This document shows positions 1-37,673 of a DNA stretch of 37,673 bases, piece by piece (the first letter of the stretch is position 1; every line of letters starts with the position of its first letter). Source of the DNA: a virus; the IMG/VR virus record IMGVR_UViG_3300050821_000999, positions 1 through 37,673 of that record, one strand, 5' to 3'. Below the pieces are notes generated by a model. That model saw nothing but the letters and a program-made list of their open reading frames with translations, had not been told where the DNA came from and made no database searches. A program made the position numbers and the translations under genes.

Positions 1-95
1 TCGGGATCGTCTGGTAGTTCCGCGCCAGCATCCAAGGTGTCACGCAAAAGGCCCCAAACTTCCGCACGACGATTATAGTAACGGCCTGTGTTATC
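1..95. repeat. Left copy of 95-bp terminal direct repeat
   Basis: Bases 1-95 are identical to 37579-37673. The repeat lies inside the large terminase gene, and that gene reads on without a break when the ends are joined. This is the signature of a circular (or circularly permuted) genome whose contig ends overlap. The unique genome length is 37,578 bp. Confidence 0.95.
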
Positions 96-1247
96 AGGTG
101 TCCCATTTCCATGGAACTCGTAGAGATGTCTTGCAAAGCCTCGATGAGTGATGGTGTCAAATACTCCGGCACCAAGCCCGTCTGCATCGATAACCACAGC
201 ATCAGGCTTTTCTGAAGTAATGAACTCAATGAGCTTATTGCTGACTTGGACAACATCCAAGCCTCTAGCTTTCTGAAGAATTCGGAATCGTCGTCCTTGA
301 CGGAGTCCGATAACAGTTTGATCATCTCCGTACCTTGCAACGTCGCATGCGATGATTCGAGGGAGCTGTTCATAACCCACCGCCTTATACTTGCGGCACT
401 TCTCTACTGATTCGCTAGAGATAAACTGAAAGCTACCTGATCGTGGAAACTCACCACGTACCCAGATGCGCACGAAGTCCGAGTCTTCGCCATAGTCCGC
501 GACCCACTGATTAGATTGCTCCTGGTTTGCGCCCTCCACAGTGCGTGAGTCGATCTGCTTCGTTAACCAGCGATGCTTCTGCTTACCAAAGCATTCGTGA
601 AATGCGCCAGTGTTAATGGTTGGATTACCGAAGGCGAGCCAAATGATTTCGGTCTCGCTATCGGTTAAGAAGCCTTCGGCAGTCTCGTAAATCTTGTTAG
701 CGATGGCCGATGCTTCGTCGAAGATAACCAAGATACGCTTGCCCTGATTATGTAGACCGGCGAACGCCTCCGGGTTGTTCTCGCTCCACGGTATGAAGTC
801 ACACCGCCACAGCTTTGCATGGTCCTTAAGCTTCGATGAGATAGATTCACTGCGTACATCCCACCAATATGAGTTGATGGCCAAGCGAAACCACTTCTGA
901 GCTTCGGGCGAGGTCTTCGTAGCGAGCTGCTTTGCGGTGTTTGCGGTGATGACTACGCGACAATCCTCACAGGTCGACATCCCCCAGTTCACGATCATAG
1001 CAATCAAGGCTGACTTGCCGATACCCTTGCCGCTGGAGACAGCGATCCGTAAAGGAGTGAAACGAGTCTTGGGATTTTGTAGGTGATTGCCAATCGAAGT
1101 AAGTATATCGGCTTGCCACAGCTTTGGGCCATTGAACTGCGCCAAGTCTCCAGTGCCCCAGGGAAATGTATATTTGGCAAAACATAATGGGTCAAGGGAC
1201 ATTCGGGCAATGTCCCTCACGAGCTGTACTTGAGGTGTGACGCTCAC
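1..1247 (-). CDS. Terminase large subunit, N-terminal 415 codons (continues at 37578)
   Basis: This is the DNA-packaging motor ATPase and headful nuclease, cut by the window edge. Joined to the piece ending at 37341 it makes a 494-residue protein. Seen in the sequence: an ATPase domain with Walker A SSGKGIGKS at about residues 71-79 and Walker B ILVIFDEAS at about 175-183, then an RNase H-like nuclease with acidic strands IIACDVARYGDD (about 300) and VVIDADGLG. The last nuclease motif lies in the other piece. The start is GTG at 1247, directly after the upstream gene's TAA (TAAGTG). An ATG 15 codons later (1202) is an alternative. A small subunit-like gene lies upstream on the same strand, as usual. 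The repeated-ends layout fits a P22-like headful packager. Confidence 0.93.
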   Translation of the reverse strand, partial: MSVTPQVQLVRDIARMSLDPLCFAKYTFPWGTGDLAQFNGPKLWQADILTSIGNHLQNPKTRFTPLRIAVSSGKGIGKSALIAMIVNWGMSTCEDCRVVITANTAKQLATKTSPEAQKWFRLAINSYWWDVRSESISSKLKDHAKLWRCDFIPWSENNPEAFAGLHNQGKRILVIFDEASAIANKIYETAEGFLTDSETEIIWLAFGNPTINTGAFHECFGKQKHRWLTKQIDSRTVEGANQEQSNQWVADYGEDSDFVRIWVRGEFPRSGSFQFISSESVEKCRKYKAVGYEQLPRIIACDVARYGDDQTVIGLRQGRRFRILQKARGLDVVQVSNKLIEFITSEKPDAVVIDADGLGAGVFDTITHRGFARHLYEFHGNGTPDNTGRYYNRRAEVWGLLRDTLDAGAELPDDP

Positions 1248-1499
1248 TTACTCCACGGGCGATACGCTCTTGTCGCCGGCCGGCCGCTTACCACCAAAGT
1301 TCGTCGGTCCGTCAACTGAGCCTTCGTAATTCGCCTGATTGGGATCGTGCGAGTCCTGATCGGGCTTTGTATTCGCGCCAAGGTCCTGATGTTTCTTGTG
1401 CGCAGAGTTCAGTCGCGCAATATCCGCATCGTGCTTTGCGCCTTGTGGTGTCTTTGCGTAATGCGATTGCCGATGTTCAGATTCAGGAATGTGTGGCAT
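1248..1499 (-). CDS. Small hydrophilic protein between terminase genes
   Basis: An 83-residue, very polar protein rich in His, Gln, Asp and Lys, with no membrane segment or recognised domain. Its ATG has a strong Shine-Dalgarno (GGAGG, 7 nt upstream). Its TAA directly abuts the GTG of the large terminase, so it is probably translationally coupled to it. I do not recognise the family. The position between small and large terminase suggests a packaging or head accessory role, but that is only inference. Confidence 0.7.
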   Translation of the reverse strand: MPHIPESEHRQSHYAKTPQGAKHDADIARLNSAHKKHQDLGANTKPDQDSHDPNQANYEGSVDGPTNFGGKRPAGDKSVSPVE

Positions 1500-1638
1500 T
1501 TAAGTCCTCCAAGATTAGATTGAGTTCAATTACCGCATCAAGTTCACCCATTATTGCACCAAAACTAAAATCTGCACGAGCGTCTAAGATCAATTCAGCA
1601 CAGCGCAGAAGTTCTTCAAGATTGTCGGTCATCTTCAT
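1483..1638 (-). CDS. Small acidic leucine-rich protein
   Basis: About 51 residues from ATG 1638, beginning MKMTDNLEELL; a longer version from GTG 1674 has 63. It overlaps the end of the TerS-like gene upstream and the start of the next gene downstream, matching the coupled layout of this block. It is acidic and mostly helical in composition. No Shine-Dalgarno clearly decides the start, and I do not recognise the family. Confidence 0.45.
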   Translation of the reverse strand: MKMTDNLEELLRCAELILDARADFSFGAIMGELDAVIELNLILEDLNATHS

Positions 1639-1942
1639 CACTAAACTTTGTTCCTGCTCGCTGGCGCCCTTCACGAATACGGTCGGCGAGTCCCTCCATG
1701 CCGGTCACGTGAATGTGCTCAGTTGCTTTACCGTAACGATATTCAATCAGCGTCTTGAAAATCATGGCCGCCACTTTGCGATCTTCGCAGTTGAGAAATT
1801 CAACTGCGAGCTGATCGGGATCAACTTGAGCGAACACACGATCAATAAACACTTGCACATCATGCGTAGCTTTATTTGGCGTGCCTGGTGTGCGGCCCGC
1901 TGTACGCTCGCCTTTTTGGAATTTGCCATCAGGAGTGCGCAT
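1616..1942 (-). CDS. Probable terminase small subunit-like protein
   Basis: A 108-residue protein. Its N-terminus, GKFQKGERTAGRTPGTPNK, is the glycine/lysine-rich motif of DUF5681-type phage proteins that commonly precede large terminases. The remainder (IDRVFAQVDPDQLAVEFLN, MIFKTLIEYRYGKATEHI) looks helical and resembles small terminases that bind DNA at the packaging site. It is the first gene of the leftward block, next to the control region. No strong Shine-Dalgarno is seen before ATG 1942. The role rests on position and the N-terminal motif; it could be another small DNA-binding protein. Confidence 0.6.
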   Translation of the reverse strand: MRTPDGKFQKGERTAGRTPGTPNKATHDVQVFIDRVFAQVDPDQLAVEFLNCEDRKVAAMIFKTLIEYRYGKATEHIHVTGMEGLADRIREGRQRAGTKFSDEDDRQS

Positions 1943-1966
1943 GCCCGTACTTCACGCTAAGTAAGC

Positions 1967-2000
1967 GCAGAACTTACGACAAAAGTAAAGTAAATTCTGC
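1967..2000. repeat. Inverted repeat upstream of the late block
   Basis: GCAGAACTTAC (1967-1977) and GTAAATTCTGC (1990-2000) are complementary at 10 of 11 positions, with a 12-nt spacer. It lies 25 bases before the TerS-like start, so it could be an operator of the leftward promoter. No convincing -10/-35 pair for that promoter was found. Confidence 0.4.
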
Positions 2001-2027
2001 ACGCGTACTTACAAATAGGGAGGGGGT

Positions 2028-2066
2028 GTGGCACTGTGGCACTGTGTGTGTGCGCGTGGCACTGTG
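2028..2066 (+). repeat. Three direct GTGGCACTGTG boxes (iteron-like)
   Basis: Exact copies lie at 2028-2038, 2036-2046 (sharing GTG with the first) and 2056-2066. The core TGGCACTGTG occurs in reverse at 2156-2165, and once more in direct orientation at 4215-4224, just after the primase gene. The first two copies are spaced 8 bp and the second and third 20 bp apart. Confidence 0.7.
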
Positions 2067-2118
2067 ACGGCGGCCACGGGAGTGCGGTGGCATGGTGAGC
2101 GTAAGTGTATGATTACAG

Positions 2119-2145
2119 TATGTATATATATTAATATATAATATA
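2119..2145. other. AT-rich core with 16-bp palindrome (candidate unwinding element)
   Basis: This stretch is almost entirely A and T. TATATATTAATATATA (2125-2140) is a perfect palindrome centred on TTAA. It sits between the direct and the inverted copies of the TGGCACTGTG box, the arrangement expected of a DNA unwinding element. Melting of a divergent promoter pair is an alternative use. Confidence 0.45.
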
Positions 2146-2202
2146 CCCTCTTACTCACAGTGCCAGGGTGCCACTTACTCACTGTGCCAAGCAAAGAACT
2201 TA

Positions 2203-2221
2203 TGGCACTCTCAGAGTGCCA
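2203..2221. promoter_or_regulatory. Operator-like palindrome
   Basis: TGGCACTCTCAGAGTGCCA has perfect 8-bp arms around a TCA centre. The arms match the first six bases of the repeated TGGCACTGTG box. It ends 20 bases before the likely -35 element of the rightward promoter, a usual position for a regulator site. Confidence 0.55.
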
Positions 2222-2241
2222 AACTACCCAAAAAATACTTC

Positions 2242-2269
2242 TTGCCCTGTAAGCAAAAGCGCGTATAAT
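2242..2269 (+). promoter_or_regulatory. Sigma70-type promoter of the rightward block
   Basis: TTGCCC (2242-2247), a 16-nt spacer and a perfect TATAAT (2264-2269). Transcription would start near 2276. The ATG at 2268 overlaps the -10 box, so it cannot begin the protein made from this transcript. Confidence 0.6.
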
Positions 2270-2298
2270 GCGTTTCGAGCGTTGGGCACTATCCTCTA

Positions 2299-2324
2299 AG
2301 GGCAGATGCCCACACATCTGCCCT
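2299..2324 (+). promoter_or_regulatory. Leader hairpin before the primase ribosome site
   Basis: AGGGCAGATG and CATCTGCCCT form a 10-bp stem with the 6-nt loop CCCACA. It lies in the expected 5' leader, ten bases before the GGGAGGAG ribosome site. No T-run follows, so it is more likely a translation- or stability-control hairpin than a terminator. Confidence 0.55.
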
Positions 2325-2345
2325 AGCTCCTTGTGGGAGGAGTGG

Positions 2346-4208
2346 TTGGTTCCATTTTTACAAATCTTCTTCGCCAACACCACGCACGACATAGAACTGC
2401 GCACAGTACCAATGGTCGCTCGGGAGTTCTCGCGCGATCCAAAAACTCTTGCCGCATTCTTGATAAAGCAGAAGGCGTCTAATCTTTATTTCGGTTGCTG
2501 CACGCGTGAAGGAAAACAAGGCGCAAAAGTAAACTGTCGTGAGCTTGTGGCTTTTTGGGTTGACATTGACTTCAAGGAATTACCAGAAGCTGAAGCTAGA
2601 TATGAGTTAGATACTTTCGCGTTAAGACCAACTCTCATTATTTCATCTGGTGGCGGCTTTCATGTTTACTGGTGTTTGAAGCAACCATACGATGCACAAG
2701 ATTCGCGCTGCGAAGCAATCCTTAAAGGCTTAGCCCTTACACTCCACGCCGACACGCAGGCTTGTGACATATCGCGCATTTTGCGCGTCCCAGATACTCT
2801 GAATCACAAATACAAACCACCGCGTGAAGTGAAGCTTATTCACGCAGACTGGAGCACGCGGTACGACATTGATGATTTCAAGGTGTACGAGCAACACATC
2901 GAGCAAGTAAAACCAGTTGAGCAGCGCAATGGGCAAGTAACCAAAGGTGGCAGAACGAAGGCCATAAACTCATTAGCCGGTTTCATGAATAGAAATGGTA
3001 ATACTCTAGAGGAGATCGAGGCCGCCTGTTTAGGGCTGAACACCCGCTTCGATCCGCCATTCACAGAAAAGGAAGTGCGCAGAAAAGCGCAAGGCATCTT
3101 TAATGGTTATGCCAAAGAGCATGGTAATGGTGACGCTCCGACGAATAGTAGAATCGAATGCGTGCTCGCAGATTCTATTGAACCGGAGCCATTGTTGTGG
3201 CTTTGGGAGAATCGCATCCCATTAGGTAAGCTCACGGTCTTTTGTGGTGTACCCGATACGGGCAAGAGCACAGTGGCAATTGATATTGCTTCTAAGTGCA
3301 CGACGGGTTTCCCGTGGCCAGACTGCCCTAACAGACACGATCCTTGTGATGTGCTCATGCTTATATCGGAAGATGATCTTAAGGATACGGTTGTTCCTCG
3401 TTTGATTGCTTCAGGCGCAAAATTGAATCATATTCATTTCGCAATTCAAACCATAGTTGAGAAAGATGCAAGGCGCACTGAGCGACGTATAGCGCTAGAT
3501 GCCGACTTGAAAGCTCTCGAATCTATTCTGGTGCAAGAACCGGAGATCAAGCTTGTGATTATCGATCCGCTCGGCAGTTACTTGGGAGCGCTAAAGAAGA
3601 ACGACGAGGAAGTAATCAGGCGCGTGCTTACGGATATGAAGGAGTTGGCTGAGCGTACCGGAGTCTCGATGGTGTCCATAGACCATTTCAACAAGAAGAA
3701 TGAGCAATCGGCCATACACAGACTCTCCGGCGCCGGTGCACTGGCAGCGGTACCGCGAGCTGTATGGGCATTTGTCAAAGACACAGACAGCGAAGACAAG
3801 ACCATGCGCTTGATGCTAAACGCCAAATTAAACGTGGTATCGGAAGCTAAGAAGGCTGGCTTAAAGTATTACGCGACTGGTGTAGATATTGCAATTAAGG
3901 GAGTGCAGTCAAACTTGCCGGTCATTCAATGGCTTGGTAACAGCGATGGAGACTTGGATGAGATTCTGCATAAGCAGGCCGATCACGAGGGAACAAAAGC
4001 AAATAAATGTGGCAAATGGCTCCTGGCAGAGTTGGCGCATGGGGCTAGATGGTCAGAAGAGATTTACAAAGCCGGCGAGAAGCTTGGCTTCTCAGACAGG
4101 ACCATTAAACGGGTACGCAGCGATTTAGGTATTAAGCCATTGCAAGTAGGGCGGAGATGGAAGATGGAACTACCTGGAGGTGAGAATGACCCTCGTGTTG
4201 ATGATTAA
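2346..4208 (+). CDS. Primase-helicase replication protein (AEP primase + RepA-like ATPase)
   Basis: A 620-residue protein likely to start phage replication. Its N-terminal archaeo-eukaryotic (RepB-like) primase domain has the catalytic DID motif in FWVDIDFKEL (about residues 70-80) and SSGGGFHVYW (about 100-109). A helical PriCT-like segment follows. The C-terminal RecA-like helicase has Walker A GVPDTGKST (about 300-308), Walker B LVIIDPLG (about 403-410) and a conserved SIDHFNK strand, and the protein ends in a helix-turn-helix-like region. I chose TTG 2346 because GGGAGGAG lies just upstream and the homologous region begins there; the in-frame ATG at 2268 lies inside the -10 box. It is the first gene of the rightward block and sits next to the candidate origin. 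Confidence 0.88.
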   Translation: MVPFLQIFFANTTHDIELRTVPMVAREFSRDPKTLAAFLIKQKASNLYFGCCTREGKQGAKVNCRELVAFWVDIDFKELPEAEARYELDTFALRPTLIISSGGGFHVYWCLKQPYDAQDSRCEAILKGLALTLHADTQACDISRILRVPDTLNHKYKPPREVKLIHADWSTRYDIDDFKVYEQHIEQVKPVEQRNGQVTKGGRTKAINSLAGFMNRNGNTLEEIEAACLGLNTRFDPPFTEKEVRRKAQGIFNGYAKEHGNGDAPTNSRIECVLADSIEPEPLLWLWENRIPLGKLTVFCGVPDTGKSTVAIDIASKCTTGFPWPDCPNRHDPCDVLMLISEDDLKDTVVPRLIASGAKLNHIHFAIQTIVEKDARRTERRIALDADLKALESILVQEPEIKLVIIDPLGSYLGALKKNDEEVIRRVLTDMKELAERTGVSMVSIDHFNKKNEQSAIHRLSGAGALAAVPRAVWAFVKDTDSEDKTMRLMLNAKLNVVSEAKKAGLKYYATGVDIAIKGVQSNLPVIQWLGNSDGDLDEILHKQADHEGTKANKCGKWLLAELAHGARWSEEIYKAGEKLGFSDRTIKRVRSDLGIKPLQVGRRWKMELPGGENDPRVDD

Positions 4209-4398
4209 GAATGATGGCACTGTGCGTCCGATGGTCAACGATGACGTACGAAGAAGGCATATCAAGTCGCTTGAGCCAATAGATGATGAAACAGCTTTCG
4301 GAACTTACGATTACATTTTCAGAACTTGGTCAATAGACAAAGTGTGCGTTCGCGCATTTCGGCAAGACAGGGGCTGGTGTAATCCGCAATGGGAATGA
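4186..4398 (+). CDS. Small protein overlapping the primase end
   Basis: About 70 residues, starting at ATG 4186 with GGAGG five bases upstream inside the primase gene, so probably coupled to it. It is mixed polar, ends in a Trp-rich stretch (QDRGWCNPQWE) and has no recognised domain. The repeat box TGGCACTGTG (4215-4224) lies within it, shared with the control region. Function unknown. Confidence 0.6.
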   Translation: MTLVLMIKNDGTVRPMVNDDVRRRHIKSLEPIDDETAFGTYDYIFRTWSIDKVCVRAFRQDRGWCNPQWE

Positions 4399-4400
4399 CC

Positions 4401-4418
4401 CACACTACATATAGTGTG
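4401..4418. repeat. Short perfect inverted repeat
   Basis: CACACTA and TAGTGTG are separated by CATA and begin two bases after the preceding stop. There is no T-tract. It could be an operator or a weak hairpin in the only gap (about 100 bp) of the early part of this block. Nothing else was seen between 4419 and 4488. Confidence 0.4.
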
Positions 4419-4500
4419 CTCTGGTTATCAACAACTACCGAAGATTTCTCTTGCATTCCTACTTGCGCAAGCGTAGAGTGATGGCATTGGAGGATTGAAC

Positions 4501-4842
4501 ATGACGCTGAACACAGCAAAGAAAGTGCAGCACACACCGGGGCCGTGGGAATACAACTGGAGTACGCGACCAAACAATGGACCTAAGCAGGGCTGGTTTG
4601 TCGAATCTTCCAATGCCAGTGATTACGTCGCCTACGGTGCAATAGCAGAATTACCAGACGGCAGGGATAACACAGAGGCCAACGCTCGCCTGATCGCCGT
4701 AGCACCGGAGTTATTGGCATTGCTGCTCGATATGCGCGAAGAACTTCGCCCTGGTACGACAGGTGGAAACGATTATCACGACGCGTGGGAAGTATTCGGC
4801 GGTCGTATCGAAGCTGCCATTCGCAAAGCGGAGGGGCAATGA
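4501..4842 (+). CDS. Conserved small phage protein (HTPGPW/NARLIA type)
   Basis: 113 residues. It carries the two signatures of a widespread phage protein family of unknown function: HTPGPWEYN near the N-terminus and NARLIAVAPELLALL in the middle. ATG 4501 is preferred over TTG 4495 because GGAGGA lies six bases before it. Its stop overlaps the next start (ATGA). Confidence 0.75.
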   Translation: MTLNTAKKVQHTPGPWEYNWSTRPNNGPKQGWFVESSNASDYVAYGAIAELPDGRDNTEANARLIAVAPELLALLLDMREELRPGTTGGNDYHDAWEVFGGRIEAAIRKAEGQ

Positions 4843-4998
4843 GCCGCTACGAACGCGCAGTTCACCTAGAAGCCCCCTGGCATCTCTCCGGTATCCACGA
4901 CATTCCGTGCGTGAAGTGTGGGAAGCTGACCGCAGGGCGAGTACAAAGAGTTCCATGCTGTTGGTCTTGTTATGATCAAAATCGAAGGGAGAACATCA

Positions 4999-5006
<8 letters not shown>
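4839..5006 (+). CDS. Small zinc-ribbon protein
   Basis: 55 residues. CVKC and CCWSC flank a short basic loop, giving four well-spaced cysteines for one zinc ion. It starts at an ATGA overlap with the previous stop and ends after the start of the next gene. Probably a small nucleic-acid or protein adaptor; the exact function is unknown. Confidence 0.65.
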
Positions 5007-5708
<702 letters not shown>

Positions 5709-5712
<4 letters not shown>

Positions 5713-5840
5713 CTAAGAACCCATACGCCGTTGAGCTTGCGAAGCTGAGAGCTGCATCGCTGACCAAGGAGCGACGCGTGGAGATTGCAAGAAGTGGTGG
5801 GAAGGCTAAGGCTGCGAAGAGAAAGGAGAAAAAGCGATGA
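5709..5840 (+). CDS. 43-residue basic peptide (GGKA-rich)
   Basis: Begins MTKNPYAVELAKLRAAS and ends in a Lys/Arg/Ala-rich tail with RSGGKAKAAKRK. It resembles the common short phage and bacterial peptides of the LGRLGGKARA type. ATGA overlaps with both neighbours support it as a real gene. Probably nucleic-acid binding by charge; function unknown. Confidence 0.65.
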
Positions 5841-6208
5841 GGTTCAAAGATGTATGGAGCTGCACACTCCAGGGGCAAGAAGCCTGGACGGAAGGCCATA
5901 TAATCATCGTTGGGAAGCCGCCAGTTACACCGATTGGCGTAAAAGTGAAGATGGAGCAAATCCACAAGATGCTTCCAAATCATCCCCGTCCTACGAGCAG
6001 CTTTAAAAAGGTCTATCACGCCGGCCTTAATTGCATTCGCTTTGCGCCGAACTGCAAAATACAAGTGAAGTTTGTGCGAGCGATCAAGAAAGCTTATCCT
6101 AAAGCTGAGTTCTTTCTTGGCAATATCTTCTGGAATCACGATACGGAGCGCCTACTGATAGCCATGCAGGACAAGAAGATCGTGGCTATTGTGGCGCCAA
6201 TCCAATGA
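5837..6208 (+). CDS. Hypothetical protein
   Basis: 123 residues, mixed alpha/beta in appearance, with a hydrophobic end (LLIAMQDKKIVAIVAPIQ) that looks like a terminal beta-hairpin. No catalytic motif is evident. It starts at an ATGA overlap and stops at one. The family is not recognised. Confidence 0.7.
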   Translation: MRFKDVWSCTLQGQEAWTEGHIIIVGKPPVTPIGVKVKMEQIHKMLPNHPRPTSSFKKVYHAGLNCIRFAPNCKIQVKFVRAIKKAYPKAEFFLGNIFWNHDTERLLIAMQDKKIVAIVAPIQ

Positions 6209-6696
6209 CTCTAACCGGCTTGCTCTGTACCTGTGGTCACGACCACAAGTACCATCGCAAAGAGGTTGATTCCCACAAGCGTACTACAGTACCATGTGTA
6301 CACTTTGATCAGAGTTTCACCCAATGCAAGTGCAAGAACTACAAACAACAAGGAGATGAAATGAGCAAGAAGAATGGAACGAAGGCACGAGCACCAAAAA
6401 CAAAGTCACATATGATTACACATTTTGAAGCTTCGGCCAAAGAAGTTAAGCTTCGCGATACACTGGCCGACGACAAGAATGATTCTCAACTGGCGATTAT
6501 TTATCGCGCAGCCGCGAAGCATGGACCATGTTCTTTCGACACTATCTGGGAGAACATCTATCGCAGTTTCCAGAATTCCAAGGCTCCGCTCGAAAAGCGC
6601 AAGATCAATGTAGGCACTTACCTGCACCGGCTTGTTAAGGCAGGATTGCTCAAACGCAGCAAGGTCGAAGAGAAGGTTTCCGAAGCAGCGGCATGA
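6205..6696 (+). CDS. Zinc-finger plus winged-helix-like protein, possible internal start
   Basis: 163 residues in two parts. Residues 8-46 hold CTCGHDHKYH, VPCVHF and CKCKNY, a Cys/His cluster fit for zinc. The C-terminal ~80 residues (YRAAAKHGPCSFDTIWENIY, TYLHRLVKAGLLKRS) look like a winged-helix DNA-binding fold. An ATG at 6361 has AGGAG five bases upstream and would give the second part alone (111 residues). It could be a regulator or a recruiting protein. Confidence 0.65.
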   Translation: MTLTGLLCTCGHDHKYHRKEVDSHKRTTVPCVHFDQSFTQCKCKNYKQQGDEMSKKNGTKARAPKTKSHMITHFEASAKEVKLRDTLADDKNDSQLAIIYRAAAKHGPCSFDTIWENIYRSFQNSKAPLEKRKINVGTYLHRLVKAGLLKRSKVEEKVSEAAA

Positions 6697-7724
6697 AGGT
6701 TCTTTTATTCCAGGTGGACGGTAAGAGGACTCCAAATCTAGCTTTGATGCGGCTATCGGCTTGGCACAAAGCGAAGGGAGATGAGGTGGTGTTGCTTAGG
6801 TCTATTCAGGACTTGTGGTTTACGGAGGGCATAGACCGAGCCTATGCCTCTTCCATTTTCACGGCATCTAAAGCAAGACGCGAGGAGTTCGCAAAGCGGT
6901 TCCCTAATGCTATTACTGGTGGAGATGGATACAAGCCCATTTGGGATTTGCATATTATTGGCAAGGACATAGGTAGCAAGCTTTCAGAAGTAATCAAGGA
7001 TACTGATCCGAACACAATCATTCCTGATTACTCTATTTACCCCTACTTCCAGGATTCCATTGGTTATTCTCAGCGCGGTTGTCGCCTCGACTGTGGTTTC
7101 TGTCGCATGAAAACCAGGGAAGGTGACCCGCGTAGCGTGAGCACCTTGCGCGAGATTTGGCGCGGCAAACCATATCCCAAGCATGTGTATTTGCTGGACA
7201 ATGATTTCTTTGGTCAAAATGAATGGCATGCCCGTCTCGACGAGGCCGTTAATTGGAGCTTTAAAGTATGCTTTAATCAAGGAATCAACATACGTTTAAT
7301 TAATGAAACACAGGCTCGTGTTCTGTCTCGCGTGTTCTATTGCGATGATCAATTCAAAGTTCGCCGTCTTTATACGGCATGGGACAACCTAGGCGATGAA
7401 CGAGTATTCAAGGCTGGCGTTGAACTACTTAAGAGTGCCGGTATCCCGCCTCGACATCTCATGGTTTACATGCTTGTAGGTTTTCGAGCCAACGAAACGA
7501 TGGAAGAGATTATGTATCGGTTCAATGAACTCAAGGCACTGGGTTGCCGACCATATCCAATGGTGTTCAACAAATACTTGGAGATTGATCCTGAAAGATT
7601 TTATGAGCTAAAGAAGTTTCAGGCTTGGGTGGTACGCCGATATTATGAATTTGTGCCCTGGAAAGAGTTTGGCGAATGGAGAGAGCCGACCAGTGGAATT
7701 GTGCAGGAAGACTTGGCATTATGA
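6693..7724 (+). CDS. Radical SAM enzyme of unknown substrate
   Basis: 343 residues. The [4Fe-4S] motif CRLDCGFC (C130, C134, C137; CxxxCxxC) defines the radical SAM family. The N-terminus (NLALMRLSAWHKAKGDEVVLL) resembles the B12-binding-like segment that precedes the core in many such enzymes. Such proteins recur in phages of several groups, but their substrate is not known to me. The gene is fully embedded in the early operon (ATGA with both neighbours), between a zinc/winged-helix gene and a nuclease. Nucleotide or RNA modification, or a cofactor step, is plausible; nothing in the sequence decides. Confidence 0.85.
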   Translation: MKVLLFQVDGKRTPNLALMRLSAWHKAKGDEVVLLRSIQDLWFTEGIDRAYASSIFTASKARREEFAKRFPNAITGGDGYKPIWDLHIIGKDIGSKLSEVIKDTDPNTIIPDYSIYPYFQDSIGYSQRGCRLDCGFCRMKTREGDPRSVSTLREIWRGKPYPKHVYLLDNDFFGQNEWHARLDEAVNWSFKVCFNQGINIRLINETQARVLSRVFYCDDQFKVRRLYTAWDNLGDERVFKAGVELLKSAGIPPRHLMVYMLVGFRANETMEEIMYRFNELKALGCRPYPMVFNKYLEIDPERFYELKKFQAWVVRRYYEFVPWKEFGEWREPTSGIVQEDLAL

Positions 7725-8077
7725 CCGAATCTCAATTCTCCGCTAAGCTTCTCCGCGCCCTTCGCCAGAGGATGCCGAGCGCTGTGGTATGGAAGCTATC
7801 GGATCGGTTCGTAACCGGGATGCCGGATGCGGTAGTGATTTACGACGGCATAGCTAGTTGGTTTGAGTTTAAGGTTGGTGTGAATCAAGTAACAAAGATT
7901 CAGATCGAAACGCTAGCACGATTGAAGCGTGGCTATCTGTTGCGTTACATCAGTAAAGATAGTTGGGAGATAACCAAAGCAGTTAAGGGCAATCCAGGTT
8001 CGCCATTCTATTTCGGCTACGGACAAACAATGGATGAATTGATTTGGTGTCTGGAGAATATATGCAAACAACCGTAG
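7721..8077 (+). CDS. VRR-NUC-type PD-(D/E)xK nuclease
   Basis: 118 residues. Seen motifs: DRFVTGMPDAVVIYDG (active Asp), FEFKV (the ExK pair) and QIETLARL (the conserved Gln helix). These are the signatures of VRR-NUC nucleases, which act on branched DNA and often sit beside helicases in phages. It starts at an ATGA overlap and its end overlaps the helicase gene by 16 bases, supporting a joint role in replication or recombination. Confidence 0.82.
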   Translation: MTESQFSAKLLRALRQRMPSAVVWKLSDRFVTGMPDAVVIYDGIASWFEFKVGVNQVTKIQIETLARLKRGYLLRYISKDSWEITKAVKGNPGSPFYFGYGQTMDELIWCLENICKQP

Positions 8078-9558
8078 CTGAACAGATCGACACTACGCAC
8101 TTTCGTACTCCGCCCTTCGCTCATCAACTCGCCGGTATCAATGCGCTCCTTAAGCACAAGTATTTTGCCATCTTCGATGAACCTGGCGCTGGCAAATCCA
8201 AGCAGGTGATCGATGCTGCCTGCCTCCTGGCCGAGCGTGGCGAGATCGATACCGTGGTTGTGGTTTGCCCTGCGAGCGTGAGGAGCGTGTGGTGCGATGT
8301 GGAGATTGGGGAGATTAAGAAGCATAGCTGGCACGGTAATGCTGTGTACGAATTTCATTCAAAGCGCAAACAAATATGGTACGAGCAAAAACACGACAAT
8401 CTACCAACGATGGCATGGATAATTACTAATTATGAATTTTTACGTAACGATAAGCACCTAACTAATTTATGTAAAAATTTCTTTGGTCCAAAGACGCTGC
8501 TCGTTCTCGACGAATCTTCATACATCAAGTCTCGTACAGCCGCTCAGACTAAAGCAGTCTTACGACTGCGGGCGCATTGTGCTCGCGTCGTGCTTCTGAA
8601 CGGAACTCCTATCGTGAATAATCCGCTGGATCTGTTCAGCCAGATGAAGGTCTTAAGCCAAGACATTCTGGGCGAGAACTTCTGGCAGTTCCGCTCCCAC
8701 TACTGCGATATGGTGCCAATGAAGTTTGGTGCCGGGCCGAGGTTCAGTAAGATCGTCAGCTATAAGAATCTCGATGAACTACAGCGTAAGATTGCACCGT
8801 ACTGCTTGCGTCGCCTGAAGTCTGACTGCCTGGATCTTCCGCCAAAGTTGTATACGCAGCGTGAAGTGGCACTCACGCCCGAAAGCTGGAAGCGCTATCA
8901 GGAGCTGAAACGCGAAGCTGTGATTAGCTTAGGGAATGGCGATGTGAGACTGGAGCAGAATGCGGCGGTTAGGATTATGAGGTTGGCACAACTGACAAGC
9001 GGAATACTAGGCGGTTGCTTAACGGCCGAACCAGATGATCCTGTTCAATGTGATCTCAGCTCCGAAAAGCTCGACTGGTGTGTTCAGCACCTCAGGGAAG
9101 AGTGTACCGCCTCGCACGTCATCGTCTGGTGCCGATGGAGAAGGGAGCGGGAACGGCTTGTCGAAGCGCTGAAAGAAATCAATGTATATCAAATCTATGG
9201 AGGTCAATCGCAAAAGGAACGTGAATTGGCGATCAAGGTCTTTTCTGGTAACGAAAAATCAAATGTGAGAAATATTTTAATTGCACAACAAGCCAGTGGA
9301 GGTGTAGGCTTAAACTTAGTACGCGCAACAGAGGAATTGTTTTTATCTAATACATGGTCTTGGGGACAAAGAATTCAAGCCGAAGACCGAACGCACCGAA
9401 GTGGACAAAAGTCATCTGTACTAATAATGGATGTACTTGCTACTGGGCCTCGCGGAGAAAAAACAATTGATCATCAAATTGCAAAGGCTCTCAGAGAAAA
9501 AGAAGACCTCGCAACCTTCACCTGCGCACAATGGCGCGTGGCCCTCTCGGACACGTAA
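8062..9558 (+). CDS. SNF2-family DEAD-like helicase/translocase
   Basis: 498 residues. RecA domain 1 has the Q-like segment FAHQLAGINALL, Walker A DEPGAGKS (about residues 39-46) and Walker B VLDESS (about 150). Domain 2 ends with the SNF2 motif VI QRIQAEDRTHRSGQ. The ATG at 8062 has GGAG five bases upstream. Phage proteins of this type follow VRR nucleases and probably remodel forks or recombination intermediates. The protein is of usual length for the phage group. Confidence 0.9.
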   Translation: MQTTVAEQIDTTHFRTPPFAHQLAGINALLKHKYFAIFDEPGAGKSKQVIDAACLLAERGEIDTVVVVCPASVRSVWCDVEIGEIKKHSWHGNAVYEFHSKRKQIWYEQKHDNLPTMAWIITNYEFLRNDKHLTNLCKNFFGPKTLLVLDESSYIKSRTAAQTKAVLRLRAHCARVVLLNGTPIVNNPLDLFSQMKVLSQDILGENFWQFRSHYCDMVPMKFGAGPRFSKIVSYKNLDELQRKIAPYCLRRLKSDCLDLPPKLYTQREVALTPESWKRYQELKREAVISLGNGDVRLEQNAAVRIMRLAQLTSGILGGCLTAEPDDPVQCDLSSEKLDWCVQHLREECTASHVIVWCRWRRERERLVEALKEINVYQIYGGQSQKERELAIKVFSGNEKSNVRNILIAQQASGGVGLNLVRATEELFLSNTWSWGQRIQAEDRTHRSGQKSSVLIMDVLATGPRGEKTIDHQIAKALREKEDLATFTCAQWRVALSDT

Positions 9559-9574
9559 ATATCATAGAAATTAC

Positions 9575-10006
9575 ATGCGCTTGTATATGCAGCGCATGCG
9601 AGAGAATCCTAAAGAGTATGCACTATGGAAAAGGAAACGCAATCGAGCAAGAAGGAAACGCTATCGTAACGATCCTGAATATAGAAAAGCTCATCTTATT
9701 GAAGTATTGAAGTGGAGAAAAAGTAATCCAGAAAGGTCTTTCGTCATAAGAAGATGGGAGAATGGAATCAAGATAACTTGGGAAGAATATCTGGAATTAA
9801 AGAAAGTACAAAAAAATCGTTGTGCCATATGTGGAAGAAAGAAATCTCCTGATAAAAGACACACAAGGCTTACTGTGGATCACAATCATAAAACAGGATT
9901 GCATCGCGGGCTACTTTGTTCTCAGTGCAATTTCGGCCTTGGCGCCTTTCAAGACAATGCGGAATTTCTTGAACGTGGTGCGAAGTATTTAAGGAGCTGG
10001 TCATGA
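9575..10006 (+). CDS. Recombination endonuclease VII-like HNH protein
   Basis: 143 residues from ATG 9575. The core has CAIC (C83, C86), the catalytic VDHNHKTG (D102-H105) and CSQCNFGLG (C115, C118). This is the T4 endonuclease VII fold, which cuts Holliday junctions and branched DNA. A basic helical N-terminus precedes it. The frame is open upstream to 9431, overlapping the helicase, and no clear ribosome site decides the start; the segment PSRTRKYHRNY before 9575 may belong to the protein. It may resolve branches before packaging, or be a free-standing HNH homing enzyme. Confidence 0.82.
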   Translation: MRLYMQRMRENPKEYALWKRKRNRARRKRYRNDPEYRKAHLIEVLKWRKSNPERSFVIRRWENGIKITWEEYLELKKVQKNRCAICGRKKSPDKRHTRLTVDHNHKTGLHRGLLCSQCNFGLGAFQDNAEFLERGAKYLRSWS

Positions 10007-10113
10007 CTCACCTACCTCACCGTTTCTGGGTCTATTCGGTCACGCTTGTCATAATTGGCCTATCAGCTGGTTTGTTCATCGGTTTATGGTTGGGAAGCCT
10101 CTTTCGAGGATAA
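10003..10113 (+). CDS. 36-residue single-span membrane peptide
   Basis: After a short polar N-terminus (MTHLPHRFWVYS) one hydrophobic helix of about 20 residues follows (VTLVIIGLSAGLFIGLWLG), then RG. AGGAG is placed six bases upstream and the ATG overlaps the preceding TGA. A small membrane peptide in the early block could act in host takeover or superinfection control; function unknown. Confidence 0.55.
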   Translation: MTHLPHRFWVYSVTLVIIGLSAGLFIGLWLGSLFRG

Positions 10114-10145
10114 GCGTAAATTTCCACGAGTGCTGCATTTTTTAC

Positions 10146-10174
10146 TTGACAACGCCGTAGCACGCCGTTAAAAT
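10146..10174 (+). promoter_or_regulatory. Consensus sigma70 promoter
   Basis: TTGACA (10146-10151), a 17-nt spacer and TAAAAT (10169-10174). Transcription should start near 10181, only about three bases before the next ATG (10184). It is the strongest promoter seen in the window. Confidence 0.8.
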
Positions 10175-10183
10175 GGCATCGTA

Positions 10184-10351
10184 ATGAGCACACTAACTAA
10201 CAAGAAGTGCCTGAATTGCGGTAAGAAGCTTGAACCGACCAACCCTAAGCGCATTGAAAAACACAAGAAGTTTTGCGATTCGAAGTGCAGATACGAACAT
10301 TGGAACAAGATGAATCCTAGAGTGCGATTACAGGAGGCTACGAATGCTTGA
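10184..10351 (+). CDS. Zinc-finger peptide on a likely leaderless transcript
   Basis: 55 residues. CLNCG and CDSKCRYEHW give a four-cysteine zinc site in a Lys-rich protein. The ATG lies about 10 bases after the -10 box and has no ribosome site, so translation is probably leaderless. The end overlaps the next gene by 8 bases. Confidence 0.65.
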   Translation: MSTLTNKKCLNCGKKLEPTNPKRIEKHKKFCDSKCRYEHWNKMNPRVRLQEATNA

Positions 10352-10541
10352 CTACTTCTGCATGAATTGTTACGCCAAAACCACACTCGACATCCACGGC
10401 CGCTGTGCTCGTTGTCAATCAGAAGCCACCGATATCGCCGTCCGTCCTCCAGCCACCTACGAAGGCATCTCCAGCGCCTATGGCTTGGACATCGATTCCT
10501 TCGATGAAATGATTGAACAGGAGATTATCCGTGGCTACTAA
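10344..10541 (+). CDS. Zinc-ribbon protein with acidic tail
   Basis: 65 residues. CMNC and CARC with about 15 residues between them form a zinc ribbon. The C-terminus is acidic (GLDIDSFDEMIEQEII). AGGAGG precedes the ATG and the gene overlaps both neighbours. Function unknown. Confidence 0.65.
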   Translation: MLDYFCMNCYAKTTLDIHGRCARCQSEATDIAVRPPATYEGISSAYGLDIDSFDEMIEQEIIRGY

Positions 10542-11025
10542 CCGCGCCGCTCTCAAGGCTCAGCTTCCTCGCTTCGAGCAACCGCCAGACTATCAGGCCA
10601 AGGTCGAAGAGATGAAGAATCATTACCAAGCGCTCGACGCCTCCGGCCTAGCACGCGAGTTCAGCTTCATGCGCAAAATGAAGCGCGACCTGGAAGAACA
10701 GGTGCGCGATTACAACGTACATCTTGAGGCGTTAAGTCAGCTCCTGGTAGAGACGCTCGAAGCTTCACAGCAACAAAGCTTTAAGTTGCTGACCGGGGAA
10801 AGCGTTCACATTCATACTGAGACTTATCCATCGGTACAGGACAAGGTTTTACTAATGGCGTGGATACATAACTCGGGCCTCGAAGAACTGCTGAGTGTGA
10901 ACTTCCGCGTTATGCAGAGCTTGGTACGTGAGAGATTGCAGCAGGGCCGTGAGTTACCTCCAGGCGTAGTAGCTTATCTTAAAACAAGTGCACGGCTCAC
11001 GGGTGGCGGTAATGACGGACTTTGA
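10531..11025 (+). CDS. Helical hypothetical protein
   Basis: 164 residues, predicted by eye as mostly alpha-helical, with a likely coiled coil (MRKMKRDLEEQVRDYNVHLE) and a C-terminal basic segment. The GTG start at 10531 has AGGAG seven bases before it. Its partner downstream is the LAGLIDADG gene, which overlaps its end. The family is not recognised; it sits among DNA-metabolism genes. Confidence 0.7.
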   Translation: MATNRAALKAQLPRFEQPPDYQAKVEEMKNHYQALDASGLAREFSFMRKMKRDLEEQVRDYNVHLEALSQLLVETLEASQQQSFKLLTGESVHIHTETYPSVQDKVLLMAWIHNSGLEELLSVNFRVMQSLVRERLQQGRELPPGVVAYLKTSARLTGGGNDGL

Positions 11026-11422
11026 GCTTGGGTGGGTTGTAGGCATCTTTGAGGGAGAAGGATATGCTGGCCCACGTAAACTTTCAGGACGTAGCGTTTG
11101 CCCCGTAATAGCTATTGGAATGACAGATGAAGATGTAATAAAGAAAGTTGCGAGCTTGATTGGCGCAACGGCTAAGGGACCTCTTAACCGTGGTCCAAAA
11201 CGGAAATTGCTGTGGTTGGTGCGCGTATTTGGCGATAGGGCAATAGCGTTGGGAAATAAAATGTTGCCGCATTTAGGTGCAAGAAGAACAAAACAGGTGA
11301 TGATAATGCTCGAAGCTGCAAAGTATAGATTGACACCAAGAGAAGCAGGATTAAGAGCTAGTGCTGTCCGTTGGGGAAAACGTAGTTCCGGGATGAAGAA
11401 TATGTTTGCACAAGGAGAGTGA
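11012..11422 (+). CDS. LAGLIDADG-type homing endonuclease-like protein
   Basis: 136 residues. LGWVVGIFEGEG (residues 6-17) matches the first LAGLIDADG motif, including the catalytic acidic residue. Only one such motif is clear, so it would act as a dimer. It is free-standing and overlaps its upstream neighbour by 14 bases, without a visible intron or intein. It may be a selfish endonuclease or a domesticated DNA-binding protein. Confidence 0.7.
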   Translation: MTDFELGWVVGIFEGEGYAGPRKLSGRSVCPVIAIGMTDEDVIKKVASLIGATAKGPLNRGPKRKLLWLVRVFGDRAIALGNKMLPHLGARRTKQVMIMLEAAKYRLTPREAGLRASAVRWGKRSSGMKNMFAQGE

Positions 11423-11423
11423 G

Positions 11424-12269
11424 ATGGCGAAAGACAAACTGGCGATACAAGAAGAAACATCTATTGCTATACCAAACGCAGTACCAGATTATCTCAGTGC
11501 CGCTCCGACCGAGCCAATCAAAGGAGCTGAAAACATCGAGTCAGGAGATTATCTCTTCCCGCGTCTTGCAGTGGCCGGTAAGCAAACCCCGCAACGTGAT
11601 GAGCATCACGAGCGATTCATTAAAGATCTTAACAATGGAGATTTTTTTAATTCGATTAGTAGCGAGAACTTTGGGCCGATTATCTACGTAGTCCCTCTTA
11701 TAGAGGGGAAGACCAGAGCGAAATACAAGCCCTACGAGGAATCTGGACCTCCGTATTGCATCTCCGTTGACGGTAAGCAAGGTGAAGGCGATCCTGGCGG
11801 GCCATGCAAGACTTGCCCGCACAGACTCTTTATGCCTGGAGCTAATGGCAAGAACACTAAGCCAGCTTGTACTGAGTGCTTTAACTATGCTGTATTGGTC
11901 ATGCCTGTAAATGGTGGTGTGCCGAGACCTGATTCTAACGGATTGACCATATGGAATCACCATCCACGGCTAGATACGTTCTCCGTGCTTCGTTTCAAGA
12001 GCACATCATATCCGCAAGGACAGGCTTGGAATTCGCTTTTGCGAATGAGGAATAGGGATTGGTTTTATCAAGTCTACAAAGTCAGCTCCTATGCCAAGAG
12101 CGACGGCAAAAACTCCTGGCATATCCCCGTCGTCGAGAATGCTGGCTGGCTATCGCAACAGGCAGCGGAGTTCAGTAGGCCATGTTACGAGCTTGCGCGA
12201 GACATCTTTACCAGCGGCAGGCTGCGCGTGGACGAAGACGACGCTCCTGAGCCAGGGAGCGAGGGGTGA
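11424..12269 (+). CDS. Probable DNA-binding accessory protein with Cys cluster
   Basis: 281 residues. The segment SGDYLFPRLAVAGKQTPQ followed by GDFFNS and GPIIYVVPL matches a widespread phage family with an OB-like beta core, suspected to bind single-stranded DNA. CKTCPHRLF and CTECFNYAVLV give a four-Cys site conserved in that family. The C-terminus is acidic (DEDDAPEPGSEG), as in many single-strand binding proteins. ATG 11424 has AAGGAG six bases before it. Function is inferred from the family pattern. Confidence 0.65.
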   Translation: MAKDKLAIQEETSIAIPNAVPDYLSAAPTEPIKGAENIESGDYLFPRLAVAGKQTPQRDEHHERFIKDLNNGDFFNSISSENFGPIIYVVPLIEGKTRAKYKPYEESGPPYCISVDGKQGEGDPGGPCKTCPHRLFMPGANGKNTKPACTECFNYAVLVMPVNGGVPRPDSNGLTIWNHHPRLDTFSVLRFKSTSYPQGQAWNSLLRMRNRDWFYQVYKVSSYAKSDGKNSWHIPVVENAGWLSQQAAEFSRPCYELARDIFTSGRLRVDEDDAPEPGSEG

Positions 12270-12814
12270 GCGACTTGACTGACACCGTGAAGGCGCGACT
12301 GGTTAGCATCATCACCGAGCACTGGCCGATACTCGACTGCAACGAAGAGACGCGCCAGGACCGCACGACTTGTGCCTGCGCGCTTCACGGAGCCACGTGG
12401 CAGCCCACGGTCGAGCAGTCGATCAAGGAATGGGCGGAACACCTCGCCGAGCAGATCGAGCCAGCCATCCGCGATCTGATGGCGCAAGCGACCGCCGATG
12501 CACTGAAGCAGGCAGCGCGGCATGTTCCAGTTCGCGGCGTGAATTGCATTTATTGTCGTTGCGGATGGCGACCCGACCTAACCTTCGACTCAGGGGAATT
12601 TCCTGTTGAATGGCACGATCACATCCGCGCACTCGCGCCGGACATCGCTGCCAAGGCTAAAGAGCGGGATGAGCAAATTGGCCAGTCCGTTAACGAACTA
12701 CTCAACGCGATTGACGATGCGGCAGACGGGCAAGAAGCATGGCTAGACTACGGTCCATACAGCTTAATTTTGCAGCGTGCGCGGTCTTTGCGCAAAGTAG
12801 CTGGATTGGAATGA
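12266..12814 (+). CDS. Hypothetical protein with Cys/His zinc motif
   Basis: 182 residues. CIYCRCGW followed 16-21 residues later by WHDHIRAL gives a plausible Cys/His zinc site in an otherwise helical protein. The GTG start overlaps the preceding TGA, and its stop overlaps the next ATG. I do not recognise the family. Confidence 0.7.
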   Translation: MSDLTDTVKARLVSIITEHWPILDCNEETRQDRTTCACALHGATWQPTVEQSIKEWAEHLAEQIEPAIRDLMAQATADALKQAARHVPVRGVNCIYCRCGWRPDLTFDSGEFPVEWHDHIRALAPDIAAKAKERDEQIGQSVNELLNAIDDAADGQEAWLDYGPYSLILQRARSLRKVAGLE

Positions 12815-13524
12815 AACACATCGTTGCGCTTTCGGGCGGTAAAGATTCAACGGCGATGGCCCTACGTCTAGCTGAAATAGAACCGCGAGAGTATGAGTTT
12901 GTGTTCACTCCAACAGGTGACGAACCTGTAACGATGCGAGCGCATTGGCTACGGTTGGGAGAGCTACTTGGCAAGCCACTCAAGCCTATAACGTGCGGCC
13001 AGAGCTTGAACAGTCTAATTCAGCTGCAACGAGCGCTTCCGAACTGGCGAATGCGTTGGTGTACCAGAATGCTGAAGATAGAGCCATTTGAAACTTACGT
13101 GCTCCAGAATCTGCCATGTACCGTTTACGTGGGCATTCGGGCCGATGAAGTAGATCGAGAGGCGGCTGTTTATGGCGATTTCAAAATCATTAGAGACTTC
13201 CCGTTGCAACGCTGGGAATGGGGAATCAATCGAGTCATCGCGTATCTTCGACAGCGCCAAGTTGTTATCCCTGAGCGTACCGATTGCGAGAAGTGTTTTT
13301 TCCAGACCCTCTATGAATGGTGGAGATTGTGGAAGGACAACCCTACTTCTTACGCAGAGGGCGAGGCGTGGGAATCTTTGACTGGTCATACCCTCCGCTC
13401 GGAACAACGAGACTCGCATCCTGCGGCCCTAAAAGAACTTCGCAAGGAATTTGAGGGAGGCTATGTGCCTAAGCCACGAAAGATGGCGGACAGAAAGGTG
13501 ATGTGTGCCGTATGTGCGAGGTAG
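12811..13524 (+). CDS. PP-loop ATPase, PAPS-reductase/DndC-like
   Basis: 237 residues. The PP-loop SGGKDST (residues 8-14) begins an adenine-nucleotide alpha-hydrolase fold. RWCTRMLKIEPFE and GIRADEVDREA follow, as in PAPS reductase-like proteins. Further cysteines occur as CEKC and CAVC, which could hold zinc or an Fe-S cluster. Related enzymes reduce PAPS, thiolate tRNA or act in DNA phosphorothioation (DndC). Phage members are common but mostly unassigned. No DndA/D/E-like partner was seen. It starts at an ATGA overlap near the end of the rightward block. Confidence 0.82.
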   Translation: MKHIVALSGGKDSTAMALRLAEIEPREYEFVFTPTGDEPVTMRAHWLRLGELLGKPLKPITCGQSLNSLIQLQRALPNWRMRWCTRMLKIEPFETYVLQNLPCTVYVGIRADEVDREAAVYGDFKIIRDFPLQRWEWGINRVIAYLRQRQVVIPERTDCEKCFFQTLYEWWRLWKDNPTSYAEGEAWESLTGHTLRSEQRDSHPAALKELRKEFEGGYVPKPRKMADRKVMCAVCAR

Positions 13525-13775
13525 CTGCAGAGATTGCCAAGGAGATTTGCGACCGACGTGGACCCGAGACTGTAGCGGAACAGGTTGAGCGAGCGACACA
13601 GCTAATCGCCGCCCACGACGCCAAGATCAGGCGGGAAGCGTATCTGCGATGCGCGGATGCTATTGCGTCATACTCAGCATTCGGTCAAAGCGGCATAGCT
13701 TCAGAGTTCCGCAAGTGGTCCAACGAAGCAGACGGAGGGGCGGAGCTGTTAACTCCGCCTCATCCTAAAACGTGA
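13512..13775 (+). CDS. Last gene of the rightward block, hypothetical
   Basis: About 87 residues (three more from GTG 13503). Helical and charged, with RREAYLRCADAI typical of small phage proteins. It overlaps the PP-loop gene by 13 bases. Its last 11 bases overlap the end of the leftward block on the other strand. Function unknown. Confidence 0.6.
   Translation: MCEVAAEIAKEICDRRGPETVAEQVERATQLIAAHDAKIRREAYLRCADAIASYSAFGQSGIASEFRKWSNEADGGAELLTPPHPKT
13739..13759. terminator. Hairpin at the convergent block ends
   Basis: GGCGGAG and CTCCGCC form a 7-bp GC-rich stem with a 7-nt loop, close to where the two blocks converge. There is no T-tract on either side, so it is at best a weak or factor-assisted bidirectional terminator. 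Confidence 0.35.
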
Positions 13776-14283
13776 ACTTCAACCCCGATGTTACAGTGTG
13801 GATATTGGTTACCAGTATCCCACCAGTCGGGAAGAAGTTAGATCGGTCATAGTCGGCTTCGATCAGCAGCAACGTCACGTTAGGCGCTACCACGTAGTCA
13901 AGTCCAGCTCCAACGCCATAGGCAAACTTCGCCGCCCCGGTTGAATCTTTCACTGTACCGAGGTTCAGGTCCACGAACGGCATAAACTTTGTTGTATCGA
14001 AGTACTTGCTCGTCTTCCAGATTGCCGAGAGCGGTGGTCTGTAGCGCGGCCCTACTGTGGCGATAGTCACGCCCGATGGGTTAGCGAGCAGGAAGCCCTT
14101 AGCTTGTCCCCAGACACGTGGCGAGAACTGCTTTGAGAACGTGAGCAGTGTACCGTTATCGGTAGGACCTCCCACGGAGGCGTAACCCATACCAAGTTGA
14201 TACTGACCGAGTGATGGCGTTTGGGCATGAACAGCAAGAGCAGAGAACATTACGAGTAGTGCTACAGCTACAGTTTTGATCAT
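13765..14283 (-). CDS. Outer-membrane beta-barrel-like protein
   Basis: 172 residues from ATG 14283. A clear Sec signal peptide (MIKTVAVALLVMFSALAVHA, cut before Q21) is followed by alternating beta-strand sequence (GYASVGG, FMPFVDLNLG, FAYGVGAGLDYV) and ends GLKFTF. A terminal Phe is the usual signal of barrels inserted by BAM. The ribosome site GGAGGAG is well placed. It is the last leftward gene, next to lysis-type genes. Possible roles are a receptor shield, superinfection exclusion or an aid to lysis. It lies in frame with the preceding holin-like segment with no stop between. Confidence 0.72.
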   Translation of the reverse strand: MIKTVAVALLVMFSALAVHAQTPSLGQYQLGMGYASVGGPTDNGTLLTFSKQFSPRVWGQAKGFLLANPSGVTIATVGPRYRPPLSAIWKTSKYFDTTKFMPFVDLNLGTVKDSTGAAKFAYGVGAGLDYVVAPNVTLLLIEADYDRSNFFPTGGILVTNIHTVTSGLKFTF

Positions 14284-14523
14284 GTCTCCTCCATTTGTAG
14301 TTGACCACTTGAGAATCCTGGGAATAAGGATCGTCCCCTCACGTGCAAGGATGGCCGATCCTACAGCCCACAGAATGCCTTTGATTCCATGCCAGTTCTG
14401 GAAGTTGTTGTCAGCCGGATCGTGATAGATTTGAACGCCTGCAAGTAAAGCTGAGTTCACAGCGTTCTTAACTACCATGATCAGAAAGTTCCTGACGTTA
14501 AGTGGTACTGCTATCGGTCCCAT
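14284..14523 (-). CDS. Holin-like segment, reads in frame into the barrel gene
   Basis: About 80 residues from ATG 14523 (AGGAG five bases upstream). They include two hydrophobic stretches (VRNFLIMVVKNAVNSALLAG, GIKGILWAVGSAIL) and IPRILKWSTTN, similar in pattern to small phage holins of soil bacteria. The frame has no stop: it continues through the ribosome site and start of the barrel gene and would end at 13765, giving a 252-residue protein. Either a fusion is made, or the holin stop has been lost, or both a long and a short product exist. The holin assignment is tentative. Confidence 0.5.
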
Positions 14524-14878
14524 CATTTCTCCTGTAAATTATCCGTGCAGGTAACTCCAGCTTCGCTTTCAGTTCCCGAAATGCGATGTCACTTTGCTCC
14601 AGTACATCTGTTAACCTATGCTGGCCTACGGCCGTACAGCCTAGAAGCTGCTTAGGATAATTGGCTGGATGAAGTTCAATGTTTGTGCGATTTGGGACTA
14701 TTACCTGAGGAACGTAAGTATTGAACTCACCAGACGGATACCACACGAGATCGTACTCGCCTTCTGGAATCAGGTACAAAGTATTCTCCATCGTGTAGCA
14801 CTGGAACTGACCGTCGATATCGAGCATGCCCTCGACGGCAACATCATCGAACCACGAACGTGTAATCGTAACGATCAA
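14498..14878 (-). CDS. DUF5675-like protein, possible lysis role
   Basis: 126 residues. The pattern DGQFQCYTMEN, IPEGEYDLVWYPS, IELHPANYP, LGCTAVG matches the DUF5675 family, often found in phage lysis regions and structurally near L,D-transpeptidase-like folds. No lysozyme or amidase motif occurs elsewhere, so this is the best candidate for a wall-active protein, though unproven. Its end overlaps the holin-like start. Confidence 0.6.
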   Translation of the reverse strand: MIVTITRSWFDDVAVEGMLDIDGQFQCYTMENTLYLIPEGEYDLVWYPSGEFNTYVPQVIVPNRTNIELHPANYPKQLLGCTAVGQHRLTDVLEQSDIAFRELKAKLELPARIIYRRNDGTDSSTT

Positions 14879-16407
14879 TGAATACTCGCCTGCCCGCCGA
14901 TCTTGGATGTGCCGTTGATTATGCTTCCACCGCCATTTAATAGGGTTGGTAGTGCCATAATAAAAATATCATTTCTGCAATTTGTGTTGAGCGTGCAAGT
15001 ATTGGATACCCCACTCGTGTTTCCGAGCATTCCATCCCAATCACTCGTCCACAAGAACCATTTACCATCAGCAGACACCGATCCAATCGCATTGCAGGAC
15101 TCGAAACTTGGAGTGCAGCTATGTGTTGAATATGTATGAGCAAATCGCCACACCCTCCCAGTTCCGTCCATCGCATGACATTGGACTTCGTTGTCGTAAG
15201 CTCCAGAAACAGAGAATTGCCCATTGAATATCGTCGTGCAGAATGGATTTGTATCGGTCGGATTATCGGTGGGCCACGATGGATGTTGATCCCAAAGCGG
15301 TGTCGTGTAATTCGGGATGCTATTAGGATTGATGATCGTAGAGGAGTTTGGGGTGTTTTCTCTTCGTGAGTACCACGTAGCTTGAAAATGGCCACCGCCA
15401 GCATCGCACTCATTGACGGTAAAATTATAGCCAGTATTGGTATGCCCACATCCGGTAGTCGGGTCATTTAGTTGATAAACACTCAAATCCGCTACGTGCC
15501 AAATTTCCGTACCGGGGGCTACGTAGCAATTCGCTACGCAATTATTGAAAGTGATGAATGCCCAATCGCCACCCTTGCTCATTTCCAAGTAGTGCATCTG
15601 AAATCGGTCGGTTACTGCAATTGTTCCAGTTGTGCCCCAAGCTCCAGTAACAGCCCCTGTTCTGGTATTCCAGAGACGGCATCCATTTGTGCGATTCCAA
15701 ATAATTGCATAAACGTCTCCCACGGAGTCTTGTATCGAGGTCGAACTGATATTGATCCCAAATGTTTGATCGTCTTTGCTCACGAACAAATCACCAGAAG
15801 TGGGCACGCCAAGACCTACCAAATCAGGAGCACATGTCGTCAAATCAACGACCTGAACGCCAGTGGGGGCAACGGAAGTGCTAGTAAAATCGTAAGAATA
15901 AATCGCGGCGTTGTTGCTTCCATTCACTGCTATTCCGTATGCAACGTAAGGGGTTATATAGCTGAATGTCAGACCACTCGGATACGGAGTTGTGAGCGTG
16001 TAGGCCGCACCGTAGAGTTTGGTAGCCGTATTGGTGTTGGGATTCCATTGCATCGGAATCACGTCGTTTCCACCCGTATAGACCACAAATCGCGTGTCTG
16101 TCGTATCGAACGGGTTAGGATAAGCTCCTCCCGAATAGCTCCACCCATAAATTTTGGTTGTGGACATCGTGGAATTATCAGTCACACGCGTAATTGGCAG
16201 ATTGAAATCGGTCGGAGTCAGGGTGTAGTTGGCCCCCGTTAATGATCCCCCACCTGTGCAACTCGAATTTGGACAGGGGATTGTTCCTGGATAAGGGATA
16301 ACTGAAGTGCTGGTGTTCCCGCCGCTGTAGGAAATAGTTTGAGAGTTGGCCAAGGCATAACACCACAATAGAGCTAAGAATATAGAAATGCCTCTATACG
16401 ATCTCAA
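14875..16407 (-). CDS. Secreted beta-propeller-like protein, Cys-rich
   Basis: 510 residues. A signal peptide (IFLALLWCYALANS, cut near QT) leads into repeated beta segments such as SADGKWFLWTSDWDG, typical of TolB-like propellers. The mature part has about 14 cysteines, many in close pairs (CPNSSC, CVANC, CTLNTNC), which suits disulfides in the periplasm. Start is TTG 16407 with GGAG eight bases before; TTGA overlaps the upstream stop. It lies between fibre-like and lysis genes. Possible roles are a tail appendage or a secreted factor that changes the host surface; not decided. Confidence 0.7.
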   Translation of the reverse strand: MRSYRGISIFLALLWCYALANSQTISYSGGNTSTSVIPYPGTIPCPNSSCTGGGSLTGANYTLTPTDFNLPITRVTDNSTMSTTKIYGWSYSGGAYPNPFDTTDTRFVVYTGGNDVIPMQWNPNTNTATKLYGAAYTLTTPYPSGLTFSYITPYVAYGIAVNGSNNAAIYSYDFTSTSVAPTGVQVVDLTTCAPDLVGLGVPTSGDLFVSKDDQTFGINISSTSIQDSVGDVYAIIWNRTNGCRLWNTRTGAVTGAWGTTGTIAVTDRFQMHYLEMSKGGDWAFITFNNCVANCYVAPGTEIWHVADLSVYQLNDPTTGCGHTNTGYNFTVNECDAGGGHFQATWYSRRENTPNSSTIINPNSIPNYTTPLWDQHPSWPTDNPTDTNPFCTTIFNGQFSVSGAYDNEVQCHAMDGTGRVWRFAHTYSTHSCTPSFESCNAIGSVSADGKWFLWTSDWDGMLGNTSGVSNTCTLNTNCRNDIFIMALPTLLNGGGSIINGTSKIGGQASIH

Positions 16408-18122
16408 TTGATTATCTCCACAGTCATCTGTCTATCTGTCATCACATCTGAAGCGTTACTTATCGAGAAGGCCACGGTACTCTGAATGAATATTTGGGCG
16501 GTGATATCAAGATCGGATGGGGAACCTGCGAGCGTAGTAATGTTTTGATCTGGAAAATTAAGGGCCGCCGAAACACTCGTAGCTGCAAGGTCGATAATCA
16601 TATTTCCACTAGCTTCAAACCTGGACGCAACACCTGCTGTCTGGGTCGTGGCTGTAAGGTCTACGATGATCGGATTATTCGTAATCGTCCCTACCTGCGC
16701 CGTAGAAAGTAAAGTGGCAAGAGTAGTCACATTACCGCTACCACATCCCGATACTGAACATAACTTAATTTTGCGAGTTATGGCTGCAAGGTTTCCAGCC
16801 GCTGTTGTATAAACGCTCTTTACGTGAATTCGAATAGTTCTTCCTGCAAGATTCAGAGACTTCGCGGTGATCGAGCAGGCCATACCATTTTGATCGGTAG
16901 TAACGTTACCACCGGAAGTCGTCACTGGTGTCACATTGGCACAAAGGCTTGTTTCTAGCGTACCACTAGAATCAGTCAAGTTGTGCGTTCGTGCTGCCGT
17001 TTCATTTGCAGTAACAGTATCTCCGAAATTATTGTTATCTAGCTTTATCGTTGCCCCGCCTATTGACTCGACCCCCACTCCGTCTATCAGAAAAGCAGAA
17101 GCATTCACATGCACATTCCCGTTGGGCTGGATATAGAACTGCTTTGTTCCGCAGGACCCCGCTGAGTTCGTGCAAACGTCAAACACGTCCGACGCTGGAG
17201 CGCCAGCCGTAGTCTGCAAGACGGTAAGCCCTACCACATCTACGGTTGGGGCTATGGTGTTCGCGGCGGTTGTACCAGGGACAAGAACAACTCCAGCGGC
17301 ACCACCGCATGCCACAAACGATGGCGTCAGTATATTTGCGGCATTGGCATAGCTTAGACAACCAGTCCCAGCAGCCGTTGGTAAGAGCATTGTGTAATTA
17401 GTGATCGCTCCCGATGGGCAGCTAATCTGCGCCGCTCCTGCTACCAGTGTCGGCAAAGTCCCGTTACCGTTGCTGCACTGGAAATATCCCGCCCCTGCTC
17501 CGTTGGTCTGAAACGAGTTCCCGGTCACGTTGCCCAGCACATCCACACTGAACAGCGTAGCGTTCTTGGCCGCGTTCATGAAGTTCAGGAAGGTGCCGGT
17601 GGGAGTGGTGTCAGTGAAGCGGGCACCATTCAAAGTGTCGGCACCATTGGCATTTTGCTGTAAAAATAAGAGAGGATTAGTTCCACCTGTAACGCCGGCA
17701 GGTAAACTACCGCCACCACCACTTCCTGCCACAGTTCCAGTTATCGTAGTAATCGCTACCGTAACAACACCAGACGTAAACGCCGATATCCTCGCTCTTA
17801 CAGCAACCAATCCAACAGGAACAAACGTAAACGTCGTATTCGTCGTTGACGATGGCGTGCTAAGGCTTACATAGCTAGCATCGTTAGTGGTACTGACGCT
17901 CGTTCCCTCAAACTGCACGGTTGCTGACCACGTTCCTGAGAGCGTGATCCCAACGCTAATCGTATTAGCAGGGAGCTGCACAACTAAGCACCACGGCGAA
18001 GCTTGTGGTGGAGTTGCGAAGCAAGTAGCGCCAGAGCCGTTGATATTCAGCGTCGTCGTATATTGAGCATGAAGAGAACAGGCGCAAAGCATCAGTGCGC
18101 AAAGAAGTAAGATTCGTTTCAT
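16404..18122 (-). CDS. Fibre-like protein with signal peptide
   Basis: 572 residues from ATG 18122 (TAATG overlap). Signal peptide MKRILLLCALMLCACSLHA. An immunoglobulin-like strand set follows (GTWSATVQFEG, VAVRARISAFTSGVVTVAI), as in phage fibre and adhesin modules, then glycine/threonine-rich repeats with FYIQPNGNVHVNASAF, typical of trimeric tail fibres. The mature protein has about 12 cysteines. The upstream in-frame stretch to 18221 lies within the neighbouring gene and is rejected as a start. It may be a receptor-binding protein; why it should be exported is unclear. Confidence 0.72.
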   Translation of the reverse strand: MKRILLLCALMLCACSLHAQYTTTLNINGSGATCFATPPQASPWCLVVQLPANTISVGITLSGTWSATVQFEGTSVSTTNDASYVSLSTPSSTTNTTFTFVPVGLVAVRARISAFTSGVVTVAITTITGTVAGSGGGGSLPAGVTGGTNPLLFLQQNANGADTLNGARFTDTTPTGTFLNFMNAAKNATLFSVDVLGNVTGNSFQTNGAGAGYFQCSNGNGTLPTLVAGAAQISCPSGAITNYTMLLPTAAGTGCLSYANAANILTPSFVACGGAAGVVLVPGTTAANTIAPTVDVVGLTVLQTTAGAPASDVFDVCTNSAGSCGTKQFYIQPNGNVHVNASAFLIDGVGVESIGGATIKLDNNNFGDTVTANETAARTHNLTDSSGTLETSLCANVTPVTTSGGNVTTDQNGMACSITAKSLNLAGRTIRIHVKSVYTTAAGNLAAITRKIKLCSVSGCGSGNVTTLATLLSTAQVGTITNNPIIVDLTATTQTAGVASRFEASGNMIIDLAATSVSAALNFPDQNITTLAGSPSDLDITAQIFIQSTVAFSISNASDVMTDRQMTVEIIN

Positions 18123-18850
18123 TATGGCACCATGATTGGTGATACCTGAGTCGGTATTACGTTTCCTGTTTCTTGAAATGCAGTAGCAAAAGCTATCAGC
18201 GTACCGCTCGATGCTGTCCACGTTGCCGGAGCAGCACGAGAGCCAGAAGTCAAGCCTGTAGCGAATCCATCACCAAAGTTAGAAGTACCTTCGTATGTAA
18301 ATCCTGCTCCAGTCGACCCGTTTACCGATCCACTGGATGCTGATAAGCAAGTTATGAAATTAGCATTCCCGGATAAAGTTAACGAAACCCCGACACATGA
18401 AGTACAACTACCATCGTTTACGCCACCACTTGGAAAGGCACCTGAATCAAGAGCTATATTCGTAAGCGTGCGCGTCGCTTCCCACACGATAACGTCTACG
18501 GTCGACGATATCGAAGTGATTGGCTGGCTGAAAGAAGTTACCCCACTAACTGAATTTAGGCAGTAATATAAATCTGTTTGATCCCCGCCCAATCCAGCCG
18601 GGGCGCCAAGAGCATGAACCCACGACACATTACAAGCACCAGCTGGTGGTGCGCCAAGAGTAGTCCCCGTCGTTTGCGCGAGCAAACCAACAACTAGAAG
18701 ATGATTCGCTCCGGTAGATGATAACGTTACGACACAAGGACTTACTGTACAGCCAGCGGCGATATGAGCAACCTGGGTCTTGGTCCAGGCGTGGGCCGAA
18801 GTACAGATGAATAGCAATATGGTTCCAGTTACAGCGATGAGTCGTTTCAT
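18122..18850 (-). CDS. Exported Cys-rich fibre-locus protein
   Basis: 242 residues. Signal peptide MKRLIAVTGTILLFICTSAHA, then a beta-rich body with CTVSPC, CTSC and other cysteines (7 in the mature part). The sequence is Ser/Thr/Gly-rich, with LSSTGANHLLVVGLLAQTTG at its start, similar to jelly-roll proteins. ATGA overlap with its upstream neighbour. Function unknown; the context is fibre genes. Confidence 0.68.
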   Translation of the reverse strand: MKRLIAVTGTILLFICTSAHAWTKTQVAHIAAGCTVSPCVVTLSSTGANHLLVVGLLAQTTGTTLGAPPAGACNVSWVHALGAPAGLGGDQTDLYYCLNSVSGVTSFSQPITSISSTVDVIVWEATRTLTNIALDSGAFPSGGVNDGSCTSCVGVSLTLSGNANFITCLSASSGSVNGSTGAGFTYEGTSNFGDGFATGLTSGSRAAPATWTASSGTLIAFATAFQETGNVIPTQVSPIMVP

Positions 18851-19662
18851 CTGACCACTCGCCAATTAAGCGTAATAGCTCCGGGCGTGATACCAGCAGA
18901 TGTATTATTACAAACCTTGAAGTTCACATTGTTCGCCGTCGGATACTTGATGATCGTAAGCATCCCATTCGCGCTCGGTTGATAGCCTACAACTCCGGTG
19001 GGGTCGGCGTTAAAGTCAGCCATGATGTTATCTGTTGTTCCTGCTCCTGTTGCGGTAACCGTCACTGCTGCGGCACATGCACCTGAGGCGATTAGCGAAG
19101 TCCCGAGAGCCGCTGTCCCGTTCGCTACGGTTATGGTACATGTAGCGCAGCCAATCGTTCCTGTAACTGTAATCGGTCCTCCAGTAATCGGTCCAGTAGT
19201 AGCGACGTTCGTTACAGTTCCTGAGCCACCGCCGCCACTTGAAATACCGCTGATTATAAATAGCTGCCCTACGATTCCAGGTGCTGTCTGGGAGTACAGA
19301 TACCCGGTTGTAGTCGTAGTGATCCAGAACTGGAAGTTACCGTTCGCGTCGATACAGCCATTGACCAGCGTTCCTACACATAGCGCAAGAGGATTGGCAA
19401 CTGGAACGGTTAGCGCAGAGTCTTTATAAACGACTACCAAAGGTGAGCACGGAAGTCCGCCGCCAAGTGATGAGCAGACGGTTATCACGGCATTCGGGAC
19501 AGCCTGAAGCACGGACGTGATCCCAGGGACTTGGCTGACGGGCGTATTAACAATGGCCTGACCGGAGATAGAAACACCTTGAGCGAAGACACGAGGAGCG
19601 AAACAAAGTACTAGCGCAAGTATGCTTAGATAGCGTATGATCTTAGACATGAGAATACTCAT
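18847..19662 (-). CDS. Exported fibre-like protein with NWRVVR C-terminal module
   Basis: 271 residues. Signal peptide near residues 5-28 (IIRYLSILALVLCFAPRVFA). A small beta domain with CSSLGGGLPC is followed by a Gly-rich hinge and a C-terminal ~90-residue module ending AITLNWRVVR. The same module ends the next upstream gene (TINWRVVR). ATG 19662 has AGGAG four bases before; ATG 19650 is an alternative. Eight cysteines lie in the mature part. Probably an appendage subunit, inferred from the shared module and position. Confidence 0.7.
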   Translation of the reverse strand: MSILMSKIIRYLSILALVLCFAPRVFAQGVSISGQAIVNTPVSQVPGITSVLQAVPNAVITVCSSLGGGLPCSPLVVVYKDSALTVPVANPLALCVGTLVNGCIDANGNFQFWITTTTTGYLYSQTAPGIVGQLFIISGISSGGGGSGTVTNVATTGPITGGPITVTGTIGCATCTITVANGTAALGTSLIASGACAAAVTVTATGAGTTDNIMADFNADPTGVVGYQPSANGMLTIIKYPTANNVNFKVCNNTSAGITPGAITLNWRVVR

Positions 19663-19813
19663 CGTACTCCTAATGTCGCTGCTTGGCGGATGTGGTCCTG
19701 CGATAAGATACAATCCGCGAAGTGTGCCAGAAGCTCCATTTGACTGTGATGCCCTACCTGGAAGATTATGTCCACAGCCGTATCCTCCAATTCACTTTCC
19801 GAGTAGGCGTTAA
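19649..19813 (+). CDS. Candidate lipoprotein on the opposite strand
   Basis: 54 residues: MRILIVLLMSLLGGC is a textbook-like lipoprotein signal with lipobox LGGC, followed by a proline-rich body (DALPGRLCPQPYPPIHFP). It almost exactly fills the gap between two leftward genes. Proline-rich small lipoproteins include Rz1 spanins and phage exclusion proteins. Against it: no ribosome site is seen and the strand is opposite to its surroundings. A competing small leftward gene occupies the same bases. Confidence 0.38.
   Translation: MRILIVLLMSLLGGCGPAIRYNPRSVPEAPFDCDALPGRLCPQPYPPIHFPSRR
19659..19775 (-). CDS. Competing 38-residue leftward reading
   Basis: GTG 19775 with GGAGG eight bases before it encodes MDIIFQVGHHSQMELLAH and about 20 further residues. 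Its stop overlaps the next ATG (ATGA), the coupling seen throughout this block. No domain is recognised. Either this or the opposite-strand lipoprotein probably explains the 147-bp gap. Confidence 0.35.
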   Translation of the reverse strand: MDIIFQVGHHSQMELLAHFADCILSQDHIRQAATLGVR

Positions 19814-20862
19814 CGTACGACTCTCCAATTGATTGTCTGTGCGGCAGGTGTTTGATTGCCACCTGCTGTATTACACCATTGAAAATTGACATTGTTGGTA
19901 GTTGGGTAAAAATTTACGACTAAGCCAAAGACTATATTTGTACTGAAACTTGCATTAGGAGACCAGATTATGGCATCTGTAGTTGCTACACCTGTAGCCG
20001 ATACTGTTACGAGAGATCCACAAAAGCCACTGTTAATTAAGGCAGTGGTCATTGTAGCGGTGCCACTAGCAACTGTTACGGAAGCGTTTAGTGCATTGAT
20101 TGTTGGCGTGCCAGTTAAAGCTGGACTTACCGCCAGTACTACCGCCCCACTCCCCGTCACTCCATTACTCAGATTCGCCGCGCTAGGTTGCGCACAGGTA
20201 CTCGGCGCCGTTGTACTTAACCCATTCACGAACTGATTCGCAGCACATGTCCCGATCAGAGCGAAGTTAGCAAGCCCTGCCGGGCCACCAGACTCTACGA
20301 ACACCCACTTGTTCGCCGTCGAGTCGTAACAGAACTGCCCCGGAGCTGAAGGGACACATCCAGCCGAGACAGCAGCCTTGAACGAAGTCGCTCCGCTAAA
20401 GTCCCAACTGTTGCCTGTAGCGATGAACGCTCCGGCGTTGTTGTTCGTACCAGGAAGTAGCGCAGACCAATTAGCAGAAGCTCCAGAAGATCCACCGCCT
20501 ATACCAACGATCCCGTCTACGATGTATTGCTGAACGAAGTTCGCATCAGCTACGGTGAACCGATAGACCTGACCGGCGATCAGCCAAATTGAGACGAAGC
20601 CTCCGGCATCGCAGGTCACCGGGTTTTGATTCTGTACAGTACCTGTATTGTCTGTATACGTAGCAAGCGGGGTCGAAGTACCGGAGATAGAAGTAGTAAT
20701 CTTACAACCCTGAAGAGGTTGCCCATTAGCATAGAAGAATTGAAGCTTCGGAGCTGGCGCAAGGGTGACTGTCACCTGAGCATGCGCCGTCGAACGAATG
20801 AAAAGAATACCGAGAGCGTAGATCGAGATGATGGCTAGAGTTAAGAGAGTGAGTTTCTTCAT
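19810..20862 (-). CDS. Exported tail-appendage protein
   Basis: 350 residues. Signal peptide MKKLTLLTLAIISIYALGIL plus FIRSTAHA. The next ~90 residues (PAPKLQFFYANGQPLQGCKI, TPLATYTDNTGTVQNQNP, AGGFVSIWL) are the well-known N-terminal domain of podovirus tail fibres and spikes. The C-terminal ~90 residues end TINWRVVR and resemble those of the gene downstream. About 8 cysteines lie in the mature part. The combination of a tail-attachment-type domain and a Sec signal is very unusual. TAAATG adjacency with the upstream gene. Confidence 0.78.
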   Translation of the reverse strand: MKKLTLLTLAIISIYALGILFIRSTAHAQVTVTLAPAPKLQFFYANGQPLQGCKITTSISGTSTPLATYTDNTGTVQNQNPVTCDAGGFVSIWLIAGQVYRFTVADANFVQQYIVDGIVGIGGGSSGASANWSALLPGTNNNAGAFIATGNSWDFSGATSFKAAVSAGCVPSAPGQFCYDSTANKWVFVESGGPAGLANFALIGTCAANQFVNGLSTTAPSTCAQPSAANLSNGVTGSGAVVLAVSPALTGTPTINALNASVTVASGTATMTTALINSGFCGSLVTVSATGVATTDAIIWSPNASFSTNIVFGLVVNFYPTTNNVNFQWCNTAGGNQTPAAQTINWRVVR

Positions 20863-21960
20863 TTATCGGCCCTTCATCATGTCGTAAAGTGTCTTAGCTC
20901 CAGCTATTGTTCCACCAGCACCTAACCCAGTATTTCGCACAATTGGATTCTTCATCAGCTCCAACATTTGATCGAATTTAGTCGGTCCAGTTCTGGTGAG
21001 CTGCTGATTGCGTAAATCATCCAAGCCTTCCATGATCTGCTGAAGCTGGCTGTAAGCTAAGTTCGTAGGCTTCATCTCGGGAGCGGCTGTATTCAGTGCT
21101 CGTGTCACAGCTCCATAAACAGGATTCCTGAACTTTGGCGGAAGCCCTTGCCACAAGGCGCGTTTCAAGGCAACAGCATCGGAAGGAGTCAGGCTCCTCC
21201 AGTCTGCATCTTCACCTAACGTTTGCTTGAAAATATTCACAGTGCGCGCTAACGCCTGAGACCCTTGTGGGTCGAGCATGTCATCGATAGCCTGAGCTAT
21301 TGGTTTGCCAACGTCGAGTGTGACGCCTCTTTTTGTAGCGGCCGCGGCCTGAGTATCGACTGCTTGACCAGCTTTCTGCCAAGCTGGATTTACTTTAGCA
21401 ACCTTAGCTTCGGCGGTAAGACCTTGGAGGTCTTGAGGCTTTATACCAGCATCGATCAATCCTTCAGCCGGTGTTCCGTAAACAGAATCTGGATGTACAG
21501 AACCAATACGAATATTAAGATCGTTTGGCTTGATTCCAGTAAGCTCATGTAACTGCGCGATGGTATTCGTTCGCGGAGTAGGTGTATATCCTCCAGGACT
21601 ATCGGCAAAGTAGCTGGCGAACTTGTTCGCTCCGACTGCACGTAATAGCTTGGCTGTACCAGCTCCTAAGCTGCTGAGAAGCGTCGATCCTGGCATACCC
21701 ATAGGAGACTCGCCGCCCATACCTGCCATCGCTACGTTAGCTAATGAGCTAGCTTCAGGGATGCCCTCGCTTAATGGATAATTACTGCGCCCAGGCATTT
21801 GACCTAAACCAGGATTCTGCTCCACGGTAGCTGGCGCTTTTCCGGGATTCAATTGCTTATAAATAGCCGCAGATACCTGATCGTCCGTCATCGTTCCAGG
21901 GAACGATACGGTTCCAAGGTTCGGAACTTCTATCACTTTATCTGCGACTTCATTGGGCAT
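20863..21960 (-). CDS. DNA ejection protein (gp16-like position)
   Basis: 365 residues. The N-terminal PNLGTVSFPGTMTDDQVSAA matches the short motif seen in podovirus internal virion proteins; the rest is helical and Ala/Gln/Leu-rich, with a glycine-rich hydrophobic end. No signal peptide and no cysteine. Third of three consecutive genes in the place of P22 gp7, gp20 and gp16, which form the channel for DNA ejection. Confidence 0.7.
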   Translation of the reverse strand: MPNEVADKVIEVPNLGTVSFPGTMTDDQVSAAIYKQLNPGKAPATVEQNPGLGQMPGRSNYPLSEGIPEASSLANVAMAGMGGESPMGMPGSTLLSSLGAGTAKLLRAVGANKFASYFADSPGGYTPTPRTNTIAQLHELTGIKPNDLNIRIGSVHPDSVYGTPAEGLIDAGIKPQDLQGLTAEAKVAKVNPAWQKAGQAVDTQAAAATKRGVTLDVGKPIAQAIDDMLDPQGSQALARTVNIFKQTLGEDADWRSLTPSDAVALKRALWQGLPPKFRNPVYGAVTRALNTAAPEMKPTNLAYSQLQQIMEGLDDLRNQQLTRTGPTKFDQMLELMKNPIVRNTGLGAGGTIAGAKTLYDMMKGR

Positions 21961-23404
21961 TGGTGACAGCCTCAATTTGTCCGGTAGTCGGATTAAAGCG
22001 ATGCGTTATATGCTGCTTCACTGGTTGAGCTGGTGCCGCAGCAGCAGACGGAGCGGCAGACTCACCGCCATATCTGCTCTGCACATACCCAACATTGCGC
22101 TCATGCGTAGTATTCGCAGCCTTATCCTCGGCATCTAGAATCTTCTGCATTTCGGCGTTAGTAGCTGGAGGCATCTGTCCCTTAAATCCTTTATCAACCC
22201 ACGCACTCCACTTGCGTCCGTAATCTCCGAGACTTCCTGCAAGGTTCTGATACTCGGTCTGATTCATTCGCTTGACGCCGCCCTCGACTATTTCATGTTC
22301 AGCAAAACGCGTCTGAGCTGCCGATGTAGCGACTTCATTCCCACCTTTACTCATATCAAGAAGGCCACGAATACCAGAAGTTTGATCCAGAGCCGCTCCA
22401 AGTTTTTCATCTTCAGTGACAAGCTTCCCGGCAACGAGGTTCCTCATGCCAATATCCTTCATTGCTTCAGCTTGTTTACGAGCGTCAGCAGAACGCTGAA
22501 AGGATTCATTTGCAGCGTCAGCACGATCCTGAATCTTTTTGAGATCAGACACAGTTGGTGCTGCGGCTAATTCCTTAGCGAATGCCTGCACCATAACTGG
22601 CGGAATAGCCCCACCAGCATCAGTCCCATAAGTGTGAACTGTACTTTGCGCGTTTAGTATCTGTTCAGGTTTGGGAGCTGTTGCCTCGACTGCCTTAGCC
22701 TTTTCTTGTGCTGCCTCATCGATAGCCTTATGAATCTCAAGGCCGTTAGATATCTTGATCAAATCGCCAACGGTAGCTGCACCTTGTAAATGCGGGATTA
22801 TATCTGGAGGATAATTCTGCTGGTTAGCCATCACCTTCTGTACGAAAGCTGGCACAGATGCATCGTCAGATACGGAAGCAACGTCCTTGGTCCAATTCGC
22901 AACCTGCTTGTCATGATTCTCTAGTGCTGCTTTCTCAGCATCAGTTTTGGTCTTGTGAAGATTCGCTAGCTTCTCTTCGTGTGCCGTAAACTGATCGGAC
23001 ATCTCTGCTGCACCGCCAGGGCCCATTAGAGGCAAGCCTTGAGACGCCATATATTGCGCAATAGGATGAAGTCCAAGAGGGTTTGCGCCTTCAGTTGGTT
23101 CAGCTCCAGATGCGGCACTAAGCTTCTTACCAAAGTCAGGATCGCTAAGAATAGCCTGAGTCTTCGTCATATTCTCAAGCTGTAATCGCTGCTGTTCGTT
23201 CTTGAGCCGTAGCTCTTCGGCTTGCTGCTGCTGAATAGGGACTTGTGCTTGCAGTCCAGCAGTCTGCGCCTGTACCTGCTGTCGCTCGACCGGCGCTAAC
23301 TGATTCGCACGCATCATCGCTGCCACGTTCGTAGCGGCAGGGATAGCTGTGCCAGGGGCGTTATACGCCTCTATCAGTGAACCTAAGCTAGGACCATAGC
23401 CCAC
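21950..23404 (-). CDS. DNA ejection protein (gp20-like position), coiled coil
   Basis: 484 residues, strongly helical. A Gln/Glu/Ala-rich coiled coil (QQQAEELRLKNEQQRLQLEN) starts near residue 55, and long amphipathic stretches follow. It has no cysteine or signal peptide. GTG start two bases after the gp7-like stop (TAACGTG). Assigned as an internal virion protein from composition and gene order. Confidence 0.68.
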   Translation of the reverse strand: MGYGPSLGSLIEAYNAPGTAIPAATNVAAMMRANQLAPVERQQVQAQTAGLQAQVPIQQQQAEELRLKNEQQRLQLENMTKTQAILSDPDFGKKLSAASGAEPTEGANPLGLHPIAQYMASQGLPLMGPGGAAEMSDQFTAHEEKLANLHKTKTDAEKAALENHDKQVANWTKDVASVSDDASVPAFVQKVMANQQNYPPDIIPHLQGAATVGDLIKISNGLEIHKAIDEAAQEKAKAVEATAPKPEQILNAQSTVHTYGTDAGGAIPPVMVQAFAKELAAAPTVSDLKKIQDRADAANESFQRSADARKQAEAMKDIGMRNLVAGKLVTEDEKLGAALDQTSGIRGLLDMSKGGNEVATSAAQTRFAEHEIVEGGVKRMNQTEYQNLAGSLGDYGRKWSAWVDKGFKGQMPPATNAEMQKILDAEDKAANTTHERNVGYVQSRYGGESAAPSAAAAPAQPVKQHITHRFNPTTGQIEAVTNAQ

Positions 23405-23405
23405 G

Positions 23406-24413
23406 TTATCCTGCTCCCATCATATTCGCTACGGTCATAGGATTCGGGATGATTCTTCCGTTCGCGTTAGGTACGAACATCTCCGGGCCTTGCTCACCAA
23501 CTAGAATCTTCTTACCCTTTCGCACACGACCACCAGCAGCGAAGCTCCCGCTCATGGGTGCTGTAGGATTAGGACCAAAACCGCCAGATGCAGTAGTCCA
23601 GCTACCTTGATTAGGCATTGGTGTTGCTGTAGTCGAGGAGCTTTGTGGAAAGCCAGCAGATAACGCTCCGCCAAGCCCGCCCATCGCTCCACTGATGCTG
23701 CTTCCAAGCAGGCCAGTCCCTACGGCTCTAGCTCCACCAGCCGCCGCCGTATAACCAGCTTGCCCTTGTGCTGCGGCTAAGCCTTGCTGCCCGTAAGTAG
23801 CAGCCTCGTTAGCGCCAAGCCCTGCGCTAGCTTCAGATGCTTGTAAGCCCGTTTGTCCTATCCCCATCAAGCGCGAATACAGATTGTTCTGGTTATTCAG
23901 GAACTGCTGATACTGCTGCTGATATTGCTGCATCGCACGATTGTAAACGTTACCGTACTCGTTAGATGCATAACCCTGCCCGTACTCCTGAAGCTGCTTA
24001 CCTGTGCCGGTGCTAAGTAATCCACCACGAGCGGCGGCTGAGTTCTCTAAGGCTTGCTGCCCTTGCTGAAGTCTAAATTTATATCCAGGATCGTTAGCCT
24101 CTGTGACATCTGTTGGTGCTTGGAACTTATCTGTCCACGACGCCAGTGGCCCTTGTCCCTGAGCACCTTCCTGCATTAGAGAGCCTAACGTCGAGAACGC
24201 CGGGCTACCAGCCGCAACGTAAGGAGCTAACTCAGACTGACCTACTGCTAACTGCTTCTGTGTGTTAGCTTGCGCATTCGCGCCGGCACTAGCTTCGATA
24301 GCAGCGGCATTCTCATCGGCGGCGGAAATCTTCCTAGCTCCTGAGTTACCAAACAAGCCGCCGAGTAAGCTTCCTAGACCGGCTATGCCTGCGCCTATGA
24401 GTGCCGTAGCCAT
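23406..24413 (-). CDS. DNA ejection protein (gp7-like)
   Basis: 335 residues. It starts with a Gly/Ala hydrophobic segment (ALIGAGIAGLGSLLGGLFG). The family block DPGYKFRLQQGQQALENSAA, with ARGGLLSTGTGK and YGQGYASNEYGNVYNRA, is characteristic of P22 gp7-type pilot proteins. The end has VGEQGPEMFVP, a motif shared with tape-measure C-termini. Probably enters the host envelope during DNA delivery. Confidence 0.82.
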   Translation of the reverse strand: MATALIGAGIAGLGSLLGGLFGNSGARKISAADENAAAIEASAGANAQANTQKQLAVGQSELAPYVAAGSPAFSTLGSLMQEGAQGQGPLASWTDKFQAPTDVTEANDPGYKFRLQQGQQALENSAAARGGLLSTGTGKQLQEYGQGYASNEYGNVYNRAMQQYQQQYQQFLNNQNNLYSRLMGIGQTGLQASEASAGLGANEAATYGQQGLAAAQGQAGYTAAAGGARAVGTGLLGSSISGAMGGLGGALSAGFPQSSSTTATPMPNQGSWTTASGGFGPNPTAPMSGSFAAGGRVRKGKKILVGEQGPEMFVPNANGRIIPNPMTVANMMGAG

Positions 24414-24917
24414 CTAAGCAGCCTCGTAAAAACCGCTTACAACAAGCGTCTCACCAGACGCACCAGGATAAGTAGAATCGTAATTGAAAATCGCCACGTT
24501 AGAAGAGTTACCTACAATATCGCCAGCCAGTTCCTTACCGGAAATTGCTACTGCGCGTCCTACTATAATGTAACGAAACGCAGCAGCTTTAAATGGCAAT
24601 GCGGCAAGAACCCAACCAGATGCTGTTCCATTCGTAGTAATCGTAACCACTATTTGAATGAAAATAAGCTTACCAATTTGTTTATATCGACCAGTTGATG
24701 AAACAGTTGTGAATACGCCAGCCTGTGCTACGACAACAGGAACGTAAGCTACCAATGTCGTAATTATTCCCGATCCGGCAACGCCAGAAGTACCGAAGAT
24801 AATGTCATGCAACAGCTGAAAGAATCTTATCCACGGCCACGAGACTCCAGACGCAGATTTATTATCTACGAATGGCGATTCTGTAGGTACGCGATTTGTT
24901 AATACCGCAACAGCCAC
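24414..24917 (-). CDS. Tail-stub structural protein, beta-rich
   Basis: 167 residues. The N-terminus has WPWIRFFQLLHDIIFG, then a beta domain with TTVSSTGRYKQIGKLIFIQI, a pattern common at the ends of small phage tail proteins. It lies between gp10- and gp7-like genes, where P22 has the tail needle (gp26), but it shows no long coiled coil. GTG start. Exact role unknown. Confidence 0.62.
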   Translation of the reverse strand: MAVAVLTNRVPTESPFVDNKSASGVSWPWIRFFQLLHDIIFGTSGVAGSGIITTLVAYVPVVVAQAGVFTTVSSTGRYKQIGKLIFIQIVVTITTNGTASGWVLAALPFKAAAFRYIIVGRAVAISGKELAGDIVGNSSNVAIFNYDSTYPGASGETLVVSGFYEAA

Positions 24918-24918
24918 G

Positions 24919-26553
24919 CTAAACTCCCATTGCCCGATAGATCGACTTTAGGCTTTGCTGCTTCTTCAATGTCGGCGAAGTCCTAATATAAGCGTCTACA
25001 AACCGCCAACTAACTGCATCCGTACAAGTAACTTCGTACACGCGATCACGACTCTTACCCATACGCCTTTGGATAGCTCGTCGCTTGTATTGCCCGATCA
25101 GTCCACAGGGTAAGGCATGATAATTTCCCCAAGTATGACCACCATCATCGCTCCAGCGTAAGAAGATTAGCGGCTCACGAGAATTCCCCTGAGCATCGAG
25201 AATGTTCTGCCCGATTCCAGTCTCGACATCTATTTGTAGGCGCTTATGAAATTCGTATTCCTCTTCCGTGGAGATATTCGGAGCACGACGCATCCTGCGT
25301 ATCGGATAACCATTATCGTCAAAGTAAGCCTGTGACATATCGTAAATATTTCCGGTCAGTCGCCCGCCTACGAGATGCTTTCCGAAGTTGTATGTGTGGC
25401 AACGGCCTAGATGAGCAACATATGTCGCGGCAGGATGAGCCGGATCGAAATCGGCTACAGGGTTCGATCCTGGTATTACGGCATTCCAGAACAGGCGCTT
25501 ATGCCACTGTGAAGTCGTAAGATCGTAAACCCATGTGATGTTACCAGCCGGAAACAAAGTCACGTAGAACGAGTGCCCAGCATCCTGTTCGACCCAGCTA
25601 ATGGCATCGGAAAGCGGCGCAGCAAGTCCCGTAGATGGTAATCCACGAAGAGATAATTCCACAGCATGGTTACTGATTCGCGTCGGTGTATACCCAGATA
25701 ATCGATAGAAGATTCCCGCTCCACGTTCATCACCACTCAGGAAGAAGATGCTGTTATTCATCTTCTGAATACTGTCTCTCGCTATCGTGCCTTCCTCGAC
25801 AAGGGAACCTTCTACGGGGTTGAACGGAAACGTATCTCCGGTATCCTGATAGAACACCGTCTGCTTAGGACCAAAGAACGCTAGAAGCTTCTGATTCTCG
25901 ATCATTCCTACCACGTTATCTGTAAAGACAAGAATCTTTGCTGCACCAGCACCATCGACTAAAGTCCAATCCGTAGCGTCGAGCAAGGCAGAGATAGCGA
26001 ATTGATCTGTATTCGCAATCAGCGCTATGAACCTGCCGTCGAGATACTCGACGCGGCTGATTAAGGCGCCAGCACTCGTAATCGCTACAATACTGGCCGT
26101 TACGTCAGTCAATCCAGCTGGTGGAACGGCAGTGAGATCCAAAACGTAAGTATGACCACCACTAGAGAAAAATAACTGCCACTTACCTCCTGCGCCACCA
26201 GCAGCGCCGTTAGGACCAGAAACAAAATAAACAGGAAGCGTATCGTCAACAATCGCCGTCGTAAATTGAACGAACGAACCATCGGATTTTATCTCGTAGA
26301 GCGCAGTACCTGCTGCCGCGAACGTCCTGCCTGGGAACGTAGCTCCAAATGTACTGAAGCAGCTAAACAGGCCGCGTACAGAGTTGCGTCCTGGAAGTGT
26401 AGAGAATTGCTTAAGCCCCGGCGTTGGCTCTAGGATCATCTTTGACTTACCGGAAGCTTCCATCATCGCAGTGAAAAGGCAAATTGTCTCTTCCGCGTCA
26501 GCGTTTGGCGTTAAGGACTGGTACGATGGGCCGATAAAGTCGAAACGCGCCAA
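24919..26553 (-). CDS. Packaged DNA stabilisation protein (P22 gp10-like)
   Basis: 544 residues. It opens with FIGPSYQSLTPNADAEETIC, the N-terminal pattern of the P22 gp10 tail hub family (binding under gp4 and plugging the portal). FFGPKQTVFYQDTGD and WVEQDAGHSFYVTLFP continue the beta-propeller. The TTG start follows directly after the gp4-like stop. Length and order match P22 (gp4 then gp10). Confidence 0.85.
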   Translation of the reverse strand: MARFDFIGPSYQSLTPNADAEETICLFTAMMEASGKSKMILEPTPGLKQFSTLPGRNSVRGLFSCFSTFGATFPGRTFAAAGTALYEIKSDGSFVQFTTAIVDDTLPVYFVSGPNGAAGGAGGKWQLFFSSGGHTYVLDLTAVPPAGLTDVTASIVAITSAGALISRVEYLDGRFIALIANTDQFAISALLDATDWTLVDGAGAAKILVFTDNVVGMIENQKLLAFFGPKQTVFYQDTGDTFPFNPVEGSLVEEGTIARDSIQKMNNSIFFLSGDERGAGIFYRLSGYTPTRISNHAVELSLRGLPSTGLAAPLSDAISWVEQDAGHSFYVTLFPAGNITWVYDLTTSQWHKRLFWNAVIPGSNPVADFDPAHPAATYVAHLGRCHTYNFGKHLVGGRLTGNIYDMSQAYFDDNGYPIRRMRRAPNISTEEEYEFHKRLQIDVETGIGQNILDAQGNSREPLIFLRWSDDGGHTWGNYHALPCGLIGQYKRRAIQRRMGKSRDRVYEVTCTDAVSWRFVDAYIRTSPTLKKQQSLKSIYRAMGV

Positions 26554-27348
26554 TTAACGTCTCCCAGGACCTGCCGGGATGTCCGCATAGAAATTGTAAA
26601 AACCGCGCTTCCCGCTTATGTAGTTCAGATCCGCCGTTGATAGCTCTGCTACTCTCGTATTGAACGCCTTAATCGTATCCACACTTTGATCGGCCATCAT
26701 CTTAATGAAAGGAAGCCGTTCAGCTTCTCCGGGAAACTCAATCCCGCATCGCCATGCCAGGTTGTACTTGATCGCTTCGGCGTAGGCCGGAGGAAAGGTG
26801 AACTGCGTATCGAGATTCGGAAAGTACGTTAACGCAATCCACGGATAAATGACCAGCTGAAGTGTAGTATTCGGTAGTGGCCAGTAGTTCAGCAGTCTAA
26901 GCGGGAAGCCATCGTCATCCCACACGCCAAGAGATAACGCCGCCGGTACATTCTTTATCGGGATATGCTGCCACTCTTGAAGTGTTAAATCCTTGATTAC
27001 TAGCTCAAGTGGCAACTGAGGATTCGCCGCAGTAATGATGCTGTACTTCTCGATGCGTGGCGGTCGGGGAATATTGACATCGCCACCAAGACCGACGGAA
27101 TACGTCTGCTTCCCAGTAGTCATAGGGAAAGTCAAGCGCTGAATGGTAAAGATCATCAAGCGTTGAGCGTTCCATACGTCCATCATCTGGTTGAGAATGC
27201 GCAGACCGGCTTGCCCATCCTCAGCTGATACAGGTTCGCCAGCCGACTGAGAGCCGCACGCCACCAATGCATCGGTAATGATGTCCAGGCCTGCTTGAGT
27301 CAAGCCCGGTATTGAGATCGGCGGCGTAGATGGTGAGCTAATGGCCAT
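26554..27348 (-). CDS. Head-tail adaptor / tail accessory factor (P22 gp4-like)
   Basis: 264 residues. The family pattern is seen as AGLRILNQMMDVWNAQRL, FPMTTGKQTYSVG and a late LAWRCGIEFPGEA helix. P22 gp4 adds to the portal after packaging and carries gp10. It directly abuts gp10-like (TAA-TTG) and follows the FN3 gene. Confidence 0.82.
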   Translation of the reverse strand: MAISSPSTPPISIPGLTQAGLDIITDALVACGSQSAGEPVSAEDGQAGLRILNQMMDVWNAQRLMIFTIQRLTFPMTTGKQTYSVGLGGDVNIPRPPRIEKYSIITAANPQLPLELVIKDLTLQEWQHIPIKNVPAALSLGVWDDDGFPLRLLNYWPLPNTTLQLVIYPWIALTYFPNLDTQFTFPPAYAEAIKYNLAWRCGIEFPGEAERLPFIKMMADQSVDTIKAFNTRVAELSTADLNYISGKRGFYNFYADIPAGPGRR

Positions 27349-27720
27349 TTATTGCACCACTTCTGTTAGAGCAGCCACTGGGTTTGGGCTTGTCACAAGT
27401 TCTCGATATACGTTGTAGGCTAATGCCGCACCATGATTAGGATCAACGGCTGAAGCCGTCCAACTCAGCGCAACTGAATGCGCTACTGCCGTATTGGGAA
27501 TAACCGCAGTAACCACATTACTAGGACCGCTCTCACCAGCGGCATTGGTAGCAGTTACTACATAATTGAACACCTGCCCAGAAGTCACGGCGGTGTCAAT
27601 TTGAGATGTGCCGTTCGTTGATGCCAGCTTGATATAGCCAGTAGGCGCCTGTGCAAATCCAACGACACAATAGACCAGCAAAACCGTGAACAGACTCCAG
27701 CCATTGAACCAGCGTCTCAT
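27349..27720 (-). CDS. Exported single fibronectin III-like domain
   Basis: 123 residues. Signal peptide MRRWFNGWSLFTVLLVYCVV plus GFAQA, then one FN3-like domain (YVVTATNAAGESGPSNVV, ALSWTASAVDP, YNVYRE). Ig-like domains are common on phage capsids and tails, but here a Sec signal precedes it. Overlaps its upstream neighbour by ATGA. May be a host-surface or virion decoration protein. Confidence 0.7.
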   Translation of the reverse strand: MRRWFNGWSLFTVLLVYCVVGFAQAPTGYIKLASTNGTSQIDTAVTSGQVFNYVVTATNAAGESGPSNVVTAVIPNTAVAHSVALSWTASAVDPNHGAALAYNVYRELVTSPNPVAALTEVVQ

Positions 27721-27884
27721 GTTCGCTTCTCGTTCTTCTTGTGACGATATGTCATATGGCTAAGAATCCCGCGTTGTGCACGAAACTCAGCAGAGCGATG
27801 TGGAGATTCATCCTCATGATAGATATGAGTCCATTGGCATAGCTCGCACTTCACTTCAACCGATTTAAGCTGACTTTGGGACAT
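27717..27884 (-). CDS. Small C2H2-like zinc protein
   Basis: 55 residues. CELC and, further on, HMTYRH form a C2H2-type pair spaced by about 25 residues. Starts inside the end of the preceding gene. A longer in-frame start at 27956 is less likely because of overlap. Function unknown. Confidence 0.55.
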   Translation of the reverse strand: MSQSQLKSVEVKCELCQWTHIYHEDESPHRSAEFRAQRGILSHMTYRHKKNEKRT

Positions 27885-28494
27885 TGATCTCGCTTTCTGG
27901 TTTACAGTCTGGAGACAAGTACCATCCTCTTCCTGCTGCTTTGAGTTCATTTTCATCGTTAACGATCTTCTGAATCGGGCTATTGACCCACAGTTTGTAA
28001 TCCTCGAACGTCTTCGGGTGATTCTTCGTTTTCCAAGCTTCGCGCTCTGCTGCTTGGATCTGAAGAATTAGCGTGCGCTTGAGAAGTCGTAAGGCTGTAC
28101 CATCAGGTACTGTTGAAGGGAGTGCGAGCTGTCTAAAGTCGATGTCCACTTGGATGGCAAGCAACTTGTCTAAGAATACGTCCCAGGACTTCTGCTTGTC
28201 CTTGGTATCCGAGATCACATTATCGAGCGCCTTTGACACAAGCACTGAGTCTATCTGTCGAAGCTGATAGACCATCCTTGGGTATTCCTGATAGATGTAG
28301 CGCACAGGAATATACTGCTTCCCCTTGTGCGGATACCGAGGATGCTCGGCAAAGATATGATTCACTTGCGCTTCGGGAATGGCTGGCCGCGTTCGCTGAA
28401 AGCGATCCATACCATCGTGATAGTTCAGACTCTCGGCAAGCGAATCTTCAAGCAAGGCTTGGCGCATCATCTCAGTCATTGGCTGTGACGGCAT
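27865..28494 (-). CDS. Hypothetical protein between capsid and tail genes
   Basis: 209 residues, helical with several Trp and Tyr, no signal peptide. AAGGAGG lies upstream of ATG 28494. The family is not recognised. Position after the capsid genes suggests a head completion or connector role, without direct support. Confidence 0.65.
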   Translation of the reverse strand: MPSQPMTEMMRQALLEDSLAESLNYHDGMDRFQRTRPAIPEAQVNHIFAEHPRYPHKGKQYIPVRYIYQEYPRMVYQLRQIDSVLVSKALDNVISDTKDKQKSWDVFLDKLLAIQVDIDFRQLALPSTVPDGTALRLLKRTLILQIQAAEREAWKTKNHPKTFEDYKLWVNSPIQKIVNDENELKAAGRGWYLSPDCKPESEINVPKSA

Positions 28495-28513
28495 TCGAAT
28501 CCTCCTTAAAGTT

Positions 28514-28537
28514 GGCAGCTGATAACGCTCAACTGCC
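28514..28537 (-). promoter_or_regulatory. Intergenic hairpin after the coat-linked genes
   Basis: In the leftward RNA, GGCAGTTGA and TCAGCTGCC pair over 9 positions (one G-U) around the loop GCGTTA. It fills the 58-bp gap below the coat-linked gene and is followed by the next ribosome site, not a T-run. Possibly an attenuator or an RNA-stability element that lowers expression after the coat genes. Confidence 0.4.
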
Positions 28538-28552
28538 GAAGCGTGTGATGGT

Positions 28553-29437
28553 CTAGCTAACTCTATTTGGCATCCACTTCAATGTTGTTGGGTTCCAGCA
28601 GAACGTAACTGGAATTGTAATGACTGTAGTTGTTCCAGCGACCGAGATATTTCCGGCTGCTGTCCATGTAAATACGCCAGTGGGGATAACGTAGAAGCAA
28701 CCGCCACCGAAGGCGGTTCCGTTAAAACCAATTGCACCACCGGCATTCATCGTAAAGCCCGTAATGGCGTTTGTTCCAGATATCTCGAAGACAGGCCCGC
28801 CAATAGGTGTACTTCCAGCTACCGATGCGATTACCGATACGGCGATCCCATCTACGAACGACGCATTGTTCCAACCAGGAACCCACGTGTTAGTAATCGA
28901 GGAGCATAGCCACTGGCGACCAGTAACGTAGTTCAAGTACGGCGTACTCTGAATGGTTAGAGGATTACAAGCAGAGTAAGACGACGTTACCGGGGGAATG
29001 GCTAAGCCGCCAGGATCTGACGAATAAAACTGAAATGGAGCACCAATCAGCACCATCGTTCCAGATACGTGAGGCATTGCCGTTGTGCTCTGATACCCAC
29101 GCTGTACAGGAACAGTCAGTAGCGCCGTGTTAGGAGTTCCAGTTACCGCCATCAGCTCGTTGTCGATATAGATGAGCGTCTGTGGCGTACCCTGGATCGG
29201 ACCAACCACACCAGTCAAACTGGCAAGCGTAATCGTTGTCTGATAAGCGGTGTTAATGCCAGAAGATATGGTATTCCCGGCACCAACGGCCGCTCCCAGC
29301 GTCGTCTCGATTAACGGGCAGACTGGGATGGTCGCCGTTAACGTGGTTTGACAAACAGCTCCTTGGCCCTGGGCGTAAGCGCCGCTAGCACAAAGCAAAA
29401 GGAGCGGAAGTGTAAGTAACAGTTTTTTGATGTTCAT
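28553..29437 (-). CDS. Exported protein directly after the coat gene
   Basis: 294 residues. Signal peptide MNIKKLLLTLPLLLLCASGA plus YA, cut before Q. The body is beta-rich and Gly/Thr-rich (LIYIDNELMAVTG, VQRGYQSTTAMPH) with 6 cysteines. The ATG at 29437 has GGAG six bases upstream. The LIYIDNELMAV...VQRGYQSTTAMPH pattern is one I associate with virion proteins in other phages. A head or appendage protein is likely by position; the Sec signal contradicts normal assembly in the cytoplasm. Confidence 0.7.
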   Translation of the reverse strand: MNIKKLLLTLPLLLLCASGAYAQGQGAVCQTTLTATIPVCPLIETTLGAAVGAGNTISSGINTAYQTTITLASLTGVVGPIQGTPQTLIYIDNELMAVTGTPNTALLTVPVQRGYQSTTAMPHVSGTMVLIGAPFQFYSSDPGGLAIPPVTSSYSACNPLTIQSTPYLNYVTGRQWLCSSITNTWVPGWNNASFVDGIAVSVIASVAGSTPIGGPVFEISGTNAITGFTMNAGGAIGFNGTAFGGGCFYVIPTGVFTWTAAGNISVAGTTTVITIPVTFCWNPTTLKWMPNRVS

Positions 29438-29448
29438 TGTCATCTCCT

Positions 29449-30661
29449 TTAGCTCGCCACTCGGCAGGCCAATTGGGGATATTTCGTGCCCCATCCATAT
29501 AGGATGTCAGCCCTTAACGGCGCTCTATCCAAGTTGATGTCATACATCCTGATAATCCGGATGCTGACACCAAGCTCTCTTGACGCTGCCCTGTCGCCCA
29601 TGTCCAACCCACCGTAGAGCGGAAGATCGGCACAAGCAAACGCGAACGCATCGGGATGAAACGCTAAGCCGCGAGGACTCGATGTGCTGGCCGCTCCCTG
29701 AATGGTTACGGCTCCGCCGTTAGTTGGCGAAGCTGTAGCATTCTGGAACTGGCCAGCAATGATGATCCCATTACCGTCAGGACCGGCAATCGGGATGTTG
29801 ATCGTACCGGCTGCGTTTACCACGTTAGCTGTTACAACCCACTGAGCTAGCGAACCAGTCGATTGGCGACTCTGAGGATTGACGGCAAATGTCCCGGCGA
29901 AGGTAACGATGTCCCCGATGTTCAAACCGCCTACACCGGTCCAGCCATTCGTGATAATTAATGCGCCAACTTGGTTTGCACCGTTAACCACAGGTACGCC
30001 GGCAAATGCGCCAACGGTCTGTGTTGCTACGTTCTGATCTACCGCGAAGTCAAGACCAAAGGAAGTACCCATTTCACCTTTGGCGTATTGCTCAGCAATA
30101 AGATCAGACTTTTGGAACAAACCCTTAAGTGCATCGACCAGGTTTGTATTCATGGCCGGTGAGTAAGCCACGAAGCGCTGCCCATCACGAGGTACTGCCA
30201 TCTCATCGAGCCTCTGTGCAGCCTGAAGATATGGCAGGTCGCCAGCTGGAATAGTTCCCGGAGTGCCAACCTCGTTGAAGATATTGAGGTACTGAAGCAA
30301 ACCATCCGAATCAATACGATTCGAGATGTTTGCTATGTTAGGCCGCAAGAACCTGTCCGAGAAGTCGTCAATAAACAAGCCCAGTTCTTGGCTGGTAAAA
30401 GCCATGTCAACGTGGACTTGAGAATTGAGAACCAACGGAACGAATGTTTCTACGGCGTCCTGAAGTGCAAGAGCCTGCCCTACTACAGCGATCGGGCGGA
30501 TCGGCTTACGCAGATTTAAGCTCATGCCAATCTTGGCTCCGTCCACGCCAAAATGGGCATCGTACTCTCTTTTAATTCGTTTCGTGAAGGAGGTCTCGTT
30601 CACCAGTACGATGAAGAGTCTCCTTCGTGATCATTCCAATAGTCAATAACTGATTGGCCAT
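29449..30661 (-). CDS. Major coat protein (P22 gp5-like), one-base frame break near start
   Basis: The main frame (GTG 30603 to 29449) gives 384 residues with P22-coat family features: TKRIKREYDAHFGVDGAKIG, LRKPIRPIAVVGQ, HVDMAFTSQEL, FIDDFSDRFLRPNIA and a late INLDRAPLRADILYGW. The conserved N-terminus MANQLLTIGMITKETLHRT is encoded just upstream, from ATG 30661 with its own ribosome site (AGGTGAG), in another frame that stops at 30572. Dropping one G at 30603-30604 joins the two parts with no gap relative to the family, giving about 403 residues. Either a sequence error, a true mutation or a programmed +1 shift. Confidence 0.85.
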
Positions 30662-30693
30662 TAGTATCTCACCTATTAACTAGAAAGTCATAC

Positions 30694-31386
30694 TTAGCAC
30701 GTGCTGTACGACTCCCCCAATAGGAAAGACACAGCTTTCTGGATTGAATTGGACTTGAAAAGATGTTGTCGTTCAGCAGGGAAACGTAACGTATCCCAGC
30801 CAGCTCCTCTCAAGCATGCATCCCGAATCTTGTCTTTGTCCTTGTCGTGCCAATACCAACCATCTACTTCAACGATCTTCCTCGTTTCCGTGTTGACGAT
30901 ATCGGGATAAAACCAGTAGCGCCCGACGCGAATTGTTAAATCGTCACAACGGAGACTTGGAATGCTTTGTTTCAAAACATTGAAAAATTGTATTTGAATG
31001 TTGGATGGTCCAGTGCGAAAGGCGGCCTGCGCCTTAAGCATATTCTCACGACAAATAGCACGATGTTCTTCCGTTCGTTCGTACATACCACGAGGCAAAT
31101 CGGGACCATTAGCTACTGCAAGAGCAGCTATTATTCCCTTCCTTGCAGTAGCAAGTTGCGCCTCGCTTCGAGGGGCAGACCAAGCATTAACCTGAACCTT
31201 GGTTGCAAAACTGAGCATAAACTTTTCTGTTTTGGGACGAGATTGTGCAATCGCTCGACCTTTGGCTGCATTCTTTTGAAAAGCTGCAAGCTGTTCTTCG
31301 GTATGACAAAACTGTCGAGCGTGCAACATATTACGTTGCGCAATTGCCTTGTGCTCAGCAGTTCGCTTGTATATTCCCTTTGGCAT
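30694..31386 (-). CDS. Homing endonuclease-like protein (NUMOD3-like repeats + Vsr-like nuclease)
   Basis: 230 residues. Two N-terminal copies of a DNA-binding module (KGIYKRTAEHKAIAQRNM and RGMYERTEEHRAICRENM) resemble NUMOD3 repeats. The C-terminal half, with FYPDIVN, IVEVDGWYWH and GWDTLRF, matches the Vsr/DUF559-type PD-(D/E)xK nuclease. Such genes move as free-standing homing elements. It separates scaffold from coat, which are normally adjacent, and sits 32 bp upstream of the broken coat start. Confidence 0.78.
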   Translation of the reverse strand: MPKGIYKRTAEHKAIAQRNMLHARQFCHTEEQLAAFQKNAAKGRAIAQSRPKTEKFMLSFATKVQVNAWSAPRSEAQLATARKGIIAALAVANGPDLPRGMYERTEEHRAICRENMLKAQAAFRTGPSNIQIQFFNVLKQSIPSLRCDDLTIRVGRYWFYPDIVNTETRKIVEVDGWYWHDKDKDKIRDACLRGAGWDTLRFPAERQHLFKSNSIQKAVSFLLGESYSTC

Positions 31387-31387
31387 C

Positions 31388-32407
31388 TTAATTTCGTCTC
31401 GCCTGCCGCATCGTTCTGCGCGCAGAGACATATTCATCTACAGTCATATCTCCAAGGGTCTTACTTGATGAATTGCTTCTACGCCCACCAGCCGCGATTG
31501 GTTCAGGCGGCGGTACACGCTGTTTCTTCTGAGCGCCATTACCATTAGCGCCGCGACGTGCCGCTATCTGATCCGAAATTCTCGTTACTTCGCCCACACC
31601 CTGAAATGGCGTCATCGTCTCAAGCTTTTTGTAAGCTTCTGGATGAGTAGCAAGATAATAAAGAACATCAGGCCCATTCTCCATTTCCATGATGGCCATA
31701 TTCAGGGCTGGGTGTATGGTCATCTTAGCGGTTTGAGGATCGTTCATCACCTCTTCGTAATCGTCGTAACGTGTACGCGCCTCTTGTGTACGTGTGCGAT
31801 GAGCATCGAATACAGACTTCAGTCTGTCGTTCTCGGCCGCGACTGCGTCCTTATGATCTTCGTTCTGGCGAAGCCAGCCTAGGTACTTCTCCATGTACTC
31901 TTCGTCACTCTTGAACTGGCTACGCGTAGGCTTACCCGGCAGGTCGGGGATGGAAGCGCCAACTTCCTCCTGTCCTCCACTGACAGTTTTATCCCCGGCT
32001 GCCGGTTTCTCCCCTCTCTCCAGAGCTGCAAGCCGCGCCTCTAAGCGTTCGCGTGACTCGCGCTCAAGCCTAAGCTCCTCAGCCATCTTAGTATTGCGCG
32101 CCGTAAGCGTATTTACGCGCTTCGACCAACCACCTTCAGAAGCAGGAGCTTTCTTATCGTCTGCGTGTGCTGCCTCATCAGCCTTGTGATCATCAGCATC
32201 CTGCTTCTCGGCCTTGACTTCCTTCTCGGCCTCTTTCTTATCTTCCGCTTCTTTGAGCGCAGCAAGACGCTCCTCCTCTATTTTCTTCTCCGCTGCCGGA
32301 ATAAACGGCTGTTTCCAATTCTCGCCAACGGCGTGATCCAAAGCCTCTTGTGGCTCTGTCGTACTCGTAAGCACAAGGTCAGATGGTTCTTTGCGTAGTG
32401 CCGGCAT
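31388..32407 (-). CDS. Capsid scaffold protein
   Basis: 339 residues from ATG 32407 with AGGAG upstream. Very charged and helical: a Lys/Glu/Ala-rich coiled coil (residues about 40-135) is followed by QFKSDEEYMEKYLGWL and a basic C-terminus, as in P22-like scaffolds, whose C-terminus binds coat. Located between portal and coat genes. The in-frame stretch to 32512 is rejected because it overlaps the upstream gene antithetically to its composition. Confidence 0.78.
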   Translation of the reverse strand: MPALRKEPSDLVLTSTTEPQEALDHAVGENWKQPFIPAAEKKIEEERLAALKEAEDKKEAEKEVKAEKQDADDHKADEAAHADDKKAPASEGGWSKRVNTLTARNTKMAEELRLERESRERLEARLAALERGEKPAAGDKTVSGGQEEVGASIPDLPGKPTRSQFKSDEEYMEKYLGWLRQNEDHKDAVAAENDRLKSVFDAHRTRTQEARTRYDDYEEVMNDPQTAKMTIHPALNMAIMEMENGPDVLYYLATHPEAYKKLETMTPFQGVGEVTRISDQIAARRGANGNGAQKKQRVPPPEPIAAGGRRSNSSSKTLGDMTVDEYVSARRTMRQARRN

Positions 32408-32414
32408 AAATCTC

Positions 32415-32855
32415 CTAGCTAAACGTAATTCCAGCCGAAGCCAAAACCTGCCACGTCCCGTCAATCGCACGCAGCAACATACCCGCTCCGCGGAAAGCGC
32501 CGAAAGTAGCAATAGCCTTTAGTGCTACAAGTCCATTCGCATAACCAACAGAAGGTAGGGTAACTGTATGCGCAAACGCCGTATCCGAGTAGATAGCAAT
32601 CGTTAAATTGTCGTCTACTTCAGCAGTTGGTAAACCAAGTGTAATCGGATCGACTGCCGTAGAATCGATTATATAATTCCCGGCAACGTGTGGATTAATA
32701 GCGTCTGGATTAGCAGCAAGACCAAATAGTGCAGTAAGAGGACCCTGGAAAGCATCACCGTCAACGATATCCTGCATACTCGACTGATCGAAACTTCCAC
32801 CCATGTGATTCTGTATCCCGCGTGCCGGTGTGTTTCCAGGCGTATTAAATGGCAT
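32415..32855 (-). CDS. Small structural protein, beta-rich
   Basis: 146 residues. The C-terminal two-thirds are beta-rich (TIAIYSDTAFAHTVTLPSVG, AIDGTWQVLASAGITFS), as in capsid decoration or tail-fold proteins. AGGAG seven bases before the ATG. No signal peptide and no cysteine. Between portal and scaffold. Decoration role inferred from position. Confidence 0.65.
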   Translation of the reverse strand: MPFNTPGNTPARGIQNHMGGSFDQSSMQDIVDGDAFQGPLTALFGLAANPDAINPHVAGNYIIDSTAVDPITLGLPTAEVDDNLTIAIYSDTAFAHTVTLPSVGYANGLVALKAIATFGAFRGAGMLLRAIDGTWQVLASAGITFS

Positions 32856-32867
32856 CTCGTTTCTCCT

Positions 32868-35048
32868 TTATTGTTGTGGCGCTCCCGGCATCCCGGGTTG
32901 AACTGGTGGCGGCGGTAACAGTGCGGCACTCATATCTGGTTTCTTAGCTTCTGGCTGAGTGACCTGAGTCGGCGGTATGGGCGCTTGGTTCATCGCTTGC
33001 TGATCCTGTAAGATCAGCTGCCGTACCATCTCCATCTCAGAGCTAACGTGATTGATGCCAGCCTTAAGCGACTCAAGCGCTCCTTCACCCATCATCTTAG
33101 CCATCGCTACCAGCCGATCCGTTTCAGCCTTCAGCAAATCGGATTCACGCTTCTGATCTAGCTCCAGCTTCTTTGTACGAATCATCTCAGTTGCTTTATT
33201 CAGCTCCGCGACTACCATATCGTGGCTCTGCATCATCTGCTGTAGCTGAGCTTCAAGCATTGGTACCTTGAGCTTCGGATCTTGCTCAGCAGCATCGGCA
33301 AAGAATACTGGCGGCATCATCTTCCTTACACGATCAGCCATTGCCTGAGCTTCCGGCCAATCCATATTCTTGATGATCAGATCGGCGCACGCCTGCATCA
33401 ATTGCGGGTAGGCGTTCACCATCTTCATCATCGAAACAGACGCCTCTTGACGCCTCGACTGGTAAGACGGACCAGAAGAAACCGTAACGTCATATTCCCC
33501 TGTACCCACATCGTAAATCTTCTTAATAGCGTCATTGTCAGCACCAAGCTCAATCATTCTCTCTCGCGCTTCCTGCTCGGTATCAAACTCGGAGTTGTAC
33601 AGCCCGACGTGAGTGGAACTGCCATCTGGGTTAATGATTCGCTGCATTCGCGGCTGCGTAATGATCTTTGGAGCAAGGTCGATGATGATTCGACCGGTGA
33701 GACGAATAGCTCTACTGTGGTTATCGATATAATTCAGTATGGCTACGTCTGTCTGTTTCTGACGAGCCATGATAGCTTCGCCAGATTCCTCTGGGCCTTT
33801 CTGCCCAAGCGAAGCGTCGAAGATACCGAACGTAGCTTTCAGGTCGTTGTCAGCCTGCCTGATCATCTCGACCATACCAGCTATTTGTGGCTCTTTGTCT
33901 ATCTCAATTGGTGGTGGCAGGACTTGTTCACCAACTTTTACCGGCTTGTAAACCAAGAACGGGAGTCGCTTCTGATTCGAGTATTCCCACAGCTTCTCGA
34001 AACCTTCTTGCTGACCTGAAGCCATTAGCCATTGCGCTTTGTTCTTAAGCGCGATCTTCTCGGAGGCCGACGTTATCCAGAAGTTGTAAGCGCGTTGAGC
34101 ATCTTTCGGAACTCGTACAGCACCAGCCAAGTACCGCTTTCCGTCAACATCCATATCATCGCCCAGATCAGGAACAACCGGAATATATCGCCCAGGCCAA
34201 TCTTTCTTGTCGAGTCGTTCAATTGCATTGATCTTCGCCCACTTCACCTTACGCCTATAGCGCGTAGCGTCTGAACCTTCGACAGTATATGGCTCTTTCA
34301 CCACATAGAAATACTCCGCCACTACTACGCTATCGTGACTGATCCACAATGGATGCTGATCGCCAACGCTCTGAAAGTCGTTAAGGCCAGCGAGCTTCGA
34401 CCCTGGATACTCAGCCTTAAACTCCTCGTTCTGCATTCGCTCGATGATGAAACACCACTCGGCGTCAGAGTAATCCGGCTTCTTGCAAGCAGGATCAAAG
34501 TACACCGTAAACTGATTGCGTATTCCCTCGATCAGAATATCGAGGTCCATGCTTTTTTCGTCGGCATATTCGGTTAGTACGCGCCAGTACTTCACGCCGC
34601 TGCGTACCATACCCTCGAAACCAATGTCATAGACAGTATCGGCATCGCTACGCTGTTCGACGTGACGCGTATAGCCCTGTAAGACCTCGGCTGTCTTTAC
34701 GTCAGTTCCTGAGCCTACAGGATTAACCTGAATGGCTAAGCGCTGAGAACGTTCGTCGTTACACAAGAGGCGTAAGAAACCAGCAATACGATTAACGGTT
34801 AGACACGGAGCGTCTTCACCAAGGCGCGCTGTCTGTATTGCCGGAGGCCATTGATCGCCAAGAGAAAACTTCAAGTCCTCTAAGCATAGTTTGCGCCATT
34901 CAAACTCAGCCTCTGTAGCTCGCTTAAAGCGTGCCTTAGCAAGCATCAGAAAAGCTTCCTCGGCCGCTGCCGCCTCTTCCATTGCTGTCTTTTTGCGCGG
35001 TGGCGTTACAGCGCGAAGAGGCTTATCGAGTTTGAGCTTCTTAGCCAA
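32868..35048 (-). CDS. Portal protein (P22 gp1-like)
   Basis: 726 residues. The P22-portal pattern is seen as FEWRKLCLEDLKFSLGDQWP, VNRIAGFLRLLCNDERSQR, FEGMVRSGVKYWRV and FIIERM early on, and KATFGIFDASLGQKGPEES, where the wing meets the stem. The C-terminal ~170 residues form a long helical barrel-like tail with KLELDQKRESDLLKAETDRL and a Pro/Gln-rich end. The twelve-fold ring is the DNA channel and terminase dock. TTG start directly after the upstream stop (TAATTG). Confidence 0.92.
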   Translation of the reverse strand: MAKKLKLDKPLRAVTPPRKKTAMEEAAAAEEAFLMLAKARFKRATEAEFEWRKLCLEDLKFSLGDQWPPAIQTARLGEDAPCLTVNRIAGFLRLLCNDERSQRLAIQVNPVGSGTDVKTAEVLQGYTRHVEQRSDADTVYDIGFEGMVRSGVKYWRVLTEYADEKSMDLDILIEGIRNQFTVYFDPACKKPDYSDAEWCFIIERMQNEEFKAEYPGSKLAGLNDFQSVGDQHPLWISHDSVVVAEYFYVVKEPYTVEGSDATRYRRKVKWAKINAIERLDKKDWPGRYIPVVPDLGDDMDVDGKRYLAGAVRVPKDAQRAYNFWITSASEKIALKNKAQWLMASGQQEGFEKLWEYSNQKRLPFLVYKPVKVGEQVLPPPIEIDKEPQIAGMVEMIRQADNDLKATFGIFDASLGQKGPEESGEAIMARQKQTDVAILNYIDNHSRAIRLTGRIIIDLAPKIITQPRMQRIINPDGSSTHVGLYNSEFDTEQEARERMIELGADNDAIKKIYDVGTGEYDVTVSSGPSYQSRRQEASVSMMKMVNAYPQLMQACADLIIKNMDWPEAQAMADRVRKMMPPVFFADAAEQDPKLKVPMLEAQLQQMMQSHDMVVAELNKATEMIRTKKLELDQKRESDLLKAETDRLVAMAKMMGEGALESLKAGINHVSSEMEMVRQLILQDQQAMNQAPIPPTQVTQPEAKKPDMSAALLPPPPVQPGMPGAPQQ

Positions 35049-35240
35049 TTAGCACGCCGTTCTTAGCTCCGAATTCTGTGGACGCGATAACTCAATGAGC
35101 AATTCCTTTTGTATTGTGTTCATCGCCCGATGAAGTTTCTCGATGGCTTCTTGCTGATTTGTCGCCGTAATTTGAAAGTTGTAGCCAACACCTTCGACGT
35201 TGAACGAGAAGCTATAAACCTTGCTTTCTATAATGTTCAT
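35049..35240 (-). CDS. Small hypothetical protein before the portal
   Basis: 63 residues with alternating strands (VYSFSFNVEGVGYNFQI) and one helix (QQEAIEKLHRAMNTIQKELL), a compact beta-alpha pattern. GGAGG precedes the ATG, which follows the co-chaperonin stop directly (TAGATG). Function unknown. Confidence 0.68.
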   Translation of the reverse strand: MNIIESKVYSFSFNVEGVGYNFQITATNQQEAIEKLHRAMNTIQKELLIELSRPQNSELRTAC

Positions 35241-35582
35241 CTATCCTCCGACAAAATCCTTGCTACGCTCAACCCCTACTTCACCATGCACAAACTTATC
35301 GATACCAATCTTCACTGGCTCTTTGATCACGAACATAATATCGGCTTCTTGAATCAAGCATGTGCCGTTATCTTCAAAGTCTGTGAAGCGACCGAAGGCA
35401 ACGAGCTGCCCCGGCCTCACTGATAATGGTATACGTACTCCATGAAAGTATTTACCAGGACCAACTGCGAGCACTTCTCCAATATGCGCTTGTTGCTGAT
35501 ACTTTTCCGGGATGACGATCTTCGTTGTGATTGGCTCATCTATCCTCTTAACCAGAATGCGGTCGTGCATTGGTTGCCACAT
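35241..35582 (-). CDS. GroES-like co-chaperonin
   Basis: 113 residues. It begins MWQPMHDRILVKRIDEP, the GroES signature, and continues with a mobile loop TTKIVIPEKYQQQ and GEVLAVGPGKY. The loop tripeptide IVI matches the IVL that contacts GroEL. The end has FVIKEPVKIG and a short extension. It lies just upstream of the portal and capsid genes, so it probably redirects host GroEL to fold phage proteins, as T4 gp31 does. Confidence 0.85.
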   Translation of the reverse strand: MWQPMHDRILVKRIDEPITTKIVIPEKYQQQAHIGEVLAVGPGKYFHGVRIPLSVRPGQLVAFGRFTDFEDNGTCLIQEADIMFVIKEPVKIGIDKFVHGEVGVERSKDFVGG

Positions 35583-35774
35583 CTAAGGTTTCCTCATCAG
35601 CACATAAGTTAGAAACGATCCCGCCACACTTGCCACAAGCGCAACCGATAGCGCAAAGACAGCCGCGGTCAATGTTCGTGCGTGCTGTTGCGCGAGACTT
35701 AAGGCTTTGTCCGCTGCCGTCATGCGCTCTTCCAAGCGTGCGATCTTGACATCAAGACTCTCATTTGCGCTCAA
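35583..35774 (-). CDS. Small membrane protein with coiled coil
   Basis: 63 residues. A coiled coil (VKIARLEERMTAADKALSLA) precedes one membrane helix (TAAVFALSVALVASVAGSFL). The TTG start lacks a clear ribosome site, so the start is uncertain. It abuts the co-chaperonin gene (TAGATG). It has the build of a small holin-like or spanin-like protein but no distinctive motif. Confidence 0.6.
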   Translation of the reverse strand: MSANESLDVKIARLEERMTAADKALSLAQQHARTLTAAVFALSVALVASVAGSFLTYVLMRKP

Positions 35775-35949
35775 AGCGGTCGCACCAGTCCTGCACCTTC
35801 ACTTCACCGGCTACGATCTCACAGCGGTCGAGCACTGCGCCCTGAAAGTATGTGCATTGTCCACAATGATCTTTACCTTCTGCCGGATGCTCAAAGTGTA
35901 CAGTGCCCTTAGAAAACTTGAACTTTGGTATCTGTTTAGACTCAGGCAT
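35761..35949 (-). CDS. Small Cys-rich protein (HiPIP-like pattern)
   Basis: 62 residues from ATG 35949. The cysteine pattern HCGQCTYFQ, RCEIVAG, DWCDRFE resembles small Fe-S (HiPIP-like) proteins, and also appears in several phages. It could bind a [4Fe-4S] cluster or zinc. Overlaps the next gene by 14 bases. Function unknown. Confidence 0.6.
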   Translation of the reverse strand: MPESKQIPKFKFSKGTVHFEHPAEGKDHCGQCTYFQGAVLDRCEIVAGEVKVQDWCDRFERK

Positions 35950-35950
35950 C

Positions 35951-36187
35951 TCAGGACGTGTATCTATACTTCGATTTCGCAAACCTTAAATCGGCTGGTG
36001 ACTCACCCTTGAGATAGCGCTTCTTCTTCCTTGGTGCTCGCTCTCGCGTTACGCGACCCCAACCAATACCAGGGGCTTCAATCATAATCTGATGCGCTGC
36101 ACTCCAACCCTCACGATCAGGGAGCAAGGGTCCGCCATTCCATACAACGTCATAAAAGATGCCATCGATCATGTGTATTAGCTGCAT
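35951..36187 (-). CDS. Hypothetical protein
   Basis: 78 residues with a Trp-rich first half and a very basic tail (RERAPRKKKRYLKGES). Overlaps its upstream neighbour by 10 bases. Not recognised. Confidence 0.6.
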   Translation of the reverse strand: MQLIHMIDGIFYDVVWNGGPLLPDREGWSAAHQIMIEAPGIGWGRVTRERAPRKKKRYLKGESPADLRFAKSKYRYTS

Positions 36188-36381
36188 GCGCTCTCACATC
36201 TACACGCTTCCGGCCGGCAATAGGTCTTGCATTTCTCTCCAGCAGTCTGATGATCGCAGTCATCGTGCGCACGCTCGCAATCGCAAGGCATCTTAGTGCT
36301 TGCCAAGTTATCGCAGTATCGTGGCTGTGTCTTATGATCCTGGGCTAAGAACACCAAAACGTATAGCAGAACCATCTTCAC
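36178..36381 (-). CDS. Small Cys-rich protein, possibly exported
   Basis: 67 residues. A short hydrophobic start (MVLLYVLVFLA) precedes a body with 9-10 cysteines (CDCERAHDDC, CKTYCRPEACRCESAC). This fits a secreted disulfide or metal-binding peptide. GTG start overlaps the preceding TGA (GTGA) with AAAGGA about 8 bases before. The signal is short and could also be a membrane anchor. Confidence 0.5.
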   Translation of the reverse strand: MKMVLLYVLVFLAQDHKTQPRYCDNLASTKMPCDCERAHDDCDHQTAGEKCKTYCRPEACRCESACS

Positions 36382-36542
36382 GACATTTTCCTTTTGTCGT
36401 TGTGCTCAAAATGATCAACGTGTCTTACAGTGTCGATGAACTGCACACCACCAAGAATCAATGCTAAGAACACGAACATCAGCTCCGTAAAGATAATGAT
36501 GATCGTCGTACATATCGGATGATAGTAAGCGAAGGTTGTCAC
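36378..36542 (-). CDS. Small membrane protein with GTGA coupling
   Basis: 54 residues. A central hydrophobic helix (about residues 14-34, IIIIFTELMFVFLALILGG) is followed by a polar His/Asp/Lys tail. GTG at 36542 overlaps the upstream TGA and its own TGA overlaps the next GTG (GTGA both times). Possibly a holin- or antiholin-type peptide; not certain. Confidence 0.58.
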   Translation of the reverse strand: MTTFAYYHPICTTIIIIFTELMFVFLALILGGVQFIDTVRHVDHFEHNDKRKMS

Positions 36543-36712
36543 TTCATCGCCTCGGCTATCGATTTCTTCTTGTCGTGCTTCTTCTGCATGCGCTTGCCTT
36601 TAGCAGTCTCCTTGTTTCCACGCATTGCACCGATAGCGTTCATCGTGCCGTAGATCGCGCTCGGGTTATCGCCGTACTCAGCGCGAAGTTTCTTTTCGAG
36701 GAACTTTGGCAC
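36539..36712 (-). CDS. Conserved small basic phage protein
   Basis: 57 residues from GTG 36712 (GGAG about 7 bases before). KKLRAEYGDNPSAIYGTMN followed by GAMRGNKETAKG is a pattern seen in many phages next to terminase or head genes, with a Lys-rich end. Function unknown. Confidence 0.65.
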   Translation of the reverse strand: MPKFLEKKLRAEYGDNPSAIYGTMNAIGAMRGNKETAKGKRMQKKHDKKKSIAEAMK

Positions 36713-36842
36713 TTGGCTTCTCCGGCTCGGGATCAACTACCTTCACCACAATCTTCGGTATGCCTTCCGGAACTACCGGCTCATGTGGATCGCGTAAAGG
36801 TAAATTCGAAGTTAATGGCATGCTCTTATTGTTGTCAGTCAT
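36678..36842 (-). CDS. Proline-rich small protein
   Basis: 54 residues, MTDNNKSMPLTSNLP and a Pro/Val/Glu body (PEPEKPSAKVPR). GGAG six bases before the ATG. Overlaps the next start by 35 bases in another frame. Probably disordered; function unknown. Confidence 0.55.
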   Translation of the reverse strand: MTDNNKSMPLTSNLPLRDPHEPVVPEGIPKIVVKVVDPEPEKPSAKVPRKETSR

Positions 36843-36844
36843 AA

Positions 36845-37171
36845 TCACTCCTGAGAATCGTCCTCTCCTTCATGCTCCTGGCGCCCAGCCCTTACGCGCT
36901 TCTTTCCTTCTTCTTTGCCTTCGACTTTTTCCTCACCTTCACCGCTCTTGATGCTGAGATGTTTCTTCAAGTGATCGAGAAGCTTTTCACCTTCGCCGGC
37001 ACCAAAGATATGTTCCTCGTTCGTCTGTGACGCCATATCAGTAGGCTCGTAGTTCTGCTGGAAGATATGCTTGACGACATGGCCGCCCTTCTCGCCCATG
37101 TGAACTTCAACATGCGATAGCTCTTTCTTGGGTTTCTTCTGTGGCGCTGCTGCTGTTCGTGCTTCAGCCAT
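36845..37171 (-). CDS. Conserved charged hypothetical protein
   Basis: 108 residues. The centre (HVEVHMGEKGGHVVKHIF) is a pattern of short phage proteins found between terminase and portal. The C-terminal half is a Glu/Lys-rich low-complexity stretch. Overlaps its upstream neighbour by 8 bases. Confidence 0.65.
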   Translation of the reverse strand: MAEARTAAAPQKKPKKELSHVEVHMGEKGGHVVKHIFQQNYEPTDMASQTNEEHIFGAGEGEKLLDHLKKHLSIKSGEGEEKVEGKEEGKKRVRAGRQEHEGEDDSQE

Positions 37172-37340
37172 TCTTCGCCTCCGGATACTTCGTATCGAAC
37201 CAAACTTTGCGGTTCTTTGTGCGCTGCTCTAGCGACTCAGCGCTCCAGTAACTGCGAGCATAGTGAATCATCTCGCAAGTCGAAAGCAGAGCACCGATAT
37301 TGCGAATGCCGTCGAGATCACGCTGAAGAGTTACTCTCAT
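37164..37340 (-). CDS. Small protein directly after the terminase
   Basis: 58 residues: MRVTLQRDLDGIRNIGALLS, then a helical part with CEMIHYARSYWS and an aromatic basic end. Its ATG directly follows the TerL stop (TAGATG). Not recognised. Confidence 0.6.
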   Translation of the reverse strand: MRVTLQRDLDGIRNIGALLSTCEMIHYARSYWSAESLEQRTKNRKVWFDTKYPEAKNG

Positions 37341-37673
37341 CTAGCGCATCCACCCTCCTGGCTGCCCATGCCAGCCTACGCCAACGCCAATTAACCTGTC
37401 TTGATACTCTTTCGCCTCAGGAGCCTGAGCGAGGATCGTTACAGCAAATGTCATTGCGAAGGCGTCGCCAATATCCGGCGATGCATAACCACGCAGCTTC
37501 ATACTCTCTTTCTTTTCAAGCTGAATCTTCTGATCGTTACTATATCCATACTGTACCTGAGTTAGTTGCTCTGCGAGTTCGGGATCGTCTGGTAGTTCCG
37601 CGCCAGCATCCAAGGTGTCACGCAAAAGGCCCCAAACTTCCGCACGACGATTATAGTAACGGCCTGTGTTATC
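37341..37673 (-). CDS. Terminase large subunit, C-terminal part (joins 1..1247)
   Basis: This is the other end of the packaging ATPase/nuclease. It holds the last nuclease motif, YASPDIGDAFAMTFA, whose Asp completes the metal site, and ends GWHGQPGGWMR. Bases 37579-37673 duplicate 1-95, so the true junction is 37578 to 1. The frame joins without a shift. Confidence 0.92.
   Translation of the reverse strand, partial: DNTGRYYNRRAEVWGLLRDTLDAGAELPDDPELAEQLTQVQYGYSNDQKIQLEKKESMKLRGYASPDIGDAFAMTFAVTILAQAPEAKEYQDRLIGVGVGWHGQPGGWMR
37579..37673. repeat. Right copy of 95-bp terminal direct repeat
   Basis: Exact copy of bases 1-95. It lies within the terminase gene and carries no signal of its own. 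It is best read as the overlap of the two ends of a circular assembly. Confidence 0.95.

Follow-up and report, generated by a model that had tools for sequence, protein, structure and literature searches.

In the textbook account, the whole assembly of a tailed phage takes place in the cytoplasm. The closest described relatives of the tail fibre discussed here are the tailspikes of P22, Sf6, Pam1 and Pan3, which it resembles in the fold and motifs of the head-binding domain (HBD), in gene position and in having a variable C-terminal part. It differs from them in that it has a predicted cleavable Sec signal and is cysteine-rich with an even number of cysteines; compared with P22-type tailspikes, the C-terminal parts found here are also without recognised enzyme domains. 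The nearest functional parallel is the adsorption protein pIII of M13, which undergoes Sec export, cleavage and disulfide bonding ahead of its incorporation into the particle. M13 particles form at the membrane and leave the cell by extrusion, with no lysis, whereas the phage described here is tailed and capsid-packaging, and no homology between the two is claimed.

Phage lambda encodes Lom, an outer-membrane beta-barrel with a signal peptide (SP) whose gene lies among the tail genes (PMC12309495). Lom resembles the product of one gene in the locus described here (13765), but Lom stays on the host whereas the present fibres have a domain for docking to the virion. WceF of Pantoea stewartii, a trimeric protein that resembles a tailspike, leaves the cytoplasm by the Tat pathway (PMC7949094). 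WceF is a bacterial biofilm enzyme, and its likeness to the fibres here is that of an exported tailspike-like protein. To our knowledge it has no head-binding domain and is not encoded in a phage operon. A survey of 35 acidobacterial prophages makes no mention of tail fibres or signal peptides (PMC5900883). In the literature searched, which consisted mostly of papers available without subscription, no account was found of tailed phages that export their tail fibres, nor of the present SP gene set in acidobacterial phages.

The window, the whole stretch of DNA that was analysed, comprises 37,673 bases (IMG/VR virus record IMGVR_UViG_3300050821_000999) and carries, on its minus strand, a virion operon of P22 type. 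The portal, scaffold, coat, gp4-, gp10- and gp7-like proteins were assigned with PHROGs, and the gp20- and gp16-like proteins by position and composition. The core virion genes are as follows:

32868..35048, minus strand: portal protein of P22 type (PHROGs), without SP
31388..32512, minus strand: scaffold (phrog_8865), without SP
29449..30603, minus strand: major coat protein (phrog_283, 9e-59), without SP
26554-27348, minus strand: gp4-like adaptor (phrog_12985/637), without SP
24919-26553, minus strand: gp10-like hub (phrog_578), without SP, on which the HBD is expected to dock
20863..24413, minus strand: gp7-, gp20- and gp16-like ejection proteins with 0 Cys and without SP (23406 is phrog_598)

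A peptide-pattern query of IMG/VR for relatives of the portal returned no match. Several other frames in the window were noted. Between the scaffold and the coat, a frame at 30694-31437 (minus strand) has similarity to DUF559/Vsr-like nucleases and is possibly a homing-type endonuclease. A 67-aa protein with a hydrophobic start and 9 Cys is encoded at 36178-36381 (minus strand), and small Cys-rich signal-bearing frames resembling it were seen in G423 (11449-11712) and G425 (10085-10492). The frame at 6693-7724 (plus strand), on the early strand, matches radical-SAM proteins weakly and has a CxxxCxxC-like motif, that at 4972-5712 (plus strand) encodes a 246-aa protein with a long Ala/Tyr/Asp low-complexity stretch, and 12739-13524 encodes a protein with a PAPS-reductase-type domain.

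The original prediction named eight genes in and after this operon whose products would begin with a signal peptide. All eight were found, each with a positively charged N-terminus followed by a hydrophobic segment and a cut site of A-x-A type, the tripartite signal of a Sec and signal peptidase I substrate. These genes, with the two N-terminal parts of the fibre, are as follows (the cut site is marked by a slash):

28553..29437, minus strand: post-coat protein of 294 aa, SP of 22 aa (AYA/Q), mature form of 272 aa with 6 Cys
27349..27720, minus strand: small SP protein of 123 aa (GFA/Q) with a fibronectin-like trace
19810..20862, minus strand: tail fibre or tailspike (HBD protein) with an SP of 28 aa (AHA/Q), the HBD and a variable part; 8 mature Cys
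20779..20862, minus strand: SP of the HBD fibre, MKKLTLLTLAIISIYALGILFIRSTAHA, at the position of the start codon of ordinary relatives
20503..20778, minus strand: head-binding domain for virion docking (residues 29-120), with a likely Cys pair (GC..VTC)
18847..19662, minus strand: second SP fibre protein (VFA/Q); 8 mature Cys
18122..18850, minus strand: third SP protein (AHA/W); 7 mature Cys
16404..18122, minus strand: fourth SP protein (LHA/Q), 572 aa; 12 mature Cys; its family is found in 12 genomes, with an SP in 11
14875..16407, minus strand: fifth SP protein (TTG start; ALA/N), 510 aa; 14 mature Cys
13765..14283, minus strand: predicted outer-membrane beta-barrel with an SP (VHA/Q), a C-terminal Phe and no Cys

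Signal peptides were called by a home-made rule (charge, hydrophobic core and cut site) together with reading by eye. From the longest open frame the rule called seven of the eight window genes, the exception being 13765, which starts at an internal ATG (14283) with a strong Shine-Dalgarno sequence, GGAGGAG. The 81 residues upstream of this ATG in the 13765-14526 frame (minus strand) are hydrophobic and holin-like, in the same frame and with no stop between. Pfam and PHROGs gave no function for most of the window SP proteins. The cysteine contrast that accompanied the prediction was borne out by an exact recount: the six largest SP proteins have 55 Cys in 2,102 mature residues (2.62%) and the eight core virion proteins 15 in 3,274 (0.46%; Fisher p=2e-11).

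The same set had been proposed for a search in related phages, and the SP pattern recurs in 29 related genomes or loci, namely those in which the post-coat gene or the fibre has a relative. Among these, the rule was positive for 20 of 21 post-coat proteins, for 11/12 in the 16404 family, for 10/14 in the 18847 family and for 18/22 in the HBD (19810) family, which rises to 24/24 when the N-termini are read by eye. It called none of 169 portal, scaffold, coat, gp4-, gp10-, gp7-, gp20- and gp16-like proteins, so the SP pattern is not a matter of chance, nor is it peculiar to a single contig. The A-x-A/Q cut sites are conserved and the hydrophobic core of the SP varies freely.

The main comparison concerns the fibre encoded at 19810. 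The prediction that one of them carries a podovirus tail-fibre N-terminal domain proved correct: its HBD matches phrog_26190 (6e-6), and a profile of the HBD family finds the tailspikes of the cyanopodophages Pan3 and Pam1 (9vyg, 7eeq) at E about 1e-12. The predicted fold, compared by Foldseek, matches the docking domains of P22 (1lkt, 8tvr, 9jg6), Sf6, Pam1 and Pan3 (1lkt, TMt 0.62; 7eeq, TMt 0.68; probability 1.0). The gene directly follows the ejection-protein genes, which is the tailspike position and the gene order of ordinary P22-type phages. For the C-terminal part, which in P22-type tailspikes is beta-helical and receptor-cleaving, no Pfam family was matched, and the structure model has low confidence there; among the HBD fibres, the C-terminal parts diverge and the HBD is conserved, the pattern of ordinary tailspikes.

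In all 12 phage records examined, both cultivated and metagenomic (Xanthomonas, Rhodoferax, Pseudoalteromonas, Pseudomonas, Vibrio, Shewanella, Thalassomonas and metagenomic podoviruses), the start of the HBD lies within codons 1-5, with no space left for an SP. About 70 of 80 HBD relatives in IMG/VR likewise start with the HBD and have no SP. In the acidobacterial set, an SP of 16-28 aa precedes the HBD in the primary product, and the domain would lie at the very N-terminus only in the predicted cleaved form. The SP cut, usually A/Q, falls exactly where ordinary HBD proteins start, so the cleaved protein would have the N-terminus of an ordinary tailspike. Each of the 19 genomes with a match has exactly one HBD protein, and it bears an SP. 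This would leave no cytoplasmic substitute for the tailspike. On a tree of the HBD, SP status is strongly clustered, with 4 changes against 22.6 in shuffled data, the domain being too short to separate one origin from several. Weak HBD matches in other acidobacterial genomes (E about 1e-4) were set aside as chance. An HBD protein without an SP was seen in a distant, high-GC acidobacterial MAG (G199:C402, L177, 1117-1809, minus strand), where its gene adjoins a 3,026-aa frame with one Cys.

The gene at 28553 adjoins the coat gene, as had been stated. The N-terminal domain of the mature post-coat protein resembles beta domains of virion and tail-tip proteins. Searches with its model in Foldseek and VIA-align gave only a common virion-protein beta domain (the best match, with Z 10.9 across 79 residues, was a VP1 capsid chain). 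Nearly all of its 84 relatives have an SP, mostly ending in A/Q or G/Q, and the signal sequences are widely variable. The SP-bearing relatives mostly have at least 4 Cys (range 2-9), with an even mature number (2, 4, 6 or 8) in 53 of 54, the exception being a contig-end fragment; the complete relatives without an SP (L050, L078, L079, L082 and L083-L085) have 0-2 Cys. Since such SP-less forms occur, export is not essential to the role of the protein, and L079, which combines an SP-less post-coat protein with an SP-bearing HBD fibre, indicates that the two traits are separable. The C-terminal ~108 aa of the 18847 protein are 45% identical to the C-terminal domain of the HBD fibre, with conserved Cys, and on the basis of this common domain the two fibres may form a joint appendage. 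The shared domain, the post-coat protein and the 16404 protein had no matches in phage records, and the 27349 protein had no relatives among the genomes studied.

The original prediction left it undecided whether the exported proteins join virions at lysis or remain on the host as a shield or decoy. If they never joined virions, they would coat the periplasm or cell surface, where receptor blocking, exclusion of other phages or the clearing of lysis debris can be envisaged. Signal peptides would indeed place the proteins outside the cytoplasm, and exported surface proteins are known from tailed phages, lambda Lom being an example (PMC12309495). The 13765 product itself looks like one. It is probably an outer-membrane barrel, having an SP and a C-terminal F and an OMP_b-brl match of 0.005 that falls under the cut-off, and it probably stays on the host as a surface protein instead of forming part of the virion. 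The fibre, however, retains a conserved HBD for docking to the virion, for which a decoy would have no use; it is the sole HBD protein of each genome with a match, it occupies the tailspike position, and its HBD has been retained while the remainder diverged. We therefore regard an exclusively host-bound role for the set as unlikely, and joining the virion at lysis is favoured because of the conserved HBD and the single SP-bearing HBD protein per genome.

It is also conceivable, with a probability a little lower again, that the exported fibres serve twice, some joining virions at lysis and others staying on cells or being shed free. Assembly after lysis would leave a surplus of free fibres, and several SP proteins are encoded per genome, some without a docking domain, but nothing in the sequence distinguishes such dual use from simple joining of the virion.

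The number of cysteines bears on whether the signals are cleaved and the cysteines oxidised. Full disulfide bonding of the mature proteins leads one to expect even Cys numbers, and an even count is an established mark of oxidised exported proteins (PMC7678975). As SPs often contain Cys of their own, the rule is not expected to hold in precursors. Once the predicted SP is removed, 75 of 83 proteins have an even number of Cys (p=9e-15), whereas parity is random in the precursors (even in 48 of 86; p=0.33) and in the core virion proteins (52 of 111; p=0.57). These counts include kin within families, but the result still holds when the 32 homology clusters are represented by a single protein each, where 22/26 mature forms were even (p=5e-4) and 13/29 were even with the SP included. 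Within the HBD only, the mean number of Cys was 1.73 in proteins with an SP and 0.15 in those without (p=5e-10; non-redundant set of 41 and 29 sequences). That parity becomes even only after removal of the SP supports export and disulfide pairing and, indirectly, cleavage, as far as these can be read from sequence.

Hydrophobic N-termini alone could be anchors, and the N-termini might then remain uncleaved or not lead to export, acting as a membrane anchor, a folding aid or a part of the virion. This is very improbable, as the A-x-A/Q cut sites have been kept while the hydrophobic core was free to vary, and the even parity appears only without the SP, also among proteins whose SP holds an odd number of Cys (34/43 even when mature); uncleaved anchors were rejected on these two grounds. 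That the pattern is an artefact of wrong starts, contamination by host secreted genes or chance hydrophobic stretches has a negligible probability, for although automatic start choice is error-prone and several starts are TTG or internal, dozens of independent contigs, as well as host genomes, share the arrangement, there were no false SP calls in 169 core genes and the HBD is a phage domain, so that host contamination and wrong starts were rejected as contradicted by the comparative data.

Relatives in bacterial genomes point to the host. Relatives of the post-coat gene were found in two Bryobacterales MAGs. The HBD fibre occurs in nine genomes that belong to the same class as G247. We take this class, which lies within the phylum of the two MAGs, to be Terriglobia. 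The fibre has a hydrophobic signal-like N-terminus in 9/9. In G247 the fibre lies in a single 6.4-Mb contig, beside putative ejection-protein genes and further signal-bearing genes; the prophage seems partial, as neither portal nor coat could be recognised in the vicinity of the fibre. VKOR was found in 6/8 such genomes and DsbB in 0/8, and the presence of VKOR makes an oxidising periplasm likely. The genomic context gives good support for Acidobacteriota (Terriglobia), which are soil bacteria, as the hosts of the relatives, and by extension from these hosts the window phage itself presumably infects an acidobacterium.

Taken together, export and disulfide bonding are well supported by three independent lines: conservation of the SPs, the presence of an SP where the HBD would otherwise begin with the start codon, and Cys numbers that tend to be even only in the mature forms. 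This part of the original prediction is upheld, and of the two fates it offered, sequence comparison favours joining the virion, with 13765 read as the host-surface protein. The predicted signals and their conservation, the cleavage and pairing deduced from parity, and the identity and predicted fold of the HBD are likewise well supported, and docking would follow after lysis. In the proposed route, a P22-type podovirus of Acidobacteriota (Terriglobia) would make its receptor-binding appendages as precursors for Sec export. Signal-peptidase-I signals would direct the post-coat protein, and the series of fibres encoded after the ejection genes, to the periplasm, where these proteins would lose the signals and fold with their Cys paired, probably oxidised by a VKOR-type system of the host. 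In the HBD fibre the cut would regenerate an ordinary tailspike N-terminus, so that the mature protein could dock on the tail hub. Capsid particles would be assembled in the cytoplasm while the fibres remain in the periplasm; rupture of the envelope at lysis would bring the two pools together, and the fibres would attach as the last step. In P22, tailspikes can be attached in vitro to particles that are otherwise complete, so such late addition of fibres is feasible. We consider this whole explanation, of podovirus appendages that are Sec-exported, disulfide-bonded and docked at lysis, to be likely.

The balance of probability also leans, with somewhat less assurance, towards an entire lineage of tailed phages that builds its virions in two compartments joined only at lysis. 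If this is true, the receptor-binding proteins bypass the cytoplasm and the progeny are non-infectious before the cell opens. A conserved fibre-exporting lineage would add an assembly route for tailed phages, and fibre export would account for disulfides in a tailed virion. It would also provide a simple means of recognising fibre genes, and perhaps the host phylum, in the large uncultured acidobacterial virome.
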